NCBI GenBank assembly: GCA_018818785.1
Contig: JAHIRF010000006.1
Coordinates: 186,001 to 250,000 of the forward strand
Reading direction: 5' to 3'
DNA length: 64,000 nt
From: Thermoplasmatota archaeon
Lineage (GTDB): Archaea; Thermoplasmatota; Thermoplasmata; UBA10834
In this document: positions 1-64,000 of the stretch, piece after piece
How positions within the stretch are numbered: the first letter of the stretch is position 1
Layout: every line of letters begins with the position of its first letter
Notes under the pieces: generated by a model
What the model was told of the DNA's origin: nothing
What the model saw: the letters and a program-made list of their open reading frames with translations, nothing else
The model's database searches: none
Translations under genes and position numbers: made by a program

Positions 1-1561
1 CGGGTAGGTAGACAACAACTTCCGCATTCGATATGCCGTTATTGGATACACTGTCGTTCACCCAGCCGTGCAACAACACTGTCGACGGTATGTCCCATGG
101 GAGCAGCTCGACATCGTGCACCGTCATTACATCCGAGAGGACCTCCACCGTGCTCTCGTTTGCCATATAGTCGTTGGCTCCAATCTGGACATAGTAGGTG
201 CCGGAGACCAGAGACACATTGTAATAACCTGTGGAATTAGTATTGGACCAATCCTCGTAGTTGTCCGACCGCACGTAGATATAAGCGTCCGCGATGGGGT
301 CGCCTGAGATCATATCGGTCACATTGCCAGTCAACCATGCATCAACTGGGTAGAGTTCGAAATCATGCCATAGCTCGTCCCCGAAGCTCACATCGATGAC
401 CTCATAGCCCCTGGAATAGCCTTGGACCTCGGTGAATAGTTGAAGGTAAGTTCCTTCGAATGCACGGAGTTCGTAGAATCCAGTCTCGTTGCTCATCGTA
501 CTGGATACGAAATGATCACCGTCGTAGAGTATCACACTGCTGAATGGCAGGGGATCGGTGGTGATGGCATCTGTGATATTGCCCCTAATGGTAGCAACTG
601 TCGGCGTGAGCTCGACCGACATATCGAGATCAGCTCCTGCATCTACCAAGGTTCCCCATCCCATATAGGACGCGTATCCATATTTCTGGAACTGGATATC
701 CATCGATCCGCTCGAAACGTTGATATCGAAGTATCCAGAAGCATCTGTAACTGTGTAGTTGAAGTAATCCTCATCCGCCATTTCATCGTAGATGTCCACA
801 GAGATCATCACACCAGGAATGGGTGAGCTCGTGGTCGAGTCGGTGACGTACCCGTATAGGTGGGCATCATCATCGAATACCGGTGCTGTAACGGTGATGT
901 TCAGCCAATACGACACTCCGTCCACGAGTGGATCAGTCGTATCGTTGCCGATCATTCCAATGCTGCCCTCGAGATCCATCAGGTAGACACCGCCGCCGGT
1001 CGTGCTCGGGATCACATGGACTTCGAAGTATCCGGCACCATCGACCGTTGTCATGTTACCGTAGTACGGCATGTTGTCTGACCCAGATGGATCGCTGGAG
1101 AAGGCGAAGATATTGCCATCAGTCACCGGGTCGTCCGCTTCGTCCAGGACAAAACCCTTGATCAGAACGGATGTCGCGATGGGCGATATGGCCTCGAGCG
1201 TGAAATCCCTCTGAACCGTCTCACCGGATTGAACCGATGTCTGGCTCATTGCGAAGTAATAATCCTCATGAGCGACGAAGACGACATAGTCATATCCACC
1301 CGTCAGGTTGATGTTATAGTATCCTGAGGAGTCGGTGAAGCTGTAGTTCACCTGTATTCCGTCTCCCATCATCAGCATGATTTTGACATAGGCGTCTTCG
1401 ACAGGTGTGATCCCGTCAGATGTGACCAATCCTTCGACGGTCGCGTCATCCGGAAGCTCAACGGCTTGACTGTCAGACGGCAAGACCGCCATTCCTGCAA
1501 CAAATGATGCGCACAATAACCACGCCAAGCCCAAACTCACGAGTCTATCTGTTCTCTTCAT
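1..1561 (-). CDS. Secreted multi-repeat protein with carboxypeptidase-regulatory-like domains (partial, N-terminal part)
   Basis: An open frame reads leftwards from ATG at 1561 to the window edge without a stop (520 codons), so the C-terminus lies outside. The first ~33 residues are a signal peptide: MKRTDR followed by a hydrophobic stretch ending near the SDSQA segment. The rest is a series of beta-sandwich-like units of about 90 residues. Each carries the signature of CarboxypepD_reg-like domains: G.V.D..T..PI..A.V.V, then a D.SGYY.I or N.TGFYEL turn. At least five units are visible. Such domains usually belong to large surface proteins; function here is unknown. It is divergent from the DUF255 gene, and a TATA-like element lies between them. 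Confidence 0.85.
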   Translation of the reverse strand, partial: MKRTDRLVSLGLAWLLCASFVAGMAVLPSDSQAVELPDDATVEGLVTSDGITPVEDAYVKIMLMMGDGIQVNYSFTDSSGYYNINLTGGYDYVVFVAHEDYYFAMSQTSVQSGETVQRDFTLEAISPIATSVLIKGFVLDEADDPVTDGNIFAFSSDPSGSDNMPYYGNMTTVDGAGYFEVHVIPSTTGGGVYLMDLEGSIGMIGNDTTDPLVDGVSYWLNITVTAPVFDDDAHLYGYVTDSTTSSPIPGVMISVDIYDEMADEDYFNYTVTDASGYFDINVSSGSMDIQFQKYGYASYMGWGTLVDAGADLDMSVELTPTVATIRGNITDAITTDPLPFSSVILYDGDHFVSSTMSNETGFYELRAFEGTYLQLFTEVQGYSRGYEVIDVSFGDELWHDFELYPVDAWLTGNVTDMISGDPIADAYIYVRSDNYEDWSNTNSTGYYNVSLVSGTYYVQIGANDYMANESTVEVLSDVMTVHDVELLPWDIPSTVLLHGWVNDSVSNNGISNAEVVVYLP

Positions 1562-1653
1562 ATCAAGAATCTCCTTTACAGCAAATAGCACTAACACTCT
1601 CACGCTCAACTGGGGGGGAAGAGCGTATTTCGACGAATTAGTAGGTGGTTAAT

Positions 1654-1667
1654 CCATATAAATAGAA
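1654..1667. promoter_or_regulatory. TATA-like element in divergent intergenic region
   Basis: CCATATAAATAGAA is the only strong AT-rich box in the 200-base gap between the leftward repeat protein and the rightward DUF255 gene. It reads acceptably in both directions. It is about 95 bases from the leftward start and 100-140 bases from the rightward one, so which gene it serves is not certain. Confidence 0.4.
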
Positions 1668-1801
1668 TTTGCAGACAGTATATGATGTTGCATCCATGGC
1701 CAGCGGTCACCGCGACTGCGTCATGTTCGGGAGCACATTGATTTTCAATAGGCGTCAATCTTGTTGTGAGAATCGACCTTGATCAGGGGACAGGCTTCGT
1801 A

Positions 1802-3511
1802 ATGGCAACTTCGAGGAGCATAATTTGGAGAGATTGGTCAAAGGATAGCTTCCAAGCAGCCAAGGAATCAGAGAAGCTCATACTGCTGGATCTCACGGCA
1901 TCATGGTGTCATTGGTGCCATGTCATGGACGAAACCACCTATTCCGACCCTGACATCATCCTGAGGATACAGGAGAATTTCATCCCTGTCAGAGTCGATA
2001 TAGACATGAGGCCTGACATTTCTGAGAGATACAATCGAGGAGGGTTCCCCACGACCGCGTTCCTATCATGCAAGGGTGAGAGCATCTGGGGAACGACCTA
2101 CATCCCGCCAGAGGATATGCACAGGATCATGGATTCCATTCTGGCAGCCAAGAAGAATGGAGAGATAGAACGAGCGTTGGCAAAGGTGAGAATACCACAT
2201 CTGGATATTCCCTCCAAGGGCAAGAAATCTGTCGGGGATGAGATCAAAGACAACCTTGACTCATTGTTCGAAGAGATATTGATAGCATACGACCATGAGC
2301 ACGGAGGGTTCGGAGATGAACCGAAATTTCCGCATCCAGACGTAATCGAATTGATGGCAAGCAGATATACGCGCGAGAACAGCCAAGGCCTTGCAGCCAT
2401 CATGAGACATACCCTGTTCGGCATCTCGGAAGGGCTGTATGATGAGATTGATGGCGGACTGTTCAGATATTCAGTTACTAGGGATTGGAAGATCCCGCAT
2501 TATGAAAAGATGCTGGACACGAACTCCGGGTTCCTGAAGAATCTGATCCACGCGCACATCGTGCTCGGGGATGAACGCCTCCTCGAAATAGCCCAGGGTG
2601 TTGCGGACTACATGATATCGGTCCTGCAGGACGGCGACTCAGGTGGGTTCTTCGGGAGTCAGGACGCCCATGAGACCTACTATAGATCGGGGAAAGCTGA
2701 CCGTCGAAAGCTCATACCACCGTCAATAGACAGGACGGTCTATGCGGGATGGAATGCGGATGCGAGCCATGCTCTCATCGATGCGGGCTCCAGGATAGGT
2801 AGGGATGATTGGATCGCTGCGGGCATTAAGGCATTCCAGTTCTCGATGAGAGAGCTATTGGACCCTGGATCGGACCTGGTCCGACACACACGATCACAGG
2901 AGCTATATCTATTCGAGGATCAGGTCTCCCACCTATCGTCGGTCAGAGCAAATCTGGAACTCTCTGGTAAGAAAGACCTCGTTGATCATGCGAATAGAGT
3001 GATAGGGAGCATCGATCGAGCATATGAGCATGCGGAGGGGGGTCGTGCAGACATCATCGTCGGTGATGATGTAATAGGCGACCTGAGGAGAGCCAACCGA
3101 TCCCTGATATCCAATTCCAAATACGCATATGAGCTCGCCATGTTCAGCGGCCTGAGCGGTGATGAGAGACTCCTGCAGGAGGCACGAGACGTGCTAGGGA
3201 CATTCGACCTGCGTCAGGTAGCCGCCCATGGTATCTTCAGCGCGTCGTACTTGACGGCGATGGATGTCGTCAGGAACGACCTTGTCCGCGTCGACCTACA
3301 TCTGGATCCCGAGGTCGAGGCGCAGCATTCGGTGCTGTGGAAGGCGGCGAGGAGCGTTTTCGATCCGCGGATTGTGATAATGCCACATGATCAGACACAT
3401 GGTCAAGAAGAATACGCAGTCATTTGCGGAGGGAACAACTGCTCCGATAAGATCGTCGAACGGGCGGCGTTGATGACGGTCTTATCAGAGGCGCTGTCAA
3501 GCCAAGTCTAA
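1802..3511 (+). CDS. DUF255 / YyaL-type thioredoxin-domain protein
   Basis: The N-terminus is a thioredoxin-like DUF255 domain: an ASWCHWCHVMDE motif (CxxC about residues 36-39) and a GGFPTTAFL cis-proline segment. It is followed by a long alpha-helical region of the kind seen in YyaL/SPATA20 proteins (six-hairpin glycosidase-like), with landmarks such as HGGFGDEPKFPHP and DGGLFRYSVTRDWKIPHYEKML. The family is widespread and its biochemical role is unsettled. At about 569 residues it is slightly shorter than many homologues (650-700). A GTG start at 1766 would add 12 residues; ATG 1802 is preferred because AGGGGA precedes it. No partner gene is evident; the next gene follows after 37 bases. 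Confidence 0.8.
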   Translation: MATSRSIIWRDWSKDSFQAAKESEKLILLDLTASWCHWCHVMDETTYSDPDIILRIQENFIPVRVDIDMRPDISERYNRGGFPTTAFLSCKGESIWGTTYIPPEDMHRIMDSILAAKKNGEIERALAKVRIPHLDIPSKGKKSVGDEIKDNLDSLFEEILIAYDHEHGGFGDEPKFPHPDVIELMASRYTRENSQGLAAIMRHTLFGISEGLYDEIDGGLFRYSVTRDWKIPHYEKMLDTNSGFLKNLIHAHIVLGDERLLEIAQGVADYMISVLQDGDSGGFFGSQDAHETYYRSGKADRRKLIPPSIDRTVYAGWNADASHALIDAGSRIGRDDWIAAGIKAFQFSMRELLDPGSDLVRHTRSQELYLFEDQVSHLSSVRANLELSGKKDLVDHANRVIGSIDRAYEHAEGGRADIIVGDDVIGDLRRANRSLISNSKYAYELAMFSGLSGDERLLQEARDVLGTFDLRQVAAHGIFSASYLTAMDVVRNDLVRVDLHLDPEVEAQHSVLWKAARSVFDPRIVIMPHDQTHGQEEYAVICGGNNCSDKIVERAALMTVLSEALSSQV

Positions 3512-3548
3512 ATATCTCAGACCATCATAACACCACAGGGTTGGGAAA

Positions 3549-4112
3549 ATGGCTAAGAAGGCCAAACACATCACAAGAGGACTGTTATCGAGCGACGAAC
3601 GTGTCGTGTTCGAATCTCGGCCGAGTGCTCTAAAATACATGATCTCGGCGACCATCGTGATCTTGATCGGACTACTAGCGCTAATGGTATTCCTCTGGCA
3701 ATACTTGCCCAACGAACCAGAGTTGCCATACCTGCAAGAATACCTCGATGGCGAATATGGGCAGTACATCGAATGGGCTGCGCTGGGTATCTTCGTGCTC
3801 TCGCTCCTGTATTTCTTCATAAAATGGTTCAGATGGGGAAGCACAATCTACGCGGTGACAGATGAACGGCTCATAACACAGAAGGGCATCCTGAACAAGA
3901 GCTACGACGACATCCCGCTCGGGATGATCACCAAGGTGGACATATCCCAATCGGTCGGCAAGAGAATACTCCGCTATGGCACGATCTACTTCAGCACCCA
4001 GAGTACACAGGGGAGGAAAGGTTCGGTCGTCTGGGAGGCGGTGCCCAATCCGCTGGGAGTCCGCAGGAAACTCCAGGAAGTAATGGACATACGGGTGAAG
4101 CCAAAGGAATGA
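3549..4112 (+). CDS. PH-domain (bPH2/YdbS-like) membrane protein
   Basis: 187 residues. Two hydrophobic helices (about residues 30-56 and 77-98) are followed by a bacterial pleckstrin-homology-like domain (DUF304). Its signature runs from the TIYAVTDERLI segment through SYDDIPLGMITKVDISQS to YGTIYFSTQS. Members are small membrane proteins of poorly defined function; the PH-like fold probably faces the cytoplasm. A second gene in this window (33631) has a vaguely similar layout but no clear homology. The start is ATG 3549, 37 bases after the DUF255 stop, so co-transcription is possible. Confidence 0.75.
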   Translation: MAKKAKHITRGLLSSDERVVFESRPSALKYMISATIVILIGLLALMVFLWQYLPNEPELPYLQEYLDGEYGQYIEWAALGIFVLSLLYFFIKWFRWGSTIYAVTDERLITQKGILNKSYDDIPLGMITKVDISQSVGKRILRYGTIYFSTQSTQGRKGSVVWEAVPNPLGVRRKLQEVMDIRVKPKE

Positions 4113-4184
4113 GCACTCGCACCTTAACCGTTCTGGAAAAGTAAGCACGCTCGTGGGCCCATACCGCAAACACAATTAGTAGGC

Positions 4185-6101
4185 TTGCTGATTGTAGTTG
4201 ATGAGGAAGTGGTGTTCTTGGGCGTGAATGATGTCCCGAGGGATGAGCCAGGAAGAGTTTTCGTACTGTGCAATGAGGCGATAGTCAGGGCCGCCATAGA
4301 AGCGGACGTGAAGGTCGTATCCGCATATCCTGGATCACCCACCACCGAGATTCTTGACACGTTCTCATCAGTCGCTCCGAAATTCGATTACAGGATGGAG
4401 ATCTCAGTCAACGAGAAGGTCGCCCTAGAGACATGTGCGGGTGCGTCCATGGCAGGATTGCGGTCGATGACCAGCATGAAGAGCGTGGGGCTGAACGTTG
4501 CCTCGGATGCATTCTATTCGCTCTCGTACACTGGCGTTATTGGAGGTATGGTGATCGTTGTAGCTGACGACCCCACCGCGCACTCGTCCCAATCCGAGCA
4601 GGATGGGCGGTACTTCGCTATGAGCTCGTACATACCAATGATCGAGCCGTCCGACCCGCAGGAGGCCATGAGCATGGTCAAGTCGGCTTTCGAGCTGTCC
4701 GAGAGACACGGAGTTCCTGTCATCATCAGAACCACTACAAGAGTCAGTCATCAGAGCGGCATGGCGGACTTCGGCAAGATCGAGCGGAAGTCGTTTGCCA
4801 AGCTCGCTTGGGACCACCATCCTGGGAGATTTGTCACCGTCGCTGAGACCGCTCGGACATTCAAGCTCGCATTGTTGGAGAGGACAAGAAAGATGGAGGA
4901 AGAGTTTGACAAGTCACCGCTCAATATCATCAAGGAGACCGGCTCAGACTTTGGAATAATCACATCCGGAGCGGGATACAATTACGCGGTGGATGCGTGC
5001 AGTATACTGGGACTCACACCATCGATCCTCAAGCTTGGTACGACCTATCCGATCCCGAGGAAACTCATAGCTGGATTCTTGAAGAGACTAAAGACGGTAG
5101 TGATAGTCGAGGAACTCTCGCCGTACCTCGAATTGCATGTAGAGTCGATTGCGAGGGAAGCGAATCCGACCATAGCGATCCATGGGAAGAGGAATGGCAT
5201 CTTCAGCGAGGCTTTCGAATACAACACAAACATCGTGGTCGATGGCATTGCCACGACATTTGGTGTGCAGAAAACGATCAACTACTCAGCTATCCTTGAC
5301 AAGGCGAAGGAGCTCAAGAATGGGCTGCCGAACAGGTATCCGACCTTCTGTCCCGGTTGCCCGCACAGGGCTTCATTGTACGCATTGAGGCAGGCTCTGA
5401 AAGGGGTCAAACACGTCGTGGCAACGGACATAGGTTGCTATTCATTGAGCATACTCGAACCTGTGAACTATGGAGATACACTGCTATGCATGGGTGCGTG
5501 CATAGGGGTCGCCTCTGGGATCCAATATGCCGTGAACGAGAAGGTGGTGGCGATCATTGGTGATTCCACATTCTATCATGCAGGCATTCCTGGATTGATC
5601 AATGCAGTGCATCACGGAGACGATTTCACGCTGATCATACTCGACAATGAAGTCACCGCCATGACGGGACAGCAGCCAAACCCGGGCTCGGATGTTGGTG
5701 CCGGTGGAAGACCCTCGAAGCCCATGATCCTAGAGAATGTCATCGGAGGGTTGGGCTTGGAAGACATCACTATCGTCGACCCATATGATCTCAAGAACGC
5801 GGTGGTCGCGATGAAGGACGCACTGACGCGAAAGGGTCCAAATGTCATAATATCGAGGAGGGCATGCGCGCTTCATTCGGACAGGCAGAAGCGCAGGAAG
5901 GGTGAGGTGATAAGGTCCAACGAGGTCGCGAAGGAGATATGCAAGAAGCCTTACACTTGCATACGCAACTTCGATTGCCCGGCGATTTCTATAAATGACA
6001 ATGACAGAAAAGCGGAGATCTCTGAAGAACTCTGCGATAGATGCGATGTATGCGCGAAGATCTGTCCTTTTGCATCGATACATTTGAGGGAGGTGGAATG
6101 A
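4185..6101 (+). CDS. iorA: Indolepyruvate:ferredoxin oxidoreductase, alpha subunit
   Basis: IorA uses thiamine diphosphate to oxidatively decarboxylate aryl pyruvates (indolepyruvate, phenylpyruvate, hydroxyphenylpyruvate) to aryl-acetyl-CoA, reducing ferredoxin. The sequence has the N-terminal AYPGSPTTEI motif, the CPGCPHR motif mid-protein, the ThDP/Mg site GDSTFYHAGIPGL with the following LDNEVTAMTGQQ, and a C-terminal 4Fe-4S motif CDRCDVCAKICPF. A second, shorter Cys pair (YTCIRNFDCP) lies just before it. Length (638) is normal. The TTG at 4185 gives the longest frame; GTG codons at 4209 and 4224 are alternatives, because homology begins only near the VFVLCNEAIVRAA segment. The next gene, iorB, overlaps the stop. 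Confidence 0.95.
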   Translation: MLIVVDEEVVFLGVNDVPRDEPGRVFVLCNEAIVRAAIEADVKVVSAYPGSPTTEILDTFSSVAPKFDYRMEISVNEKVALETCAGASMAGLRSMTSMKSVGLNVASDAFYSLSYTGVIGGMVIVVADDPTAHSSQSEQDGRYFAMSSYIPMIEPSDPQEAMSMVKSAFELSERHGVPVIIRTTTRVSHQSGMADFGKIERKSFAKLAWDHHPGRFVTVAETARTFKLALLERTRKMEEEFDKSPLNIIKETGSDFGIITSGAGYNYAVDACSILGLTPSILKLGTTYPIPRKLIAGFLKRLKTVVIVEELSPYLELHVESIAREANPTIAIHGKRNGIFSEAFEYNTNIVVDGIATTFGVQKTINYSAILDKAKELKNGLPNRYPTFCPGCPHRASLYALRQALKGVKHVVATDIGCYSLSILEPVNYGDTLLCMGACIGVASGIQYAVNEKVVAIIGDSTFYHAGIPGLINAVHHGDDFTLIILDNEVTAMTGQQPNPGSDVGAGGRPSKPMILENVIGGLGLEDITIVDPYDLKNAVVAMKDALTRKGPNVIISRRACALHSDRQKRRKGEVIRSNEVAKEICKKPYTCIRNFDCPAISINDNDRKAEISEELCDRCDVCAKICPFASIHLREVE

Positions 6102-6745
6102 TGGAGAAGGGAGTGTTCAGCATTTACATGGCCGGCGTTGGGGGGCAAGGTCTGGTGCTTCTTTCAAACGTCATAGGGTCAGCTTGCGCGAAAGCCGGGA
6201 TCCGCGCCCTGACAGGAGAGCAGCATGGTCTCTCGCAGAGGAGCGGTTCCATCAACGTGCATATGAGGATAGGTCAGAATATCCGATCCCCCCTCATACC
6301 TATAGGAGGAGCCGATGTTCTGCTATCCCTGGAAGCTTTGGAAGCGCTTAGATACGTCGAGTATCTACAACAGGGAGGGGTGGTATTGATGAACTCCCGC
6401 ATACAGCATCCCATCGCCGAGACCGCTCTGCATGTCAAGGACAAGAGCGCCACATATTTTTCAGTGGATGAAGTCAGAAATCGCCTCAGTCAGGTGACTG
6501 ATAAGATTGCGATCATCGATGCACTGGCTCTCGGACGTGATGCCGGCAACCCGATGACCGAGAATATAATCATGCTCGGAGCACTGAGCGTCATAGAGGC
6601 TTTCCCAGTACCTGAGAAATCAATCAGGGAGTCCATCGCTGAGAACGTTCCAAAGAAAGCAGTCGATGCTAATCTCAAAGCATTCGAGCAAGGCAAGGGA
6701 CATGCGTACGAGCATCTATGCAATGTGATTAAGTGCAGGAAATGA
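6101..6745 (+). CDS. iorB: Indolepyruvate:ferredoxin oxidoreductase, beta subunit
   Basis: The gamma/beta-type subunit of the IorAB complex; it binds CoA and completes aryl pyruvate oxidation. It starts with the typical GVGGQGLVLLSNVIG nucleotide-binding-like loop and contains the GEQHGLSQRSGSINVHMR segment conserved in this family. ATG codons at 6098 and 6101 overlap the iorA stop (ATGATGA arrangement). AGGTGG just upstream (6091-6096) acts as the ribosome-binding site and favours 6101. The gene is 214 residues, the usual size. The tight iorA-iorB coupling indicates equimolar expression. Confidence 0.93.
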   Translation: MEKGVFSIYMAGVGGQGLVLLSNVIGSACAKAGIRALTGEQHGLSQRSGSINVHMRIGQNIRSPLIPIGGADVLLSLEALEALRYVEYLQQGGVVLMNSRIQHPIAETALHVKDKSATYFSVDEVRNRLSQVTDKIAIIDALALGRDAGNPMTENIIMLGALSVIEAFPVPEKSIRESIAENVPKKAVDANLKAFEQGKGHAYEHLCNVIKCRK

Positions 6746-6762
6746 ATTTCGGATGTGATCAT

Positions 6763-7689
6763 ATGAAGAAGGCAAGATTCGTCAGAGTCGATGTATTCTC
6801 CAAGAAGCCCTTTGGCGGCAACCCGCTCGCAGTATTCCCTGACGGGAAAGGATTGACGGACCGGGAGATGCAGTCTCTCGCGAAAGAGATGAATCTCTCC
6901 GAGACCACTTTCGTCCTTCCGCCCACCAAGGGGTCTGGAGCTGATTTTCGAGTCAGGATATTCACACCTGATATGGAAGTGCCTTATGCCGGGCATCCTA
7001 CCATCGGGACCTTCTTCGTTCTGGCGATGGAAGGCAGGATCAAGATTAATGCTCCAGTGACCAGAGCTATGATGGAAGTCAAGGCGGGTGTCCTGCCAGT
7101 AGAAATCCATTCGAAATCCGGAAAGATATCGAAGGTGGTCACATTCCAGAATAAGCCAGTGTTTGGAAAGCCGTTCGAGGATGTAGAGGGGGTGGCAGAA
7201 GCTCTCACCCTCAAGACATCAGATTTTGATACGAAGAGAATGCCAATCCAATTGGTGTCTACTGGTTTGCCGTGGCTGATCGCACCCGTCAGGACCCTGA
7301 AGGCGGTTGAGACGGCGTCAGGGAACGCCTCCGCGTTCCCCAGGGTTGTAGACAAACTGCCAAAGGATGTATTGGACATATACGTGACATGCATGGAGAC
7401 AGTGGAGAAGAATTCTACGACCCATTCGAGAGGGTTCTCACTGTGCGCGAAGAATATTGTTGAGGACCCCGCGACCGGAAGCGCGAGTGGTTGTTTGGGA
7501 GCATATCTTGTCCACAACAGATTGGTGGATGTGAAGAACTCGGTCAGGATGATCAATGAACAAGGGTACGAGATAGGGCGACCGAGCAAGATCGCGATCG
7601 AAGTGTCCACAGACAACGACGGGGAAATCGACAGCGTCAGCGTCGGTGGCTCTGTCGTCCACATGATGGATGGACAGGCCTATCTGTGA
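6763..7689 (+). CDS. PhzF-family isomerase-like protein
   Basis: About 308 residues with the PhzF/DapF-fold signatures: VDVFSKKPFGGNPLAVFPDG at the N-terminus, the catalytic-Glu region MNLSETTFVLPP, the VPYAGHPTIGT motif, and the second-half VEDPATGSASGCLGAYL. PhzF-like proteins are diaminopimelate-epimerase-fold enzymes; outside phenazine synthesis their substrates are mostly unknown. The start is ATG 6763, preceded by GGATGTGAT, which resembles a Shine-Dalgarno sequence. It follows iorB by 17 bases and is probably in the same transcript. It converges on the histidine kinase, with only 4 bases between the stops. Confidence 0.85.
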   Translation: MKKARFVRVDVFSKKPFGGNPLAVFPDGKGLTDREMQSLAKEMNLSETTFVLPPTKGSGADFRVRIFTPDMEVPYAGHPTIGTFFVLAMEGRIKINAPVTRAMMEVKAGVLPVEIHSKSGKISKVVTFQNKPVFGKPFEDVEGVAEALTLKTSDFDTKRMPIQLVSTGLPWLIAPVRTLKAVETASGNASAFPRVVDKLPKDVLDIYVTCMETVEKNSTTHSRGFSLCAKNIVEDPATGSASGCLGAYLVHNRLVDVKNSVRMINEQGYEIGRPSKIAIEVSTDNDGEIDSVSVGGSVVHMMDGQAYL

Positions 7690-7693
7690 GACT

Positions 7694-10189
7694 TCACTCT
7701 TTGAACTTGGGGAGTTCGACCCGGAATACCGCGCCTTTCGTATGATCCCCCGCGACTCTGTCCTCTGCCCAGACACGACCGCCGTATTTCGATGTCAGAG
7801 TCTTGACCAGATATAGCCCCAGGCCGGACCCTTTCTTCGTAGGCGCGCGACTGAACCTCTGAAAGATCTCCTGCTTGAGATCGTCCGGGACGCCTCTTCC
7901 CCTGTCGGTCACGGATACCACTATTCGATCGACCCCTTCATCCTCGGAGGGCGTCATCGATACCTCTATCTCGACCGGGTCGTTAGAATCGTATTTGACA
8001 GCGTTCGTGAGTACGTTCACGAATAACTCACGTATCAGCTCATCCGCCTTGACATAGCACGGGCCAGCACTCATGTTCTTCTTGAAGACGATCTTCCGGT
8101 TCAGATAATATTGCTCCACGCTATGGATCGATTCAAGGAGCACCTTCCCGAGATCGATCTTTGCGAGTTTGCTATCGCTCCAAGTGATCCGAGACATTGT
8201 CCGAACATCGGCTGCCAGCTTGCTGATGTTCATCACTTGGTCCACGATCTTGTCGATATATACTTCCTGATCAGGCGAGGCCATGGTCGATTTCAGTATG
8301 TCCAAATAGCCCAATATGGCCTGATTGAAGTTCTTGATATCGTGCGACAACAGGTCAGTATAGAATTCTGCGTTCCTTCTGCTAACGATATGGCCCTGGA
8401 CCATGTGAGCGTTCTCCAGCGAAATACCCACCAGACTGGCGAATATCTCGATGATCTCGATGGTCTCCCTGTCTGGGATCCGGTCGTCTCTTGGTTTGAG
8501 GATCTCGAGATATGCCACAGTCTTGCCCTGGCTGTCGAATATCAGCGTGTCGAGGTAATCTAACTCGTGCCAATATTCCTTTGACTTCCTCGGAAGTCTG
8601 AGAAGATCCGGTTCAGGATAGTATATCATCTCCCAAGGTTCGAGACGGACGCTCTCGGCGGGAACATAGTAGGTCATCCGACCGACCTTCTTGCACCATA
8701 GTACCGATGAGTCAAGGCTCCGATGCAGATCCATTTCTGAGATCGTCTCTATCCGATCACTTGGGTAGCTCGTCTTCTTGATAGCCTCGGCTCGTTCCAC
8801 GTCAAACCCGTAGACGGCCCTCACGTCGAATTGCTGTCCATCCTCGCCCCTGAGCGCCAGCACCATCCTCTTTATGCCAACCAGGTGTGCGAGGGTCTTG
8901 AGGATATCCTCCAGCATCTCGTCGATGTCTCGGAGGTATAGGATGTTAGATGTGATATCGAATATCCTCGACATCTGTTCCGTCCTCAGACTACTCAGCC
9001 TCAGAGCGACCTCTTTTTCATGAGATAGTCTCGCGTTCTCGATGGCAACCTCTGCCAACGATGCGAACACCTCGATAATCTCGATCGTGTCGGAGTCGGG
9101 GATGCGCCCATCTTTCGGGGCAGCTGGATATATCACGCCGACCACTCGACCAGTAGAATCATAGAGAGCAAATGGCAATGAGTCACCATCGCGGAATTCT
9201 CCTTCCTCGCGAGGTTTCTTTGATCCCTCGAACTCGTGAGGATTGACGAAATATTCGAGGTTTCGTTTCGGCACATCCTCCATGGGTATGAAGAAGGTCG
9301 TCCTCCCGATCTTACGACTCTCGCGCAAGTCCTCGAGGATGACATCTGTTGGTATCGTCCTTGCCAAGGTCCGTTTCACAGTCTGCTCAGGATATCCATA
9401 GAGAGCCACCCACTTGAACGCGGCTATTCCCTCATCGTAGATCACGAGCGTTACTTTTTGGAAGTCGAACAGCGACGCGACCGAGGATAGGACCATCTCC
9501 GATACCTTCCGAAGGTCCCGTTCAGATACGACCGAGGATGCTATGTTCAGGATGTCCTCCAACATGTCGGTCCTTCGGACCATCCTGTCGGAATCCCGGA
9601 CGATGGATACTCGTTCTCGCCCGCGCTCCAGCTCCAATCCGAACATCTGGAGCAGGAGCTGTGCAGCGTCCACATCATCGCGGCAGGGTAACGGTTCGCC
9701 ATCCTCACCACAGGATACTAAATGCACAACCGGTTTCCCCGTTCTGCTCTCAACGATGATGCCCAGGAGATCTCCTTTGGACCAAACGGGACAGGGTGCG
9801 TCGTTCTCCCTGGAGGAACTCTCTTGGATATCCGCGGATCTTGAAAAATAGCCATTGGAACAGAACAGATTCGAATCGACAAAGAGGGACCGGTACCTCT
9901 CGGACAGGTCGCCATCGATGCCTGCGAACTCATCTCCCACCGCACATATCTTCCATTCGGTATGTGGTTCCGATGATTCATGGTCTTCGAACCATAACAC
10001 TGCACTCTTTAAACCGAGGAGCGATCTCAGAGAAATAATCATTCTCTCGACAAGGACTGTCGGGTCACTTTCCGATGTGATCGCGGCCAGGATCGATCGA
10101 AAATGAGGCATTATTCGACCATCACCCAATGCATCGCCCACTGATGTCCCCGTAGATGCTCTCCCGTTCTGTCTCACTTCACCATCCAC
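7694..10189 (-). CDS. Soluble multi-GAF sensor histidine kinase
   Basis: 831 residues with no membrane segment, so a cytosolic sensor. The N-terminal GAF-like region is followed by two clearly paralogous GAF units (about 210-400 and 405-600). Both end in nearly the same helix (RIPD.(D/E)TIEIIE.FASL). The kinase core has the H-box SHDIKNFNQ with His at about 616, the N-box NVLTNAVKY near 725, the G1 box DRGRGVPDDL near 763 and the G2 box GSGLGLYLVKTL near 787, so it looks catalytically complete. No receiver domain or response regulator is nearby, making it an orphan kinase. An internal ATG 27 residues downstream is an alternative start. Confidence 0.9.
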   Translation of the reverse strand: MDGEVRQNGRASTGTSVGDALGDGRIMPHFRSILAAITSESDPTVLVERMIISLRSLLGLKSAVLWFEDHESSEPHTEWKICAVGDEFAGIDGDLSERYRSLFVDSNLFCSNGYFSRSADIQESSSRENDAPCPVWSKGDLLGIIVESRTGKPVVHLVSCGEDGEPLPCRDDVDAAQLLLQMFGLELERGRERVSIVRDSDRMVRRTDMLEDILNIASSVVSERDLRKVSEMVLSSVASLFDFQKVTLVIYDEGIAAFKWVALYGYPEQTVKRTLARTIPTDVILEDLRESRKIGRTTFFIPMEDVPKRNLEYFVNPHEFEGSKKPREEGEFRDGDSLPFALYDSTGRVVGVIYPAAPKDGRIPDSDTIEIIEVFASLAEVAIENARLSHEKEVALRLSSLRTEQMSRIFDITSNILYLRDIDEMLEDILKTLAHLVGIKRMVLALRGEDGQQFDVRAVYGFDVERAEAIKKTSYPSDRIETISEMDLHRSLDSSVLWCKKVGRMTYYVPAESVRLEPWEMIYYPEPDLLRLPRKSKEYWHELDYLDTLIFDSQGKTVAYLEILKPRDDRIPDRETIEIIEIFASLVGISLENAHMVQGHIVSRRNAEFYTDLLSHDIKNFNQAILGYLDILKSTMASPDQEVYIDKIVDQVMNISKLAADVRTMSRITWSDSKLAKIDLGKVLLESIHSVEQYYLNRKIVFKKNMSAGPCYVKADELIRELFVNVLTNAVKYDSNDPVEIEVSMTPSEDEGVDRIVVSVTDRGRGVPDDLKQEIFQRFSRAPTKKGSGLGLYLVKTLTSKYGGRVWAEDRVAGDHTKGAVFRVELPKFKE

Positions 10190-10423
10190 TCTAGAACCAA
10201 CCCAAACACATGATCAAATCAATCGAGCCAACAATGACTCGGGATGTATGGCTGCAATCGCATTATCTGGTATTTGAATTCCGCTGTGCAATTGTACTGT
10301 TATTTGAGGTCGGGTCAGTGTGCCCTAGTCGACCATCGAGATGATTCGTCCGCGGACGCCCTTCGGCACAACCGTTAACTACTCGAAACGCGGGATTACA
10401 TCTGGTGGTCAACTGTGGGAGAC

Positions 10424-10903
10424 ATGAAAGAAGTGATTGCGGCTGCAATCGAGTTCGAGAGGTTCGGAGCGGAGTACTACATGAGGTTCCATGACCTCGT
10501 GAACGGCAAGGAGGCGAAGAGCCTGATGAAGAGTCTCGCATCCGATGAGAGCGAACATGCGGCTATCCTGAGCAGGGAACTCCAGGTGCTCGGCGGCTCT
10601 CACAAGAAGAGTTCAAAAGAAGAGGTGGAGAAGGGTCTTGCCGAGATATTCCCCAATGATACGAGGGAGGGTGATCTGGGGATCAAGGACGCAGTCTCTG
10701 CTATAAAGCTGGGTATGAAGACGGAGGAGCGCTCCATAGAATTCTATTCCAGGAATGCCTCGATTGCTGCAGTCGGGCTCAAGGGCATATTCCTTAAGCT
10801 CGAAAGCATGGAGAGAGAGCATCTGAGGATCCTTCAAGAGAATCTCGAACAGCTCGAGAACAGCGGCGCCTGGTACGGCTATGTGCCTATACTCGAAGGG
10901 TGA
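10424..10903 (+). CDS. Rubrerythrin-like ferritin-fold diiron protein
   Basis: 159 residues forming a predicted four-helix bundle. The first helix has the FERFGAEYY segment, then DESEHAAIL gives the first ExxH iron ligand pair. Later helices give EERSIEFY and the second ExxH, EREHLRIL. This is the ligand pattern of the rubrerythrin/ferritin-like superfamily; there is no C-terminal rubredoxin domain. In anaerobes such proteins usually reduce peroxide or handle iron. ATG 10424 is chosen over an in-frame GTG at 10415 because it fits the family N-terminus and follows GGGAGAC. It stands alone, 78 bases before the DUF1015 gene. Confidence 0.82.
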   Translation: MKEVIAAAIEFERFGAEYYMRFHDLVNGKEAKSLMKSLASDESEHAAILSRELQVLGGSHKKSSKEEVEKGLAEIFPNDTREGDLGIKDAVSAIKLGMKTEERSIEFYSRNASIAAVGLKGIFLKLESMEREHLRILQENLEQLENSGAWYGYVPILEG

Positions 10904-10981
10904 AGGCGAAAACGCCGGCCCTTCGATGCCAACATTTTTGAGCCACCGGCATAATCACGACACTCTGAGAAGGGAGAGCAG

Positions 10982-12235
10982 TTGGCCAAAGTAAAACCGT
11001 TCGGAGCGTATCACTACAACATATCCAGGTTCGGAAAAGATGTGACGAGGTTCGTGGCACCGCCTTACGATGTGATAGATGGTGTCCTCGAGAAGTCACT
11101 GAAGGACGATCGACTCAATATAACCCATATCACACTGGGCAATGAGGATGACTCGTACGAGGTCGCCGCGAGGCGGATGTGCAGATGGCTGCACGATGAG
11201 GTCCTCGTTCACGAAAAAGTAGATTCGTTCTATGTCTATGAGCAGACTTTTCAATCTCCGGATAAGACTCCGAGGGTAAGATCCGGCATCATAGGCCTTG
11301 TGAAACTGGAGGATTTCTCCACCGGGATGGTCCTGCCACATGAACGAACGATCCCTAAACACAAGGCGGACAGGATGGAACTGCTGTCAGCGGTCAAAGG
11401 GAACACCGAGCAGATCTTCATGCTCTACGACGATCCGAGCGGGAAGATAGAGGAGATGCTGCAGTCCGTGAGGAAGAGAGAGGAGCTGCTAAGGTTCCTC
11501 GATAGCGAAGGAGTACACCACAGGATAATACGCATAGCTGAGAGGGATCTCATCGAGAAGATCTCATCCGCGATGGCTCCCCTGAAGTTGCTCATCGCAG
11601 ACGGCCACCACAGATACGAGACTTCCCTGGAATACAGGGACCGGATGCGTGCAAAGAACGGCCACACCGACGAGGAGAAGCCTTACGATTTTGTGATGGC
11701 GACAATGGTCAGCTTCCGGAACCCGGGGCTCGTGATATACTCTACACATCGGATCGTTTCAGGAGTTGACAAGGGCACACTCGACTCATTACAGAAATCC
11801 CTCCGCGAGGATTTCGATATGATTACAGTAGATAGCCCAGAAAGCCTGGCGGACCAGATTAGCCAAGGCCCTGACGGCTCGATAGGTGTATGGATACCGA
11901 GTATGTCCCTGACGCAGATCGCCAAGCCCAAGGGAGACCTCCCAAAGGACCAAATGGAGAGATTATCCGTGCAGATATTACAGGAGAATGTCCTGAAGAA
12001 GAGACTCGGCTTCACGCAGGAGATGCTCGACAAGAAGGTCAACATCGATTACATCAAGGGTACAGACACGGTCATGAAGATCATGTCGGAAGGGGAGCAT
12101 GAGATTTGCTTCTTCGTCAAACCGCCTTCGGCGGATCAAGTGCTCGCGGTCGCTGAAACGGGCCGAAAGATGCCCCAGAAATCGACCTATTTCTTCCCGA
12201 AGATATGGTCCGGCACTCTGATATATCTGCAATAG
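10982..12235 (+). CDS. DUF1015 family protein (COG4198)
   Basis: 417 residues. It matches the DUF1015 pattern: an N-terminal PFGAYHYN segment, the APPYDVID motif near residue 25, HERTIPKHKADRM in the middle, and the LIADGHHRYETSLEYRD motif near 204-220. The family is widespread and its general function is not established; I do not assign a substrate. A TTG start at 10982 follows GGGAGAG at a good distance and gives the expected N-terminus. Downstream, the amidohydrolase begins 60 bases later on the same strand. Confidence 0.82.
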   Translation: MAKVKPFGAYHYNISRFGKDVTRFVAPPYDVIDGVLEKSLKDDRLNITHITLGNEDDSYEVAARRMCRWLHDEVLVHEKVDSFYVYEQTFQSPDKTPRVRSGIIGLVKLEDFSTGMVLPHERTIPKHKADRMELLSAVKGNTEQIFMLYDDPSGKIEEMLQSVRKREELLRFLDSEGVHHRIIRIAERDLIEKISSAMAPLKLLIADGHHRYETSLEYRDRMRAKNGHTDEEKPYDFVMATMVSFRNPGLVIYSTHRIVSGVDKGTLDSLQKSLREDFDMITVDSPESLADQISQGPDGSIGVWIPSMSLTQIAKPKGDLPKDQMERLSVQILQENVLKKRLGFTQEMLDKKVNIDYIKGTDTVMKIMSEGEHEICFFVKPPSADQVLAVAETGRKMPQKSTYFFPKIWSGTLIYLQ

Positions 12236-12295
12236 CCAGACATACCCCCGTCGAAACAGTAAATAGAGACATCACCATACCGAGGCGGGACGCTC

Positions 12296-13942
12296 ATGAA
12301 GTACGATGTCGGCATTCTCAACGGGCAAATAGTGGATGGAGCCGGGAACCCCTGGTACAAGGGAGATATCGGCATATCCGGAAAGACCATCAAGAAGATC
12401 GGCAAGATCGACCGCAAGGACTGCGAGCGCACGATAAACGCGAAGCAGATGTACGTGTGCCCGGGATTCATGGACATCCACACTCACTCCGACCTCACAG
12501 CGCTGGTTTTCCCAGGCTGCGACAGCACTCTGAGGCAAGGCGTCACCACACATCTGATAGGCAACTGCGGGCTGTCCGTAGCGCCCTTGAGGGAACCAAA
12601 TGTCGACCTCATGATGACGTACTGGGGAGAATGGGCAGGAACCGGAAAGAAACCGAAATGGAGAACCTTCAAGCAGTACCTGAAGGAGTTCGACAGGAAA
12701 GGCATCGGACACAACATAGCCGCACTTGTAGGCCATGGTGCGATCAGGACCGCGGCGATGGGAGCGGACATGGGCGACCCTACACCGAAGGAACTGAGAC
12801 TCATGAAGGAGCTCGTGGACGAGGCGATGAGCGCTGGAGCCTTCGGGATGTCGACTGGGCTCGTCTATCCTCCAAGCTGCTTCGGCAAGACTCCCGAGAT
12901 AATCGAACTATGCAAGGTGGTCGCTAAGTACGGAGGCATGTACACATCCCATATACGAGGGGAGAGAGAGACCATAGCCGAGGCAATCAAAGAAGCCATC
13001 CTCATAGGCGAGAAGAGCGGAACGAGGGTCGAGATATCCCACAACTGTCCGAAATACGGCGCATGGGGAAGGACTGGCGAGACGCTAGGACTCGTGGAAG
13101 AGGCCATGGAGAGAGGACTCGACGTCACGATCGACAACGACATGCACACCGACCTGGCGCCTAGACTGAGTGGTGCGCTCCCGCAATACCTACACGAAAT
13201 GGACAAGCCCGACCTTCTCGCTCATGTAGATGAGAAGGATAACAGAAAGAGGATCAAGAAGGAGATCATCGAAGACAAACTCCCGGCGTTCGGACCGTGC
13301 GGCCTCATGAAACACGGGAAGTTCGACAGGATATTCATCATGCACTGTCCCGGCCAGGAACCGCTGGTTGGCAAGACCATCGAGCAGGTGGCGAAGATGA
13401 GGGGGGATGACCCGTTCGACACTTATTTCGACATCATGATCGAGAGCAAGGACGAGGCGATCGCGATCTTCGATTACATCAGCGAGGATGATGTTAGGAC
13501 GCTCATGTCCCACCCGCTGATGATGATATCATCAGATTGCGCGACATGGTCCGTGAAGGGGCCGCTGACGGACCCTCCACCGTACATGCCCTGTGCGTTC
13601 GGCGAGTATCCAGGCATACTGGAGAGGTTCGTCAGGGACGACAGGGTCCTGACCATGCAGGATGCGATTCGGAAGATGACGAGCTTTCCGGCACAGAAGA
13701 TGGGACTTCTTGATAGAGGGCTTCTGAGACCTGGCATGCGAGCCGATATCGCCATCATAGACCTGCCGAACGTGAAGGACAAGGCGACCAACCGATGGCC
13801 ACATAAGCATCCGTTCGAGAACTACCCGCATCAGTATCCAGATGGCATACCATACGTCCTCGTGAACGGAAAGATCGCGGTGGACAACGGTCGTCAGATG
13901 AAGGTCAAGGCCGGAGAGGTACTCAGACACCGATGGCCTTGA
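12296..13942 (+). CDS. N-acyl-D-amino-acid deacylase-type amidohydrolase
   Basis: 548 residues of the metal-dependent amidohydrolase superfamily (D-aminoacylase group, COG3653). Visible motifs are GFMDIHTHSD (metal-binding His62 and His64, Asp66), the GNCG loop at ~89-92 whose Cys is a metal ligand in D-aminoacylases, STGLVYPP, TSHIRGE, EISHNCPKYG, and a late SSDCATW carrying the conserved catalytic-type Asp. The C-terminal part (GLLDRGLLRPGMRADIAIID) closes the small beta-sandwich. It probably hydrolyses an N-acyl amino acid or related amide; D-specificity is inferred from family only. It converges, with 3 bases between stops, on an N-terminal-nucleophile hydrolase that also acts on amides. 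Confidence 0.85.
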   Translation: MKYDVGILNGQIVDGAGNPWYKGDIGISGKTIKKIGKIDRKDCERTINAKQMYVCPGFMDIHTHSDLTALVFPGCDSTLRQGVTTHLIGNCGLSVAPLREPNVDLMMTYWGEWAGTGKKPKWRTFKQYLKEFDRKGIGHNIAALVGHGAIRTAAMGADMGDPTPKELRLMKELVDEAMSAGAFGMSTGLVYPPSCFGKTPEIIELCKVVAKYGGMYTSHIRGERETIAEAIKEAILIGEKSGTRVEISHNCPKYGAWGRTGETLGLVEEAMERGLDVTIDNDMHTDLAPRLSGALPQYLHEMDKPDLLAHVDEKDNRKRIKKEIIEDKLPAFGPCGLMKHGKFDRIFIMHCPGQEPLVGKTIEQVAKMRGDDPFDTYFDIMIESKDEAIAIFDYISEDDVRTLMSHPLMMISSDCATWSVKGPLTDPPPYMPCAFGEYPGILERFVRDDRVLTMQDAIRKMTSFPAQKMGLLDRGLLRPGMRADIAIIDLPNVKDKATNRWPHKHPFENYPHQYPDGIPYVLVNGKIAVDNGRQMKVKAGEVLRHRWP

Positions 13943-13945
13943 GGA

Positions 13946-15010
13946 TCAGAGTTCGTATCTCCTGTACTCGCCAGTGCATGGGTTCCCAGAGCATATCCAT
14001 GCCACATTGTGCGTCAGATCCAGGACCGTCGAGAAGACGGTCGAAGTCTGCTCGGCCTCGCATAGCGATGGATCGGCATGACGACAGATCGATTCGGGGT
14101 ATCCTACATGGTCGGAGAAGATCTCCTTGAAAGTCGATACCTCCACCTGCCCGAGGTGCTTCTTGAAGAGCTTCTTCGCGCGATTGTAGCGTATGATGGA
14201 TGAGATGCGCGTGTGCATGTCGCTCTCGTACTTCCACATGCGCGGAGACAGATAGTGGTTCGCATGGACCAGGTATCCATCCTCCGCGTAGATGGCGTCG
14301 AAGGTGGTAGCGGATCCTTCCATGCTGTATATCTCACCGTTGTGGTCGCAGACGATATTGTTGAAGCTCGAGCTCCGTCCTACGGGCACGGCGAACCTAA
14401 GGGCATCGTAAAGGCCTCTCGCGCTGAGGACCTTGCGGACCGCGAACATCTTCGGGATGCCCGACCTAGAATCGTTCTGAACCAATGCGTTCCCAGTCAG
14501 ACTTATCCCTGCTGCATTCAGACCAATCGTTAGGAGTATGCCTCCGTAGCTCACGCCGATGAACCCAGGTTCGCCTGATGGCTTCACACGGACTATCGCG
14601 AGGTCCTCGAAATTATATGGTTCGACATCCTCGTTGTGTGCGGCGAACACCAAATCGTTCTTGGTCCATTGGGCGTTGACCGCGATGTCTGTGCAGCCTT
14701 TTCCGATTCCGGTAAGGTCGCAGACGTCCGCGTAGAATTCATCGAATGATAGGCCCGCACCATCGGCATAACCCTCCAACTCCTCGACGTACTCGGGGAA
14801 GAACTCTCTGCTGAGCGGAAGGGTCTTCTTGGCGGCAGAGACGGCCTTGGCCATTGTCATCCCGGGCCTTCGGCCCACATCAGCCTTGAACCTCTTATGG
14901 ATCCTCATGGCCTGATCCCTGCATTGCTTGCCGAGGGATACTCCGACCTGATAGTGACTGCCCGATGCTGCGACTTCCCTGATACCTTTGGTCTCGCGAT
15001 TCCTTACCAT
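13946..15010 (-). CDS. Peptidase C45 / acyl-CoA:6-aminopenicillanate acyltransferase-like Ntn hydrolase
   Basis: 354 residues. The family has a Cys that becomes the N-terminal nucleophile after self-cleavage. Here GIGKGCTDIAVNAQ, followed by NDLVFAAHNEDVEPYNFEDL, matches the cleavage region (G-C-T) and the HNEDW-like segment. The upstream helical part (GVSLGKQCRDQA, LEGYADGAGLSFDEF) is the expected pro-chain. Family members cleave or form amides of acyl amino compounds. ATG 15010 has GGGGGA six bases upstream, so it is preferred over the TTG at 15016. It lies tail-to-tail with the D-aminoacylase-type gene, which may indicate related substrates. Confidence 0.82.
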   Translation of the reverse strand: MVRNRETKGIREVAASGSHYQVGVSLGKQCRDQAMRIHKRFKADVGRRPGMTMAKAVSAAKKTLPLSREFFPEYVEELEGYADGAGLSFDEFYADVCDLTGIGKGCTDIAVNAQWTKNDLVFAAHNEDVEPYNFEDLAIVRVKPSGEPGFIGVSYGGILLTIGLNAAGISLTGNALVQNDSRSGIPKMFAVRKVLSARGLYDALRFAVPVGRSSSFNNIVCDHNGEIYSMEGSATTFDAIYAEDGYLVHANHYLSPRMWKYESDMHTRISSIIRYNRAKKLFKKHLGQVEVSTFKEIFSDHVGYPESICRHADPSLCEAEQTSTVFSTVLDLTHNVAWICSGNPCTGEYRRYEL

Positions 15011-15118
15011 CCTCAATCCCCCGGCTCACGTTGTTGCAGATGTCCAGAATGACATCGCATATCAAAAGACTTCTCAATGAGGAGAACCACTCGATACAAT
15101 GATGCACATTCTGAATCG

Positions 15119-15131
15119 CAAAGGTTTATTG
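15119..15131 (+). promoter_or_regulatory. BRE/TATA promoter of small zinc-ribbon gene
   Basis: CAAAGGTTTATTG contains an AAAGG BRE-like block next to TTTATT. The ATG at 15156 lies about 27 bases downstream of its centre, which fits a leaderless or nearly leaderless transcript. Confidence 0.6.
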
Positions 15132-15155
15132 TCACGCTTGCTCGTGCTCTCATTG

Positions 15156-15332
15156 ATGCCCAAGATAGAACTCGAGTACCGGTGCAAGAAGTGCGGCAAT
15201 GCATACCCTGCAACGATCAATTATTCTGGCAACGTCAAGGACATAGACTCGGACGATAACCAATCCCGATGCCCGTTCTGCGGCGAATGGAATTGCGCCA
15301 GTCCGGAAGACGTCCGAAAAGCGATTTCCTGA
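15156..15332 (+). CDS. Small zinc-ribbon protein
   Basis: 58 residues with two CxxC knuckles: YRCKKCGNAYPA near the N-terminus and SRCPFCGEWNC about 20 residues later. This is a single zinc ribbon, too short for further domains. No function can be assigned. The start at 15156 is preferred because a promoter box sits about 27 bases upstream and the upstream in-frame codons would encode an unlikely hydrophobic extension from 15099. Confidence 0.7.
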   Translation: MPKIELEYRCKKCGNAYPATINYSGNVKDIDSDDNQSRCPFCGEWNCASPEDVRKAIS

Positions 15333-15387
15333 CATGACGGAGCTCATGCACGACCAAGTGCGTCAAGGCCCAGAAAACATGTGAGAT

Positions 15388-15418
15388 TTTGCGGTGTGAG
15401 CGCTTGTTCACCGCGCAA
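15388..15418. repeat. Imperfect inverted repeat upstream of transporter operon
   Basis: TTTGCGGTG (15388-15396) is complementary to CACCGCgCAAA (15409-15418, one extra base). The spacer of 12 bases is GC-rich. It lies between the zinc-ribbon gene and the transporter promoter; it could be a terminator for the former or an operator for the latter. Confidence 0.45.
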
Positions 15419-15460
15419 ATGCCTCTTCGATATCTGACATAAATGCCATGAGCCTGTTTA

Positions 15461-15521
15461 CTTAATATACCCAGCGCTTCGAAATAATGTCGGGGAAAGT
15501 TCATATATTTTGGAAGGCCTT
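15461..15521 (+). promoter_or_regulatory. Two TATA-like boxes ahead of the peptide transporter operon
   Basis: CTTAATATAC (15461-15470) and TTCATATATTTT (15510-15521) are both good TATA candidates. The first would give transcription near 15490-15495, the second near 15545. Either leaves the preferred ATG 15577 with a short leader that contains GGAGG and GAGAGG. Confidence 0.55.
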
Positions 15522-15576
15522 AGCAGTGATTAGTTTTCCCCCTATGGAGTGGGACAAAACGGAGGATGAGAGAGGC

Positions 15577-18500
15577 ATGATAAATAGAGCAATACTAGCG
15601 GGCTTTGCAGTGCTGCTAACCGTAATGTCTGCTTTTGCGTTTTTACCGGCAAAAGCGGTTTCGGCAGCAGCAAATGAAGACGTGTTGTATATTGCTATGC
15701 AGCAGGATATTCCTGACTTCAACAATTACAACCTCGGTACCAACAGCGTGTGGAAGGCTCACGTGATAAACAACTGTTTTGAAGGCCTTTCGGCCACTGA
15801 CTTCGACTTGAATACGATCAAGTTGTTAGCAGAGGATTGGACTTTTGACGAGGTCGCCCTTACCGTGGATGTCACTATCCGACAGGGAGTGAAGTTCCAC
15901 GACGGCACTACGATGACCTCAGCGGACGTCTACTTCTCGTATCTGATGGCGAGAGATGGAACGACCTACGCTGACAGGATCATCCAGGCATTCGACCAGA
16001 ACGACGACGATGTGGTGAACGAGACCGAGATGAAGGAGGGTCTGATCGTAGACGAGGACGATGAATATCATGTGACATTCGTGATGGCCAAGCAGTACGG
16101 CCAGTTCTTCACGAGCACATTATCAGTACCCATAGTTCCGAAGCACATATGGGAAGACCATGTAGACGCTGACTCTAAGGTGGATATCACATGGGGAAAC
16201 GACGTTGCTGCGACCATCGGAACTGGACCATGGAAGTATGATAGCGGAGTCTCCAACTCGTACAGAGTTGTCAAGACCTTCGACGACTACTGGGGGAAGG
16301 ACTTCGTGACCCCGGCGGGCATGCCGACCTTCCCGAGAGTCCTTGATACGTTGTACTTCAAGATTTACAGCAACTTGGACACCGCGATTCTAGCACTCCA
16401 AGGAGGCGATGTCGACTACATCGCATGGACCGTGACCTCAGGTCGTGTTCCAGCTCTCCAGAGCGACCCGAACATCGGTCTCGAGTACATGTCTGATTCA
16501 GGGTACTTCTACCTGGCGTTCAACATGAAGAAAGAGCCGATGAACAACCTGACCTTCAGGAAGGCTGTTTCCCATATGATCGACAAGAACCAGATCGTCG
16601 ATATTTACATGGGTGGATTCGGTCAGGCTGGTTCTGCAGCCGTCTCGCCGTTCTTCGGTGAATGGTACAACCCAGCGGTCGAGAAGTATCCCTTTGACAT
16701 AGCACTTGCCGAGGAGATGCTCGACGATGCCGGATATATCGATGTCAACGGCGATGGCTGGAGGGAGCTGCCTGGTGGCGACCTGATGGACAAGATAACC
16801 TTGCTCTGCCCACCTGCGGACTACGACCCCGTCAGGATAAGAGCGGGACAGATGATAGCGACCAACATGAGATTGGCAGGTATCAACGTCGAGGCGAAGG
16901 CAATCGATTTCAACACACTCGTTGCCAAGCTGACCGCGTTCGACTACCAGATGCTTGAACTTGGTTGGACCTTCACGGGCTACACGGAATGTGTCAGCGT
17001 CCTGTTCGACATATACAGCCCGACTGCGGGATCGAACTCGTGGGGATTCTGGTCAGACGCCAACCCGAACCCATGGTATTCTTCGCTCGGCGGTGTGAGC
17101 ACGCTCGCTGACGAAACGACCCAGGCCATGGCGGATGATTTCGTCGACCTTGAGGACCAAGCGAGAGAGACTTTCGATATAGCGGATCAGATTGACTATG
17201 TCAAGCAGGGGCAGGCGATCGTAGCCGATGCGGTCGTGTGTAACGTCCTGTACTACAGGGTGAACGTCGAGGCGCACAACAAGATATACACCAACTGGAC
17301 GGTGTTCGACGGCACGCTCATCAACCCCTTCTGCTTCGCGGTGCTCGAGTATTCGGGCACAGGCGGAACGACTGGCGGAGGAGCTGTCACAACAGGCCTT
17401 GACGCAGGACTCACGATGGCAGAGAAGGTGGCCTGTGATGATAGCGTCAATGCCTACGTGCTCGCAATAGATGACATGGGAGAGCCGATCGCGGGTGCGA
17501 CTGTTGCGGTAGAAGCGACCAACGGAGTGGCGACAGTATCACCAGCATCGGGAACCACTTCTGCCAGCGGGGTGTTCGAGTTCACCGTGACTGGAACGGC
17601 TTCCGGTATTGCCACGGTATGGGCGAATGTGACAAGTGAGGCCTTGACAGCTAGCGATTTCTCGAGCTTGCTGGTCACATCACTTGGCGGCATCGGAGCT
17701 TCGATGATGCCAGCCAAGACCGTCCTCGAGACAGGAGAAAGCATGGATGTTGATGTCCTAGTGACCGATGTGAACGGAGACCCAGTGGAGGGCGCCACCG
17801 TCACTATCGATCCGTACCTGCTCGGTTATGGTTCGATCGATCCCACCACGGATGTTACGGGTGCTGATGGAATGGTCACCCTTGTGTATACTGCACCGGA
17901 GGATGTCATTCAGAACCAGCATCAGATCGTGACCCTTGCAGCTTCGGTGAGCCATGAGAAATATACGCTGACCAATCTGGCCACGAGCACCATATTGGTA
18001 TACAACCCAGCAGCACCGATATGGCACATGACCACGATCGATTCGGTGTCCACAACGGCTCTGAGCCAAGCATCACCGACCGCGACCATAACGGTCATGG
18101 CGATGGATGTGGACGGAGATCCGATCGAGGGCGAGATTCTAGGCATTACCTACACTAACGACTCGCTCGTAGACACCCCGGAAACCGATTTGGTAACGGA
18201 TGCATCAGGCATGGCGACTTTCGATGTGACCTTCGATGATATCGGAACCGATGCGGCTCTGATGGTCACGATAGGCAACCGTTCGTTGGCCAATTCGATC
18301 ATGGACTCCGTGACACTGACATATTCCGATACGGGTGCGTTAACGGATATGTATGGTGGATATGTGGAATACGCGACACCAAAGTTCGTCGATGTGTGGG
18401 GCACAATCGATGTGACCATCAATGTCTTCGACAGCCAGGGCAACCCTGCAGATGGGGTCACGGGTAGCGTCGTGGTCGCCGCGACCGCCAATGGTCAGTT

Positions 18501-20001
18501 GACCGACTGGTCCGGAACCGAATACAACTCCCTGTTCGACTATGTGGGTATCAACATCGTGACAGATGGAGATGGCCAGAACATCGTCACTGCAGGATCG
18601 TACTCCGCACCGGAGTACCTTGAAGGGTGGTTCTGGAACGATGTCACTGAGGAATATGATATCCCCTTGGACATAGTGGGTGTCGAGATAGCCGGAGGAG
18701 TCTATGAAATGACCATAGAAGGTGTGGATTTGGCCCACTTGGACCTTGCGATGGACCTGTTCATGGTGCCAGACTCGACAGCGGACTACAACTGGGACAC
18801 CTTCAACCACGACATATATGGTCAGACGACGATTGCAGGCCACTACGGCTACGGAAGGGCCATGAGCTTCACGACCGTCACATACGAGGTCGATAAGCCC
18901 GTCCTGCAGGCCAAGGCATCGGAGTTCGACATGTCGCCGGTGACTGTGATTGCGTATGATGAGAACGGCGTCGTGATAGATGGAGCCGAGATCGCCATCT
19001 ACGAGATAGGCGGCCCGATCCCCGAGCTGCCCTATAGCGACTACAATGTATCTGACGATGGAGTCAAGATGACCCCGGCCACCGGAGAGGTTACAATGAA
19101 CCTTACCGCAGCTGCATACGATACAGTCAGTGAAGGATACGATGCAGTCGTGACGAAGACGAACCCCGAGGTATACATTGCGGCCTATGTCGACGGATCG
19201 ATGACATTGGCGAGTCAGACACAGTTGGTCATTCAGCCGCTCAGAGAGTCTGTATATGTCACGCCGACCCAGATCGTCGATGTGAGGATGATCGGCGACG
19301 ATGTGTACGCGACCGTCGAAGTGCTGGATGCCACCGGAGCACCATATGCGGACCTCCCGGTCAGCATCGGTGTTAGTACGGGAACGGCAGTCACTCCGAC
19401 AGTTGTCACCGACGCAGATGGTATGGCTACCTTCGTGATAGACACCTCAGGGATTGCCAATGCTGAGGCCGCACTCATCGCAGCTGGAATAACCACGGGC
19501 GGAACACCCGAGGCTGGTACTGCGAGGATGGTCATAGCGGTCAAGAACATGGCACCTGAGATCGAGTTGTCTTCACCGATCGCGGATGGAGAGACATCGT
19601 TGGCAGAGGTCATGGGTATGATCTACGATTCCAACGGAATCGCGTCCGCGACCCTGGCCCTTGATGATGGCAGTGCGAGTGCACTCACCGTCACCGCGGG
19701 ATCCAAGGCGGTAGTGGTATCACATGCCCTTGAGGACCTTGCGACTGGCGAGCACACGATAGTCATAACCGCAACCGACTCGCTCGGTGTATCGAGCGAG
19801 ACAACGGTGACATTCACCTTGACTGACGGTGGCACGGACTTGTTGCCATGGATCATTGCAGCAGTCGGGTGGATCGTGGCGGCAGTCGTGATCGTCATGA
19901 TGTTCCTCAAGATGAAGGGACCATCGGGACCAAAAGAGAACCCGGATGGGATGGCATTCGAGGAACCTGCGGAGCCAGTGGAAGAGGAGAAGAAGGAATA
20001 G
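15577..20001 (+). CDS. Oligopeptide-binding protein (SBP family 5) fused to Ig-like repeats and a C-terminal membrane anchor
   Basis: 1474 residues. A signal peptide (MINRAILAGF... to PAKAVSAAA) precedes a family-5 extracellular solute-binding domain (about 35-590; landmarks QGVKFHDGTTMTSADVYFS and NLTFRKAVSHMIDKNQIV). A Gly/Thr linker leads into six or seven Ig-like units of invasin/Big_1 type (about 610-1430). Recurring turns are D.NGDPVEGATV and D.DGMATFV. A final helix (LLPWIIAAVGWIVAAVVIVMMF) and an acidic tail anchor it in the membrane. The Ig string would hold the binding domain away from the membrane or in the cell wall layer. Typical homologues are 500-700 residues. ATG 15577 has GAGAGG upstream; ATG 15544 and 15487 are in frame. 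It heads the dpp/opp-like operon. Confidence 0.92.
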   Translation: MINRAILAGFAVLLTVMSAFAFLPAKAVSAAANEDVLYIAMQQDIPDFNNYNLGTNSVWKAHVINNCFEGLSATDFDLNTIKLLAEDWTFDEVALTVDVTIRQGVKFHDGTTMTSADVYFSYLMARDGTTYADRIIQAFDQNDDDVVNETEMKEGLIVDEDDEYHVTFVMAKQYGQFFTSTLSVPIVPKHIWEDHVDADSKVDITWGNDVAATIGTGPWKYDSGVSNSYRVVKTFDDYWGKDFVTPAGMPTFPRVLDTLYFKIYSNLDTAILALQGGDVDYIAWTVTSGRVPALQSDPNIGLEYMSDSGYFYLAFNMKKEPMNNLTFRKAVSHMIDKNQIVDIYMGGFGQAGSAAVSPFFGEWYNPAVEKYPFDIALAEEMLDDAGYIDVNGDGWRELPGGDLMDKITLLCPPADYDPVRIRAGQMIATNMRLAGINVEAKAIDFNTLVAKLTAFDYQMLELGWTFTGYTECVSVLFDIYSPTAGSNSWGFWSDANPNPWYSSLGGVSTLADETTQAMADDFVDLEDQARETFDIADQIDYVKQGQAIVADAVVCNVLYYRVNVEAHNKIYTNWTVFDGTLINPFCFAVLEYSGTGGTTGGGAVTTGLDAGLTMAEKVACDDSVNAYVLAIDDMGEPIAGATVAVEATNGVATVSPASGTTSASGVFEFTVTGTASGIATVWANVTSEALTASDFSSLLVTSLGGIGASMMPAKTVLETGESMDVDVLVTDVNGDPVEGATVTIDPYLLGYGSIDPTTDVTGADGMVTLVYTAPEDVIQNQHQIVTLAASVSHEKYTLTNLATSTILVYNPAAPIWHMTTIDSVSTTALSQASPTATITVMAMDVDGDPIEGEILGITYTNDSLVDTPETDLVTDASGMATFDVTFDDIGTDAALMVTIGNRSLANSIMDSVTLTYSDTGALTDMYGGYVEYATPKFVDVWGTIDVTINVFDSQGNPADGVTGSVVVAATANGQLTDWSGTEYNSLFDYVGINIVTDGDGQNIVTAGSYSAPEYLEGWFWNDVTEEYDIPLDIVGVEIAGGVYEMTIEGVDLAHLDLAMDLFMVPDSTADYNWDTFNHDIYGQTTIAGHYGYGRAMSFTTVTYEVDKPVLQAKASEFDMSPVTVIAYDENGVVIDGAEIAIYEIGGPIPELPYSDYNVSDDGVKMTPATGEVTMNLTAAAYDTVSEGYDAVVTKTNPEVYIAAYVDGSMTLASQTQLVIQPLRESVYVTPTQIVDVRMIGDDVYATVEVLDATGAPYADLPVSIGVSTGTAVTPTVVTDADGMATFVIDTSGIANAEAALIAAGITTGGTPEAGTARMVIAVKNMAPEIELSSPIADGETSLAEVMGMIYDSNGIASATLALDDGSASALTVTAGSKAVVVSHALEDLATGEHTIVITATDSLGVSSETTVTFTLTDGGTDLLPWIIAAVGWIVAAVVIVMMFLKMKGPSGPKENPDGMAFEEPAEPVEEEKKE

Positions 20002-20030
20002 ATCGTCTTCGATAAACCCCTTCCCACAAA

Positions 20031-20056
20031 CTTCTTTCGGTTTTTCATTTATTCTC
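20031..20056 (+). terminator. T-rich stretch after the binding-protein gene
   Basis: CTTCTTTCGGTTTTTCATTTATTC follows the stop by about 30 bases. T-rich tracts are the usual archaeal termination signal. It may give partial termination between the abundant binding protein and the rest of the operon. Confidence 0.45.
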
Positions 20057-20100
20057 CGACAATCAGCATGCTGTGGATAAAAACCGAACCAGTCTGGTCC

Positions 20101-20112
20101 AAAGGTTAATAG
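20101..20112 (+). promoter_or_regulatory. Possible internal promoter before the permease genes
   Basis: AAAGGTTAATAG resembles a BRE plus TATA box and lies 50 bases ahead of the DppB-type ATG. Together with the T-rich tract just upstream it could let the membrane and ATPase subunits be transcribed separately from the binding protein. Confidence 0.45.
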
Positions 20113-20161
20113 TGCCAGAAGGGTCTTCAAGTACAGAGCCCCGTTTGGGTAGGGTACGATT

Positions 20162-21151
20162 ATGGCAGGGATGGCTCGATATGTGGTCGCGCGGAGCATT
20201 CAGACATTCATAACCCTGCTCATCATCCTCACGCTGATTTTCATAATGTTCGAATCGCTCCCAGCGAGGCCTCAAGACCTCCTTAGGACTTCGCCAGCCA
20301 TTCAGCAGTCGCAGATAGATTACATGACAAGCCTTTACGGCTATGATCGACCAGTCCACGAACGATACGCGATGTATATGGTGAATATGCTGACATTCGA
20401 TTTTGGCATCTCGTTCAGCAGAGCTATCGAAGTCTCGAGCATATTAGAGGAACGGATACCTAAAACACTGCTGCTGTTCGGTGGAGCCACGATACTCGCA
20501 TATGTCATAGGCATATACCTCGGAGCCTTGATTGCCTGGAGGAGGGGAGGGGCATTGGATGGCGGCACGGTCGTCGTCAGCCTGGTGTTCTACAACATGC
20601 CATCCTTCTGGATCGGCCTCATATTCCTTGTCATATTCGCATCCCAGTTGGATTGGTTCCCATTAACGGGGTGGTACGATGCGACTGATAGCATGCCATT
20701 CTTCGCATCGGGCACGCTTGGATTCAAGATCCTTGACATCGGATGGCACTTATTCCTGCCCATGTTAGTGTTATTGCTTCTATCACTTGCAGGCACCATA
20801 CTCTTGATGAGGACGGCCATGCTCGACGTGATAGGCGAGAATTACATGATCACGGCGAAGGCGATCGGCCTTCCTGAGAGGAAGGTGCTGTTCAAACACG
20901 GCGCTAGGAACGCCATGCTGCCCGTCGTGACTTCGTTCATAATCGCATTCGTTTTCGCAATAGGCGGAGCCGTGGTCCTTGAGAACGTTTTCAGCTTCCC
21001 AGGCATGGGACAACTATACATCCAATCACTGAACCAGCTCGACTTCCCGGTCGCCGAAGCCACACTGTACATAATCACCCTGATGGTGTTGCTCGGCAAC
21101 TTCGTTGCAGACATGCTGTACGGATATCTTGACCCGAGGGTGCGCATTTGA
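20162..21151 (+). CDS. Peptide ABC transporter permease, DppB/OppB type
   Basis: 329 residues with six predicted membrane helices. The N-terminal YVVARSIQTFITLLIILTLIF helix and the following LPARPQDLLRT loop are typical of DppB. The ABC-coupling EAA-like region is ITAKAIGLPERKVLFKHGARNAMLPVV, followed by VVLENVFSFPGMGQL. Unlike its partners, this subunit has no added domain. Its stop overlaps the next start by one base (TGATG). An internal ATG at 20171 is a possible start. Confidence 0.95.
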   Translation: MAGMARYVVARSIQTFITLLIILTLIFIMFESLPARPQDLLRTSPAIQQSQIDYMTSLYGYDRPVHERYAMYMVNMLTFDFGISFSRAIEVSSILEERIPKTLLLFGGATILAYVIGIYLGALIAWRRGGALDGGTVVVSLVFYNMPSFWIGLIFLVIFASQLDWFPLTGWYDATDSMPFFASGTLGFKILDIGWHLFLPMLVLLLLSLAGTILLMRTAMLDVIGENYMITAKAIGLPERKVLFKHGARNAMLPVVTSFIIAFVFAIGGAVVLENVFSFPGMGQLYIQSLNQLDFPVAEATLYIITLMVLLGNFVADMLYGYLDPRVRI

Positions 21152-23433
21152 TGGAAGAAACGAAGACCGACGAGACCAGCAAGAGACCCGATGCGAGGGA
21201 GCTTCAGGAGGCAGGCCAGAAGGCGATCAGAAAGTTCTGGAAGAACTTCAAGGCTACCTGGAAACTCTATAGGCAGTCGAAGACCGGTATCGCGGGACTG
21301 GCTATCGTCGTGGGGTTCTTCATCATGGCACTGGGAGCTCCCTGGCTCGCTCCATACGACAAGGACTTCCGAGCACCTGCGACCGACACCTTCGTTGCGG
21401 ATTACGCGTTGCTGAACCTGACAGAGGGGCGGGACTGGACCAGATTGCTAGGGCTGACAGACTCTCTGAACAGAGACCACCCACTCGAAGGGATATTGGC
21501 GTACTCTGAGGAGGGAATGGCTACAGTCTACCCAGTCACGCGTGGAACAAGCGCAGAGACGGAAGAGATCGGGATTGAGATCAGCGACCCCTTAGCGATA
21601 AATCTACCGGCCAACGCGACCTACATGAACCACGTGCTCTTCTCGACGACTTTCTTCTACATAGTCAACACCACGGATCCAGTGGCTGGGACTTCGACCC
21701 TGTATGAATACAGCTCATTCATCCCAACCGCCACAGCTAGTACCTATGAGCTCCTCCGGCAGTACGAGTTACCGTTCGTGCCCAAGTATAACTCGAACCT
21801 CTGGAATGGGTTCTCATTCGTCTATCCGAGCGGCAGGCTCGCGCTCGCATTCGCGGACGACCACAATGTGTGGATGATAAGCAAGAGAGCCGCGACCATA
21901 TATGATTCCGGGAGCGAGTCCTTCGACTACATCAACAATCTCACGATCGATGACAGCACGATAATCGGGAACCCGGTAGTCGTGGACGGTGACTTCGATA
22001 ACGGTAGCATGCTATTCGTCCCGACAGACGTGGGCATACGTGCGTACAGACTCAATGTGACCAAGACCCTGGTTACTAGGACGGTCACCGACATCACGAT
22101 CGAGGGGTTGGTTTGGACCAGCAACTACACGATCGACGGGGAGACCTATGAGCCCGTGGCCGGAAATAACATGCTCATATTCCCATTCCCATACGGGCCG
22201 ACAACCGCTCTTGGAAAGGAGTACGTCGCACTTGCTGCCACGGACGGCACGGTCGCTGCCTATGACAGGGTGACCGGCAACTTGACCTGGTCCACCAAGC
22301 CCATGTTGACTGGCGTGAGAAGCTTCGATATCACTTCGCTCTATTCTGCCCCTGATTTCCTGGTGATGGTCGGACAGACCAACGATGAACGTGGCATGAT
22401 AGCTGGCCTTGACAAGAAAACTGGCAGGGTGGGCGAGAACAATACAGTGTTCACCACGGTAAGCGGGTATCTGAACAGCGACCCTCAGTATGTCGCAGGT
22501 CAGCTGATGTATGTGTTCAGCACGGATGAGGGGGCGATATACTTGGCGAATTCATTGATGAAGGTCAATGCGACCTTCAGCGCCCCTGGAGGAGGAGCGG
22601 TCACACCCGTGGCATACTTGGGTAACATATACATCGAGATGAGCAGAGCAGGCAACTACTTCGCAGTGGTGACCGAGAGCAACCAACTGTTCCTTGAGAC
22701 GCTCACTGGTGTGAACGTGGCCCCTCTGGCCCCTGGAACCTATCCATCGGGCAACTACTATCCGCTTGGGACAGACTATGAGGGACATGATATTCTGACG
22801 CAGCTGATGTGGGGAACCAGAGCGGAGCTGCTCGTCGGTATAACAGCGGCGTTCTTCTCAGTGGTCATCGGCACGATCGTGGGTCTGGTCGCGGGATTCT
22901 ATGGAGGCATGCTCGACGATATACTGATGCGCGCTACCGATGTGATGTTGAGCCTACCCTATCTGGTTATCATGCTATTGTTCGCAGCGGTCTTCGGACC
23001 ATCACTTCTCAACATCATCATCATATTCGCGATATTATCATGGGCGGGCATAGCGAGGGTCATACGTTCGGTCACCCTCTCGTTCAAGGAAAGGGCCTTC
23101 GTGGATGCCGCCAGAGTAGCTGGCGCATCAGATAATAGGCTAATATTCAAGCACATAGGACCGAACGTGCTTCCGTACACGTTCCTCTACATGACTTTCA
23201 ACATCAGCGGAGCCATCGTGACCGAAGCCATCCTGGCGTTCCTGGGATTCGGTGATCCTACAAACATAACGTGGGGCATGATGTTGCAGTTCCTGCAGAT
23301 CAGCGGACACACCCTCGACGCACCCTGGTGGCTCCTGCCTCCAGGGATAGCCATAACCCTGCTCTCGCTCGCGTTCTATCTGATGGGTAGATCGTTCGAT
23401 GAGGTAGTCAACCCGCGTTTGAGGAAGAGGTGA
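21151..23433 (+). CDS. Peptide ABC transporter permease, DppC/OppC type, with a large beta-propeller-like insertion
   Basis: 760 residues against about 300 for normal DppC. The first membrane helix (GIAGLAIVVGFFIMALGAPW, ~46-65) and the LAPYDKDFRAP loop are standard. So is everything from LGTDYEGHDILTQ (~540) onward: TM2-6 and the EAA-like segment VDAARVAGASDNRLIFKH. Between them are about 460 extra residues. They are beta-rich and Asn/Thr-rich, with PQQ-like blade motifs such as VALAATDGTVAAYDRVTGNL and AGLDKKTGRVGEN, consistent with a beta-propeller. By topology the insertion faces outside. It may contact the binding protein or peptides. The start ATG overlaps the dppB-type stop; the next gene follows by 4 bases. 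Confidence 0.92.
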   Translation: MEETKTDETSKRPDARELQEAGQKAIRKFWKNFKATWKLYRQSKTGIAGLAIVVGFFIMALGAPWLAPYDKDFRAPATDTFVADYALLNLTEGRDWTRLLGLTDSLNRDHPLEGILAYSEEGMATVYPVTRGTSAETEEIGIEISDPLAINLPANATYMNHVLFSTTFFYIVNTTDPVAGTSTLYEYSSFIPTATASTYELLRQYELPFVPKYNSNLWNGFSFVYPSGRLALAFADDHNVWMISKRAATIYDSGSESFDYINNLTIDDSTIIGNPVVVDGDFDNGSMLFVPTDVGIRAYRLNVTKTLVTRTVTDITIEGLVWTSNYTIDGETYEPVAGNNMLIFPFPYGPTTALGKEYVALAATDGTVAAYDRVTGNLTWSTKPMLTGVRSFDITSLYSAPDFLVMVGQTNDERGMIAGLDKKTGRVGENNTVFTTVSGYLNSDPQYVAGQLMYVFSTDEGAIYLANSLMKVNATFSAPGGGAVTPVAYLGNIYIEMSRAGNYFAVVTESNQLFLETLTGVNVAPLAPGTYPSGNYYPLGTDYEGHDILTQLMWGTRAELLVGITAAFFSVVIGTIVGLVAGFYGGMLDDILMRATDVMLSLPYLVIMLLFAAVFGPSLLNIIIIFAILSWAGIARVIRSVTLSFKERAFVDAARVAGASDNRLIFKHIGPNVLPYTFLYMTFNISGAIVTEAILAFLGFGDPTNITWGMMLQFLQISGHTLDAPWWLLPPGIAITLLSLAFYLMGRSFDEVVNPRLRKR

Positions 23434-23437
23434 TGAT

Positions 23438-24838
23438 ATGACCCTGCTAGAAGTTAAGAACCTCAAAGTGCACTTCAAGATCCATAACGGCTGGGTGAGA
23501 GCCGTGGATGATGTCACCTTCAGCATCGATTCAGGCGAGACCATGGGCCTCGTCGGGGAGAGCGGATGCGGCAAGACCACGGCCGCGTATGCCATCACGC
23601 AGCTCCTGCCGCCGAACGGCTACATCAAGGGCGGGATGATACTCTTCAAGGAGCCGCCCGAGGTCACCGCCCTCAGAGAGGAGTACGACCGCACTTTTGA
23701 GAAAACACCTAAGATGAGGCAGAAGGAAATCGCCCGAGTGAAGAATGGTCTCAAGCCGCTGCAGGACGAATTCGGTAAGCTCACACAGCAGAAGAGACAG
23801 CTGGAGAAAGAGAAGGCGACCGCCCTTGCAGAGCTGACCAAGCAAATCAAGAAACTCGATAGCAGCATGGAGAAGAACGCCCCAGTTCCGTCGGAGCTGA
23901 CCAGACAAATGGCGGAGCTCACGACCAAGAAGGAAACTCTGGAAAAGAAGGACCCCATCCCAACGGAGCTGACGAGGCAGATGGAGGGACCCGGCATCAA
24001 GATTCGGGATCTTGAACTCAAGCTCTCTGCGCTGACCTATTCACATGACCTCCTTCGGATTTCGATGCGTAAGGACGGTTCACTCGACGACTACAACGAG
24101 AAGATCCGTGCGATACGCTGGACGGAGATCTCCATGATATTCCAGGGGGCTATGAACGCGTTCAATCCGGTCTTCAGGATCGGTGACCTCATAGTGGAAG
24201 CAATCCAGTTGCACGAAGATGTGGACGACGAGACCGCTAAGAAAAGGGCCATGGACCTCTTCGAGTTCGTTGGCATCTCCCCAGATAGAATAAGCAATTA
24301 CCCTCATGAGTTCAGCGGTGGCATGAAGCAGAGGGCGATGATCGCGCTCGCGCTCGCCCTCAAACCATCGTTCATCATAGCCGACGAGCCCACGACCGCA
24401 CTCGATGTGATAACACAGGACAGGGTCCTGATGGAGATCAAGAAACTTCAAGAGAAGCTCAACATGGCCATGATGATCATCACACACGATGTCTCCGTGG
24501 TCGCAGAGGTCTCCGACAAGATCGGGGTGATGTATGCGGGCATGTTGATGGAGATCGGAGAGACGTCTCAGGTGTTCAAGAACACCGCTCACCCGTATAC
24601 CGCAGGCCTCCTGAACTCATTCCCCTCGATAAAGGGGGAGAGGAAGAGGTTGGAGACCATCCCAGGATTCCCGCCGGACCTGGTCAACCCACCCAGTGGT
24701 TGTCCTTTCCATCCAAGATGCCAATACGCCCAGACAAGATGTTCGGAGAAGAGGCCAAAGGGTATGGAGATCGAACCAGGCCACACGGCTTACTGTCATT
24801 TCGCCGGAGAGCTATGGGACAGGCTCAGGAGGGGATGA
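23438..24838 (+). CDS. Peptide ABC transporter ATPase, DppD/OppD type, with coiled-coil insertion
   Basis: 466 residues against about 330 normally. Walker A GESGCGKTT (~40-48), Q-loop MIFQGAMNAFNP (~233-244), signature FSGGMKQRAMIALAL, Walker B plus ADEPTTALD, and the OppD C-terminal Cys motif GCPFHPRCQYAQTRC are all intact, so it should be an active ATPase. Residues ~75-222, between Walker A and the Q-loop, are an insertion rich in Glu, Lys, Gln and Leu with strong coiled-coil character. It includes an internal repeat, PVPSELTRQM and PIPTELTRQM, 24 residues apart. The insertion interrupts the point where OppD normally has only a short loop. It overlaps the next gene by about one base. Confidence 0.93.
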   Translation: MTLLEVKNLKVHFKIHNGWVRAVDDVTFSIDSGETMGLVGESGCGKTTAAYAITQLLPPNGYIKGGMILFKEPPEVTALREEYDRTFEKTPKMRQKEIARVKNGLKPLQDEFGKLTQQKRQLEKEKATALAELTKQIKKLDSSMEKNAPVPSELTRQMAELTTKKETLEKKDPIPTELTRQMEGPGIKIRDLELKLSALTYSHDLLRISMRKDGSLDDYNEKIRAIRWTEISMIFQGAMNAFNPVFRIGDLIVEAIQLHEDVDDETAKKRAMDLFEFVGISPDRISNYPHEFSGGMKQRAMIALALALKPSFIIADEPTTALDVITQDRVLMEIKKLQEKLNMAMMIITHDVSVVAEVSDKIGVMYAGMLMEIGETSQVFKNTAHPYTAGLLNSFPSIKGERKRLETIPGFPPDLVNPPSGCPFHPRCQYAQTRCSEKRPKGMEIEPGHTAYCHFAGELWDRLRRG

Positions 24839-26694
24839 TGGGTATGCAACCTACTACACACGTCATCATCAAGGTGAGGGGTCTCAAGAAGTACTTCGAG
24901 CTGAAGAAAGGGTTCTTCTCTTTCGGAAAAGAGCCCATCAAGGTAAAGGCGGTCGATGATGTCAACTTCGACATCCGGTCTGGTGAAGTGCTTGGACTCG
25001 TCGGAGAGAGCGGATGCGGCAAGACTACGGTAGGTAGACTGCTCACGCGGCTCGAGGACCCCACAGAGGGCTTTGTGTTCTTCCTGGGCAGGGACATAGC
25101 GCTCTTGGAAGGGCAGGATGTCAAGGTGTTCAGACGCAACATACAGATGGTCTTCCAGGATCCGTATGAGTCCCTCAACCCGAGGACAACCGTGCTCCAG
25201 ACGGTCATGGAGCCACTCATAAACCACAACATAGGAGACACCCCAGAAGACAAGATAGAGAGAGTCATCCAAGCATTGGAGGATGCCGGGTTGGCTCCTG
25301 CGAAGGAGTATCTGAACAGGTTCCCTCACGAGCTCAGCGGTGGCCAGAGACAGCGGGTGTCGGTCGCGCGTGCGCTCGTGATCAAACCCAAAGTCATTGT
25401 TGCTGACGAACCTGTTTCCATGCTCGATGTCTCGATACGAGCGGGTGTGCTGAACCTGATGCTGGACCTGAGGGACAAATACGGCATACCCTACCTATTC
25501 ATCACCCACGACATCGCAGTCGCCAGATACATCAGCGATAGGCTAGCGGTCATGTACCTTGGCAGGGTGGTGGAGATCGGGGAAACGGACAGCATCATAC
25601 AGTCACCTAAACATCCCTACACGCAGGCTCTGATTTCTGCGGTGCCCGTTCCTGACCCTGACGCAAAGCATGGACGTATCAAGATCAAGGGAGAGGTGCC
25701 GAGCGCTGCGAATGTCCCGCTCGGATGCCGATTCAGACCGAGATGCCCGAAGGCCTTTGAGGAATGTGGATGGCAGGGAGAAGATCTGGTCGAATGGCTG
25801 GAAGAGAACGGAGACTTGAGCCCTGATAGCGTACTGACCACGGAAGTGAGTAAGCTGCACCCGGATGAATTCGTGCTGGGGTTCCATCTCAAGGAAGGCA
25901 TGGACCTGGAGAAGGTCCTAGGGTTCGTCAGAGAGAGAACATCCCAGACCAGGGATGCGAACCCGATGTTCAGGGCGATCGATAGGATCGACACCGTCTT
26001 GACTGACCGAGCCATAGAGATACGGTGCGACTCGGCCGAGTTATCCGCCAATGACCTCGCAGCAGAACTATTCATGGAACTCGAATCGATCGTACGCTAC
26101 AAAGAGATCGACCATCCGATGCATGGCATCATCACCGGTATGAGCAGGGTAACTAACAAGTTGACCGTGGATGTCGATAGTGGAACTGCCGAGAACCTCG
26201 ACACGATAGAGGCTTTCCTGAAGGATTTCGTCAAACATTACCGCAAGATGAGCAGACCAGAGTTCAGGGGCGTCAAGACGATCTCATCCAGCTCCTCTGG
26301 GAGGACGGTCACGGTCACTTGCGACGCATCCAAGGAACCCGGATACAAAGTTGCCAAGGACGTCTCCCGCCTGATTGCAGACATCTACGTCAAGGAGGAC
26401 ATGGATGGTCTCGGAGGACTCCTGCTCCCGATCAAGGTCAAAGGCAGCCGGATTACTGTGAAGATAATGGGCCCAGACGAGAACTGGAAGAAGCTGCAAT
26501 CGAGCTTCAAGGATTTCCTGCGCGCGAAGGGTGAGAGCGGCGAGCACAGATGCGCGGCAGCCGTGGCGGACATCTCGATCAAGTCGATCAAGGGAACCCA
26601 TGGCGCCGTTGTCGTGAAGTTCAGGACTGTCGTGGAGCCGCCACAGTTCGATGTCGGCGAACAACAGGTGGCCTGCTATCTGTATAAGAACTGA
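24838..26694 (+). CDS. Peptide ABC transporter ATPase, DppF/OppF type, with ~310-residue C-terminal extension
   Basis: 618 residues against about 320 normally. The ATPase part has Walker A GESGCGKTT, Q-loop MVFQDPYESLNPR, signature LSGGQRQRVSVARAL, Walker B with ADEPVSMLD, and the OppF-type Cys motif GCRFRPRCPKAFEEC near residue 295-310. What follows (~310-618) is an acidic, mixed alpha/beta region that I do not recognise. It includes two stretches of similar rhythm (LFMELESIVRYKEIDHP and FLKDFVKHYRKMSRPEF). ATG codons at 24835, 24838 and 24844 are close together behind AGGAGGGG; 24838 gives good spacing. A frame extends back to 24700 but lies inside the previous gene. Confidence 0.92.
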   Translation: MGMQPTTHVIIKVRGLKKYFELKKGFFSFGKEPIKVKAVDDVNFDIRSGEVLGLVGESGCGKTTVGRLLTRLEDPTEGFVFFLGRDIALLEGQDVKVFRRNIQMVFQDPYESLNPRTTVLQTVMEPLINHNIGDTPEDKIERVIQALEDAGLAPAKEYLNRFPHELSGGQRQRVSVARALVIKPKVIVADEPVSMLDVSIRAGVLNLMLDLRDKYGIPYLFITHDIAVARYISDRLAVMYLGRVVEIGETDSIIQSPKHPYTQALISAVPVPDPDAKHGRIKIKGEVPSAANVPLGCRFRPRCPKAFEECGWQGEDLVEWLEENGDLSPDSVLTTEVSKLHPDEFVLGFHLKEGMDLEKVLGFVRERTSQTRDANPMFRAIDRIDTVLTDRAIEIRCDSAELSANDLAAELFMELESIVRYKEIDHPMHGIITGMSRVTNKLTVDVDSGTAENLDTIEAFLKDFVKHYRKMSRPEFRGVKTISSSSSGRTVTVTCDASKEPGYKVAKDVSRLIADIYVKEDMDGLGGLLLPIKVKGSRITVKIMGPDENWKKLQSSFKDFLRAKGESGEHRCAAAVADISIKSIKGTHGAVVVKFRTVVEPPQFDVGEQQVACYLYKN

Positions 26695-26737
26695 TCAGCA
26701 TGATCCCTTTCAGCTAGATGGAGAGAAGGTGGATGAC

Positions 26738-27337
26738 GTGGGCGTGATGGCAGAGCTCAGGAAGAGATGGTTCGTATCGATGCTAAGCATAGCAGCCGCG
26801 ATCTTCTTTACAGTGGCGCTGATAGTCTCCGCCAATACATATGTCAATGTGATGGATGCGAATGCGAGCGTTGTCCTCATGAACGCCATCGAGGGCGCAG
26901 AAATGCTGGATAACGGCTCGATCTTGGTGACGATCCAGATCCAGCTGGACAATCCGTCGGATCTTGATCTCAGCATCTCCACGGTCAGCTGGACTGTGGC
27001 GATATGGAATTACACCGACGGTGTGAACATCATCCCAGTCACGAGTGCCTATAACGGGACAGGGGATGGACTCACTGTCAAGAAGAAGAGCGTCGAAACA
27101 TTCACGTATCAAGTCATAGTCTCTGATTCGACCAGGCTTGCCAACATAGATGGTTTCATCAATTACTCGATGACCCAGGGCCAGGATTACACATTGGAGA
27201 CCGTACCATACGTACACGACTTCAGGGTCACGGGCTGGATAGCCGATTACCCTCATGACTACCAGACATATCGAGAGACATATCTCAATGACATGGCCAG
27301 GATAGATCTGAGTTACCGGGATGGTGAGTATCTGTGA
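26738..27337 (+). CDS. Single-span membrane protein of unknown function (operon-associated)
   Basis: About 199 residues. One N-terminal membrane helix (WFVSMLSIAAAIFFTVALIV) is followed by an external beta-rich domain with LDNPSDLDLSISTVSWTVAI, reminiscent of LEA14/WHy-like domains: the phrase ILVTIQIQLDNPSDLDL resembles their core. That comparison is by eye only. GTG 26738 lies 8 bases after a GGTG element; ATG 26747 is the alternative. It starts 43 bases after the DppF-type stop and overlaps the next gene by 4 bases, so it appears to belong to the transporter operon. Confidence 0.65.
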   Translation: MGVMAELRKRWFVSMLSIAAAIFFTVALIVSANTYVNVMDANASVVLMNAIEGAEMLDNGSILVTIQIQLDNPSDLDLSISTVSWTVAIWNYTDGVNIIPVTSAYNGTGDGLTVKKKSVETFTYQVIVSDSTRLANIDGFINYSMTQGQDYTLETVPYVHDFRVTGWIADYPHDYQTYRETYLNDMARIDLSYRDGEYL

Positions 27338-27786
27338 AGATCAGGAGGGAGGATTGGATCAGGATGTTCACGGTGGCCCTATTCAGCGCGCCCGCCATCG
27401 CGTTCATGACCTTCGATTTCGTATTCCCAAACATCTCGTCCCCATCGCTGGGGAAGAACTTGCTGGCGGCGTTTCTTCTTGCAGCGCTATTCGGGATGCC
27501 CTCAGGATACCTGACCAGGAGGACGGACCTCGCAATAGTGACCGTGATACTATACGTCTTCATCGGCTACATACTATCGATCATCGCATACTCGACCCCG
27601 TTCCTGTTCTACGATTTCAGGATCATCTTCCCAGACCTGTACATCATGTTCTTCCTGAACATGACAGTCATACTCTTGATGCTCTTCGTCTTCGCGGGGT
27701 TCATCGGCGTGATTATGGGGCAGTTGCTCGCAGAATCTTTCGAGAAGGAAGAGACATCTCAGTCATTCTCCAGAGGACGCATGTGA
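27334..27786 (+). CDS. Four-helix integral membrane protein of unknown function
   Basis: 150 residues with about four hydrophobic helices: MFTVALFSAPAIAFMTFDFV, LLAAFLLAALFGMPSG, AIVTVILYVFIGYILSIIAY and MFFLNMTVILLMLFVFAGFIGVIMG. A short charged tail follows. No family recognised. The GTG start at 27334 overlaps the previous stop (GTGA), which implies translational coupling, so this is probably the last gene of the transporter operon. Confidence 0.65.
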   Translation: MKIRREDWIRMFTVALFSAPAIAFMTFDFVFPNISSPSLGKNLLAAFLLAALFGMPSGYLTRRTDLAIVTVILYVFIGYILSIIAYSTPFLFYDFRIIFPDLYIMFFLNMTVILLMLFVFAGFIGVIMGQLLAESFEKEETSQSFSRGRM

Positions 27787-27841
27787 CCAACAGGCCATGT
27801 CAATGGGAAAGTGATTTCTATATCAAGACGCATCGGAGGCG

Positions 27842-28741
27842 ATGATGAAGGGCATCGCTGACCTCCACACACACACGAAGTACTCCGGTATGTCCAAGAT
27901 CCTGTTTCTGGAACTGCCCGATTGCGTCTCCGAGCCAAGGGAGGTCGTCGAAGCCGCGGAGAGGAGAGGGCTCAACGTGCTCTGTGTTACGGACCACAAC
28001 AGCATCAGAGGAGGTCTTGAGGCACAGAAATATGCGAAGTCTGTCGAAGTCGTCGTCGGAGAGGAGATACTCACGGCAGATGGCGAGCTTCTCGGATTAT
28101 TCCTGAGCGAGAATGTTCCGAAAGGACTCCCGGTCGAGGAGACCATAGATATTGTGCATGGCATGGGTGGCGTGGCCATAGCCCCTCATCCATTCAGTTC
28201 GCATTGCAGCGCTCTCGGAGACAGGATATTGAATCTCAATTTAGATGGTGTCGAAGTATTCAACGCATTCCACAGGGACCGGTACTCTAACGATCTAGCC
28301 ATGCAGAAGTGCAGGGGCATCGAGACGGCACTGACCGGCAGCAGCGACGCACACGCACCCATGATGGTTGGGGACTGCTGTACGACTTTTGAGGGCACGA
28401 CGGCAGAGGACCTGAGAAAGGCGATCGTGAACAAGAAGACGAACTACGAAGGACGGTACACCAGCCTGAAAGACGTTGTCTGGATGACGACCATTCTTGT
28501 GCGGAGGCTCCAGAGCGCCATCTTCAGGTCGATGATCTACAAGGAGTGCGCGGACGACGCGGAGTACATCGCAGAGGTCTGGAAGATGAGAAAGATCACC
28601 AAACTCATCTCTCTGGCGGGATCCGTGGCGTTCCTGATCCCGCCCACGAGCTTCGTCGCGAGCGTGATAGGTGATAGGCTGCACACTTCACACTCCAGAT
28701 TGAACTGGCTACAGCACAACGGCGACGACCTATCTCGTTGA
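27842..28741 (+). CDS. PHP-domain metal-dependent phosphoesterase with C-terminal hydrophobic segment
   Basis: 299 residues. PHP motifs are in order: DLHTHTKYSG (His9 and His11), LCVTDHNSIRGG, VVGEEI, IAPHPF and GSSDAHAPMMVG. This is the metal-ligand set of the PHP superfamily (COG0613-like), so phosphatase or phosphodiesterase activity is expected; the substrate is unknown. After residue ~230 is an additional tail with a hydrophobic stretch (ISLAGSVAFLIPPTSFVASVIG), which may dock it at the membrane. ATG codons at 27842 and 27845 are equivalent. It follows the transporter operon after 55 bases. Confidence 0.82.
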   Translation: MMKGIADLHTHTKYSGMSKILFLELPDCVSEPREVVEAAERRGLNVLCVTDHNSIRGGLEAQKYAKSVEVVVGEEILTADGELLGLFLSENVPKGLPVEETIDIVHGMGGVAIAPHPFSSHCSALGDRILNLNLDGVEVFNAFHRDRYSNDLAMQKCRGIETALTGSSDAHAPMMVGDCCTTFEGTTAEDLRKAIVNKKTNYEGRYTSLKDVVWMTTILVRRLQSAIFRSMIYKECADDAEYIAEVWKMRKITKLISLAGSVAFLIPPTSFVASVIGDRLHTSHSRLNWLQHNGDDLSR

Positions 28742-28854
28742 GATGAGGTGGCCGAGATCATCATCCGAATCCATTGCCTGTCTTGTTAGGCGATGACTAT
28801 TATCGTTTCAGATCGCATGGATGTCGTACATGAGTCGAAATCAGAGGTGAATGG

Positions 28855-29601
28855 ATGCCTGTCAGGAAGATCATCGAGATAGACGAGGACAAATGTGATG
28901 GCTGCGGCCAGTGCGTGCTCGCGTGCGCGGAGGGAGCTCTCAAGATAGTGGATGGAAAGGCTAAGGTCATCAGTGAGGCCTTCTGTGATGGACTCGGAGC
29001 ATGCATGGGTGGTTGCCCGAGAGATGCGCTCAGGATCGTGGAGAGGGAATCACCTGCCTTCGATGAGGAAGCAGTGAAAGACCACCTCAAGAGCCAGGGA
29101 CACACGGGCGTGGAGAAAGTTGCCCAGGATCATTCATCTGAGGCGCCCTGCGGATGCCCATCCTCGGAGCCCATGGTTGTGAGGAAGATCACCCAACTTG
29201 GATCCTTGGGAGATGAGAGTGACAGATCGCACACACCGTCGGAATTGACCAACTGGCCGGTGCAGTGGAAGCTGATCCAGCCAGGGTCGGCATTCTACAA
29301 GGATGCAGACATCCTGGTCGCGGCAGACTGCGTCCCATTCGCGTTCGGGGGATTCCACAAGAGGTTCCTCAAGGGGAAGCCGATGGTCATAGGGTGTCCC
29401 AAGCTCGATGACCAGGAAGCGTATTTGGCAAAGCTAACCGCACTCTTCCAGGAGGCTGCCCCTAAGAGCGTTCATGTTGTCATAATGGAGGTTCCATGCT
29501 GCAACAGCCTGATGCGCATGGTCACCGAAGCCATGAAGAGGGCGGGCAGGACCGCCCCGGTCAAGGTCACGGTGGTCGGTATAGACGGGCAGGTCGTCTA
29601 G
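28855..29601 (+). CDS. Iron-sulfur protein with N-terminal 2x[4Fe-4S] ferredoxin domain
   Basis: 248 residues. The first 70 hold two cluster motifs: CDGCGQCVLACAEGAL and, less regular, CDGLGACMGGCPRDAL. The remaining ~170 residues form a conserved domain with Cys-containing segments (PCGCPSSEP, ADCVPFAFGG, VIGCPKLDD, EVPCCNSL). The domain order fits the iron-sulfur proteins (COG1145-like) common in anaerobic archaea and bacteria. It is presumed to transfer electrons; no partner is obvious. GAGGTGA (28844-28850) precedes the ATG. Confidence 0.8.
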   Translation: MPVRKIIEIDEDKCDGCGQCVLACAEGALKIVDGKAKVISEAFCDGLGACMGGCPRDALRIVERESPAFDEEAVKDHLKSQGHTGVEKVAQDHSSEAPCGCPSSEPMVVRKITQLGSLGDESDRSHTPSELTNWPVQWKLIQPGSAFYKDADILVAADCVPFAFGGFHKRFLKGKPMVIGCPKLDDQEAYLAKLTALFQEAAPKSVHVVIMEVPCCNSLMRMVTEAMKRAGRTAPVKVTVVGIDGQVV

Positions 29602-29622
29602 GATTCGAGGTAGTGCGAGCGT

Positions 29623-29637
29623 ATAGAATAAAAGATA
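29623..29637 (+). promoter_or_regulatory. TATA-like promoter of the zincin gene
   Basis: ATAGAATAAAAGATA centred near 29630 is about 30 bases upstream of ATG 29660, as expected for a leaderless archaeal transcript. Confidence 0.5.
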
Positions 29638-29659
29638 GGGGACACATTTGGGTAGCTCA

Positions 29660-30220
29660 ATGCCGCTCGAGATCACCTGGACCAGGACCGCGATAAAGAT
29701 ACCTTCGCCTGTGAGGAAGACCCTGGAGGCGCGTCTGGGGAGATTGCATAGATACTTCCCAGAGATCAGGCCGAAGATGAAGATCGGCATCACGAGGGCA
29801 TATGAGGGTTCCGTCTTCCAGGCTGAGGACGGTTTTGTCAAGCTGATGCTGGAGGTTCGCAGGACACGAGACGGAAGATGGAAGCTTCCGACCTATTGGA
29901 CCATGGCTCATGAGTTGATGCACTTGGCCCAGTTCAATACCAAAGGATTGCCTGGAGGCGAAAGGGCATGCGATGTGTACGCAATGACCAGACTACCACC
30001 ACGGCTCATCGATGAATCTCCTAGCTATCTGACCGTCCCCAAGGGATTGAGAGGGAATTGGGAGGCCGAGCATGCGAGAATCGCCCATGAGGTCGCCGTC
30101 CAGGCCATACAACAACGATCGGAAGGGCTACGGAGATATGCGAACTGGTGGGAGACAGAGTTCGAACGAAGGGTCCTTCAATCCAATGGAAAGGGAAGAT
30201 CGAAGCGCATGCAGAAATGA
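29660..30220 (+). CDS. Small putative zinc metallopeptidase (HExxH)
   Basis: 186 residues. AHELMHLAQF at about 83-92 is a zincin HExxH motif with a possible third ligand in the following GGERACDVYAM (Glu101 or Asp105). The N-terminal part (TWTRTAIKIPSPVRKTL, MKIGITRAYEGSVF) may be the beta-sheet of a minimal gluzincin-like fold. The C-terminal region is helical with a basic tail. I do not recognise a named family, and substrate is unknown. A TTG at 29648 would add four residues; ATG 29660 fits the promoter spacing. Confidence 0.65.
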   Translation: MPLEITWTRTAIKIPSPVRKTLEARLGRLHRYFPEIRPKMKIGITRAYEGSVFQAEDGFVKLMLEVRRTRDGRWKLPTYWTMAHELMHLAQFNTKGLPGGERACDVYAMTRLPPRLIDESPSYLTVPKGLRGNWEAEHARIAHEVAVQAIQQRSEGLRRYANWWETEFERRVLQSNGKGRSKRMQK

Positions 30221-30292
30221 TTCATATCATGAAAACGCTTACCGCACCCATAGGATTCGGATCGGGAGAGTGGTGAGATCAACAAGGGCCTT

Positions 30293-31204
30293 GTGCTCAC
30301 AGGACAGATCGTCGCGGCGATTATGCTATGGATAGCCAATTACTACTATCCCGACCAGTACATCGAAAAGGGATTCTTCACATTCCTGGCGCTCGCGATA
30401 ATATATTTCGTCTTCAAGCTGGCCCTTGAACACTTCCTGGCCCAGAGCATCAAGGACGGAAAGACCAAGTATTCTGTTAGAAAGGCGATATCTATCATCT
30501 ATGTTCTGGTCTTCTTTGCCATACTGACCCAGATCTGGGCAACGAGCACGGATGCGCTATTCGTATCATATGGAATAATGGGTGCAGGGATCGCAATCGC
30601 ATTGCAGGACCTCTTCAAGAATTTCGTGGGAGGATTGACGATCTTCCTCACCAGCATATACAGGGTCGGCGACCGTGTCGAAATCGATTCTAGGTTCGGG
30701 GACGTAATCGATATCGGCATGATGTACACGACGCTTCTTGAGATAAGAGAGTGGGTAGATGGGGATCAGGCAACCGGACGACTATCGATGATGCCGAACG
30801 GTGTAGTTCTATCCAAGAGTATCATCAACTACACGAAGGATCATAGCTTCATATGGGACGAGATCACATTGCCGCTGACCTACGAATCCGATTGGAGGGA
30901 GGCCGCGAAGGCATTCGAGAACATCGCGCGGAAGGAGACGGAGCGTTATGTGGCAGATGCCGAGAAGCAGATGGCAGCGATCATGCAGAAGTACTATTTC
31001 TCGGCTCGCGCGGTCGAGCCTGCCGTCTTTGTCACCGTCACGGACAATTGGATCGCCCTCAGTATCAGGTACATCACCGATGCCAGGCACAGACGGGAGA
31101 TCAAGAGCGAATTACATCAGCTGATCAAGGCGCACATCGAGGCTTCTGAGGGGAAGATAGTCATAGCCTCCGAGTCAATGATAGTGGCGATGTCCCACCA
31201 ATAG
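30293..31204 (+). CDS. MscS-family mechanosensitive channel
   Basis: 303 residues. Two N-terminal helices are followed by the MscS core: the pore helix and beta-domain entry AGIAIALQDLFKNFVGGL then YRVGDRVEI, and the IPN-like element MMPNGVVLSKSIINY. The C-terminal alpha/beta part (PAVFVTVTDNWIALSIRYI) matches the cytoplasmic cage. It releases solutes on osmotic downshock. GTG 30293 is the first usable codon after an in-frame stop at 30251, with GAGAGTGGTGAG ahead of it. Confidence 0.88.
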   Translation: MLTGQIVAAIMLWIANYYYPDQYIEKGFFTFLALAIIYFVFKLALEHFLAQSIKDGKTKYSVRKAISIIYVLVFFAILTQIWATSTDALFVSYGIMGAGIAIALQDLFKNFVGGLTIFLTSIYRVGDRVEIDSRFGDVIDIGMMYTTLLEIREWVDGDQATGRLSMMPNGVVLSKSIINYTKDHSFIWDEITLPLTYESDWREAAKAFENIARKETERYVADAEKQMAAIMQKYYFSARAVEPAVFVTVTDNWIALSIRYITDARHRREIKSELHQLIKAHIEASEGKIVIASESMIVAMSHQ

Positions 31205-31322
31205 CACGAAGAGAGACCTGATGATTGAGCGGGTCATCGCATCTGAATAGCTATCCCACATGAGTCAGAATGAAAATATATTGAATAGAAAGGGTTTGAT
31301 GTACGCGTCGCGGAGTCGTTTC

Positions 31323-31790
31323 TCACTCGAACTCTCTCTTCGACACCGCAATCAGTATTATCCCAATCAGGGCAAAGAGTCCGAATCCGAGCAACGCGAA
31401 GATTCCGCCGAGTATTGCTAGTCCAAAGTGTCTCCGCATGATCCCGAATATTCCGCCAAGTACACCTATCAGACCCATGACCAGCAATATGATGCCACAA
31501 GTCGCCATGGCGTCCTCGAGCATCTCCACTTCTTCGACATCGACGAGCATGATGCTGTCAAGAGCACCAATGCTCCCCACGAGAGCAAGGCCCATGAGGA
31601 CAACGAGGAGAGCACCGATCAATATGAGCACACCGCCCACGACGGGCAACATGGTCTTCTTGACAGGAGCCACCCCGGTAACTGGCACGCGATAATCATG
31701 GCCACAATGCTGGCACACGTTCGCATCGTTCGATATTTCCTTTCCACAAGACACGCAATGTCTAGCGCTTGGTTGCGCTGATGTCCCCAT
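31323..31790 (-). CDS. Zinc-ribbon membrane protein
   Basis: 155 residues. An N-terminal zinc ribbon (CVSCGKEISNDANVCQHCG) is followed by about four hydrophobic helices (LPVVGGVLILIGALLVVLMG, ATCGIILLVMGLIGVLGGIF, and two near the C-terminus). This resembles the zinc-ribbon plus DUF4064-like arrangement common in archaea; function unknown. ATG 31790 has AGAGGTG six bases upstream, so it is preferred to the GTG at 31799. It converges with mscS. Confidence 0.7.
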   Translation of the reverse strand: MGTSAQPSARHCVSCGKEISNDANVCQHCGHDYRVPVTGVAPVKKTMLPVVGGVLILIGALLVVLMGLALVGSIGALDSIMLVDVEEVEMLEDAMATCGIILLVMGLIGVLGGIFGIMRRHFGLAILGGIFALLGFGLFALIGIILIAVSKREFE

Positions 31791-31799
31791 CCTTAACAC

Positions 31800-32255
31800 C
31801 TCTTTGCCGATATAGCGGGCATCACCATGGGTGAAGACCAGCTTCCGGCAGTAGTGTAATCGAATTGGCTTAGATAAAGAACCTTCGATAGAAATGGCGA
31901 TCTGATGAATCGGGCGCTATTCGTCCCTATTCGTGTTGACTTCGCCCTCTCCGCGGAGGTCGCCCATCACCCCGACCGATTCACTCAACCATCTGGTGGG
32001 TCTATTCCTGAAGGGTGGCGAGCTAATGATCGCGCGCAACTCTCGAGAAACATTCCTAACCATCACGACATTTTCACCAGTCGTCCAGAGAAGGGCAATC
32101 TTATCATTGGTGGCTCGATCGTGATTGGGGATATGCAAGCGATCGGCTGACTACTTGATTATGTCATTACGGACGTTCAGGAAAGACGCATGGCCAACAT
32201 CGTCTCTCGCTCGAGCTGCATGGCGGGCTGAATGCCGCAGGATTTGACGAATGGA
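31800..32255. other. 456-base region without a convincing gene
   Basis: Between the zinc-ribbon membrane protein and tRNA-Arg. Three overlapping short frames (81 and 63 residues on +, 73 residues on -) cover the same bases. None has a ribosome-binding site, promoter or recognisable domain. No tRNA, SRP or RNase P consensus was seen. The region could hold an RNA gene or a decayed gene; I cannot decide. Confidence 0.4.
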
Positions 32256-32333
32256 TGGCGGGCGCGAAGGGATTCGAACCCTTGACCACTTGCTTAGGAG
32301 GCAAGTGCCATATCCGGACTAGGCCACGCGCCC
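32256..32333 (-). tRNA. tRNA-Arg(CCT)
   Basis: The complement gives acceptor stem GGGCGCG/CGCGCCC, anticodon stem CTTGC/GCAAG with loop CTCCTAA (anticodon CCT), T-arm AAGGG-TTCGAAT-CCCTT, discriminator G, and an encoded CCA (32256-32258). No intron. A TATA element lies 31-40 bases upstream. Confidence 0.96.
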
Positions 32334-32345
32334 GTGAGGGGATAT

Positions 32346-32353
32346 TGAAAAAA
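32346..32353 (-). terminator. T-run downstream of the FKBP gene
   Basis: On the minus strand CCGTTTTTTCAATA lies 40 bases after the FKBP stop and just ahead of tRNA-Arg. A run of six T is a plausible archaeal terminator. Confidence 0.45.
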
Positions 32354-32362
32354 CGGGTTTGC

Positions 32363-32378
32363 GAAATAGAAAAGGTTT
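32363..32378 (-). promoter_or_regulatory. tRNA-Arg promoter
   Basis: On the minus strand AAACCTTTTCTATTTC combines a BRE-like AAACC and TATA-like TTCTATTT, 31-45 bases upstream of the tRNA 5' end. Confidence 0.55.
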
Positions 32379-32391
32379 GTTCCAGGAAGGG

Positions 32392-33279
32392 TTACTCCGT
32401 CCTGTCCGCCTCGGTCAATTCCTCTGGAGCCTTCTCCTCACCCTTGGCATCGTCCTTTGGAGCGGCCTTCTTCTCTTTGGCCTTTGGCTCCACCGTAGGA
32501 GCTTCCTTCTTCTCTTCGGCCTTCGGCTCCTCCTTCTTCTCGGGCTTGGTGTACTCTTCTATGAAAGCGACCGTTCCAGCATCCAGGGCGTCCCTGAGAT
32601 CTGTCACGACCCTGTACTTGCTCAGGATCCACTTCTGGTCGTACTTGCAGGCATCTGGCAATTTGAGCTTGTAATCCTTGCCATGGTGCTCGATGTCGAA
32701 TCCTTCGGCCGTGCCGTATGACATCTTGAGCACCAGTTCGACGACTTCCTTCGGCTTCGTGGGTTTCTCAGTGATCTTGTACTTGTATCTGAGTGTCCTT
32801 CCAGCAAGTCTGTTGTTGAAGTCAACCCTGACTCTTCCAGCAGTCACTGCGGTTATGGTGCCAGTCCGATTCCGAACGGTCACCTCGAGCCCTACCTGCG
32901 GCTCGATCTCTTGCTTCAGGAATTCACGGACCGGGTGAAGCTCCACGAGCTTCGCGTCCCTCGGGCCAGCAGCGTTCTCAGGAGGTATCGTGATTTCGTA
33001 TTCTTTGCCTATGTCGGCCGTCAACATGTGCTCGTCGAGACCAGGGAACAGCCTGCTCTTGCCGACCATGAGCGGTTGAGCGCCATAGACCATCTTCTCG
33101 TTGTATATCTTGTTCTCCCTGGCGACAGTCTCACTGGTCGTGTCGAACAACTCACCTGTGTCATGTATCCAGGCGTCGAATTCTGCGAGTACGATATCTC
33201 CAGGGCTGATCTTGGAGTCGGAATCATGCTTCTTGTCGTCCTTAACGTGGTGCTTCTCTGCACCTTCCTTCTCAGTCAT
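32392..33279 (-). CDS. FKBP-type peptidyl-prolyl isomerase (long archaeal type)
   Basis: 295 residues. The N-terminal FKBP domain has SPGDIVLAEFDAWIHDTGELFDTT and a VYGAQPLMVGKSRLFPGLDEHML core. The IF/flap insertion follows, with NRTGTITAVTAGRVRVDFNN and NRLAGRTLRYKYKI typical of SlyD-like archaeal FKBPs. A third region (~170-245) is the C-terminal domain found in the ~26-30 kDa archaeal forms. The last ~50 residues are a Lys/Glu/Ala-rich tail of low complexity. It catalyses prolyl isomerisation and chaperones folding in the cytoplasm. GGTGAG precedes the ATG. Confidence 0.92.
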   Translation of the reverse strand: MTEKEGAEKHHVKDDKKHDSDSKISPGDIVLAEFDAWIHDTGELFDTTSETVARENKIYNEKMVYGAQPLMVGKSRLFPGLDEHMLTADIGKEYEITIPPENAAGPRDAKLVELHPVREFLKQEIEPQVGLEVTVRNRTGTITAVTAGRVRVDFNNRLAGRTLRYKYKITEKPTKPKEVVELVLKMSYGTAEGFDIEHHGKDYKLKLPDACKYDQKWILSKYRVVTDLRDALDAGTVAFIEEYTKPEKKEEPKAEEKKEAPTVEPKAKEKKAAPKDDAKGEEKAPEELTEADRTE

Positions 33280-33325
33280 GGGATTCTCACCGCTCTATGC
33301 GCATCTCTTGCGGATACTTAGCCAT

Positions 33326-33337
33326 GATTTAAAGGTT
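33326..33337 (-). promoter_or_regulatory. FKBP promoter
   Basis: On the minus strand AACCTTTAAATC is a strong BRE-TATA match. Transcription would begin near 33303, giving a ~25-base leader carrying GGTGAGA before ATG 33279. Confidence 0.65.
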
Positions 33338-33437
33338 ATGCATATTTCGGACAATGCAACTCCGGCCCTGGCAAGCGAATCAGGGTCGATTGCGATAATG
33401 ATCGATCAAGGAAGAAAGCCCGCCATTCCGAGCCGTC

Positions 33438-33449
33438 AAAAGCTATATG
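33438..33449 (+). promoter_or_regulatory. tRNA-Thr promoter
   Basis: AAAAGCTATATG is a TATA-like element 35-46 bases upstream of the tRNA-Thr 5' end. Confidence 0.6.
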
Positions 33450-33483
33450 TGCTTCGCATCAATACTCAGCAACCCGCACACAT

Positions 33484-33556
33484 GCCACCGTAGCTCAGCC
33501 GGAAGAGCAGCTGACTTGTAATCAGCAGGTCGGGAGTTCGAATCTCCCCGGTGGCT
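33484..33556 (+). tRNA. tRNA-Thr(TGT)
   Basis: Acceptor stem GCCACCG/CGGTGGC, anticodon stem GCTGA/TCAGC with loop CTTGTAA (anticodon TGT), T-arm GGGAG-TTCGAAT-CTCCC, discriminator T. No intron and no encoded CCA. Confidence 0.96.
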
Positions 33557-33630
33557 CTTCAATACCAGGACATCTTGATTGCTGGACGATATTATTTTTA
33601 TAGGCCCTTGGCAATAAGGACCTAGAGGGA

Positions 33631-34155
33631 TTGGGTGGCCAGTTGGAGGAGCGAAGAGTTGCAGTAATACCCAGAGTGATAGTCCAAGGTGCGATGGGAC
33701 CCAAGGAATATGGTCTTCTGCTGACTAGCGAGAGATCGATTTTCGTCCTCGAGAAATCCTCGAAGGCGGGAATAGGGGCCGTTCTGGGTGGAGCGATAGG
33801 CGCGGCAATCGCCGACGCCATGAGCGACAAGAAGAGCAAAGACTACAGCAGTTGTGACCCGTCAGCACTGGCCAGAGACGAGAAGAACATCTGCGTATCC
33901 CATGCATCAGTGATCCATCTTGAACTCAAGAAGAAGTTATCTGGCTACGCGCTCAGACTCAATTACACGGATGCCGGGGGCAAGCAGAGAAAGTTGGCCG
34001 GGCTGCTAGCGATTCCAGACAGTCTCTCGGCCAAGAAAAAATCCGAGGGTGTGAAGAGCAAGAGGGCCATGGAGGAGTACGCCAAGATGTCTCGGCAGGC
34101 ACTTGAGCTGGCATTGCCGCCAATCGTGGTTCAGAATGCGGAGTGGAAGATATGA
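33631..34155 (+). CDS. Hypothetical protein with glycine-zipper-like segment
   Basis: 174 residues. The N-terminal half (VAVIPRVIVQGAMGPKEYGLLLTSERSIFVLE) looks like a PH-like or DUF-type beta domain. A Gly/Ala-rich helix (AGIGAVLGGAIGAAIADAM) follows, then a charged beta and helix region. No family recognised. A TTG start at 33631 follows AGAGGGA at a good distance. It overlaps the next gene by 4 bases (ATGA), so the two are probably co-translated. Confidence 0.6.
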   Translation: MGGQLEERRVAVIPRVIVQGAMGPKEYGLLLTSERSIFVLEKSSKAGIGAVLGGAIGAAIADAMSDKKSKDYSSCDPSALARDEKNICVSHASVIHLELKKKLSGYALRLNYTDAGGKQRKLAGLLAIPDSLSAKKKSEGVKSKRAMEEYAKMSRQALELALPPIVVQNAEWKI

Positions 34156-34727
34156 AGAAAGGGAAGATATTGATAGCAGTAGGATCGGTAATCGCAATCA
34201 TTGGGGTCTATTTCTTGGCGTTCGCCATACTCCCAGCAGAGGAGACGATGGATTTCACCATCCCGGCAGGGGACTACTACTACGCGATCTCATACGGAGG
34301 TCTCATCGGTGGATCTGTCGAGCTGAACTTCGTTGTAGCGGACGGAGCGATCAAGGCGTATGTATTCGACGAAGATCAGTATGGCGAATATTCCACTACA
34401 GGCAGCGGGGACTACCTATTCACGACATCAGGTGATTCGGGTAGCTTCAGTTTCGTCATTCCGGACCTGAGCACATACTACGTGGTGTTTGACCATGGTA
34501 CGCTGAGCAGCGTACTTAGCCAGGATGTCATCGTAGAGACGACGATCAACGGAGTGGCATTGGTTGGCACGGTGATCGGCGTGGCCATGATAGTGTTCGG
34601 GGCCGTTCTTGCAATCGTTGGCATGAGGATGAAGAACCGGGAGATCCCAACGGTTGCGCCGAGCAATGTTCAGACGGATGTGACCATCTTCCAGGGTCAG
34701 CAGCAGGAGCCACCAGGGCAGGTCTGA
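34152..34727 (+). CDS. Two-span membrane protein of unknown function
   Basis: 191 residues. Helix one (ILIAVGSVIAIIGVYFLAFAIL) and helix two (GVALVGTVIGVAMIVFGAVLAIVGM) flank an external beta-rich domain of ~90 residues rich in Gly, Ser, Thr and Tyr (IPAGDYYYAISYGG, FSFVIPDLSTYYVVFDHG). That loop resembles the small emp24/GOLD-like or pre-peptidase-like beta-sandwich modules often seen in archaeal membrane proteins, but this is a visual impression. A Gln/Pro-rich tail is cytoplasmic. Coupled to the preceding gene by ATGA overlap. Confidence 0.62.
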   Translation: MKKGKILIAVGSVIAIIGVYFLAFAILPAEETMDFTIPAGDYYYAISYGGLIGGSVELNFVVADGAIKAYVFDEDQYGEYSTTGSGDYLFTTSGDSGSFSFVIPDLSTYYVVFDHGTLSSVLSQDVIVETTINGVALVGTVIGVAMIVFGAVLAIVGMRMKNREIPTVAPSNVQTDVTIFQGQQQEPPGQV

Positions 34728-34774
34728 ACGATCTCACGTGCGGCTAAGGTAGAACACTGAAAACCCCGAATAGT

Positions 34775-34798
34775 GCTCTTGGACCATTGTCCAAGAGC
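34775..34798. terminator. Perfect hairpin between convergent genes
   Basis: GCTCTTGGAC and GTCCAAGAGC form a 10-base-pair stem with a 4-base CATT loop, followed by CTTCTGTAATTTT. It lies between the stop of the rightward membrane protein and the leftward zinc-ribbon gene, so it probably terminates one or both transcripts. Confidence 0.6.
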
Positions 34799-34900
34799 CT
34801 TCTGTAATTTTACCATATCGTCAAGAGAACAATAAGAAATCGTTTGATCGGCCAGGACATCGATGCGTCCCAGCCGGAGTTTTCAGGGTTTGTGCGCTCG

Positions 34901-35794
34901 TCAGAGCAGAAGCACAGGCTTGCTCGGCCTTAGGGAGTACTTCTTGCACTTGTAGCAGTACCATTCATTGTACTCAGGGATGAACTTCATATCATCCCCA
35001 CAGGCCGGACAGGTCTTCTTCTCCTTGGGCGCGTATTCCTTGCACGCGACGCAGTAGTGCCGTTCGTACTTCTCGATCCACTTCAGAGGCTTGCCGCACT
35101 TCGGACACATTCCGGCGCCCGAGGGCTTGGATGACGGTTTTGCGGCCGGCTTGGGCTGCTCGACCGCCTTCTTCCGGCGCAGAGGGTACTTCTTGCAGCT
35201 GTAACAGTACCACTCAGAGTACTTCTCGACGTACTTGAGCTCGCCGCCGCAGTCTGGGCAGGCCTTCGTCTCCGGAGCAGGCTTTGCCTCTTCCTTCGGC
35301 TTGTCCTCCTTGGGCGCATATTTCTTGCACCCGTAGCAGTAGTGCCGCTGGTACTTTTCGATCCACTTCAGAGGTTGGCCGCAGTTGGTGCACATCCTGA
35401 TGGTCATGTCAGTCTTGGGCTCCGCAGCGGGCACCACAACATCAGGCACCCCTTTCGGAATCGCTGACAGCATAGCCTCTTTAGGCTCGACCTCGGATAT
35501 CTCCGCCAGATCAGCGGCCAATTCATCTTCATAATCATCAGAATAATCCTTGAACGCCTCGCGGACAGGGACTTCGTCCATCTGTTCGGAGTCTATGACA
35601 GCTGGGGCCATTTCAGACGCCACCTGATCCTCGATGTGCTCGACGGTTTCCTCGGCATGTTCATGGTCTTCCTCGGTTCCGTCGACATAAGTGTTGCACT
35701 CGTAACAATACCACTTCTCGATGTGCTCAACGAAGAAAGGCTCTTCGCCACACTTCGGACACTTTGACGCTTCCATCAATTTTAGCTCCTTCAT
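34901..35794 (-). CDS. Five-zinc-ribbon protein
   Basis: About 297 residues with five ribbons of the form CPxCG(x)3-5(W/Y/F)(x)4(Y)(x)2(W/H)YCYxCKKY. The first sits near the N-terminus and is separated from the others by an acidic linker of ~100 residues. Ribbons 2 and 4 share KWIEKY.RHYC; ribbons 3 and 5 share Y.EWYCY.CKKY.LR. This suggests that a two-ribbon unit was duplicated. Zinc-ribbon strings bind nucleic acid or proteins; function unknown. ATG 35794 has GGTGATG just upstream; the frame extends back to 35926 but that part is outside the likely transcript. Confidence 0.7.
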   Translation of the reverse strand: MKELKLMEASKCPKCGEEPFFVEHIEKWYCYECNTYVDGTEEDHEHAEETVEHIEDQVASEMAPAVIDSEQMDEVPVREAFKDYSDDYEDELAADLAEISEVEPKEAMLSAIPKGVPDVVVPAAEPKTDMTIRMCTNCGQPLKWIEKYQRHYCYGCKKYAPKEDKPKEEAKPAPETKACPDCGGELKYVEKYSEWYCYSCKKYPLRRKKAVEQPKPAAKPSSKPSGAGMCPKCGKPLKWIEKYERHYCVACKEYAPKEKKTCPACGDDMKFIPEYNEWYCYKCKKYSLRPSKPVLLL

Positions 35795-35868
35795 ACGCAT
35801 CACCGAGCACAGGTCAGACTTGCTCCCTCTTACCGGTCTGCGTTCTTGAGTTTTCAACGGTCTCCGAG

Positions 35869-35884
35869 CGTATAAGTAGGTACT
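35869..35884 (-). promoter_or_regulatory. TATA-like element of five-zinc-ribbon gene
   Basis: On the minus strand GTACCTACTTATACGC carries a TATA-like CTTATAC about 80 bases ahead of ATG 35794. Confidence 0.4.
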
Positions 35885-36023
35885 TTCCTGGGAATCAGGC
35901 CTGATAACAGGTACGGCCCGGGCCAATGAAGTGGGCCAGAGAGGTGTTGTGTGCTGTCAGTTAGCTTACATGTAAGCGGGTAGAATATGCCACTCACGAA
36001 TAGTAAGAGCTCCCGTTGGTATC

Positions 36024-36509
36024 ATGACGGCGAGAAGCAAGGTTTCCAGACTCAGACCCGACCGTGAAGGAGGCATCGAAGGGCTTCCGCTTCAACTGCT
36101 GATAATGGTGGTCGTGGCGGGACTCGGCCTCACGATAATAATGGGGTGGATGAATTCCATAGCCGCTCCGAACGCCATCGGAGAGATCTTCGTCAGCCCG
36201 GGTGAGATCATAGTCTTTGACGTTGATGGCGACGGTCTGTACACATCGTATGACAATACGATAAGCGTCATAGTGACGGATCAGAGTGGGGACCGGCTGG
36301 AAGGAGCCACTGTGATGCTGGATGGAGCGAACATAAGGAATGCCGATGGCTCGCCTGTGAGGGGCGTGACGGATTCCAATGGACAGGTCGTGTTCTTGGG
36401 GCTAAAACTCGAGAAATTCGGATCGGGGTTCACAACCGTCACCGTCACGGTGGCCAAGGGGAATTATGGCGTCGACACCGGTTATGAGATACCCGTCATC
36501 ACGGGCTGA
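36024..36509 (+). CDS. Pilin-like membrane protein with Ig-like domain (first of three)
   Basis: 161 residues. After a short charged leader comes an archaeal pilin-like N-terminus (GLPLQLLIMVVVAGLGLTIIMGWM), then an external domain. This domain has a D.DGDGLYTSYDN element and a CarboxypepD_reg/Ig-like unit (GDRLEGATVMLDGANI ... GVTDSNGQVVFLGL). Archaeal pilin-like proteins of this size often occur in clusters. It is followed after 5 bases by the next gene, so these three genes form an operon. Export by a type IV pilus-like system is inferred; no assembly ATPase is in the window. Confidence 0.65.
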   Translation: MTARSKVSRLRPDREGGIEGLPLQLLIMVVVAGLGLTIIMGWMNSIAAPNAIGEIFVSPGEIIVFDVDGDGLYTSYDNTISVIVTDQSGDRLEGATVMLDGANIRNADGSPVRGVTDSNGQVVFLGLKLEKFGSGFTTVTVTVAKGNYGVDTGYEIPVITG

Positions 36510-36514
36510 CCGAT

Positions 36515-36988
36515 ATGCGTATCCGAGAGGATGACAGGGCCCTGGAGGCGCTGCCGCTCAGGTTGATGATCGTGGCGATAGTCGCCGCCATGTCGATTGT
36601 GCCAGCCACCGAGGCTCTGAATACCGTGCGCGACAGAGAGTTCCTTATCAGGGCGGAGCTGCAACTCGAGGAGATCATCTCTTCCGCCCAGAGATTATCG
36701 ATGCAGGGTCCAGGGAGCGTCGACCACATAGACCTCGACTTCTCATCGGCAGGTCGGATGAGGCTTCAGAATCTGAACATAGGGGATTCCATCGGAGGAG
36801 CGTACGAATGCTCCGTCGTTCTTGAACTCGCTTCAGGAGCGCAGATAGTCCGAACCGCATCAAGCCCCCCAGCCACGATCACATCCCAGGGAGATAGATC
36901 TCTAGAGATCTGCTCCGAGATCTGCACCATCAGGATGGTCGGAGGAGTCATCGATGGACGACAATGCATCATCGCAGAGGTGATCTGA
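36515..36988 (+). CDS. Pilin-like protein (second of three)
   Basis: 157 residues. A short charged leader with ALEALPLRLMIVAIVAAMSIV is again the pilin-like hydrophobic N-terminus; note the shared LPL(Q/R)LLIM or LPLRLMI core with the preceding gene. The rest is a small beta-rich domain with two Cys pairs (CSVV, CSEICTI, CII). It overlaps the next gene by 25 bases. Function inferred only from the shared N-terminus and the context. Confidence 0.6.
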   Translation: MRIREDDRALEALPLRLMIVAIVAAMSIVPATEALNTVRDREFLIRAELQLEEIISSAQRLSMQGPGSVDHIDLDFSSAGRMRLQNLNIGDSIGGAYECSVVLELASGAQIVRTASSPPATITSQGDRSLEICSEICTIRMVGGVIDGRQCIIAEVI

Positions 36989-37455
36989 CGGATTTCATCG
37001 TGTCGAAGGTGGCCATGTCGATATGCGCGCTCATGTTCATGGCCGTCGCCAGTGGTATCGTCACACATTCAATGACCTTGGACGAAGAGAGTGAATTGAG
37101 CGAGATGCTCAGCTCCCTGGAGAAATTGATATTGCTCGTGAGCGGATGTGGATCCGAGTGCGATCTTTCGTGGTCGGTCCCGTGCACTCAGGACGGCTCT
37201 GAGATATGGCTTGATATCTGTCACTCGTACATGACGGCGAGCGCAAATGGCCACACTGTCGGAGTAGAACTACGAGACCCTGTGCACACTTGGGAATGGA
37301 AAGGAGAATCACTGAATCAATCCATAATTGAAGAGCGCGATCTGGCTTCGGACCATCTCAAGCTGCATACAGGTGATGTTCTCGGCGTCAACACCAGCCT
37401 CATCCTCGTCGACGAGCTCTCGAGCATCCTGTTATTCTTGGTCCAAGTCACCTGA
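36964..37455 (+). CDS. Pilin-like protein (third of three)
   Basis: 163 residues with an N-terminal helix (FIVSKVAMSICALMFMAVASGIV) and an external region with paired cysteines (CGSECDLSWSVPC, ICHSY). Similar size and layout to the two preceding genes; sequence similarity is limited to the hydrophobic helix. ATG 36964 overlaps the preceding gene. It overlaps the end of the leftward cysteine desulfurase gene by 8 bases, so the two converge. Confidence 0.6.
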   Translation: MHHRRGDLTDFIVSKVAMSICALMFMAVASGIVTHSMTLDEESELSEMLSSLEKLILLVSGCGSECDLSWSVPCTQDGSEIWLDICHSYMTASANGHTVGVELRDPVHTWEWKGESLNQSIIEERDLASDHLKLHTGDVLGVNTSLILVDELSSILLFLVQVT

Positions 37456-38671
37456 CCTTGCCGAAGCTGGCGGAGAGGTCTCGTACAGCCTCGACGAAAG
37501 AGTCCACCTCATCATCCGTGTTGTAGATGTAGACCGACGCTCTTGCACATCCATCTACAGCAATCTCATCAAAGTATGAATGGCAACAATGCATGCCCGA
37601 GCGTATCATGATATTCTTGGAATTGTCGAGTATCATGGCGATGTCATGAGGGGTCATTCCATCGATATTGAAGCTGAATATGCCGCCACGCATATTCGGA
37701 TCGAATGGTTTCATGATGGCGACCTCTGGTGTTTGCATGAGACCTCTGGTCATACGACGGTTGAGTCCGACCTCGTGGTCCCTGACATCATCCATCCCAA
37801 CGGAATTGAGATAATCGACTGCTGCTCCAGTACCTAGGATGCCGGAGTAATTCTGCAGTCCGGTCTCAAAACGCTCTGGAGGTGGGAGGAGGGTGAACTT
37901 GCCACCCCTGACTTCGGTCACCCCGTGACCGCCATACATGATCGGTTCGATGTCAGCGGCAGCACCCTCATTCACATAGAAGATGCCTACACCGGATGGC
38001 CCCAGCATCTTATGGGCCGAAGCAGCGAGATAATCCACCTCAAGCATACTCATATCCAATGGCATGCTCGGAGCCGCCTGGGCGGCATCGAATAGCACGC
38101 GCGCACCGTATGAATGTGCAATATCCACGACTTCCCTTGCCGGTAGCGTATAGCCATGGACATTCGATGTCAGACACATCGCGACCAGCTTCACCCTCTT
38201 CGACATCCTTTCATGAAAGGCATCGACATCGAACGTGGCATCGTCAGATGACTGGACGGAGATGTGTTTGACACCTTTCAATTCGCACACCTTGAATACC
38301 GGGACCTGGAGGGAATTGTGCTCATAATCAGTGGTGACGACCTCGTCACCGGGTTCGAAGTCGTAACCAAGGATCACCGTATTCAGACCTTCCGTTGCGT
38401 TCTTCAGAAAAGCAATCTCGTTGGCGTTCTCTGCGCCGAAGAAGCGAGCGACTTTCGAGCGAGCGTCGTCGCATCGTATGGACACTTCCGTCGCGAGCTT
38501 GTGAACACTTCTGCCCGCACATGATGGGAATGCACCATAGTATTCGTTCATAGCCTCCAAGACTTGAACCGGCCGCAGTGATTGGCATGCACTATCGAAA
38601 TAGACCAGGGGATTGACCCCGGGCTCTGAACTCAGCAACGGGAAGTCCTGTCGGACCCTAGAGACGTCCAT
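37448..38671 (-). CDS. Cysteine desulfurase, SufS/Csd type (class V aminotransferase)
   Basis: 407 residues. PLP enzyme that takes sulfur from cysteine as an enzyme persulfide. Visible landmarks are YFDSACQSLRP at the N-terminus, NATEGLNTVILG, the DAAQAAPSMPLDM strand, the SAHKMLGPSGVG Schiff-base lysine, and a C-terminal RSGMHCCHSYF carrying the active-site Cys. ATG 38671 (MDVSRVRQDFPLL) is the family-typical start; the frame extends to 38734. It is divergent from iscS with ~140 bases between. A second, IscS-type enzyme adjacent makes this pair unusual. Confidence 0.85.
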   Translation of the reverse strand: MDVSRVRQDFPLLSSEPGVNPLVYFDSACQSLRPVQVLEAMNEYYGAFPSCAGRSVHKLATEVSIRCDDARSKVARFFGAENANEIAFLKNATEGLNTVILGYDFEPGDEVVTTDYEHNSLQVPVFKVCELKGVKHISVQSSDDATFDVDAFHERMSKRVKLVAMCLTSNVHGYTLPAREVVDIAHSYGARVLFDAAQAAPSMPLDMSMLEVDYLAASAHKMLGPSGVGIFYVNEGAAADIEPIMYGGHGVTEVRGGKFTLLPPPERFETGLQNYSGILGTGAAVDYLNSVGMDDVRDHEVGLNRRMTRGLMQTPEVAIMKPFDPNMRGGIFSFNIDGMTPHDIAMILDNSKNIMIRSGMHCCHSYFDEIAVDGCARASVYIYNTDDEVDSFVEAVRDLSASFGKVR

Positions 38672-38772
38672 ATTGAACGCCCATGGATGTCGCTGGACCG
38701 TATTAGTCCTTTTCAGTTTGAGGTGGGTCCCCAAACCGACATGCAGGACCGAAAACCCTCATTCACACCGGC

Positions 38773-38785
38773 AAACTTTTAAGAC
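38773..38785 (+). promoter_or_regulatory. iscS promoter
   Basis: AAACTTTTAAGAC is a TATA element centred ~33 bases upstream of the iscS ATG at 38813, consistent with a leaderless or short-leader mRNA. Confidence 0.6.
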
Positions 38786-38812
38786 GACCAGTTATCATCA
38801 CCTTCGTTCGTT

Positions 38813-40027
38813 ATGACAGCCAGCTCCAAGAGAAGGGTGTATTTCGACCATAGCGCGACCTCTCAGGTCTTGCCAGAGGTCTTGGAAGCCATGCTGCCCT
38901 TCTTCAGAGAGCGCTTCGGCAATGCATCGAGCATTCATTCCTATGGACGGGAAGCGAAGGCATCTATGGAGCTCGCCAGGAAGCATGTCGCTGCCTTGAT
39001 CAACGCAGACCCGAGGGATATCGTCTTCACATCAGGAGGTACAGAATCGGACAACCTTGCATTGAAGGGAGTCGCGATGTACAAGGGCCGGACAGAAGGG
39101 CACATCATAACCAGCGTGATCGAGCACCCTGCAATCCTTGAATCGTGCGAGTATCTGGAGCGCGTAGGTTTCGATATCACCAAACTGCCAGTCACCAGAG
39201 AAGGGCTTGTGGACGCTGCTGAATTGGAGAGGACGATCAGGGGCGACACAGTACTCATATCCATCATGGCCGCGAACAACGAGATCGGAACGATTCAGCC
39301 GATCAAGGAAATAGGAAGGATCGCGCAGTCCAAAGGGATCCCGTTCCACACGGACGCGGTACAGGCCGCTGGAAAGATGCCGATCGATGTGAAAAAGGAC
39401 GGCATGGACCTCTTGTCACTCTCCTCGCACAAGCTACACGGACCCAAAGGCGTTGGGGCGCTGTATGTTAAGAAGGGCATCAAGATAGAACCGATGATGC
39501 ACGGCGGAGGGCACGAGCACGGATTGAGATCCTCGACGGAGAATGTGCCGGGAATAATCGGCCTGGGCAAGGCCGCGGAGCTCGCCAAACGGGATTTCGA
39601 ACCGGTGACCGATCGCATGAGATCCCTTAGAGACAAGATCATAGACAGGATCCCGCAATTGGTCGAGAGATCCTATCTGAACGGTCACAGGACAAATCGA
39701 CTCGTCAATAACGCACATTTCAGGTTCGATTTCATCGAAGGTGAGGCGCTCATACTACAGCTGGATTTCAAAGGCATCGCTGCATCCACAGGATCTGCGT
39801 GCTCGACAGGATCCCTGGAACCGTCCCATGTACTGCTGGCACTGGGACTGACTCACGAGCAGGCGCACGGCAGCCTCAGACTCACATTGGGACGGGAAAA
39901 CACCTATGAGGATGTAGATTACTTACTGGAAGCGTTACCCGGTGTGGTCTCGAAGCTGAGAGAGATATCCCCGTTCAACGAGGAAAGGCCCATGGGAGCC
40001 AGTGAGGGTGGAAGCTGTGTACACTGA
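38813..40027 (+). CDS. iscS: Cysteine desulfurase, IscS/NifS type
   Basis: 404 residues. PLP-dependent sulfur donor for Fe-S clusters and tRNA thiolation. It has YFDHSATSQVLPEV, FTSGGTESDNLALKG, DAVQAAGKMPIDV, SSHKLHGPKGVGALYV (Schiff-base Lys), and the active-site Cys loop STGSACSTGSLEPSHVL. It overlaps the following iscU gene by about 11 bases, the classic desulfurase-scaffold pairing. Confidence 0.95.
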   Translation: MTASSKRRVYFDHSATSQVLPEVLEAMLPFFRERFGNASSIHSYGREAKASMELARKHVAALINADPRDIVFTSGGTESDNLALKGVAMYKGRTEGHIITSVIEHPAILESCEYLERVGFDITKLPVTREGLVDAAELERTIRGDTVLISIMAANNEIGTIQPIKEIGRIAQSKGIPFHTDAVQAAGKMPIDVKKDGMDLLSLSSHKLHGPKGVGALYVKKGIKIEPMMHGGGHEHGLRSSTENVPGIIGLGKAAELAKRDFEPVTDRMRSLRDKIIDRIPQLVERSYLNGHRTNRLVNNAHFRFDFIEGEALILQLDFKGIAASTGSACSTGSLEPSHVLLALGLTHEQAHGSLRLTLGRENTYEDVDYLLEALPGVVSKLREISPFNEERPMGASEGGSCVH

Positions 40028-40400
40028 GAAGGTTATGGATCACTTCGCAAATCCGAGGAATGTCGGTGAGATACCCGATGCGGATGGTATCGGAAAGGTA
40101 GGGAATCCCCAGTGCGGAGATGTCATGTGGCTGTACATCAAGGTCAGAGATGACATCGTCACCGATATCAAGTTCAAGACCTTTGGTTGCGGAGCCGCCA
40201 TCGCGACGAGTTCCATGATCACGGAGTTGGCAATTGGTAAGACCCTGGAGGAGGCAAAGAAGATATCCAGACAGGATGTCGCTGAGTCGCTCGACGGCCT
40301 GCCACCTCAGAAGATGCACTGTTCCAACCTGGCAGCGGACGCATTGAGAAAGGCCATCGAGGATTATGAGACGAAGAAGGCAGCGAAGGCCAAGGCCTGA
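40017..40400 (+). CDS. iscU: Fe-S cluster scaffold protein
   Basis: About 127 residues. IscU/NifU-N scaffold on which new [2Fe-2S] or [4Fe-4S] clusters are assembled from IscS-derived sulfur. Motifs are YTEKVMDHFANPRNVGE, VGNPQCGDVM (Cys 1), FKTFGCGAAIATSS (Cys 2) and PQKMHCSNLAADAL (Cys 3); these are the three conserved ligand cysteines. GTG 40017 gives the family-typical start (usual MYSEKV); GTG 40002 in frame would extend it into iscS. The short Lys/Ala tail is normal. Confidence 0.93.
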   Translation: MYTEKVMDHFANPRNVGEIPDADGIGKVGNPQCGDVMWLYIKVRDDIVTDIKFKTFGCGAAIATSSMITELAIGKTLEEAKKISRQDVAESLDGLPPQKMHCSNLAADALRKAIEDYETKKAAKAKA

Positions 40401-40475
40401 TCCTCATATCATCATTGAGAGGCGGACCTTTCAGTAAAGTTCTTCTAGATGTAGGGGCAATCCACAACGAAGCCC

Positions 40476-41393
40476 ATGGCGGATTTGTCAGTCGATATCT
40501 GTGGTTTGAGCCTCAAGAACCCGACGATGCTTGCCTCAGGAGTTTTGGATGAGACAGGCAAGACAATGGCTTCAATCGCGCGCGCGGGTGCGGGCGCGGT
40601 GGTGACAAAATCGATCGGAAGAGAGCCCAGGCAAGGGCACGGCAGTCCATGCATCGTGGAGCTTGGTGACAGCCTGGTGAATGCCATGGGACTGCCCAAC
40701 CCAGGCATAGATGTCTTCGGCAGGGAGCTGGAGGAGGCCAAGAAGGCGGGGGTGCCGATCATCGGGAGCGTGTTCGGAGGAGGCGAAGCCGAGATCGCAG
40801 AGATGGCTCGCTTGATGGCAGATGCGGGGGCTGATGCAATCGAACTCAATCTCAGCTGCCCTCATGCCAAAGGATTCGGCGCGGAAGTCGGCTCGACCCC
40901 CGAGAGGGTGGAGAGCATCTGTAGAGCCGCCAGGAGCGGCTTGGATATACCGATGTTCGCGAAACTGACACCTAACACCTCGTCCATCGTTGATCTGGCA
41001 AAGGCCGCTGAAAGGGGTGGCGCGGACGCGATAGTAGCGATCAATACGTTGAAGGGTATGGTCATATCGCCAGAGGCAAGGATGCCGGTCCTCGCGAATA
41101 GGTTCGGAGGACTGTCTGGACCATCGATAAGACCCATCGGGGTCAGATGTGTTTATGAGATAAGGGGCGCGGTTAAGATACCGATCATCGGCGTCGGAGG
41201 AATCGAATCAGGCAACGACGCACTCGAGTACATAATGGCGGGAGCTAGCTCGGTCCAGATAGGGACAGCTGTCTGGAAGCACGGACCGGAGGTCTTCAGC
41301 AAGGTCTGTGAGGACATCTCAGAGTTCATGAATAGAAATGGCTTCGACAGGATTTTCGAGATGGTGGGGGTTGCCCATGAAGTCAAGCATTAG
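40476..41393 (+). CDS. pyrD: Dihydroorotate dehydrogenase, catalytic subunit (class 1B)
   Basis: 305 residues, FMN TIM barrel that oxidises dihydroorotate to orotate in pyrimidine synthesis. Features: GLSLKNPTMLASGVLDETG, KSIGREPRQGHGSP, the class-1 substrate-binding loop region IELNLSCPHAKG with catalytic Cys, FAKLTPN, NTLKGM, and the FMN-binding GVGGIESGNDALEYIMAGAS. It overlaps pyrK by 17 bases, so they form the heterotetrameric PyrDK enzyme that passes electrons to NAD+ or ferredoxin. Confidence 0.95.
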   Translation: MADLSVDICGLSLKNPTMLASGVLDETGKTMASIARAGAGAVVTKSIGREPRQGHGSPCIVELGDSLVNAMGLPNPGIDVFGRELEEAKKAGVPIIGSVFGGGEAEIAEMARLMADAGADAIELNLSCPHAKGFGAEVGSTPERVESICRAARSGLDIPMFAKLTPNTSSIVDLAKAAERGGADAIVAINTLKGMVISPEARMPVLANRFGGLSGPSIRPIGVRCVYEIRGAVKIPIIGVGGIESGNDALEYIMAGASSVQIGTAVWKHGPEVFSKVCEDISEFMNRNGFDRIFEMVGVAHEVKH

Positions 41394-42159
41394 GATGTTG
41401 AAGGTCTCGGAACACATCGACGAGACACCGAACGTCAGGACAATCGTGCTTGACGGTTCGATCGAGGCTGAACCAGGACAGTTCGTCATGGTTTGGGTAC
41501 CAGGCGCGGACGAATTCCCTATGTCGATATCATACATCGGGGATCAGATGGGGATAACATACCAGATCGTAGGGGACGGCACCAAAGCGCTCTCCATCAA
41601 ACACGTGGGTGATCTCGTTGGCATTCGAGGACCCTATGGTAAGGGATACACACCTATTGGCAGGAAACCGCTCGTTGTCGCTGGTGGGACAGGCATGGCA
41701 GCACTCTCACCGCTCATCGAGCGGCTCAAATTGAATCAGTCGGAAGTCAGAGTCGTCATCGGTGCTCGGACGGCCAGGGAGATTCTGTTCAGGGATCGAG
41801 CGATGAAGGCTGGTGCTGAGGTCGTGATCACCACCGATGACGGGTCTGAAGGCGAGAAGGGATTCGCGACGGACATCGCTGTCCCGATCCTGCAGACCCG
41901 CGAGCATGACATCGTATACTGCTGTGGCCCTGAGCGGATGATGACGAAGCTCGCAGACAAGTGTAGCGAACTCTCGATACCGATGCAGGCATCTGTCGAG
42001 AGGTTGATGAAATGCGGGATAGGGATTTGTGACTCCTGCGCCATCGATGGACTGCACGTTTGCCGGGATGGACCGGTCTTCTCGATCGATGTTCTGAAGG
42101 GGTTCTCGGAATTTGGACGCACGAAGCTCGATGCGACCGGGCGCAGAATCGACATATGA
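41377..42159 (+). CDS. pyrK: Dihydroorotate dehydrogenase electron-transfer subunit
   Basis: 260 residues. FAD-binding ferredoxin-reductase fold with a C-terminal [2Fe-2S] site. Visible are the FAD region PGQFVMVWVPG and GPYGKGY, the NAD-binding GGTGMAALSPLIERL, and the cluster ligands in CGIGICDSCAIDGLHVC. ATG 41377 (MKSSIRMLKVSE) starts inside pyrD. Length is usual for the family. Confidence 0.93.
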   Translation: MKSSIRMLKVSEHIDETPNVRTIVLDGSIEAEPGQFVMVWVPGADEFPMSISYIGDQMGITYQIVGDGTKALSIKHVGDLVGIRGPYGKGYTPIGRKPLVVAGGTGMAALSPLIERLKLNQSEVRVVIGARTAREILFRDRAMKAGAEVVITTDDGSEGEKGFATDIAVPILQTREHDIVYCCGPERMMTKLADKCSELSIPMQASVERLMKCGIGICDSCAIDGLHVCRDGPVFSIDVLKGFSEFGRTKLDATGRRIDI

Positions 42160-42276
42160 ATCCGAGAACAACGCACCTTATCGTACTAAGATTCTTGATT
42201 TCGAATCGAAATCATGTCTCGCGCTTCACAAGTAGTACTGGCGTCTGCAGCTATTTACCATTCTATGAGCAGAATA

Positions 42277-42291
42277 GAAATCCTTTTTAAC
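42277..42291 (+). promoter_or_regulatory. TATA promoter ahead of the 49-residue Cys-rich ORF
   Basis: GAAATCCTTTTTAAC is a strong BRE-TATA match (BRE-like GAAATC followed by CTTTTTAA). A transcript would start near 42313, and the proposed TTG start at 42328 follows AGAGGGA. Confidence 0.6.
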
Positions 42292-42327
42292 TCGAGTGCA
42301 TCAGTGGGCGCCACATAGAGGGATAAC

Positions 42328-42477
42328 TTGCCACAGCAAGTAACGAAATGGAACCAGAGATACGAACAGATCGAGACTTCGTGCAGCGAGAAATACCATT
42401 GCACCCCGTGCACGTATCCGAACTGTCAGAGACAGGTCAGGTTGTCCAAGAGCGCAAAAGCATTTGGAAAGGAATAA
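42328..42477 (+). CDS. Small Cys-rich protein (49 residues), probable metal binder
   Basis: TTG start at 42328, stop at 42475-42477. The protein contains TSCSEKYHCTPCTYPNC, i.e. Cys at positions 19, 25, 28 and 33 (C-x5-C-x2-C-x4-C), which could form a single zinc or Fe-S site. The start is preceded by AGAGGGAT, and a strong promoter lies ~40 bases upstream. The gene stands between pyrK and a convergent synthase gene and ends just ahead of a strong hairpin. I know no family for it. Confidence 0.6.
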   Translation: MPQQVTKWNQRYEQIETSCSEKYHCTPCTYPNCQRQVRLSKSAKAFGKE

Positions 42478-42513
42478 TCAGACTTGACTAAACCCTTTGA
42501 ACCACCACACCAT

Positions 42514-42536
42514 CGGACCCGAGCATCTCGGGTCCG
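42514..42536. terminator. Perfect hairpin between convergent genes
   Basis: CGGACCCGAG and CTCGGGTCCG form a perfect 10-base-pair stem with a 3-base CAT loop. It is located between the stop of the small Cys-rich gene and the stop of the leftward synthase gene, so it may terminate both. Confidence 0.6.
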
Positions 42537-42540
42537 AAAT

Positions 42541-43785
42541 TCATTCTTTATCTTCAGAACAATCAGGGAGACCTAGGCCCGGCTTCAGGATCCCATCCAC
42601 TATTTTCCAGAACTCATCATCGGAGATCCGGCCATGATCCTCGCCGGCACGCTTTATGGCCCGCACGATATCGCATATCTGCTCCTGGCTGGCCTTGATA
42701 TCCTTCTCTTCGAGCCTGTTCACGACGATATGGGATCCAGAATGCTTGCCCAGGACCAGGCGGCGTCTATTGCCAACTTCCTCAGGGTTCACACATTCGT
42801 AGGTCAATGGGCAGTTGAGCACAGCGGCAACATGTATCCCAGATTCGTGTGAGAAGGCATTAGGGCCCACCCACGGCTGGTTAGCTGGAATAGATAGGTC
42901 CGCAGATTCGAAGACTAGTTTCGTCAAATCTGTAAGGCCTTCCGTTCGGATTCCGACATCCTTCTTATAGAGGTGCTTCAGAGCCATCACAAGCTGCTCA
43001 AGAGACACATTACCAGCTCGCTCTCCAATCCCTCCAACGGTCGTGGCGATCGCCTCAGCGCCACTGGATAGAGCCGCTATCGAGTTGACGACCGCGAGGC
43101 CGAAGTCGTTGTGCAGATGAGCAGAGATGGGCAGATCTATCGAGTCGCGTATCTTGCGAACGAGGTATTCGACTGCCTCGGGGCCTGCGCAGCCGAGTGT
43201 GTCGGTTATCCCCAGCCTCACCGCACCAGCCTCCGCAGATGCTTTGAAAAGGTCGAGCATGAAACCTACATCGGATCTTGTGCTGTCCTCGGAACTCATG
43301 CTCACCTTGAGGCCATGCGAACGCGCATGATCAACGGCGACCACGGCCTTTTCGATCACCTGCTCCTTGGTCATCTTCAATTTGTATCTGAGGTGAAGTT
43401 CACTGGTCGCGATGAACAGCAGGACCATGTCGACATCACACTCGATCGCGGCGTCGACATCTGCCGTCAACGTTCTGGACAGGCAGAGAATCTCTGAGTC
43501 CAGATTGAGAGAGGCTATTGACTTCACCGCCTTTCTCTCGCCATCTGAGACAGCAGGGAATCCGGCTTCGATCTGGTGCACGCGTATCTCGTCCAGTTTT
43601 CTGGCGATCGCGACTTTCTGATCGAGGGTGAAATGGATCCCAGGCATCTGTTCGCCGTCCCTCAGCGTGCTATCGTAGACGACGACATGTTCAGGAAACG
43701 CACGCTTTGAGATCGCGTTGTAAGGGCTGATAGCAGCGAACTTCACAACTGGTCGAATCCCATGCACGGTAATAATCTTGTCCAC
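42541..43785 (-). CDS. Homocitrate/isopropylmalate/citramalate synthase-family enzyme
   Basis: 414 residues. DRE-TIM metallolyase with the N-terminal YDSTLRDGEQMPGIHFT motif, the SSEDSTRSD metal-associated element, GITDTLGCAGPEAVEYLV, LHNDFGLAVVNSIAAL (metal His pair) and GERAGNVSLEQLVMAL. It has the C-terminal linker (SHESGIHVAAVLN, GKHSGSHIV) but not the long regulatory domain of LeuA, so it resembles NifV, AksA and Re-citrate synthase. Which 2-oxoacid it condenses with acetyl-CoA cannot be told from sequence inspection. GTG 43785 is the only reasonable start. No pathway neighbours are present. Confidence 0.85.
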   Translation of the reverse strand: MDKIITVHGIRPVVKFAAISPYNAISKRAFPEHVVVYDSTLRDGEQMPGIHFTLDQKVAIARKLDEIRVHQIEAGFPAVSDGERKAVKSIASLNLDSEILCLSRTLTADVDAAIECDVDMVLLFIATSELHLRYKLKMTKEQVIEKAVVAVDHARSHGLKVSMSSEDSTRSDVGFMLDLFKASAEAGAVRLGITDTLGCAGPEAVEYLVRKIRDSIDLPISAHLHNDFGLAVVNSIAALSSGAEAIATTVGGIGERAGNVSLEQLVMALKHLYKKDVGIRTEGLTDLTKLVFESADLSIPANQPWVGPNAFSHESGIHVAAVLNCPLTYECVNPEEVGNRRRLVLGKHSGSHIVVNRLEEKDIKASQEQICDIVRAIKRAGEDHGRISDDEFWKIVDGILKPGLGLPDCSEDKE

Positions 43786-43848
43786 GACGGAGGAATGATC
43801 GATGAAGAGATAGGCAGTTCCGAGCGGGTTTCATCATGACTTCATGAA

Positions 43849-43860
43849 AACCATAAATAG
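43849..43860 (+). promoter_or_regulatory. tRNA-Cys promoter
   Basis: AACCATAAATAG is a BRE-TATA match that ends 26 bases upstream of the tRNA-Cys 5' end, close to the canonical spacing. Confidence 0.7.
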
Positions 43861-43886
43861 ACAGTTTGTGATAGACGCCAGGCCAT

Positions 43887-43960
43887 GCCGGGGTGACAGA
43901 GCGGCCATGTGGCGGACTGCAGATCCGCATACAGGAGTTCAAATCTCCTCCCCGGCCCCA
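43887..43960 (+). tRNA. tRNA-Cys(GCA)
   Basis: Acceptor stem GCCGGGG/CCCCGGC, anticodon stem GCGGA/TCCGC with loop CTGCAGA (anticodon GCA), T-arm AGGAG-TTCAAAT-CTCCT, discriminator C, and encoded CCA at 43958-43960. No intron. Confidence 0.95.
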
Positions 43961-44073
43961 CCCGTGTTACTTTCTGGCATTGAAAGCTTTATAGCCTATC
44001 TGGCATTATCGAATCGTGAGGGCAGCTTCTTTCTGATATTGAGGCGCCAGAAACTTTGGATTACGGTGTGGAA

Positions 44074-44448
44074 ATGAAGACACCATGTGAACTCGTTGTT
44101 GGAAAAATCCTCCCTACGCTCAGGGCGTCTGTTGTAAGGGAACTTTCAGGCAAGTATAGGATGAAGCAATCGGAGATCGCCAAGAAATTAGGCATCACCC
44201 AAGCATCGGTGAGCCAGTATCTCAGCTCAACGAGAGGCGGCAACGCGAAGATGCTCGAGGATTTCCCCAAGATATTAGATTATGCGGATGAGATCTCGAA
44301 AAGGATAGTCGCTGGAGAGTCGAGGTACGAGTGGTACGGCGTCCTCTGCAAGGCATGCACCGACATCCGGAGCGAGGAGCGCTTCTGCAAGATGCACAGG
44401 ATATCCGCGAAGCTGAGCGGCTGTGAGATCTGCAAGAAGAAGCACTGA
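44074..44448 (+). CDS. Transcriptional regulator: HTH plus Cys-rich C-terminus (COG2522-like)
   Basis: 124 residues. The HTH segment SGKYRMKQSEIAKKLGITQASVSQYLS (about 30-55) is an XRE-like DNA-binding motif. The C-terminal third has cysteines arranged CKACTDIRSEERFC and CEICKKKH, enough for a metal or Fe-S site. This is the architecture of the archaeal COG2522-type predicted regulators. The Cys set suggests redox, iron or zinc sensing, by inference. ATG 44074 is chosen because the segment before it (from 44056) is not conserved in style. Its terminator-like hairpin follows the stop at once. Confidence 0.8.
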   Translation: MKTPCELVVGKILPTLRASVVRELSGKYRMKQSEIAKKLGITQASVSQYLSSTRGGNAKMLEDFPKILDYADEISKRIVAGESRYEWYGVLCKACTDIRSEERFCKMHRISAKLSGCEICKKKH

Positions 44449-44476
44449 ACGATTTCTTAGGAAAAAACATGGATAA

Positions 44477-44504
44477 CGGGCTTGGGCATTTCGCCCAGAG
44501 CCCG
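44477..44504. terminator. Hairpin between convergent genes
   Basis: CGGGCTTGGGC and GCCCAGAGCCCG pair in a long GC-rich stem with one bulge and a 5-base ATTTC loop. It is followed by ATAAATTGTTTGATT. It lies between the HTH regulator stop and the leftward secreted-protein stop. Confidence 0.6.
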
Positions 44505-44529
44505 ATAAATTGTTTGATTCGACTCTACC

Positions 44530-45336
44530 CTACTTTTCCAGAAGGCTGATCTCGATCATCGTGTAGGTCGCGCCGTATTCGGCTGCGTCCAGCGCGTAGT
44601 TGTCATCAGCGCCGTACATGCCAGGGTCGACCATTCCATCGATGGTGATCGAGTTGTACTGGATCGGTGTCTCCGTACCAGGGTATGTCACCAGCTCACA
44701 ACCAATCAGCTCGAACGTCAGCCTGTATTGTCCAGCGGGAAGATCCTTCGTGTCCCAGTTGTAGCCGTAGAGCAGATTGCCCAACTGATTCACTTCGGCA
44801 GAGTACGCATCGGTCGGACCGTCTACCCAGAGACCATCATATGTCGTCCCGGCCCAGATTTCATCAGCTACCTCACCGGTCGCGCTAAGCAGTTCGATCT
44901 TGAACGACGCACAGATGGTGTAGATGGTTATGCTCGGGTCAAGGATGTCCTGAAGTATCACCTCAGTCCTGATCTTGTCTCCCGCCCTCCAATCGTGAAG
45001 AATCAGGTTATCCGACCAGTCGGCCTGGACAACCACATTTTCAGAGAACATATCATGCACCTCAGTTGGGAAGTTCGGGTTCGTGTAGGCCGTATCCACC
45101 TCGAACAGCGAGCCGTCCATGAAGATACCATAGCTCTTGTCATCGTCAGCGACGACTCTCTCACCGAAGTTTATGCTCTGGTTGAGAAAGAACGTGCCTG
45201 GATTATCGGGTCTGTCTCCGTTGTGCCCACCGTTGCTTCCACCTGCGTTCACTGATTGTGCAGCACTGGCCATGCCCGTAAAGGCGGCGGTCATGAGGAC
45301 TACCAGCACCACAGCTGTCACACCGATTCTCTTCAT
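44530..45336 (-). CDS. Secreted protein of unknown function, paralogue A
   Basis: 268 residues with a signal peptide (MKRIGVTAVVLVVLMTAAFTGMASA). The mature protein starts with a Gly/Asn/Asp-rich stretch (SNGGHNGDRPDN). It then has a beta-rich domain whose core (KIRTEVIL, the DGPTDAYSAEVNQLG stretch, LLYGYNWDT, YRLTFEL) is shared with the next gene upstream. No known family was recognised. ATG 45336 is preceded by GGGGGAG at 9 bases. An in-frame ATG at 45441 exists but would bury the signal peptide. The upstream region (to ~45500) carries repeats shared with paralogue B. Confidence 0.8.
   Translation of the reverse strand: MKRIGVTAVVLVVLMTAAFTGMASAAQSVNAGGSNGGHNGDRPDNPGTFFLNQSINFGERVVADDDKSYGIFMDGSLFEVDTAYTNPNFPTEVHDMFSENVVVQADWSDNLILHDWRAGDKIRTEVILQDILDPSITIYTICASFKIELLSATGEVADEIWAGTTYDGLWVDGPTDAYSAEVNQLGNLLYGYNWDTKDLPAGQYRLTFELIGCELVTYPGTETPIQYNSITIDGMVDPGMYGADDNYALDAAEYGATYTMIEISLLEK
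44801..44820. repeat. Identical 20-base block shared by the two secreted-protein genes (copy A)
   Basis: GAGTACGCATCGGTCGGACC is identical at 44801-44820 and 45885-45904, inside the conserved PTDAYSAEVNQLG coding block of both paralogues. It reflects recent duplication or gene conversion. Confidence 0.7.
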
Positions 45337-45360
45337 TTGTTTGTCTCCCCCTTTGTCTCC

Positions 45361-45378
45361 GACCGTCTTTGAACGGTC
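45361..45378. repeat. Inverted repeat in the leader of secreted paralogue A
   Basis: GACCGT and ACGGTC are perfect complements separated by CTTTGA. It is 25 bases upstream of the start of paralogue A and could be an operator or leader hairpin. Confidence 0.45.
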
Positions 45379-45385
45379 AGTGTTC

Positions 45386-45500
45386 GTACTGACTTGTTCT
45401 TCCGGCCGTAGCTTCTCAGGAAGTAAGACATCCATATTCACGATTTTGGTACAAGATTGAAACTAACAGCGCTAAAACACTGTACTGACTGGGGGTCAGT
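45386..45500. promoter_or_regulatory. Repeated motif cluster upstream of secreted paralogue A
   Basis: GTACTGACT occurs at 45386-45394 and 45482-45490. Between them is GATTTTGGTACAAGATTGAAA (45442-45462), and 45484-45500 is an inverted repeat ACTGAC-TGGGG-GTCAGT. The same arrangement, with one substitution class in each element, precedes paralogue B. Confidence 0.6.
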
Positions 45501-45625
45501 AGAAGATGCGCCCCAACCGAAAGAGAAGACGATTAACAGCGATAAAAAGAATATGAGAGGTGGTCGGCAGCCTTTGAGGCCGAGCACCAATTAAGGTTTT
45601 TCAGCGTTCTTGGATCCATAGACGC

Positions 45626-46381
45626 TTATCTGCCGCCAGCAGGTAGCAGGGTCATCTCGATCCAGGTCGAGCTCGAGCTGGAGTACACATCGGTAACATC
45701 AGTCGAGACATCATCGACACCAGTTATGGTTATTCCCTGAACCTCGGTGTTCTCGTACGGCACGTTGTCCGGCAAGGCCGAGTCGATAGAGAACGTCAAT
45801 CTGTACGTTCCAGCCTTGCAATCCAGAATCCTCGTGTCCCAGTTGTATCCAAATAGCAACTGCCCGAGCTGGTTGACCTCTGCGGAGTACGCATCGGTCG
45901 GACCATCGGCCCAGAGACCCTCAGCGACAGTTCCGTCCCAGACGTTCCTCAAGACCGCTCCAGTGCCAGGGTCGATCTCCTGGATCATGAAGTGGGCCCT
46001 GATTGTATAGACGGACGCCTGATGCGCGTAGTCCCACAGAATCACTTCGGTCCTGATCTTGGATCCGGCCTTGAACTGGTGAAGGACGACGTCGTCCGAC
46101 CAGTTCGCCAATACGTTCACTGGCTCGCCGTAGGCCATCAGTTCGTTACCTGTCGTCTCGTTCACGAATGGACCGAGGTCGAACAGGCCACCGGTGGTAT
46201 AGATACCCGCGGTGCCGCCGACGACTTCGCCGAAGGCGATATTCTGGTTCATCTCGAACCCCATCACATCGGGTTTGTCCTTCTGATTGCCGTTCTCTCC
46301 AGCGAGTACATTGACGGACATCGCAGAGAATACCAAAAGGGCCATAGCCACAACTGATACACAAAACTTCTTCGCGTTCAT
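45626..46381 (-). CDS. Secreted protein of unknown function, paralogue B
   Basis: 251 residues with a signal peptide (MNAKKFCVSVVAMALLVFSAMSVNVLAG). The mature part shares with paralogue A the KIRTEVILWDY, ADGPTDAYSAEVNQLG, LLFGYNWDTR and YRLTFS elements. Its C-terminus differs. No known family. ATG 46381 has GGGGGAG immediately upstream, as paralogue A does. The frame extends to 46420 without a better start. Both genes sit head-to-tail, with 289 bases between. Confidence 0.8.
   Translation of the reverse strand: MNAKKFCVSVVAMALLVFSAMSVNVLAGENGNQKDKPDVMGFEMNQNIAFGEVVGGTAGIYTTGGLFDLGPFVNETTGNELMAYGEPVNVLANWSDDVVLHQFKAGSKIRTEVILWDYAHQASVYTIRAHFMIQEIDPGTGAVLRNVWDGTVAEGLWADGPTDAYSAEVNQLGQLLFGYNWDTRILDCKAGTYRLTFSIDSALPDNVPYENTEVQGITITGVDDVSTDVTDVYSSSSSTWIEMTLLPAGGR
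45885..45904. repeat. Identical 20-base block (copy B)
   Basis: Second copy of the 20-base block at 44801-44820; see that entry. Confidence 0.7.
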
Positions 46382-46424
46382 TTTTCTCCCCCTCATTACA
46401 CAGTTCGAGAGCAGCATCACATCG

Positions 46425-46517
46425 ATACTGACTCACGACTCATGTTAGTAGATGCGACGTCATCGAGGGTTAGATTATGATTCTGGTACAAGACTAGAAA
46501 TCATGTGGAGTCAGTAC
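46425..46517. promoter_or_regulatory. Repeated motif cluster upstream of secreted paralogue B
   Basis: ATACTGACT at 46425-46433, GATTCTGGTACAAGACTAGA at 46479-46498, and GTCAGTAC (reverse complement of GTACTGAC) at 46510-46517. Relative to its start codon the central element lies ~98-119 bases upstream, against ~106-126 for paralogue A. A TATA-like GATTATAAGG (minus strand, 46528-46537) lies just beyond. Confidence 0.6.
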
Positions 46518-46679
46518 GACATCGACCTTATAATCGCACTATCAAGAACCCATTATTGATTACAGCGTGAAGAGAAAGGCGGGCGACCGTGGAAAGATCA
46601 TGCCCTGATAAGTGGTTTCCGCGCTGCCTCACCAGCAACGATGATATACGAGGCGCCTCAATGCCTGTCATTGACGCAC

Positions 46680-47606
46680 ATGTCCCGAGCTAGACCGTTT
46701 CATGACATCCTTGACACCGTGGGCAATACACCTATCGTCAGGCTCAATCGGATGGTCTCGACAGAAGCCGCGGAAGTATATGCGAAGCTCGAATCGTTCA
46801 ACCCCATGTCCTCTGTCAAGGACAGGATAGCCAAGGGAATGATCGAGGAAGCTGAGAAGAAAGGTAAGGTGAAGAACGGGACGACGATCATCGAGCCTAC
46901 TTCGGGCAACACTGGCATCGGCCTCGCGATGGTGTGCGCAGTCAAAGGATACAGGCTCATCCTGACGATGCCTGAGACCATGAGCATAGAGAGGAGGAAG
47001 CTGCTCTCAGCACTTGGCGCCGAGATAGTCCTCACCCCTGGCTCTGAGGGCATGATTGGCGCGGTGAAAAAAGCTACTGAAGTCTCACTGGCAACTCCAG
47101 ATTCGTTCATCCCACAGCAATTCGAGAACAAAGCGAATCCGAAGACCCATCGAAAGACGACGGCAAAGGAGATCATCAAAGCAGTCCCGAACATCGACGC
47201 ATTCGTAGCTGGCGTTGGGACCGGAGGCACTATAACCGGAGTAGGGAGTGTTTTGAGAAAGAAGCTCCCCGGCATCAGGATCGTGGCGGTCGAGCCCGAG
47301 GAATCACCTGTTCTCTCAGGCGGACCCGCCGGCCCGCATGGGATACAGGGCATCGGCGCGGGATTTGTTCCGAAGATATTCGACGAGGGCATAGTCCAGG
47401 ACATAATTCGAGTATCCACGGAAAAGGCCAAGGGGACATGCAGAGACCTTGCCAGGAAGGAAGGCATCCTGGCAGGGATATCATCGGGCGCAGCCACCTA
47501 CGCCGCGATCCAAATAGCAGAGGAGATGGGCAAGGGCAAGACAGTAGTAGTCCTTCTTCCCGACACTGGAGAAAGGTATTTGAGCACCGACCTATTTGGA
47601 GAATAA
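46680..47606 (+). CDS. cysK: Cysteine synthase (O-acetylserine sulfhydrylase)
   Basis: 308 residues. PLP enzyme that makes cysteine from O-acetylserine and sulfide. Visible: [12 protein letters not shown], the lysine site [15 protein letters not shown], the substrate loop [12 protein letters not shown], the cis-Gln region [13 protein letters not shown], and the PLP-phosphate loop [14 protein letters not shown] 46680 gives the family-typical [18 protein letters not shown]; the frame continues upstream to 46641. It is followed after 4 bases by cysE, so substrate supply and use are coupled. Confidence 0.95.
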
Positions 47607-47610
47607 CTGT

Positions 47611-48333
47611 ATGGCAAAGGGCGCGAAGAGCGATCTGGACATAGTGATGGAGAGGGATCCAGCTCCGAAGAGCAGGTCTGAAGCCCTCCTGTTCAGCGCG
47701 GGACTCCATGCGATCAGGCTCTATAGATTGTCAAACAGACTCTACCATAGGAAACACTTCATGACCGCAAGGGCGTTCAACTATCTCGCGCGCGTGCTTA
47801 CGGGCTCGGACATACACCCTGGGGCGACGATCGGCGAGGGTTTCTTCATCGACCATGCGACAGGGGTAGTCATTGGTGAGACCTCTGAGATAGGCAACAA
47901 TGTGTCCATCTACCAGGGTGTGACTCTCGGGGGCGTCCGCGCAGACAAGAAGAAGAGGCATCCGACTATCGGAAACAATGTGTCGATAGGCGCTGGTGCC
48001 ACTATACTGGGCCCTGTCACCATAGGGGACAACGTCCGTGTGGGCGCAGGATCCGTCGTGGTCAAATCAGTCCCGCCGAACTGTACCGTAGTCGGCATTC
48101 CTGCGAAGATCGTCAAGCGCGAGGGTACGACCAGCATAGATCTCCACCACGATGAGCTTCCCGACCCTGTGGTGAACGCATTCGTAGACATGTGCCATAG
48201 TCTCTCGGAGATGGAGTACAGACTAGAGATGATAGAGAAGAAGCTCGGCATGGAAACCGCGAAAAAGATGGCCTCCGCGAAGACCGAGGCCAGAGCTGAA
48301 GAATTGAGTTGCCCAGTCGAGCAGAAGGATTAA
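47611..48333 (+). CDS. cysE: Serine O-acetyltransferase
   Basis: 240 residues. Left-handed beta-helix hexapeptide acetyltransferase that makes O-acetylserine. Markers: GSDIHPGATIGEGFFIDHATGVVIGET, GNNVSIYQGVTLGG, RHPTIGNNVSIGAGATILG and VVGIPAKIV. Its C-terminus is extended by a charged coiled-coil-like tail. ATG 47611 is preceded by TTGGAGAATA. It lies between cysK and cysS. Confidence 0.93.
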   Translation: MAKGAKSDLDIVMERDPAPKSRSEALLFSAGLHAIRLYRLSNRLYHRKHFMTARAFNYLARVLTGSDIHPGATIGEGFFIDHATGVVIGETSEIGNNVSIYQGVTLGGVRADKKKRHPTIGNNVSIGAGATILGPVTIGDNVRVGAGSVVVKSVPPNCTVVGIPAKIVKREGTTSIDLHHDELPDPVVNAFVDMCHSLSEMEYRLEMIEKKLGMETAKKMASAKTEARAEELSCPVEQKD

Positions 48334-48365
48334 TAATACCAGGGATAATCTCAATGGAGATATCC

Positions 48366-49844
48366 ATGGCCCTTATCATTCACAACACTCTCACACGCAA
48401 TAAACAACCCTTCGAACCACTCATCAAGGGCAAGGTCGGGATATATGTCTGCGGCGTGACCGTCTACGACCATTCTCATCTGGGGCATGCCAAGTCAGCG
48501 ATAAACTTCGACCTCATCGTGCGCTACCTGAGATACAAAGGATACGATGTCACCCACATCACGAACTTCACCGATGTCGATGACAAGATCATCGCAAGGG
48601 CAAATGAGATGGGGATAGAACCTCTGGAATTGTCGCGGACGATGATAGAGAAGTACCACAAGGATATGAGTTCTCTGAAGGTCAAGAGGGCGGATGTGTA
48701 TCCGAAGGCGAGCGAGACCATCCCCGACATGATCTCTATGGTATCCGGACTGATAGAGAGAGGATACGCATACGAATCGAATGGGTCGGTCTATTTCTCC
48801 GTCAGCAAGGCCAAGGAATATGGCAAGCTTTCAGGACAGAGCCTCGACCAGATGGTCGCCGGAGCAAGGATCGAACCAGGCGAGGACAAGCGGGATCCGA
48901 TGGATTTCGCGCTCTGGAAGGCAGCGAAACCGGGAGAGGTGTTCTGGGAGAGCCCGTGGGGAAAGGGCAGACCAGGTTGGCACATAGAATGTTCGGCCAT
49001 GTGTTTGAAGCACATAGGGAAGACCGTCGACATACATGGCGGGGGCACCGACTTGGTGTTCCCTCATCACGAGAACGAGATCCTCCAGTCAGAGGCATAT
49101 AACGACGCACCTTATGTCCGATATTGGATGCACAACGGGATGCTCACGATCGACAGCGAAAAGATGTCGAAATCCCTCAAGAACTTCTTCTCCATCGAGG
49201 ACATTCTCAAGAAGTACGCGCCAGAGGTACTGAGGTTCTTCATACTGAATGCGAGCTATCGAGCACCCCTCGACTACGATGAGGGATCATTGGACGAGAC
49301 GAAGAAGGCGCTCGAGAAGCTCCAGAACAGCTACGGCTCGATGAAGAATGCCATTAGTCTCGCTTCAGGAACGGATGATGCGAAAGCCTTGACCGAGAAG
49401 GCCATGACAGACTTCGAGGCACGCATGGATGACGACTTCTCGAGCCGAGAGGCCATCGCTGTGATGTACGATCTGACAAGAGAGGCGAACCGACTTCACT
49501 CTGATGGCAGGCTGAGCAAGCAAGGTGCTGAGAACGTAGTGGCTGTGCTAGACAAGTTCAATGACCTGTTCGATGTGCTCACTGATAGAAAGACCAATGT
49601 GGTGAAGGAAGATAACGTCTCAGCCAGTGAACAAGTCTCAGCCGAGGTCTCTGGGGAGAACCTTGATGATGTGAGTGCTGATGAACTGGCGGATGAAGGA
49701 CGCATAAGATTCTGGGTACTGAGACGGGAAACTGCGAGGAAGACCAAGGATTTCGCATATGCAGACAGGATAAGGAACAAGCTCGCAGAGTTCGGCATCG
49801 ATATACAGGATTCGAAAGAAGGTGCCGTATGGAAGCGAAAGTGA
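48366..49844 (+). CDS. cysS: Cysteinyl-tRNA synthetase
   Basis: 492 residues, class I synthetase. Features: VCGVTVYDHSHLGHAKSAINFD (HIGH-equivalent), the Zn-binding cysteines/histidines including GWHIECSAMCLKHIG and FPHHENEI, the KMSKS loop SEKMSKSLKN, and a helical anticodon-binding region. ATG 48366 follows GGAGATAT and is the family-typical start; ATG 48354 is in frame. Clustering with cysK and cysE, and a tRNA-Cys gene 4.4 kb upstream, argues that cysteine is made and charged by the O-acetylserine route rather than by SepRS/SepCysS. Confidence 0.95.
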   Translation: MALIIHNTLTRNKQPFEPLIKGKVGIYVCGVTVYDHSHLGHAKSAINFDLIVRYLRYKGYDVTHITNFTDVDDKIIARANEMGIEPLELSRTMIEKYHKDMSSLKVKRADVYPKASETIPDMISMVSGLIERGYAYESNGSVYFSVSKAKEYGKLSGQSLDQMVAGARIEPGEDKRDPMDFALWKAAKPGEVFWESPWGKGRPGWHIECSAMCLKHIGKTVDIHGGGTDLVFPHHENEILQSEAYNDAPYVRYWMHNGMLTIDSEKMSKSLKNFFSIEDILKKYAPEVLRFFILNASYRAPLDYDEGSLDETKKALEKLQNSYGSMKNAISLASGTDDAKALTEKAMTDFEARMDDDFSSREAIAVMYDLTREANRLHSDGRLSKQGAENVVAVLDKFNDLFDVLTDRKTNVVKEDNVSASEQVSAEVSGENLDDVSADELADEGRIRFWVLRRETARKTKDFAYADRIRNKLAEFGIDIQDSKEGAVWKRK

Positions 49845-50869
49845 GCCGTGAGACCGCAAAGAAGAAGGCCGAGATGTTGGCCGGTGGGGCGGTTCTGATA
49901 CCAAAGGATTTCAGATTGCCGTTCCCTGCCAGCAGGTCCACAGCGGGTCCTGGAGCAGGTCATAGATCGGTCGTGTTCTCATTCGGCGGCACCAGGGCGA
50001 AGAAGGCGGTTTCGCGCGAAGGAGGAGAGTTCGAACTCGTCGTTGAGGGAGATTCGTATTCGCTCATGAGAGGAGGGTTTTTGTTCATCGAGAAAGTTGA
50101 GCTCGTGCCAACACTGATGCATGCACCATTCCAGGCTTTTGTCAACATCGACAGCAGGTGCATCTACGACTGCAAGTTCTGCAACTCACCTAGATTGGCG
50201 GACGATGCGACGAAGAATCTCAGCGACGACAGGATAATCGAGATGATCCTCGGAGCATCTAAGGAAGATGGTTTCCAAGCGGTTGCGTTCACAAGCGGCG
50301 TCGCAGAATCCCCGATGATGACCGTTCGTAGGATGGCGGGCCTCGTGAAGAGAGTGAAACAACTTCTGCCAGACACGCCCATCGGTGTCGAGCCTTATGC
50401 CACTAGACCAGATGAGGTCGAGATCCTCCTAGAAGCCGGTGCGGATGAGATCAAGATAAACATCGAGACCTTCGATAGAGACATATTCGAGAAGATCTGC
50501 GATGATATGGATTTCGATCAGATACTCCATGCGATAAACCACTCGGGAGAGGTGTTCGGCGAGAATCGAGTCTGCTCGAACATAATATTCGGCCTCGGAG
50601 AGACCGACGAGAACATCCTAGAAGGAACCAAGGTGCTGGCGAACATGGGGGCAGTCGCGACGTTGAGGGCACTCCGGAGAGACGAACTCAATACGGCCGG
50701 ACTGGAAGGGGCCCTCGGCCCGTTGGAACCTGTTTCCGCCGAGCGCATGCTGACGTTGGCGGACGGACAGAAGAAGATATTCACCGATTATGGATTATCC
50801 CCGCTCAGGTTCAAAACGATGTGCCACGCATGTCTATCATGCGACATTGTCCCGTTCTGGGATGTATGA
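49829..50869 (+). CDS. Radical SAM protein of unknown function
   Basis: 346 residues. The radical-SAM cluster motif CxxxCxxC is seen as SRCIYDCKFC (Cys111, 115, 118). A second Cys motif at the very C-terminus, CHACLSC (Cys332, 335, 338), could bind an auxiliary cluster. The N-terminal ~100 residues form a separate region with a GG-rich linker and beta segments. The barrel shows VAFTSGVAESPM and GVEPYATRPDEVE. No family assigned. It overlaps cysS by 16 bases, so it is co-expressed with the cysteine genes; a role in sulfur-related modification is only a guess. Confidence 0.8.
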   Translation: MEAKVSRETAKKKAEMLAGGAVLIPKDFRLPFPASRSTAGPGAGHRSVVFSFGGTRAKKAVSREGGEFELVVEGDSYSLMRGGFLFIEKVELVPTLMHAPFQAFVNIDSRCIYDCKFCNSPRLADDATKNLSDDRIIEMILGASKEDGFQAVAFTSGVAESPMMTVRRMAGLVKRVKQLLPDTPIGVEPYATRPDEVEILLEAGADEIKINIETFDRDIFEKICDDMDFDQILHAINHSGEVFGENRVCSNIIFGLGETDENILEGTKVLANMGAVATLRALRRDELNTAGLEGALGPLEPVSAERMLTLADGQKKIFTDYGLSPLRFKTMCHACLSCDIVPFWDV

Positions 50870-50873
50870 CCCG

Positions 50874-52544
50874 TCACTTGTGAGTGAACACGCATCGGAT
50901 CGTAGGCGACACCGATTCCACCCTGACAAAGGCGAACCTCTCGAGCTGGACGACCGACTCATGTGCCTTGGATAGCAGTGGTTCTGCAAGTCCGTTCTTC
51001 GTGCTGCCGTCGGTCATGAGCACCTCCGCGGGAACAGCATTTCCTGGGACCCAATGGACAATATGGACCCCTTCCTTGAGAACGGAAAGGTCATTCCCAG
51101 CATAGATCATCCTATCTTCCTTCAGTTCCACATTGCATAGGTCCTTCAGACGCAGTCTCGTGGGAGAGTCCTTCAGATCATTCCGGTCGATAAAGACATG
51201 CGCTCCGGGTGCGACTCTCATTTCCCTTGTCCCACGTTCGGGATGTTCAGGATGAAACGGAGCCTTTGCGACCAGCTCGGAATCTGTTCCGGAGAATGTG
51301 AATCGGATAGGATCGTTCACGAAGAAATATCGATTCGCTCCATCATCGATTAGCTCCCTGTTGAATGTGAATAAGGTCTTCCAGGAGAATTCGATGTCGA
51401 CTTCTTTGATGCCAGTCTCGACCCAGTAGCGTCTTATGGCCTCTGACCTGACCCCTCGGCGCCTCATAGATGCGAGCGTGCCCAGTTGAGGGTCGTCCCA
51501 CGATGTGTATAGGCCCTCTTTGATGCCGTTGGCCATCTTTGAAGTCGATAGCTGGGCATCCTCGACCGATACGCGTCCGTAATGGATGTATTCCGGTCTC
51601 TTCCATCCGAAATAATCGTAGATATACTCCTGCCTATGGGTGTTGTTCAGATGGTCCTTGCCCCGCAGGACATGGGTCAGGTCCAGCAGATGGTCGTCTA
51701 TGGCTACGGACAAGTTCATGAGAGGATAGACCCTGTACTTCGAACCCGTCCTTGGATGAGGGGTGTCATCAATTCTGAGCGCGACGAAGTCGCGTATGGC
51801 GGGATTCGGATGCTGCAGATCGGTCTTGACCACAATTGATGCTTCTTCGGGTTTGTAGGACCCGTCGAACATCTTGTCCCAGCGAACCATCTGCTCATCT
51901 AGCGGCTGCTCCCTGTGCTCGCACGCCTTCTTGTGATTCTTCAGATCACGCCATGCATCGATCTTGCATGTGCAGACATATGCCTTCCCCATCTCGAGAA
52001 GCTTCTTGGCAATGTCGTAATAGATTTCGAACCGGTCGCTCTGTATCACGGTTTTGTGTATCTTGACTCCGAGCCAATCTAGATCTGCGGGTATCGTGTC
52101 ATAACCGGAAGGGTCGATCCTTGCGGGATCGGTATCCTCGAACCTGTTGTAGCATATCCCGCCGTAGCGTTTCACGTACTCATCGTTAAGGACGGCCATG
52201 CGACTGTGGCCTATGTGGAGGGGGCCGGACGGATTGGGAGCCATGCGCATACGGACCTCCCCCACGACACCCTTGAGGTCGGGTAGAGTGTTGTCCCTGT
52301 GCTTTGATTCCCGGACCAGCAGTTCTGGAGCGACCTCTTCCAAGGCCTTCTTCTGAGCATCTGGAGACAGACCGTTGACTTCGTCAATCACGCCCTTTGC
52401 CAGCGAAGACACTTCCTTCGCCTTTGGTCTGAGTTCTGGGTTCTCTGCCATGACCTTGCCCAGAACAGCACCCATCGTGGCTCTGCCATCGTAGAATACG
52501 GCGTTCTGGAGGGCATACTTGCGCACGATCGATTCTATGTCCAC
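50874..52544 (-). CDS. gltX: Glutamyl-tRNA synthetase (archaeal type)
   Basis: 556 residues. Archaeal/eukaryal GluRS: N-terminal helical extension, HIGH in PNPSGPLHIGHSRMA, the RFEDTDPARID loop, the KMSKS-like LSTSKMANG, and a C-terminal anticodon-binding beta-barrel region (VFIDRNDLKDSPTRLRLKDL). It charges tRNA-Glu; in archaea Gln-tRNA is usually made by transamidation. It converges on the radical SAM gene with 4 bases between the stops. Confidence 0.95.
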   Translation of the reverse strand: MDIESIVRKYALQNAVFYDGRATMGAVLGKVMAENPELRPKAKEVSSLAKGVIDEVNGLSPDAQKKALEEVAPELLVRESKHRDNTLPDLKGVVGEVRMRMAPNPSGPLHIGHSRMAVLNDEYVKRYGGICYNRFEDTDPARIDPSGYDTIPADLDWLGVKIHKTVIQSDRFEIYYDIAKKLLEMGKAYVCTCKIDAWRDLKNHKKACEHREQPLDEQMVRWDKMFDGSYKPEEASIVVKTDLQHPNPAIRDFVALRIDDTPHPRTGSKYRVYPLMNLSVAIDDHLLDLTHVLRGKDHLNNTHRQEYIYDYFGWKRPEYIHYGRVSVEDAQLSTSKMANGIKEGLYTSWDDPQLGTLASMRRRGVRSEAIRRYWVETGIKEVDIEFSWKTLFTFNRELIDDGANRYFFVNDPIRFTFSGTDSELVAKAPFHPEHPERGTREMRVAPGAHVFIDRNDLKDSPTRLRLKDLCNVELKEDRMIYAGNDLSVLKEGVHIVHWVPGNAVPAEVLMTDGSTKNGLAEPLLSKAHESVVQLERFAFVRVESVSPTIRCVFTHK

Positions 52545-52693
52545 GTCGCCTCGATTGATTGGTGCCTATAAGAAGTTTGACCAGATGATTGTGGGGACCA
52601 GTCGAAGAAGCCAGGCACGATCTTATCCATTTGACCCTGACGAAAGGATAGAAATACGAATTAAATCATCCATCGACCGGTGATCATCTGTCC

Positions 52694-53953
52694 ATGAGGG
52701 CGATGCTGGACAAAATGGAAGAGACGGTCGTTATCAAGGGAAGGGTCTCGAAGGAGCTCGAGGTAACGAAGTACCTGCTGAAGGCTAGCACAAAGCCGAT
52801 CCTATTCGAAGACCTCGAAGGCTATACGGCCGTGGGCAACCTATGGTCCACAAGAGAGAGGGTAGCCGCGGCCATGGGAACGACTCCTTCCGAGCTTCCG
52901 GGAAAGATGTTGAAAGCCATGGATTCGCCATCACCTCCACAAGAGATAGAGAATGCGCCCTTCGATAGGAACGTGCTAGATGATTTCGACCTCCGAGCAT
53001 CTGCGATCCCGAGATTCTACAAGACCGATGGCGGAAGATATGTCACCGCGGGAGTCGTCGTCGCGGAACATGACGGAATCAAGAACATGTCGTTCCACAG
53101 ATTGATGCTCCTCGATGAGCGCAGATTCGCTGTCAGAGTGGTCCCCAGACACCTACACGCACTGCACAAACGTGCGAAGGCGAAAGGTGAGGAACTCAAA
53201 GTGGCGGTCGCGATCGGCCTATGTCCGGCCGTGATGCTGTCAGCCGCGATGAATCTGGAGCTGGGGAAGAACGAGTTGGATGTGGCCAATTCACTCAGAC
53301 AGCTGTGCATGAACGAGCCTGTGTATGTCAAGAAGATCAGGAACGGATTATTGGTCCCGGCATTCGCTGAATATGTGTTCGAGGGGAGATTGACCGACAG
53401 GATCGATGACGAAGGGCCTTTTGTCGACATCACTGGCACCGTCGACCCTGTCAGGAAACAGCCCGTGATGGAGATCGACAGGATATATCACAAGGACGAC
53501 CCCATCTTCCAGATGATCCTTCCTGGCTGGGAGGAACACTATCTCATGATGGGCATGCCCAGAGAACCAGTGATTAAGAGGGCGGTCAATGTCGCCGTAC
53601 CCGAGGTACACGGAGTACGTCTCACGGAGGGCGGGTGCTGTTGGCTGCATGGGATCGTCTCTATCACCAAGCAGAAGGAAGGTGATTCGGTCAACGCCAT
53701 AATGGCAGCCCTGGGTGCCCATCCATCGATGAAGATGGTCACGATAGTCGATGATGACATCGACATATACAACGACCAAGAGGTCGAATGGGCGGTGTCG
53801 ACCAGGTTCCAAGGGCATAAGGGCCTGGTCATGATAGAGAATGCGAGAGGTAGCAGCCTTGACCCGAGTGCCGATGAGACCACGACAAAGATGGGGATCG
53901 ACGCGACAAAGCCGATGGGGGTCGAAGGATTCGACCGTGTGAAACCAGAGTGA
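52694..53953 (+). CDS. UbiD-family decarboxylase
   Basis: 419 residues. UbiD enzymes use prenylated FMN for reversible decarboxylation of alpha,beta-unsaturated acids. The Arg/Glu-rich active-site region is suggested by GIGLCPAV-like AVAIGLCPAVM, FAEYVFEGRL, EGPFVDITGTVDPVRKQPV, MEIDRIYHKDDPIFQ and VDDDIDIYNDQEVEWAVSTR. In archaea a UbiD homologue acts as trans-anhydromevalonate-phosphate decarboxylase in the modified mevalonate pathway, which is a plausible role here. No UbiX/prenyltransferase is in the window. ATG 52694 is the likely start, behind an AT-rich box at 52644-52657. Confidence 0.85.
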   Translation: MRAMLDKMEETVVIKGRVSKELEVTKYLLKASTKPILFEDLEGYTAVGNLWSTRERVAAAMGTTPSELPGKMLKAMDSPSPPQEIENAPFDRNVLDDFDLRASAIPRFYKTDGGRYVTAGVVVAEHDGIKNMSFHRLMLLDERRFAVRVVPRHLHALHKRAKAKGEELKVAVAIGLCPAVMLSAAMNLELGKNELDVANSLRQLCMNEPVYVKKIRNGLLVPAFAEYVFEGRLTDRIDDEGPFVDITGTVDPVRKQPVMEIDRIYHKDDPIFQMILPGWEEHYLMMGMPREPVIKRAVNVAVPEVHGVRLTEGGCCWLHGIVSITKQKEGDSVNAIMAALGAHPSMKMVTIVDDDIDIYNDQEVEWAVSTRFQGHKGLVMIENARGSSLDPSADETTTKMGIDATKPMGVEGFDRVKPE

Positions 53954-53993
53954 CCATTTCGACGTCGAGTGAGCGATGATTCAGGCGCAAACC

Positions 53994-54004
53994 ATTAAAT
54001 ATAG
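53994..54004 (+). promoter_or_regulatory. Promoter of the IscA-like gene
   Basis: ATTAAATATAG is a strong TATA box ~32-42 bases upstream of ATG 54036. Confidence 0.65.
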
Positions 54005-54035
54005 TCCATACCTCACTTCTAATGAAGTGAACCAA

Positions 54036-54353
54036 ATGGTCACCGTCACACCGAAAGCAATAGAGACGATAAAGGCGATCCTAGCCGAGGAGAAGAAGAA
54101 CGAGCCCATCAGGATTTTCTTTGGAGGGCAATCATGCTCCGGCCCAGCATACATGATGGGGTTCGACAAGCTCACTGAAAACGATGTCGAGATCAAGGTA
54201 GATGGGTTCACACTGATACACGAGAAGTCGCTTGAAGAGAACCTCAAGGACGCTGTCGTTGATTCCGTCGAGACCCCACAGGGCCCTGGAGTCGTCATAC
54301 GGGTGAAGTCCACCGGTGACTCCTGCAGCGGCGGATGCGCAGGATGTCACTAG
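54036..54353 (+). CDS. IscA/HesB-like iron-sulfur protein with Cys-rich C-terminus
   Basis: 105 residues. The HesB-like fold begins with VTVTPKAIETIKAIL and contains FFGGQSCSGPAYMMGFD with the first conserved Cys. The C-terminus ends CSGGCAGCH, a cluster-binding tail. IscA-type proteins carry and deliver Fe-S clusters; here it is separate from the iscS-iscU pair at 38.8 kb. The frame extends to 53976, but ATG 54036 fits the promoter. Confidence 0.82.
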   Translation: MVTVTPKAIETIKAILAEEKKNEPIRIFFGGQSCSGPAYMMGFDKLTENDVEIKVDGFTLIHEKSLEENLKDAVVDSVETPQGPGVVIRVKSTGDSCSGGCAGCH

Positions 54354-54408
54354 TTTCATGGTGCCTACGAGAAAACATTCATAGGCCCAGGCGCGTTGTC
54401 AAGAGCTT

Positions 54409-56739
54409 GTGTTCCTAGAGCACAGGCTTATAAAACCATCCAGCGTGGAACTTAGGGAGTACCAGGTCAATATCGCAAAGACGGCTCTCTCCGAATCCAC
54501 CCTGGTCGTCCTTCCGACCGGACTCGGAAAGACTGTTGTTGCTCTAATCCTAGTGGCAGAGAAGCTGCTGGCGGGCGAGGGCAAGGTCCTGTTCATGGCT
54601 CCGACGAAGCCTCTCGTCGAGCAGCATTCGAAGTTCTTGAGCAACTATCTCCTCGACATCGAACCCACTGTTTTCACCGGGGAGGTGCCCCCAGCTCGTA
54701 GGGAGGATCTTTGGCGAGATAGTAGACTGGTCGTCTCCACACCACAGGTGATCGAGAACGATCTTAACGAGGAAAGAATCTCGCTGCGTGATGTTTCGCT
54801 CATCGTCTTCGACGAGGCACACAGGGCTGCAGGAGATTACGCCTATGTGTCCATAGGAAAGAGGTTTGCGGAGACAACTGGGCTCGCCTTGGGTCTGACC
54901 GCATCTCCAGGCTCAGACGTGTCCAAGATAGCCGAGGTCTGTGAGAACCTGGCAATGACCAATGTGGAGATACGTTCAGAGCTCGATGAGGATGTGACCA
55001 GCTACACACAGGTCGTCAAGACCGAGTTCATAGGCGTCGGGATGCCGGAGGATATGGGCAGAGTGATCTACCTACTCCAGAGGATAATGGACGAGCAGGT
55101 GGCGAAGCTATCAGCCCATGGCTATCTCGATCCGAAGAAGCCTCCTACGACCAGGGATCTCCTGGAAGCCGGGAAGGTGATTCGAGCCAAGTTGAACGTC
55201 GGGACCAAGAATTACCATCTGTTCCAGGATGCGAGCGCCCAGTCGCTGGCGATGAAGATGAACCATGGCATCGAGCTGGCTCAGACGCAGGGAAAGGGGG
55301 CGTTGGAGAGCTATTTCTCGAAGTTGGTGAAGCAGGGTGAGGAGAAGGGAGGGCCAAAAGCATCCAGGGATCTGATAAAGGATGCGAGGTTCCAGCAGGC
55401 CAGAACCCACCTGCATAGCATGCAGAAGGACCACCCCAAGCTGGAGAAGATCATCCCCATCCTGAGATCACAGTTCCGGAGCAAGCCGGATTCGAAAGCC
55501 ATTGTTTTCACGCATTACAGGGATACATGTGAGCTCCTCACGCAGAAGCTCACCGATGTGGAGGGGGTTCGACCGGTCAGGTTCGTCGGCCAGGCTAGCA
55601 AGGGAGAGGATCATGGGCTCAACCAGAAAGAGCAGAAGGAGATAATCGATGGGTTCCGCGCAGGGATGCACAACGTCTTGGTAGCGACATCAATCGCAGA
55701 GGAAGGGTTGGACATACCAGCTACGGATCTGGTGGTATTCTACGAGCCCGTCCCATCGGAGATACGCACGATCCAACGAAGGGGCAGGACTGGGAGGGAG
55801 CAGGCTGGAAGAGTCATCATATTCGTCACCCGGGACACCAAGGATGAGGCATATCTCTGGTCCAGTCGGAGAAAGGAGATGCAGATGCGGAAGGAGCTGG
55901 ATTCGCTCAGGAGAAAGCTCAGGCAGAGGAGGGGGCTTCCGGATACACCTTACGCCAGACCAGGACTCCCCAGAGAGACTCTGGAGAAGATGATGTCACC
56001 GGACCTTCCGTCTGGGCGGGAGGAACTGGCCAGGAAGGTTGCTGACCAGAAGGGGCAGAAATCACTTGCACAGTATGAAGGGACGCGGAGGCCAACACTC
56101 GATATCGCAGTGTCGACCAGGATCAGGGAATCTGCGGTCGCCCAGGGGTTGGAAGATGCTGGATTCAACATATGCCACGATGCCACTGCTGGCGCCGACA
56201 TTGTCATATCCGAAAGAGTCAGCCTGATATTCAGAACGGTTCAAGATTTCATAATCGGCCTGAATAACGGCACGATCATCTCCGACCTAGACAGGTTGAG
56301 GGGGTCATCGCAGCATCCGATCCTGATAGTCCAGGGGGAGCAGGAAGGAGAAGGCGACAGGAGACTCAACTCCGCAATCTATGATTTCCTAAACGGACTC
56401 ATTTCAAGGAACGGATTGACAGTGCTATCGACTGCGAGCCCACAGGAGACCGCATCCGCGATCAAGACCCTTTACGGTCAGGAGAAACCAGACCTTGCTC
56501 ACACATCGAGATCCAAGCAGACCTCATTCGATTCGCCTGGAGGGCATATGTTCCTCGTCCAGGGTCTCCCGAACGTGTCGGCTACACTCTCGACGAGGCT
56601 GATGAAACGGTTCGGTTCACCCGATGCGGCATCTAGGGCTAGCGTCGAGGAGCTCATGAAGGTCGATGGAATAGCAAAGATTATTGCAGAAGGCATCCAT
56701 AATAGTCTCCGGAAGAGGGTTGGCGAGGAGTTGGACTGA
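54409..56739 (+). CDS. hef: Hef-like helicase with degenerate ERCC4 nuclease domain
   Basis: 776 residues, SF2 helicase of the archaeal Hef/FANCM group. Walker A is PTGLGKT (36-42), DEAH box FDEAHRA (134-140), and the middle shows the Hef-specific helical insertion. The second RecA domain has FTHYRDTC and QRRGRTGRE. The C-terminal domain aligns with XPF/Hef nuclease, but the canonical ERK in VxVERKTxxDF is replaced by I607-F608-R609 (RVSLIFRTVQDF). The upstream VDxRE is VSTRI, so the nuclease should be inactive. Two helix-hairpin-helix-like motifs end the protein. GTG 54409 is the likely start. Confidence 0.9.
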   Translation: MFLEHRLIKPSSVELREYQVNIAKTALSESTLVVLPTGLGKTVVALILVAEKLLAGEGKVLFMAPTKPLVEQHSKFLSNYLLDIEPTVFTGEVPPARREDLWRDSRLVVSTPQVIENDLNEERISLRDVSLIVFDEAHRAAGDYAYVSIGKRFAETTGLALGLTASPGSDVSKIAEVCENLAMTNVEIRSELDEDVTSYTQVVKTEFIGVGMPEDMGRVIYLLQRIMDEQVAKLSAHGYLDPKKPPTTRDLLEAGKVIRAKLNVGTKNYHLFQDASAQSLAMKMNHGIELAQTQGKGALESYFSKLVKQGEEKGGPKASRDLIKDARFQQARTHLHSMQKDHPKLEKIIPILRSQFRSKPDSKAIVFTHYRDTCELLTQKLTDVEGVRPVRFVGQASKGEDHGLNQKEQKEIIDGFRAGMHNVLVATSIAEEGLDIPATDLVVFYEPVPSEIRTIQRRGRTGREQAGRVIIFVTRDTKDEAYLWSSRRKEMQMRKELDSLRRKLRQRRGLPDTPYARPGLPRETLEKMMSPDLPSGREELARKVADQKGQKSLAQYEGTRRPTLDIAVSTRIRESAVAQGLEDAGFNICHDATAGADIVISERVSLIFRTVQDFIIGLNNGTIISDLDRLRGSSQHPILIVQGEQEGEGDRRLNSAIYDFLNGLISRNGLTVLSTASPQETASAIKTLYGQEKPDLAHTSRSKQTSFDSPGGHMFLVQGLPNVSATLSTRLMKRFGSPDAASRASVEELMKVDGIAKIIAEGIHNSLRKRVGEELD

Positions 56740-56740
56740 T

Positions 56741-56998
56741 ATGGCAACCAACGAGTGCCCGAGGTGCAACAGCCCCTGCATCATCAAGATCGTTGCGGAA
56801 TCCAGCGAAGAATGGTGCGAGGTAGATGTCTGCAAGATGTGCGGAAGCATGTATCCTAGGAAGAAGAAGGCCAAATCCGCACAGGCGAAGGGCGTGACCG
56901 CCAGGAAGAAGGCGAAAAAGTCCTCAAGGGCTAGCTCCAAGAGTCCGAAAAAGGCGGCAGCCAAGAAGAAGACGGCAAAGGGCAGAAAAACCAGGTGA
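56741..56998 (+). CDS. Small zinc-ribbon protein with basic Lys/Ala-rich tail
   Basis: 85 residues. CPRCNSPCIIKIV and CKMCGSMYPRKKK make one zinc ribbon; the rest is a Lys/Ala/Ser-rich tail of about 45 residues (ARKKAKKSSRASSKSPKK), likely to bind nucleic acid or be unstructured. The start at 56741 is 1 base after the Hef stop, indicating an operon. Function unknown. Confidence 0.7.
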   Translation: MATNECPRCNSPCIIKIVAESSEEWCEVDVCKMCGSMYPRKKKAKSAQAKGVTARKKAKKSSRASSKSPKKAAAKKKTAKGRKTR

Positions 56999-57030
56999 TT
57001 TCTGAGCCAGCATGCCCATTATGCAAGCAG

Positions 57031-57044
57031 CAACGTTTATGAAC
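57031..57044 (+). promoter_or_regulatory. Promoter of rpo11
   Basis: CAACGTTTATGAAC is a TATA-like box ~38 bases upstream of ATG 57075; GAGGATC just ahead of that ATG is a weak ribosome-binding site. Confidence 0.45.
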
Positions 57045-57074
57045 CCACTGTCCATACGAGGGAATTCGAGGATC

Positions 57075-57350
57075 ATGGAATTCAAGCTGATAGAGAAGAA
57101 GAAGGATAGCATCAGAGTGGAGATACTTGATGCCGACGAGACCCTCATAAACCCGCTGTTGCACGAACTGTTGCAGGACAAGAATGTCCAGAACGCAAGA
57201 TACACAACAGGTCACCCACAGTTGGACAAGCCAGTGCTGACCGTCATTGTCAAGGATGGAAAGCCCCAGGCCGCGCTCAAGAAGGCCGCCAAGGCTCTGG
57301 CCAACCAGTACCTCGAGACAAGGCAACTTGTCGAGAAGCAGCTGGGTTGA
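57075..57350 (+). CDS. rpo11: DNA-directed RNA polymerase subunit Rpo11 (RpoL)
   Basis: 91 residues. The alpha-C-terminal-like Rpb11/AC19-type fold: MEFKLIEKKKDSIRVEILDADETLINPLLHELLQ, then VQNARYTTGHPQLDKPVLTV. Rpo11 dimerises with Rpo3 to form the assembly platform of archaeal RNA polymerase. The frame extends to 57012; ATG 57075 is the family-typical start. It is followed by truD, a common archaeal arrangement. Confidence 0.93.
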   Translation: MEFKLIEKKKDSIRVEILDADETLINPLLHELLQDKNVQNARYTTGHPQLDKPVLTVIVKDGKPQAALKKAAKALANQYLETRQLVEKQLG

Positions 57351-57394
57351 GCCGTACCGAAGCTTTTACATCAGAATGTCATTCTGAAGATCAC

Positions 57395-58675
57395 ATGAGA
57401 GAAAGCGAGCTGGGGCTAGAAGCGTTCCTCACTGAGGACCTGCCAGGCATCGGAGGCAGACTCAGGAATACTCCAGACGATTTCAAAGTCGATGAGATTT
57501 CCATAAAGCCCCCTGAAGACCCTGAGGGTCGTTTCGTGATTGCGCAGGTTTGGCACAGGAACTGGGAGGCGAACCGACTCGTCAGAAGATTGGCATCGAA
57601 CCTCCATCTTGGAAGGAATCGTGTGGGATTCGCAGGGACGAAGGACGGCAGGTCCGTAGCAACCCAGTTGATGTCTTTCAATGCGCCCCTGGAGGATGTG
57701 CAGGCTCTCACAATACCCGAGGTCGAGATAAGGGACGTGTACCGGGCCAAACGGATGATCTCGATAGGCGACCTCATAGGCAACAAGTTCGAGATCAGGG
57801 TATCGGATCAGAACCCTGCGGCTGATGTGCGATATATCTGCAAAGCGGTCGCTGACAGGGTCGAAGCTATCGGGGGATTCCCCAACTTCTTCGGCATACA
57901 GAGGTTCGGATCGGTGAGACCTATAACGCACCTCGTCGGCAAGGACCTCACCAAAGGGGACATAGAAGGAGCGGTCATGCGCTATATCGCGAACCCGTTG
58001 GACGAGGATTCTGAGATCAATGATGCCCGCAGAGCACTCCAAGAGACTCGGGATTTCGAACAGGCACTCGCCGAGTTTCCCATGAAACTCACATTCGAGA
58101 GGATGATGATCGGACACATCAAGGATCATCCAGGGGATTTCCTGGGAGCTCTGAGGAGACTACCCAGCAACCTCCTGATGATGTTCGTTCACGCATACCA
58201 ATCATTTCTGTTCAACGAGGTCCTGAGCGAGAGGATGAGGAGGGGCATCGCGATCGATGAACCCGTGGTCGGGGACCTGGTGCTGCCTCTCGACAAGAAC
58301 GGGCTTCCGGACCATGACAACCCGATTCCCGTCACTGAGGACAACCTAGAGAAGGTGCGGAGGAACGCGAGGGAGAAGAAGGCGTTCGTGAGTGGGCTGT
58401 TATACGGGACCGATTCCAACTTCGCAGAGGGGGAGATTGGCGAGATCGAGAGGAAGATCATAGAGGATGAAGGGGTCTCACGGATGGATTTCCAGATTGT
58501 AGGCCTGCGTGAAGCCTCATCCAAGGGGATCAGGCGAGAGTTGTTGGCGCTATGTAAGGACCTAGAGATCGAACACTTCGATGACTCGACAGTGTTCAAG
58601 TTCGCGCTGAACAAAGGATGCTATGCGACATGCCTGATGCGCGAATTCATGAAGACAGATATCTCCAAGTACTGA
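57395..58675 (+). CDS. truD: tRNA pseudouridine synthase TruD
   Basis: 426 residues, archaeal/eukaryal-length TruD (Pus7 type), making pseudouridine at position 13 of tRNA and other sites. The catalytic Asp lies in GFAGTKDGRSVATQ (Asp84), with NFFGIQRFGSVRPITHLVG and LLMMFVHAYQSFLFNEVL typical of the family. ATG 57395 (MRESELGLEAFL) is preferred to a frame start at 57347, which overlaps rpo11. Confidence 0.93.
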   Translation: MRESELGLEAFLTEDLPGIGGRLRNTPDDFKVDEISIKPPEDPEGRFVIAQVWHRNWEANRLVRRLASNLHLGRNRVGFAGTKDGRSVATQLMSFNAPLEDVQALTIPEVEIRDVYRAKRMISIGDLIGNKFEIRVSDQNPAADVRYICKAVADRVEAIGGFPNFFGIQRFGSVRPITHLVGKDLTKGDIEGAVMRYIANPLDEDSEINDARRALQETRDFEQALAEFPMKLTFERMMIGHIKDHPGDFLGALRRLPSNLLMMFVHAYQSFLFNEVLSERMRRGIAIDEPVVGDLVLPLDKNGLPDHDNPIPVTEDNLEKVRRNAREKKAFVSGLLYGTDSNFAEGEIGEIERKIIEDEGVSRMDFQIVGLREASSKGIRRELLALCKDLEIEHFDDSTVFKFALNKGCYATCLMREFMKTDISKY

Positions 58676-58728
58676 CAACGCTCACCCAACGGACCGAAGC
58701 CATTTTGTAGAGGGCATGGCGCTCATAG

Positions 58729-58929
58729 GTGTCGAGTGATTCTGTCGTGGCGAGAGACGATAAAAAGAAGAAGAAGATGCGCAAGGTACTGACATGCCCA
58801 CAGTGCGGTTCAGCGGACCTATACTACGAAGCTGCCCTGATCACAGGGTACAAGTACCACTGCAAGAAGTGCAACTACATAGGCGCCTTCGTCATCGAGA
58901 AAGAAATCGAAGAGAATGAGTTTGATTGA
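58729..58929 (+). CDS. Small zinc-ribbon protein
   Basis: 66 residues starting with GTG at 58729. A charged Lys-rich start (DDKKKKKMRK) precedes one zinc ribbon (CPQCGSADLYYEAALITGYKYHCKKCNYIG) and an acidic tail. The CPxCG...Y.C..C.Y.G layout is that of the TFIIS-like or ribosomal-type ribbons. Function unknown; it converges on PAN. Confidence 0.75.
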   Translation: MSSDSVVARDDKKKKKMRKVLTCPQCGSADLYYEAALITGYKYHCKKCNYIGAFVIEKEIEENEFD

Positions 58930-58961
58930 TGCCGCAAGCAGGGCATCGGAGGATATCCGAC

Positions 58962-58988
58962 CCGGCCCTCAGGCGAACATCGGGCCGG
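58962..58988. repeat. Inverted repeat spanning the PAN stop codon
   Basis: CCGGCCC (58962-58968) is complementary to GGGCCGG (58982-58988), with a 13-base loop that contains the PAN stop. TCGGA/TCCGA at 58946-58960 forms another small hairpin. They may form the 3' end of the convergent transcripts. Confidence 0.4.
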
Positions 58989-60192
58989 ATTCCATCGCCT
59001 TCTGGTCATCCTCGTCGAGCACCTTGTTGATGGCCTTCTCGAAATCGACCATGGAGACGACGTCACGGCTCTCCCTTATGGCGAACATCCCGGCCTCCGT
59101 GCAGACGGCTTTGATGTCGGCACCTGTCGCACCATCCGACTTGGATGCCATCTCCTCGAGGTTGACCGACTCGTCGAGGTTCATACGTCGGCTGTGTATC
59201 TTGAATATCGAGGTTCTCGCCTCGTGGTTCGGAATCGGTATCTCGATGATCCTGTCGAACCTTCCGGGTCTCAGCAAAGCCTCGTCCAGTATATCGGGGC
59301 GGTTGGTCGCACCTATGATTTTGACCTCACCCAATGGGTTGAAACCGTCGAGTTCGGCCAGTATCTGCATGAGTGTGCGTTGAACCTCGCGATCGCCGGA
59401 GGTTGCAAGCTCAAGCCTCTTAGCGCCTACGCTGTCCAGTTCATCTATGAACACGATGGACGGGGCCTTCTGCCTGGCGAGATCGAACAGTTCCCTCACC
59501 AGTCTGGCGCCCTCTCCGATGTATTTCTGCACCAGCTCCGATCCGACGAACCGGATGAATGTGGCATTGGTCTGCTTCGCGACGGCTTTCGCCAGGAGGG
59601 TCTTACCAGTGCCCGGTGGACCGACTAGAAGCACGCCCTTCGGCGGGTCTATACCCACTTTCTTGTAGAGTTCCGGTCTGAGAAGTGGGTCTTCCACGGC
59701 TTCCCGTATCTCTATGATCTGGTCCTGCAAGCCCCCGATATCCTCGTAGACCGTGTCCGGCTTCGCTATTATCTCGGCGCCGACCACGATGGGGTCCAAG
59801 GATGGGGGCAGAACGCCCATTACTGCAAGCGTCTGCTTGTTCAGAGCGACTCTGGCACCAGCTATCAACAAATCGGATGATACGTAATCTGATGTGCTCA
59901 CAACGAAGTCTGGTCCGGTCGAGCTCTTGACGACTACCCGACCGTCAGCGAGTATGTCCTTGATCTGACCTATTATGAGCGGTGGGGTCTTCAATCGCTC
60001 AAGCTCGGCTTTGAGTCTCTTGAGTTCCTTCTGAAGGCGAATGAGCTCACCTTCAACGAACCTCTTCTCGCCTTCGCTTCTGCGGGCTTCCTCTACGAGT
60101 TCGAGGTTACGCTCCTCAAGGACCGCGATTCTCCTTTGTATCTCTTCAAACATCTCGGCGGATTGGTCCTGTTCCAATATGATGCACCCCAT
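58969..60192 (-). CDS. pan: Proteasome-activating nucleotidase (PAN)
   Basis: 407 residues. AAA+ ring ATPase that unfolds substrates for the 20S proteasome. N-terminal coiled coil (to ~80), an OB-type domain, then the AAA core with Walker A GPPGTGKT, Walker [11 protein letters not shown] region [21 protein letters not shown]. The C-terminal dipeptide region is PMFA, i.e. a hydrophobic-aromatic-any tail with Phe in place of the usual Tyr of HbYX. A promoter box lies ~30 bases ahead of ATG 60192, so the mRNA is probably leaderless. Divergent from MBF1. Confidence 0.95.
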
Positions 60193-60216
60193 TTTTCATG
60201 TCAAATCCGAGCTGGC

Positions 60217-60237
60217 AATGATATAAGGTTAAATACG
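60217..60237. promoter_or_regulatory. Overlapping divergent promoters of pan and MBF1
   Basis: On the minus strand AACCTTATATCATT (60217-60230) is a BRE-TATA for pan. On the plus strand AAGGTTAAATACG (60225-60237) is one for MBF1. The two overlap by about six bases, so only one can be occupied at a time. Confidence 0.65.
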
Positions 60238-60278
60238 CTATTTAGCCTTTGCTGGTTCACGCAAGAGGCTTGGTCTTC

Positions 60279-60767
60279 ATGATTTGTGAGATGTGCGGGA
60301 AGAACGTCACCTTCTGCAAGAAGGTGACCATCGAAGGCGTGCATCTTGAAGTTTGTACCGAATGTGCAAAATTCGGCACGGAAGCACGAAAAGAGAAGGG
60401 CAAAGAGGCCACGGGACCGAAACCGGTGATAACACAGCGATTAGAGTCCCGAGAGAAGAGATCCCGACCGCGAGACATATACGAAGGCGTCGAGAAGGAT
60501 CTCGTAGACGATTATGCGGTACGAATCCGCGATGCCAGGCAGGTAAAGGGATTGACCCAGAAGGATCTAGCTGCGCGCCTGAACGAAAGGGTCACCATCA
60601 TCAGCAAGATCGAGACGGGTGACATGAGGCCGGATGAGAAACTCATCGTCAAGCTTCAGAAAGAGCTAGGTGTGACCCTGAAGGAGAAGGTCTCGACCGT
60701 GGTGGCGGCCAAGGAGTCTGGCCCGCAGACACTCACCTTGGCAGATCTTATTAAGATGCAGAAATGA
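60279..60767 (+). CDS. Multiprotein bridging factor 1 (aMBF1)
   Basis: 162 residues. Zinc ribbon at the N-terminus (CEMCGKNVTFCKKV, then VCTECAKFG) and a helix-turn-helix domain in the second half (LTQKDLAARLNERVTIISKIETGDMRPDEKL), the archaeal MBF1 architecture. It bridges transcription factors and TBP or acts at the ribosome. ATG 60279 is the likely start; the frame extends to 60249. Confidence 0.93.
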   Translation: MICEMCGKNVTFCKKVTIEGVHLEVCTECAKFGTEARKEKGKEATGPKPVITQRLESREKRSRPRDIYEGVEKDLVDDYAVRIRDARQVKGLTQKDLAARLNERVTIISKIETGDMRPDEKLIVKLQKELGVTLKEKVSTVVAAKESGPQTLTLADLIKMQK

Positions 60768-60774
60768 TTCGCCC

Positions 60775-61263
60775 TCATTCTGCAGATACATCCCTGCTCA
60801 TGACTGCGGACATGGCTCTGTCCAGGTGAGACTTGTCGACCTGCAATCCATAGGATGATGCCACGAGCAATGCGGCAGGCTCGATATCGATGCCGAGCAG
60901 CTCTTGCTTCTTGTTGACCTTGGACACGACCTCTCTCTTCGGCACTGATTTCGTTCTCACGATGCTCTCAACTATCTCAGAGAATAGATCCTGGGAACGC
61001 TTCGCACCCAACTTTATTGCTTCTGAGCTCGGTTTGAAATCAAGGGGCACCTCGGCAGATGTCCAATCAAAGGTCGGCATCAGGCTACCGTTCTTCTTCT
61101 CCAAGAATCCATCCGTGAGCCCTGCGTCCATCAGTTTCTGGGCATCCTTCGGAGAGAACCATCTCATATCCATCGATGCCGAGAACACAAACTCGCGCTC
61201 CGACAAAACATCCTTACCCTTGCGCTTGTAAAGGACCGCGATACTCTTCTGCAAATCATTCAT
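60775..61263 (-). CDS. DUF2240 family protein
   Basis: 162 residues of a family restricted to Euryarchaeota. Start MNDLQKSIAVLYKRKGKD, the middle FSPKDAQKLMDAGLTDGFLEKKNG winged-helix-like section, and a helical C-terminal part. Function unknown. It overlaps the HisA-like gene by 8 bases, so they are co-expressed; a shared job is only inferred. Confidence 0.75.
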   Translation of the reverse strand: MNDLQKSIAVLYKRKGKDVLSEREFVFSASMDMRWFSPKDAQKLMDAGLTDGFLEKKNGSLMPTFDWTSAEVPLDFKPSSEAIKLGAKRSQDLFSEIVESIVRTKSVPKREVVSKVNKKQELLGIDIEPAALLVASSYGLQVDKSHLDRAMSAVMSRDVSAE

Positions 61264-61861
61264 TCGTTACCATGCTCCCGAAATCCTCTGTTACGATGTA
61301 GTCGACCTCGAGCTGTTCCAGTGCCGGTTGGTCGGTCATCGTCGCGAAGACTCCAAGGGTGAATCCGAGCTCCCTCTTGGCCCTAGATGCATCTTCAGCC
61401 AGTTCCCGCGGGACGAGTACGTTGGATATCCCTATCTCCAACACGTCCCGAGAAAGGTCGAAGATGGCCCTGCCAGCGATTGAGGGGTCAAAACTCACGA
61501 TCCCATCCCGGTAGTCTGCTTTGAAGGTAATGTTCTCGGACAACTTAAATGCTACCCCAAGCTCTTCGAGGCTGACGAGTGTTGCGGTGCCGACGACGGC
61601 GTTCTCCGCGCCCGTTATGAGCAGGTCTATGACGTTCTGACCGAACCTGAGCCCACCTTCATACATCGTGGGTATCCCTTCACATATCTCGCGCGCGACG
61701 TCGAGCTGAGGCTTGTTCTTTGTGATCCCGTCAACATCGGACAGATACAGCATGTCGAATTTGTCGGAAAGCTGCGCGACGATGTCTTCGGTCGACCCTT
61801 TCGGGTACGCGCGTCTCAGAAGGCTCCGACCATTCAACGTCATGCTCGGAATGATTCTCAT
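61256..61861 (-). CDS. HisA-like TIM-barrel protein (COG1411-type)
   Basis: 201 residues. A truncated-barrel relative of phosphoribosylformimino-AICAR isomerase (HisA): DKFDMLYLSDVDGI near the N-terminus, GLRFGQNVIDLLITGAENAVVGTATL in the middle phosphate-binding region, and a C-terminal EDFGSMVTNE. Such archaeal proteins are not histidine enzymes in general; the substrate is unknown. ATG 61861 is preferred to TTG 61867. No his genes are in the window. Confidence 0.7.
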   Translation of the reverse strand: MRIIPSMTLNGRSLLRRAYPKGSTEDIVAQLSDKFDMLYLSDVDGITKNKPQLDVAREICEGIPTMYEGGLRFGQNVIDLLITGAENAVVGTATLVSLEELGVAFKLSENITFKADYRDGIVSFDPSIAGRAIFDLSRDVLEIGISNVLVPRELAEDASRAKRELGFTLGVFATMTDQPALEQLEVDYIVTEDFGSMVTNE

Positions 61862-61867
61862 GGACAA

Positions 61868-62120
61868 TCAGTCGCAGAAGGTCTCCACATAGATAAACGT
61901 GACCGCATCGAATGGATTTGACATGATTCACACCAGATAACCTGGATGGAGATATGATGAAAAACCGAAGCCCCTCGAGCCAAGTGATAGACCCTTTGAA
62001 ATCGGCTTCCTCGTAGTCGATGACGATGATTGGACTATATCCTGGGACCACGATGAAGATAATGTGATCGCAGGAACTGGGTGATTCGAACTCATTCTAA
62101 CCACCGAATACAGAAGTAGC
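61868..62120. other. Gene-free stretch before the thermosome promoter
   Basis: About 250 bases between the HisA-like gene and the thermosome promoter. A frame of ~45 codons on the plus strand from 61947 to 62083 encodes an acidic, Trp-containing peptide ending DNVIAGTG, but it has no ATG, GTG or TTG near its beginning. It might be a decayed gene or chance. Confidence 0.35.
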
Positions 62121-62133
62121 AACGGTTATATAG
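62121..62133 (+). promoter_or_regulatory. Thermosome promoter
   Basis: AACGGTTATATAG is a strong TATA box. A transcript would begin near 62155, giving a leader of ~55 bases with GGGGGGAGGAA and GGAGGT elements. Confidence 0.75.
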
Positions 62134-62210
62134 AAGCACTAACATATACGAACTCCTAACCCCGCGACAGGGGGGAGGAACTGGTCAATCCAGATTGATT
62201 AAACGGAGGT

Positions 62211-63851
62211 ATGAAATTGATAGGCCAAACACCCATTTTCATATTGAAAGAAGGAACCAAGAGAGAGAAAGGAAAAGGCGCGCAGTTCAACAACATTTCT
62301 GCAGCCAGAGCAATCGCCGATACTGTCAGGAGCACATTGGGCCCGAGGGGCATGGACAAGATGCTCGTTGACAGCATGGGTGATGTAGTAATAACGAACG
62401 ATGGAGTGACAATCCTCAAGGAGATAGACATCGAGCACCCCGCGGCCAAGATGATCGTTGAGGTCGCCAAGACACAGGACGAGGAATGCGGGGACGGAAC
62501 CACGACCGCAGTCATCCTTACCGGTGAACTCCTGAAGAAGGCTGAGGCACTCATTGAACAGAACATACACCCAACGGTCATATCCGGCGGGTACAGACTC
62601 GCGGCGCTGAAGGCGAGAGAGTTCCTTGACGAGGTATCCATCAAGGTGGATTCCAAGGACAGGGACGTACTCGTCGACATCGCAAAGACATCAATGATAT
62701 CCAAGAGCGTCGCCGGATCCAGGGAATTGCTGGCAAAGGTGGCAGTCGACGCGGTCTCAGCTGTTGCTGAGAAGAACAGCGAGGGAGCATGGACGGTCGA
62801 TGAAGACGACATCCAAATCGTGAAGAAGCAGGGTGGCTCCACTGATGACACCACAATGATCGCGGGAATCATCGTCGATAAGGAAGCAGTTCACCCGGCG
62901 ATGCCGAAGAAGGTAGAGAAGGCGAAGATCGCGCTCGTCGATTCGGCGCTCGAAGTCAAGAAGACTGAGATAGACGCGAAGATCGAGATAACCGACCCGA
63001 GCCAGCTGCATGCGTTCCTCGATGAAGAGGAGAACATGCTGAAGAAGATGGTCGAGACCGTCAAGAAGTCCGGCGCGAACGTGCTGTTCTGCCAGAAGGG
63101 CATCGACGATCTCGCACAGCATTACTTGTCGAAGGCCGGAGTATACGCGGTCCGCAGGGTCAAGAAGAGCGATATGGAAAAGCTCGCCAAGGCCACAGGC
63201 GCGAACCTCGTGACCAAGCTCGACGACCTGAAGGCAGATGACCTCGGTGTCGCCAATATGGTCGAAGAGAAGAAGATCGCTGATGACAGGATGACTTTCG
63301 TCACCGGATGCAAGAACCCGAAGGCCGTATCGGTATTGATCCGGGGCGGCACGGAACACGTGATCGATGAGGTCGATAGGTCCCTGAACGATGCGATAAG
63401 CGTCGTATCGGTTGCATTCGAGGATGGAAAACTCGTGACTGGCGGAGGTTCCGCAGCGGCTGAGCTGGCGCTCAGGTTGAGAGACTTCGCGGCTTCCGTC
63501 GGTGGCAGGGAACAGATCGCAATCGATGCTTTCGCTAGCGCTCTGGAAGTCATTCCGACAGCACTTGCGGAGAACGCTGGTCTCGACCCGATCGATGTAC
63601 TGATCGAGCTCAGACAAGCGCACAAGGCTGGAAAGAAGAATGCCGGCATCAACGTCTTCACTGGCAAGATCACAGACATGAAGAAGGAGAAGGTGCTTGA
63701 ACCGATTCGCGTCGGAAGACAGGCGATCAGCTCCGCGACAGACGCTGCCGTCATGATCCTGAGGATCGATGATGTCATAGCATCCCGAGGCGGTCCGAAG
63801 GGACCACCTGGCGCAGGCGGTCCTGGCGGAGACATGGGTGACTTCGAATAG
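62211..63851 (+). CDS. Thermosome subunit (group II chaperonin)
   Basis: 546 residues. ATP-dependent folding chamber of the archaeal cytoplasm. Family motifs: [64 protein letters not shown], and [17 protein letters not shown]. The C-terminal tail is the Gly/Pro-rich [11 protein letters not shown] type. GGAGGT (62205-62210) touches the ATG at 62211, leaving no spacer; the in-frame TTG at 62217 has a normal six-base spacing and loses two residues only. Which is used is not certain. Confidence 0.96.
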
Positions 63852-63890
63852 ACGAAGACCCAAACCCCTTAAACCCATTACTTTCGTGAA

Positions 63891-63906
63891 AGGGCCGTGA
63901 GGCCCT
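63891..63906 (+). repeat. Hairpin with GNRA-type loop after the thermosome
   Basis: AGGGCC-GTGA-GGCCCT forms a six-base-pair stem with a GTGA loop (GNRA class as RNA), 40 bases after the thermosome stop and 25 bases before the next start. It may terminate the thermosome transcript, or act in the leader of the next gene. Confidence 0.5.
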
Positions 63907-63930
63907 GGATTGCACTGGAGGCAATCAGTG

Positions 63931-64000
63931 ATGGCTAACGATGAGACAAATGATACTGAGCACGCCGGCTCGAAGGAGGGGTGTGGTTCCGATGAGAAAG
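63931..64000 (+). CDS. Start of a gene with acidic N-terminus (partial)
   Basis: ATG 63931 (or GTG 63928) follows GGAGG at 63917-63921 and reads to the window edge as MANDETNDTEHAGSKEGC and beyond, 23 codons. The acidic, Gly/Ser-rich beginning resembles the disordered start of GrpE proteins, and a chaperone gene downstream of the thermosome would fit, but 23 residues cannot prove it. Confidence 0.5.
   Translation, partial: MANDETNDTEHAGSKEGCGSDEK

Follow-up and report, generated by a model that had tools for sequence, protein, structure and literature searches.

What is encoded at this locus? The window, a 64,000-nucleotide stretch of Thermoplasmatota DNA, contains an operon whose open reading frames were confirmed at their coordinates and follow the order SBP-DppB-DppC-DppD-DppF-M6-M7, where SBP denotes the solute-binding protein and M6 and M7 are two accessory membrane proteins. 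Genomes, families, genera and loci are labelled below as G###, f#, g# and L###, respectively; the source family of the window is f1. The features discussed are the following.

12296..13942, + strand: amidohydrolase, D-aminoacylase-like (Amidohydro_3 8e-28)
13946..15016, - strand: C45 autoproteolytic acyltransferase/hydrolase, oriented away from the SBP gene (NF040521 1e-61)
15577..20001, + strand: SBP, 1474 aa, family-5 solute-binding protein (SBP_bac_5 5e-64, aa 82-482)
17374..19806, + strand: Ig-like stalk of the SBP, aa ~600-1410 (Pfam: Big_1 in four stretches, MG4 in three)
20162..21151, + strand: DppB-type permease, 329 aa, ordinary size (BPD_transp_1 1.8e-39; Opp4B is the best NCBIfam match)
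21151..23433, + strand: DppC-type permease, 760 aa (OppC_N 2.7e-8 and BPD_transp_1 2.1e-27)
21385..22752, + strand: 456-aa DppC insert, predicted eight-bladed BamB/PQQ-type beta-propeller (alignment, profiles, AlphaFold2, Foldseek)
23438..24838, + strand: DppD-type ATPase, 466 aa (ABC_tran and oligo_HPY)
23654..24046, + strand: coiled-coil insert of DppD (alignment; weak coiled-coil Pfam matches)
24838..26694, + strand: DppF-type ATPase, 618 aa (ABC_tran and oligo_HPY)
25726..25767, + strand: codons of Cys297, Cys303 and Cys310, the first three predicted cluster ligands (invariant or nearly so in the alignment)
25768..26634, + strand: 289-aa DppF insert separating Cys3 from Cys4 in the [4Fe-4S] motif (alignments; AlphaFold2)
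26674..26676, + strand: codon of Cys613, the fourth predicted cluster ligand, after the insert (invariant in the alignment)
~26738-27337, + strand: M6, single-TM protein with an extracellular domain, accessory gene (alignment; remote match to its f4 counterpart)
27334..27786, + strand: M7, four-TM protein, accessory gene (profile match to its f4 counterpart)

By its sequence features the operon is a type I importer of the Dpp/Opp family: it combines a family-5 SBP, DppB/DppC heterodimeric permeases with OppC_N and two oligo_HPY ATPases (Pfam/NCBIfam), and alignments show the four-Cys [4Fe-4S] motif to be complete in both DppD and DppF. An NCBIfam search placed none of the operon proteins in an equivalog family at its cut-off. 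We infer that the cargo is peptides; relatives in the Dpp/Opp family also carry nickel and other solutes. The DppB and DppC genes overlap by 1 base, as do those of DppD and DppF, and the M6 and M7 genes overlap by 4 bases. An in-frame ATG at 15487 would lengthen the SBP to 1504 aa, and the start was taken as 15577 because the signal peptide and the relatives support that position. The first-pass annotation of this DNA had given lengths of 1474, 760, 466 and 618 aa beside a DppB of ordinary size, all of which are correct, and had noted two membrane proteins at the 3' end, which prove to be conserved members of the operon. It had also raised the prospect that these genes are chimeric assembly artefacts. 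The operon was found again in 13 of 19 f1 genomes, as far as the contigs reach, and its relatives come from complete chromosomes as well as from MAGs deposited separately. Given the same architecture across many separate assemblies and genera, frames that stay open, and purifying selection in the DppC and DppF inserts (dN/dS ~0.06-0.27), we regard an assembly chimera or false gene fusion as virtually inconceivable. The propeller used as a query gave no match among plasmids.

The SBP consists of a signal peptide, the binding domain, an Ig-like stalk of ~800 aa and a C-terminal TM anchor (aa 1426-1444), and its stalk aligns along its full length with relatives in other families. One genome, G011, departs from this pattern: at L039 13482-19165 the SBP gene of the operon has shrunk to a 187-aa remnant, which is adjoined in opposite orientation by a divergent 1592-aa SBP, an apparent replacement or inversion.

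The DppC insert is placed by alignment between TM1 and the LGTD motif ahead of TM2. The same loop measures 13-35 aa in the other DppC proteins of the window's genome, against 456 aa here, and the TM1-TM2 loop of E. coli DppC is extracytoplasmic (PMC12136057). In a profile search the inserts of nine of twelve relatives matched PQQ_2 at E<0.01; the window's own insert scored 25.0 bits against a curated cut-off of 27.6, and that of L123 (f14) scored 38.8 bits. Compared with PDB sequences, the window's insert matched BamB chains (4e-5). Its AlphaFold2 model is all-beta, with 32 strands within residues 80-518 and pLDDT mostly 60-89, and Foldseek searches with this model retrieved BamB and WD40 propellers; the permease half of the DppC model was poor. 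The insert is likely to be an extracellular eight-bladed propeller, as sequence profiles and the model both predict. Neither PDB sequence searches nor Pfam profile searches detected a catalytic or cofactor signature in the DppC inserts. The two additions that had been assigned to the outside, an Ig string and a propeller, are thus borne out as a Big_1/MG stalk on the SBP and a predicted propeller in the extracellular DppC loop.

How widespread are such ectodomains? We searched the phylum with the DppC permease domain and then read 20 loci. TM1-TM2 inserts of 340-830 aa are present in DppC proteins of at least twelve families (f1, f2, f4, f5, f7, f10, f11, f12, f14, f15, f19 and f41). L046, L048 and L135 (ORFs of 757, 770 and 765 aa) are counted as insert-bearing, a hydrophobic stretch in the insert having misled the hydrophobicity rule, while L131 and L132 (f23) were rejected as DppB-DppC fusions. 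Some of the inserts give propeller-type matches (PQQ_2 or Beta-prop_ACSF4), several give no match, and that of G311 (f11) is a Kelch-type propeller. In the permease tree the window falls in a 22-row group (94/82) of which every member, once two labels are corrected, is insert-bearing; f5, f2, f7 and others make up a second group with inserts. Because of these groups we conclude that the ectodomain is, on the permease phylogeny, an old trait of these importers; sequence homology between distant inserts is weak, the best hhalign value of a distant group against the window propeller being 93.7% (G341) and most being <55%.

The loci also differ in their other subunits. An enlarged DppB, of 460-679 aa, occurs in f10, f11, f14, f15 and some f4. 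In G311 (L128 9653-12973) the adjacent subunits DppC, DppB and DppD measure 1106, 577 and 422 aa, respectively, and in G052 (f4; L125 5953-9900) DppB (491 aa) and DppC (818 aa) both have large TM1-TM2 inserts with no Pfam match. In G341 (f15; L117 4042-7515) DppB and DppC are joined in one 1157-aa protein, the DppC half of which carries a propeller in its TM1-TM2 loop. In f5, f7 and f2, DppD and DppF are fused into a protein of ~710-750 aa, followed by a 3-TM protein of 113-136 aa (L133, L136, L137, L138, L140, L141 and L114).

M6 and M7 match no family in Pfam or NCBIfam. BLAST had given the first impression that they are specific to f1, which was overturned by inspection of downstream ORFs and by profile comparison: M6 aligns with its f4 counterpart (hhalign 75%, E 2.5e-5), M7 does so as well (97.9%, E 3e-13), and M6/M7-like pairs lie 3' of dppF in f1, f4, f14 and f11. 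No such pair was found in the loci read from f19, f10 or other f4 genera.

The remaining two additions are cytoplasmic. The DppD coiled coil is inserted into the beta-hairpin that follows Walker A and precedes the Q-loop of the ATPase; among f1 relatives its length ranges in the alignment from 0 to ~130 aa. The cysteine motif of DppD reads C-x5-C-x6-C-x17-C. The DppF addition had been described as a C-terminal domain, which is ruled out since the fourth cysteine and its VAC(Y) context come after it: Cys613, kept in all aligned relatives, lies downstream, and the addition separates Cys3 from Cys4. The predicted [4Fe-4S] ligands of the window's DppF are C297, C303, C310 and C613; those of E. coli DppF are C293, C299, C306 and C323 (PMC12136057). 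In the AlphaFold2 model (pLDDT mostly 75-93) the insert forms three tandem bbabba-like repeats of about 80-95 residues each (~337-419, 432-518 and 533-612). This repeat reading is supported by the existence of a two-repeat version in other f1 operons, which matches profile positions 1-93 and 186-286. Shortened inserts between Cys3 and Cys4 also occur in ordinary Dpp operons of sister genomes (L108 9370-10983, L110 1975-3621 and L112 1-1231); those of L108 and L110 are the two-repeat form, and L112 ends at the contig edge. The insert had no match among Pfam families or PDB sequences, and two Foldseek searches, both dominated by ABC ATPases, identified no fold relative. An insertion that parts two cluster cysteines by ~300 residues while all four are kept offers a test of what an Fe-S site tolerates and of what it is for.

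How are the additions distributed? Of the 19 f1 genomes, 13 have the DppC propeller, 12 the SBP stalk and 14 the DppF insert, and G003, G004, G005, G008 and G016 are without all three. Across 390 sampled genomes of the phylum, the SBP stalk and strong propeller matches were found in an identical set of eight (G000, G245, G299, G363, G366, G378, G053 and G059), which share ancestry in the permease tree and so are not independent; several of the eight also have an M6/M7 pair. The operons of f4, f19 and f41 have an SBP that aligns end to end and a DppC of 757-770 aa, and their DppD (~350 aa) and DppF (334-386 aa) are ordinary, with no DppF insert. Conversely, the DppF insert occurs in ordinary f1 Dpp operons with an SBP of 575 aa and a DppC of 302 aa (G012 and G017), and in the samples searched it is limited to f1; the propeller, stalk and M6/M7 are not confined to that family. 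Because DppF is ordinary in f4, f19 and f41, and because its insert is also found in ordinary Dpp operons, the additions differ in age and are separable, and their distribution rules out an obligate unit of five. We infer that the DppD coil and the DppF insert are later, lineage-specific decorations dispensable for transport.

These results divide the earlier proposal that the five additions form one apparatus around the importer. In its favor, the stalk and propeller occupy the same eight of 390 genomes, and M6/M7 homologues follow dppF in other families; against it, the DppD coil comes and goes, the DppF insert is uncoupled from the rest, and stalks stand beside ordinary DppC proteins. The segments do occur singly in unrelated transporters, so that the five-part set falls as an obligate unit and the outside pair survives. 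Profile and structure searches yielded PQQ_2/BamB matches for DppC and Big_1/MG4 matches for the SBP and identified no relative of the DppF insert. By sequence comparison the enlargements are conserved, were acquired separately and make up no single fixed set; the architecture occurs more widely, and its parts are more loosely linked, than the earlier reading held.

How might the outer parts work together? We propose that the SBP on its Ig stalk would, though still tethered, sample peptides at a distance from the membrane, that the propeller at the translocation mouth would catch the SBP or its stalk and set the SBP over DppB/DppC, and that M6 and M7 would help to assemble or steady the outer complex. 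A docking role for the propeller is suggested by its site at the translocation mouth, by its co-inheritance with the stalk and by the example of MalF-P2, a large permease ectodomain in contact with the SBP (cited in PMC3150292). In E. coli, the SBP caps DppB/DppC and DppC pairs with DppF (PMC12136057). By analogy, a Dpp/Opp importer whose propeller could serve as a docking platform for a tethered SBP is the reading that we favor, with a confidence that stops somewhat short of even. A different reading, that the enlargements are mostly structural decoration which provides spacing or envelope stability and has no specific role in transport, would account for the Ig/PKD-like domains on at least six of the eight SBPs of the window's genome, including those of transporters with an ordinary DppC, for the several kinds of large DppC and DppB ectodomains, and for the free variation of the DppD coil and DppF insert. 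It fits poorly with the joint inheritance of stalk and propeller and with the conservation of the DppC insert, which retains 0.81-0.87 amino acid identity between sister genomes (dN/dS ~0.06-0.17), and we consider it unlikely, if worth keeping in mind.

Inside the cell, the DppF insert would project from the Fe-S region into the cytoplasm, on the half of the complex that contains DppC, probably for regulation or partner binding; this role, like that of M6/M7 in assembly, is suggested by gene order and position. The propeller outside and the DppF insert inside would then lie on the same DppC-DppF half, and a transporter that doubles as a receptor could relay a signal, peptide or redox, into the cell. 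The pairing of DppC with DppF in E. coli agrees with such an arrangement, as does the location of the insert between [4Fe-4S] ligands: oxidation of the cluster dissociates the E. coli Dpp complex, and replacing the cluster cysteines of DppF disassembles it (PMC12136057). Nevertheless, the propeller operons of f4, f19 and f41 manage without the DppF insert, which in turn occurs beside ordinary DppC, and we judge signaling of this kind to be highly improbable.

The neighborhood of the operon bears on yet another possibility. In genera g1 and g2 the operon retains the amidohydrolase and C45 hydrolase genes as neighbors, a possible link to N-acyl or D-amino-acid peptides, but the pair did not turn up on the upstream side in those g3 loci that were read. 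Proteins and glycans are common ligands of beta-propellers, and the propeller might be a collector rather than a dock, binding outside polypeptides, glycans or secreted proteases and feeding the importer. The two hydrolase neighbors and the Kelch type of the f11 propeller speak for this, while the lack of a catalytic or cofactor signature in the inserts and the missing neighbors in g3 speak against it; on balance it seems an unlikely account. Against the docking reading, other DppC ectodomains show either no propeller match or a Kelch match, so that the fold may lack specificity for a single partner. Elsewhere, the window's genome encodes six Dpp-type DppB/DppC pairs and only three ATPase pairs. 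Four of its DppB/DppC/SBP sets (L010-L013) have no adjoining ATPase genes, and an isolated DppD/DppF pair (G000:C9:128000-129900; L092 ~5970-8070, minus strand) may serve several importers.

Taken together, and returning to the docking reading, we tentatively propose an ancient seven-subunit peptide importer of Thermoplasmatota, previously undescribed, in which a DppC propeller or other ectodomain would act as receptor for a tethered, Ig-stalked SBP, joined by M6/M7, and which in one family carries a three-repeat DppF domain between two cluster ligands; the whole of this proposal is less than probable. Our search of open-access papers turned up neither an account of a propeller or ectodomain on the permease of an archaeal peptide importer nor one of M6/M7 or the split Fe-S motif, in keeping with the earlier remark that a peptide importer with this set of additions is not known. 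The uptake of peptides is a central process in archaea that degrade proteins, yet the structures of this transporter type that our searches found are all bacterial. Large DppC loop domains across the phylum, together with two unnamed membrane subunits, suggest that archaeal importers may receive tethered SBPs differently.

Finally, we compare the importer with known systems. E. coli DppABCDF (cryo-EM 8z1v-8z1y, PMC12136057) shares the plan of five subunits, the OppC_N/BPD_transp_1 permeases, the pair of oligo_HPY ATPases and the four-Cys [4Fe-4S] motif with identical Cys1-Cys3 spacing, but its DppC is without a large TM1-TM2 domain, its DppA is soluble and stalkless, and it has no M6/M7. The Cys3-Cys4 spacing in DppF is 16 residues in E. 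coli versus 302 in the window. The OppD of Mycoplasma (NCBIfam MMSYN1_0167, 561 aa) also has extra sequence in front of the Q-loop region, perhaps at the point where the DppD coil is inserted, a comparison made by profile coordinates that implies no homology. The predicted eight blades and the BamB match, together with the PQQ_2 matches among relatives, ally the DppC insert with BamB/PQQ_2 propellers; however, the window's copy is built into a loop of an archaeal permease, and a BAM complex is not known from archaea. In MalFGK2-MalE, MalF-P2 is a large extracytoplasmic permease domain beside the SBP docking site, a functional analogy only: MalF-P2 is much smaller, lies in a different loop and belongs to a sugar importer. 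There are parallels within the phylum too, where the importers of f2, f5, f7, f10, f11, f12, f14, f15 and f4 (including G052) share the TM1-TM2 site in DppC and often a long SBP, whereas their insert sequences are strongly diverged or of the Kelch type and several have an enlarged DppB or a fused DppD-DppF.

Follow-up and report, generated by a model that had tools for sequence, protein, structure and literature searches.

Can a DppC/OppC permease subunit carry a large folded domain in its first outer loop, and if so, what is that domain, how widely is it kept and what may it do? These questions are raised by a permease gene in a 64,000-nucleotide stretch of DNA from a Thermoplasmatota archaeon, called the window here. 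Type I ABC importers are commonly taken to share one uniform structure, in which the outer loops are small and the binding protein is a separate molecule.

The gene at 21148-23433 (+) is a single reading frame of 761 codons with zero stops; its start codon is TTG and its second codon is ATG. Pfam recognized OppC_N at residues 35-76 (2.7e-8, 34.0 bits against a cut-off of 23.9) and BPD_transp_1 at residues 575-760 (2.2e-27, 96.4 bits against a cut-off of 26.4). When the family profile was aligned to E. coli DppC (8z1v_B), the match covered DppC 18-57, ended at APYDP (window residue ~71) and restarted at DppC 78, which is the LGTD segment (window residue ~538). These breakpoints agree with the insert limits in the original prediction (residues 76-539), and its claim that an in-frame insert of ~460 residues lies between APYDKDF and LGTD in an intact permease core was borne out by the reading frame, the Pfam matches and this alignment. 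The E. coli and M. tuberculosis DppC/OppC proteins (8z1v, 8z21, 8wd9, 8j5q) and the window permease align end to end over TM1, LGTD and the core, and their operon partners are alike. In contrast, the loop from TM1 to LGTD is ~20 residues long and has no folded domain in those proteins (20 residues in 8z1v_B), whereas in the window permease it comprises ~465 residues with a predicted propeller. The short TM1-TM2 outer loop of the solved members is thus absent from the window permease, and the long loop is a variant of the OppC/DppC family, of which loop length is not a defining feature. Five other OppC-like genes in the same genome (315-357 codons) have no insert. The features of the locus, all on the plus strand, are as follows.

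15487..20001, +, substrate-binding protein of 1504 aa, with SBP_bac_5 (112-512), a Big_1 and MG4 Ig-like stalk and a C-terminal hydrophobic anchor
20162..21151, +, DppB/OppB permease of 329 aa without insert; BPD_transp_1_N covers 4-103
21148..23433, +, DppC/OppC-type permease of 761 aa with the putative propeller insert (Pfam OppC_N and BPD_transp_1)
21277..21357, +, TM1 in the OppC_N domain, residues 44-70, aligned to E. coli DppC 18-57
21367..22749, +, insert, residues 74-534, a predicted BamB/PQQ-type beta-propeller of ~33 strands and probably eight blades (AlphaFold2, Foldseek and profile matches)
22222..22551, +, recognizable PQQ_2/BamB sequence signature, residues 359-468 (Pfam 4.6e-5, BamB profile 4.1e-5)
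22591..22758, +, best-conserved stretch, where the insert ends (GGA.TP..LGN..TGNY..V.T) and the return linker (APL.PGTYPSGNYY) follows
22750..23430, +, second part of the permease core, with the LGTDYEGHD segment, the other transmembrane helices and the EAA region
23438..24838, +, OppD ATPase with a coiled-coil-like insertion at ~residues 90-190 (Pfam and homologue comparison)
24700..26694, +, OppF ATPase with a C-terminal extension of ~300 aa (Pfam and homologue comparison)

In an AlphaFold2 model of the window protein built with 15 homologues, the insert is all-beta, in line with the strong beta character claimed for it, and most of its ten-residue blocks have pLDDT values of 75-95; the transmembrane core is poorly modelled. 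Foldseek searches with this insert model returned BamB entries as the first PDB matches (probability 1.0), and BamB again came first for a separate model of a DHVE2-group insert (24% identical to the window insert; mean pLDDT 74.7, pTM 0.79). The TM-scores of the insert models against these matches are moderate (~0.4-0.65 by the better normalization), as expected when a long-looped propeller is compared with a smaller one. BamB sequences were also the best PDB match of the insert profile, at ~4e-5, which outperformed a phmmer search of the PDB with the insert alone (marginal matches only). BamB, of the PQQ_2 family, is a free-standing lipoprotein that takes part in assembling the bacterial outer membrane; it differs from the insert in that the two are only ~10% identical and the PQQ_2 score of the insert lies under the family cut-off. 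These models and matches indicate that the insert is a BamB-like beta-propeller, probably with eight blades, a number read from ~33 strands and the eight-bladed best matches rather than counted on coordinates. The propeller fold put forward in the original prediction therefore stands: both models are ordered and propeller-like, and BamB, an eight-bladed PQQ-type propeller, was the best PDB match by Foldseek and by profile.

The sequence character of the insert fits the earlier description less uniformly. PQQ_2 was matched at residues 359-468 with 4.6e-5 and 23.6-25.0 bits, under the 27.6-bit cut-off that several homologues exceed (L123, L125, L126 and L034). As the insert is the sole PQQ_2 match in the window's genome, its presence cannot be put down to propellers of this kind being generally common there. 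The PQQ-style blade repeats reported before were clear only as two copies of 'A..D..TG.V' at ~residues 365-428 rather than along the whole insert, and profile self-comparison of the insert gave no significant internal repeats. Likewise, N-x-S/T sites are indeed numerous, but the excess is mild (10 in the insert against 5.0 +/- 2.0 in shuffles, P about 0.016; the core has 2); most homologues exceed their own shuffles as well, with the exception of part of the f18-type group. In addition, the insert is acidic (49 D+E against 24 K+R), has zero cysteines and contains no hydrophobic segment, its top Kyte-Doolittle mean being 0.91 compared with 2.2 for TM1. Mean column identity is 0.60 in the insert, 0.84 in the channel and 0.71-0.82 in the insert end and return linker. 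Conserved residues of the propeller include SNLWN (216-220), GNP (274-276) and GGA.TP...GNY (481-504).

A direct search with the insert found it in 21 of 100 relatives; named genome records that have it number 14, three of them from the DHVE2 group of Thermoplasmatota. A plasmid search with the insert gave no match. In 14 other genomes the insert aligned from end to end, with 24-62% identity and 38 invariant columns, which is more than chance would give. Across the phylum the insert profile A2 recovered near inserts only, and the channel core was used as query instead. This search, centred like the other genome searches on Thermoplasmatota, returned OppCs of 700-1171 aa in ~20 families. In those read for the tree, the extra part lies between TM1 and LGTD, with AP..D before it and a P.PP....SGN linker after it. 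Frame length alone was excluded as evidence for an insert. In the window's family, OppC frames of 480-845 aa were considered as further inserts and rejected, most of them being N-terminal PKD or polytopic additions; the paralogues L070, L111, L110, L112, L113 and L114 of this family have a PKD ectodomain before the core, many extra membrane segments or PEGA-like repeats.

In an unrooted tree of the channel cores, from which the insert was excluded, a branch with support 97/90 separates 34 OppCs with a loop-1 insert from 21 OppCs that have no loop-1 insert or a different one. OppCs of other lineages (L118:1155-4343, L119, L120, L074, L075 and L079), whose loop-1 domains are not propellers and consist of beta repeats or are helical, fall outside the propeller branch. 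The insert groups were further compared by hhalign with flanks trimmed and reversed alignments as controls. The window group matched the neighbouring and DHVE2 inserts at 99.8-100% (WIN-DHVE2 99.8%); the window, neighbouring and DHVE2 inserts pooled matched the PQQ-recognized group (f4, f12, f13, f17, f23 and f63) at 96% (WINALL-MID), and that group matched the f18/f10/f26/f9 group at 96% (MID-F18) and f25 at 94% (MID-F25), with all reversed controls at <=0.3%. Most groups are so far diverged that profile comparison alone links them. The inserts of f14 (g17 and g61; ACID), which may be Aciduliprofundum-like, and of f22 are linked to each other at 80% and not to the other propellers, so that a propeller is assumed there from position and flanks only. 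These comparisons of channel cores and inserts indicate that the propeller OppCs are an old subfamily of Thermoplasmatota, and the shared ancestry of their channel cores is consistent with a single origin. As anticipated, homologues of the insert occur in related genomes across the phylum, in the same frame and at the same site. The proposed new permease architecture holds as to the propeller-loop permease itself, which is not peculiar to this genome but the standard form of one OppC subfamily of Thermoplasmatota.

Some members carry more than one repeat domain in this loop. In L115:1132-4335 (1068 aa) and L117:56-3382 (complement, 1109 aa), a Kelch propeller is nested in the PQQ-type loop: Kelch_3 was matched at 5e-29 and 3e-17, respectively, with PQQ-type sequence on both sides, indicating a propeller within a propeller at the level of sequence. 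The same Kelch-in-PQQ pattern was read by eye only in L129:1-1734, a fragment of this group. The 1171-aa OppC at L116:1169-4681 contains another repeat region (ASLALD..G.P.IAYYD...LKFA) inside PQQ-type loop sequence.

The operon encodes what is expected around an OppC/DppC permease, namely a binding protein, DppB and two ATPases, and the gene order SBP-B-C-D-F is kept among relatives. The binding protein is collinear over ~1500 aa with its homologues in L038, L045, L050 and L108, down to 33% identity, and other propeller members are likewise neighboured by large SBP_bac_5 proteins, which have Ig-like domains or whose C-terminal part is long; L096 and L097 have no binding-protein gene adjoining OppC in the stretch read. 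A strict pairing of the Ig-stalked binding protein with the propeller was considered and rejected, since insert-free OppC systems in the same genome also have Ig/PKD stalks. The near relatives L038 and L045 share the insertion in OppD and the extension of OppF, both of which are unmatched in L050. In the f18 group (L099, L102, L103, L104 and L105), OppD and OppF seem to be fused (~710-810 aa) next to the propeller OppC. Four DppB-DppC pairs on other contigs of the window's genome (L090-L093; G000 contigs C4, C8, C7 and C9) have no ABC ATPase gene by motif in the 12 kb around them, and they may share OppD and OppF of the window operon. The TM1-TM2 region of the window DppB is of usual length. 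The corresponding loop, beside the scoop, is enlarged in two partner OppBs elsewhere, one of 652 aa (L098:3556-5511, f25) and one of 483 aa (L096:9752-11200, complement, f14).

From the solved DppC topology the insert would lie outside the cell (PMC12136057), in keeping with the extracytoplasmic placement first proposed. In E. coli DppABCDF, DppA caps both DppB and DppC, and the scoop, a helical TM1-TM2 periplasmic region of ~30 residues in DppB rather than DppC, binds DppA and closes off the cavity, and it is in this very region that DppC and DppB differ (PMC12136057). The insert of the window permease occupies exactly the TM1-TM2 loop of DppC, the counterpart of the scoop region in the sister subunit. 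A further likeness is offered by MalF of the maltose importer, a type I importer permease that likewise carries a folded extracytoplasmic domain, P2, in one of its loops. MalF belongs to another permease family, and P2 is a far smaller, Ig-like, non-propeller domain in another loop. This domain is described as contacting the binding protein all through the transport cycle (Daus 2009, cited in PMC3150292); the window propeller would be its functional analogue. By these comparisons we somewhat favour, over any other role, that the propeller serves, within a type I ABC peptide importer, as an immobile extracytoplasmic platform on which the tethered binding protein of the same operon docks. Replacing the short TM1-TM2 outer loop of the DppC/OppC subunit, it would overhang the mouth of the channel from the side of DppC, facing the DppB scoop, and would hold or orient the tethered peptide-binding protein so that the released peptide passes into the channel. 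Weaker conservation in the insert than in the channel is expected for a surface adapting to its partner, and the better conserved end and return linker fit a surface still coupled to the channel. BamB, too, is a non-enzymatic scaffold at a membrane machine. Docking would be the simplest role, with peptide capture and an envelope role as other candidates, and in it the propeller would be important for transport.

It is less likely that the propeller itself binds or size-selects peptides, adding to or replacing the binding protein. The system is of the peptide-importer type (SBP_bac_5, oligo_HPY), the insert is large and by topology extracytoplasmic, its rapid divergence between lineages is possible for substrate-facing surfaces, and some members have the extra nested Kelch propellers; moreover, propellers gate peptide access in some peptidases. 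However, the operon already encodes a dedicated binding protein, and the nearest structural relative, BamB, is a scaffold. It is similarly doubtful, if conceivable, that the first outer loop of OppC is a mounting point for propellers, nested ones included. These would add a second substrate receptor or gate, one fixed to the channel, and peptide selection would then be shared between the permease and its tethered binding protein.

We give about as little credence to a spacer or shield of the envelope, which would anchor the importer to surface glycoproteins or protect it and have no part in the transport cycle. The modest sequon excess would suit such a role, as would the unrelated ectodomains on other OppCs of the phylum (PKD, PEGA-like, polytopic N-terminal and other beta repeats), by which bulky outer parts seem to be generally favoured. 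However, the linkers and the last blade by the channel are the best-conserved part of the insert, which suggests coupling to the channel, and one OppC subfamily has kept the domain throughout, whereas paralogues that share its cell and envelope do without it.

An enzymatic, PQQ-dependent quinoprotein domain fused to the permease is very improbable. Weak profile matches to PQQ-dependent alcohol dehydrogenases exist, but they span ~70 positions of generic blade signature and are outscored by BamB, a non-enzyme. Enzymes of the methanol-dehydrogenase type have a vicinal Cys-Cys over the PQQ cofactor, which the cysteine-free insert does not have. A pqqC search gave no match, but neither did its controls, and it carries no weight here. 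Finally, an assembly or frame error joining two genes, suggested by the unusual length and nothing further, is scarcely credible and is refuted by the recurrence of the same frame, site and flanks (AP..D after TM1 and PLPPGTYPSGN before LGTD) in dozens of independently assembled genomes, single-contig ones included.

The literature searched, with few subscription journals in it, yielded no published description of a propeller-bearing OppC; a DppC/OppC permease with a propeller ectodomain is thus undescribed there, and an entry for this architecture may already exist in sequence databases. The Thermoplasmatota keep a permease whose outer domain, a predicted propeller, is nearly twice the transmembrane core in size, and many of the 700-1100 aa 'ABC permeases' of these genomes bear an unrecognized ectodomain. 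If docking on the propeller is true, it would provide a very large and separable tool for studying the encounter of binding protein and channel, in archaea with long-stalked binding proteins.

Follow-up and report, generated by a model that had tools for sequence, protein, structure and literature searches.

What a single protein does with ten CxxC pairs, and how such an array arose, are the questions raised by one gene in the window, by which we mean the whole 64,000-nucleotide stretch of a Thermoplasmatota archaeon contig that was analysed. An earlier note had described the segment 34901-35794 as coding for five zinc ribbons in the order A-(B-C)-(B-C), and this arrangement is indeed present there: the gene (34901..35776, minus strand; protein from MEASKCPKCGEEP... 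to ...SLRPSKPVLLL) encodes 291 amino acids, whose 20 cysteines form five sets, every one with the spacing C-x2-C-x14-C-x2-C. The position was thereby borne out, and the start codon probably has to be moved. Conservation begins at MEASKCP (35776), continuing as MEASKCPKCG, and the codon at this position is ATG in the window and in 11 of 12 named relatives, and TTG in one. The gene probably starts at 35776, which places the previously given start, 35794, too far upstream by 18 bases.

The first cysteines of ribbons 1 to 5 are residues 6, 129, 173, 224 and 256. Measured from first to last cysteine, and all on the minus strand, ribbon 1 (A) occupies 35696..35761; next come a long, acidic stretch (linker 1, 35402..35683), ribbon 2 (B, 35327..35392), ribbon 3 (C, 35195..35260), ribbon 4 (the second B, 35042..35107), ribbon 5 (the second C, 34946..35011) and a C-terminal tail LRP(S/T/G)KP(V/I)LLx (34904..34936). 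When each ribbon is counted as a 31-residue unit, a gap of one residue separates ribbons 4 and 5. Conservation was followed in an alignment, A1, of the window protein and 11 orthologues (12 sequences, trimmed by hand at the MEASKCP start). The 20 cysteines in five sets and the tail are kept in all 12 sequences, which also share a division of charge: ribbons 2 to 5 have net charges of +2 to +6 and ribbon 1 of -3 to -5 (-3 in the window protein), and linker 1 ranges from -12 to -24, with -24 in the window protein. Aromatic and basic residues that are not candidate ligands are conserved among the orthologues as well. An AlphaFold2 (AF2) model of the full protein has a mean pLDDT of 67 and a pTM of 0.25, with ribbon blocks at about 77-93 and linker 1 mostly below 50; the model does not give the mutual placement of the ribbons, and the ordering of the ribbons is no proof of bound metal. 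Pfam finds no SAP domain in the window protein, and no 19-residue stretch reaching a Kyte-Doolittle (KD) value of 1.6, as expected of a C-terminal membrane helix, occurs in 12 sequences of its family, f1, or in one protein of the sister family f2.

The likeness of ribbons 2 and 4 and of ribbons 3 and 5, noticed before in the window sequence, proved to recur in every complete sequence of the family. In the window protein, identity over 27 non-cysteine positions is 70% between ribbons 2 and 4 and 52% between ribbons 3 and 5, against 19-41% for the remaining pairs, which excludes an equal divergence of all five ribbons; at the DNA level ribbons 2 and 4 are 83% identical over 96 nt. The mean within-protein identities over the 12 A1 sequences are 51% and 50% for the two pairs and 21-27% for ribbon 1 against the others. 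Each of the 12 A1 sequences gives its highest score to the pairing 2+4/3+5, as does every one of 2000 column bootstraps. Of the 15 orthologous loci (L002-L016), four entered neither A1 nor the main test of pairing nor the tree, namely L002 (masked end), L004 (TTG start) and the fragments L014 and L016; tested separately, L002 and L004 favour the same pairing, which is thus common to all 14 complete sequences of the family, drawn from three genera.

The ribbon-by-ribbon phylogeny that had been proposed as a check comprises 81 rows and 30 columns, omits the extra ribbon of the g2 orthologues, which is one residue shorter between the cysteine pairs, and leaves 41 of 76 inner branches open. Ribbon 1 forms a clade of its own (support 98/99), and ribbons 3 and 5, together with the second ribbon of an ATPase described below, are set off from the rest by one branch (support 88/86, unstarred). 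An AU test rejects the groupings 2+3 (p 0.022) and 4+5 (p 0.016), and 2+4 with the first ATPase ribbon is compatible with the tree (p 0.40, no rejection); single-clade tests gave p 0.22 for ribbon 2 and p 0.056 for ribbon 3. The f2 ribbons group on the B side, and in this weakly resolved tree the C-type ribbon looks specific to f1.

The B-C doublet also occurs elsewhere, within an ATPase_2-like protein found in four of eight g2 genomes (L090-L093). Two of these insert-bearing proteins were tested against Pfam ATPase_2 and scored 24.5 and 31.1 bits, below the cut-off of 33.2. The doublet sits at the identical site in all four ATPases, between a Walker-A-like and a Walker-B-like stretch, which we presume to be such from inspection, and an alignment of the four with five homologues lacking the doublet (L094-L097 and L108; L098 was dropped) shows no clear loss of host residues at the insertion. 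By its sequence the B-C doublet is thus a real unit, found whole in an ATPase. Taken together, the ribbon comparison, the tree and this separate copy support the duplication of an ancestral B-C doublet inside one protein with a remote first ribbon, much as the earlier note had supposed, and the duplication would have preceded the split of the three genera of this Thermoplasmata family. Convergence or gene conversion of B and C ribbons, with no doublet duplication, is very improbable, given the same pairing in all complete sequences of three genera and the matching tails (YPLR-like after ribbons 3 and 5, YAPK-like after ribbons 2 and 4); some homogenisation is possible, as identity between ribbons 2 and 4 is higher in the window protein than in the mean of the 12 sequences.

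Several collections were searched for what the ribbon resembles. With a 30-position profile of 14 ribbons the best solved relative is eS31/RPS31E (E 3e-4), followed by PF0385 (2k5c), and the single five-ribbon protein likewise finds eS31/S27ae as its best solved structure (E 0.029). In Pfam, the window protein reaches 23.7 bits for S27a (PF01599; cut-off 22.3) and one relative reaches 35.8. It scores 39.5 bits for DZR (PF12773; curated cut-off 27.3) over four stretches, 31.8 for DZR_2 (PF18912; 27) and 30.6 for Zn_ribbon_6 (PF07191; 25), and it is barely over the cut-off for DUF7564 (33.1 versus 32.2). The Pfam double-ribbon models denote a fold and not a function. Foldseek returned 289 matches for the five-ribbon model, none at E<=0.001; RNA polymerase subunits, PriA, TFIIB and 30S ribosomal chains are among the top rows. 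PADLOC gives a single hit, HEC-08, whose 23 bits fall on the ribbons and which we take as generic ribbon similarity, not as a sign of defence. A viral collection held no DNA matching the query patterns.

Relatives were sought across 400 genomes of the class Thermoplasmata, the homologue search that had been suggested for this group. A ribbon match is present in 69 of the 400; the five-ribbon protein matches 16 f1 genomes at E<=1e-10, and a family search at E<=0.001 matches 17 of 19 genomes, one of them (G014) solely through a hydrophobic protein with a single ribbon. The matching named records are Thermoplasmata or 'Euryarchaeota' metagenome-assembled genomes, e.g. UBA9653 and RBG_13_57_23. 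The f2 relatives have six to seven ribbons. The f15 and f19 relatives tested combine a SAP domain and ribbons with hydrophobic C-terminal stretches, those of f23 and f24 have the ribbons and such stretches with no SAP match, and at least two C-terminal hydrophobic stretches are present in six tested proteins from these four families. Also seen was a hydrophobic protein of about 250 residues whose end is formed by one ribbon of this type (L077, L078, L080, L017); the L077 copy matches nothing in Pfam at E<=0.001. In two f16 genomes (L045/L069 and L075, one of them labelled Methanomassiliicoccales) each protein contains six near-alike tandem ribbons, which suggests a recent amplification. The window genome itself has seven ribbon matches, five in the protein described here, one in a hydrophobic 248-residue frame and one in a 91-residue frame. 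The remark that small zinc-ribbon genes are unusually frequent in the window did not stand: under one fixed rule the 64-kb window contains 6 such frames, this one included, where the 27 counted over 400 kb of this genome lead one to expect 4.3.

The ribbon gene is divergently arranged to three genes that we call pilin-like (36024..36509, 36515..36988 and 36964..37455, all plus strand). The criterion for a type IV pilin applied here, a charged leader, a hydrophobic N-terminal helix and a beta domain, describes these proteins, with a KD peak of 2.1-2.4 near the N terminus in all three. The model of the first has a helix at residues 22-45 followed by eight strands in an Ig-like beta sandwich (pLDDT 82), a predicted fold that fits a pilin. 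The pilin-like genes have no match to a Pfam or NCBIfam pilin or class III signal family, and Foldseek gave the model of the first no match at E<=0.001; its top 50 rows are generic Ig-like folds, chaperone-usher pilins among them. Further along the conserved f1 block come two genes for class V aminotransferases (in the window one at 37448..38734, minus strand), which we take to be cysteine-desulfurase-like, then NifU_N and further genes in conserved order, and a gene for an FKBP-type prolyl isomerase (32392..33279, minus strand) is conserved on the opposite flank. A block of pilin-like and aminotransferase-V genes spans several families of the class (window 36024-42159; L121-L128), and most of the L121-L128 loci also contain relatives of the genes at 40476-42159.

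The first pilin-like gene has matches in 174 of the 400 class genomes. Of the 69 genomes with a ribbon match, 44 have a pilin-like match as well and 25 do not, 16 of the latter belonging to genus g41 of f23. Ribbon and pilin-like genes are neighbours in 25 of the 44 genomes that have both (two of them across a contig break) and lie far apart or on different contigs in the other 19. In f1 they adjoin divergently in 13 of 13 genomes that have both on a single contig. In G015 the contigs are split within the intergenic region, and in G008 the contig ends inside it, so that the missing ribbon gene there is uninformative. As the whole block is syntenic in f1, the adjacency in this family is not specific to the pair. 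The two are neighbours in both f2 genomes, one of them read from a ribbon-gene start at a contig end. They lie within about 2 kb in 5 of 5 f15 genomes (with one frame between them at the locus inspected), in f23 genus g48 (G101 and G138) and in 2 of 2 f24 genomes (G081 and G154). The 19 genomes without this adjacency include two of f16, with more than 1 Mb between the genes, and five of f19, four of which have them on different contigs and one at a distance of 0.7 Mb. Eight loci from f6, f20, f29, f30, f32 and f33 have a pilin-like gene without a ribbon neighbour.

The 247 bp between the ribbon gene and the first pilin-like gene contain two conserved elements. The first, E1, (A/T)ATCA-N4-TGATAA (35893..35908), is found in all 12 aligned intergenic regions (the window and 11 named loci) with TATA-like boxes around it. 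Its strict form AATCA-N4-TGATAA has 41 sites in 12 f1 genomes and none for the backwards pattern; in the window alone, and with one mismatch allowed, E1 is no commoner than in shuffled sequence. Nine of the 41 sites are at the ribbon locus (two being the same place, on both G015 contig ends) and 32 elsewhere. Twenty of these 32 were fetched (L155-L174), of which nine are at an operon for double-zinc-ribbon and winged-helix proteins, seven near a gene for a HAD hydrolase or a beta-lactamase-like protein, and four at other places. None of the recurrent E1-site genes that were tested is a metal transporter. The sites of E1 outline a small candidate regulon, whose regulator may be supplied by the winged-helix operon with its double-zinc-ribbon protein.

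The second element, E2 (35960..35979), has in the window the perfect palindrome GCTTACATGTAAGC and is located 45-64 bp ahead of the pilin-like start codon. Three of the 12 aligned loci match its consensus GTAGCNTACATGTAGC exactly and the others have variants of it, and exact TAGCNTACATGTA has five matches in the 12 f1 genomes, three at the pilin-like locus and two on a short contig with a T2SSE ATPase. Scanned with a weight matrix built from the 12 E2 sites, 400 kb of control DNA, taken from the window genome only, yields a single site above 17 bits. At the operon of T2SSE, a secretion/pilus-type ATPase, E2 reaches at least 17 bits at 6 of 8 testable f1 loci; the eight values are 12.5 (window genome), 20.8, 23.4, 22.3, 19.9, 14.5, 21.2 and 17.1, the site being weak in the window genome and in G011 (14.5). 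Loci L181-L191 were picked by their T2SSE gene, and L182, cut by a contig end, is outside this count. L179 and L180 were picked by their E2 match and are also at the T2SSE operon. Two f2 T2SSE loci have no E2 at 12 bits or more. Through the recurrence of E2 at this operon the pilin-like genes are connected with a system of the secretion/pilus type; T2SSE and T2SSF genes are present in 20 of 20 genomes searched, and these families are not specific to pili. Frames beside several of the T2SSE-operon E2 sites (L179-L189) look pilin-like by eye. Also recurring beside the T2SSE operon, f2 included, is a small protein, e.g. YCPKCKELRVKPWY...C.RC, in which two CxxC pairs accompany a hydrophobic segment (L181:388-750, L183:2-352, L184:4733-5074, L186:553-912, L187:156-509, L190:146-457 and L191:3182-3571); its L181 copy has no Pfam match.

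As best explanation we tentatively propose that the five-ribbon protein is a soluble adaptor or regulator of a type-IV-pilus-like system, with presumed zinc and nucleic-acid binding and a putative action on the pilus genes. The conserved division of charge points to two halves, one acidic and the other suited to bind nucleic acid: RNA or DNA would be gripped by the two B-C doublets, whose four ribbons are basic and aromatic, and the acidic ribbon 1, the acidic linker and the LRPSKPVLL tail would contact protein partners or restrain the basic part. The scaffold for protein or RNA that the earlier note envisaged may still apply, the genomic context pointing to an adaptor or regulator tied to a pilus-type system. 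For this proposal we count the ribbon tests, the doublet in the ATPase, the eS31-like ribbons, the charge split, the SAP domains of the f15 and f19 relatives, the pilin-like neighbours, E2, the T2SSE and T2SSF genes and the precedent of Brz (below); against it we count the 19 of 44 genomes in which the genes are not neighbours, the 25 ribbon genomes that have no pilin-like match, the pilin-like loci of other families that have no ribbon neighbour, the f1 synteny, the missing pilin family match, the Foldseek searches with no match at E<=0.001, the weak E2 at the T2SSE operon of the window genome itself and its absence at the f2 loci, the zinc-free proteins of Haloferax (below), and the lack of SAP and membrane helices in the window protein.

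The nearest competitor, which we rank below the adaptor and regard as possible though on the whole unlikely, is a pure protein-protein scaffold whose ribbons dock a membrane or surface complex, such as a pilus base or a surface-protein machinery, nucleic acid playing no part. The locus of the doublet-bearing ATPase codes for DUF4129, DUF4350 and large surface proteins of DUF11 type (tested on a single representative each), and together with the C-terminal hydrophobic stretches of the six relatives, the conserved tail and the pilin-like neighbours this would suit a scaffold. The uniformly basic ribbons 2 to 5 with their eS31-like pattern do not, and the SAP domains of the f15 and f19 relatives rather suggest nucleic acid.

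It is less likely still that the protein is associated with the ribosome or with translation, having arisen from duplicated eS31-type ribbons, and that its pilin-like neighbourhood is incidental synteny. The best solved matches are to eS31/S27ae, if weakly so for the single protein, and the entire f1 gene block is syntenic; against this, ribbon genes lie near pilin-like genes beyond f1, in f2, f15, f23 g48 and f24, and the hydrophobic C-terminal stretches of the relatives fit a ribosomal factor poorly. That the five-ribbon protein itself reads E2 (GTAGCNTACATGTAGC) and thereby couples the pilin-like genes to the secretion/pilus-type ATPase operon is a speculative extension to which we give little credence. 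If it were true, multiplication in the form of B-C doublets would have turned a ribbon of eS31 type into a sequence-specific DNA regulator, with the membrane-anchored relatives as tethered versions. We think it most unlikely that the protein is a metal or redox buffer that stores zinc or senses oxidation with its ten CxxC pairs and has no macromolecular partner: 20 candidate ligand cysteines in 291 residues, and aminotransferase-V and Fe-S-type NifU_N genes adjoining the pilin-like genes, would suit metal traffic, but the non-ligand aromatic and basic residues and the tail are conserved and the recurrent E1-site genes tested are not metal transporters.

The soluble adaptor or regulator remains our preferred, if tentative, reading. 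Irrespective of function, the protein is a clear example of how a two-ribbon zinc module can be duplicated within one protein and also be present as a whole copy in an ATPase, and the multi-ribbon set of Thermoplasmata is tied to a pilus-like locus whose DNA elements are open to testing. Should the pilus link be true, it would provide a handle on the control of surface filaments in uncultured Thermoplasmata.

Among known zinc-finger proteins of archaea, brz is a zinc-finger gene beside bop whose deletion is reported to lower bop mRNA (PMC2253796). What the window gene shows in this respect is its conserved divergent arrangement with the pilin-like genes, and an effect on their transcription would be by analogy. 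In Haloferax, several zinc-finger u-proteins affect swarming and biofilm (PMC6562870), and among 14 C(P)XCG proteins that were purified 5 contained no zinc, so that CxxC motifs need not bind zinc (PMC11241148). Brz and the Haloferax proteins are single and small, whereas the window protein has five ribbons in 291 residues. The TackOD1 domain, with 11 cysteines in 5 CXXC and one HXXC motif (PMC5847659), differs from the window protein with its 20 cysteines and ten CxxC pairs.

In the literature searched, we recognised no paper as describing the multi-ribbon set of Thermoplasmata. The other members of this set (L063-L076, L112, L130, L133 and L134) have the same ribbon type, and the multi-ribbon genes of f2, f15, f23 g48 and f24, near pilin-like genes, are positional counterparts of the window gene; the proteins are mostly longer than the window protein, and the SAP domains and hydrophobic stretches are theirs and not its own. 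The eS31 (S27ae/RPS27A) ribbon has the same C-x2-C-x14-C-x2-C spacing and the CPKCG...YDRHYC.KC pattern of the window ribbons, but eS31 is a small ribosomal protein with a single ribbon, as opposed to five in the window protein. With DZR, DZR_2 and Zn_ribbon_6 the window protein has tandem CxxC...CxxC ribbons in common, and to these double ribbons it adds the A-(B-C)-(B-C) order, the acidic linker and the fixed tail.
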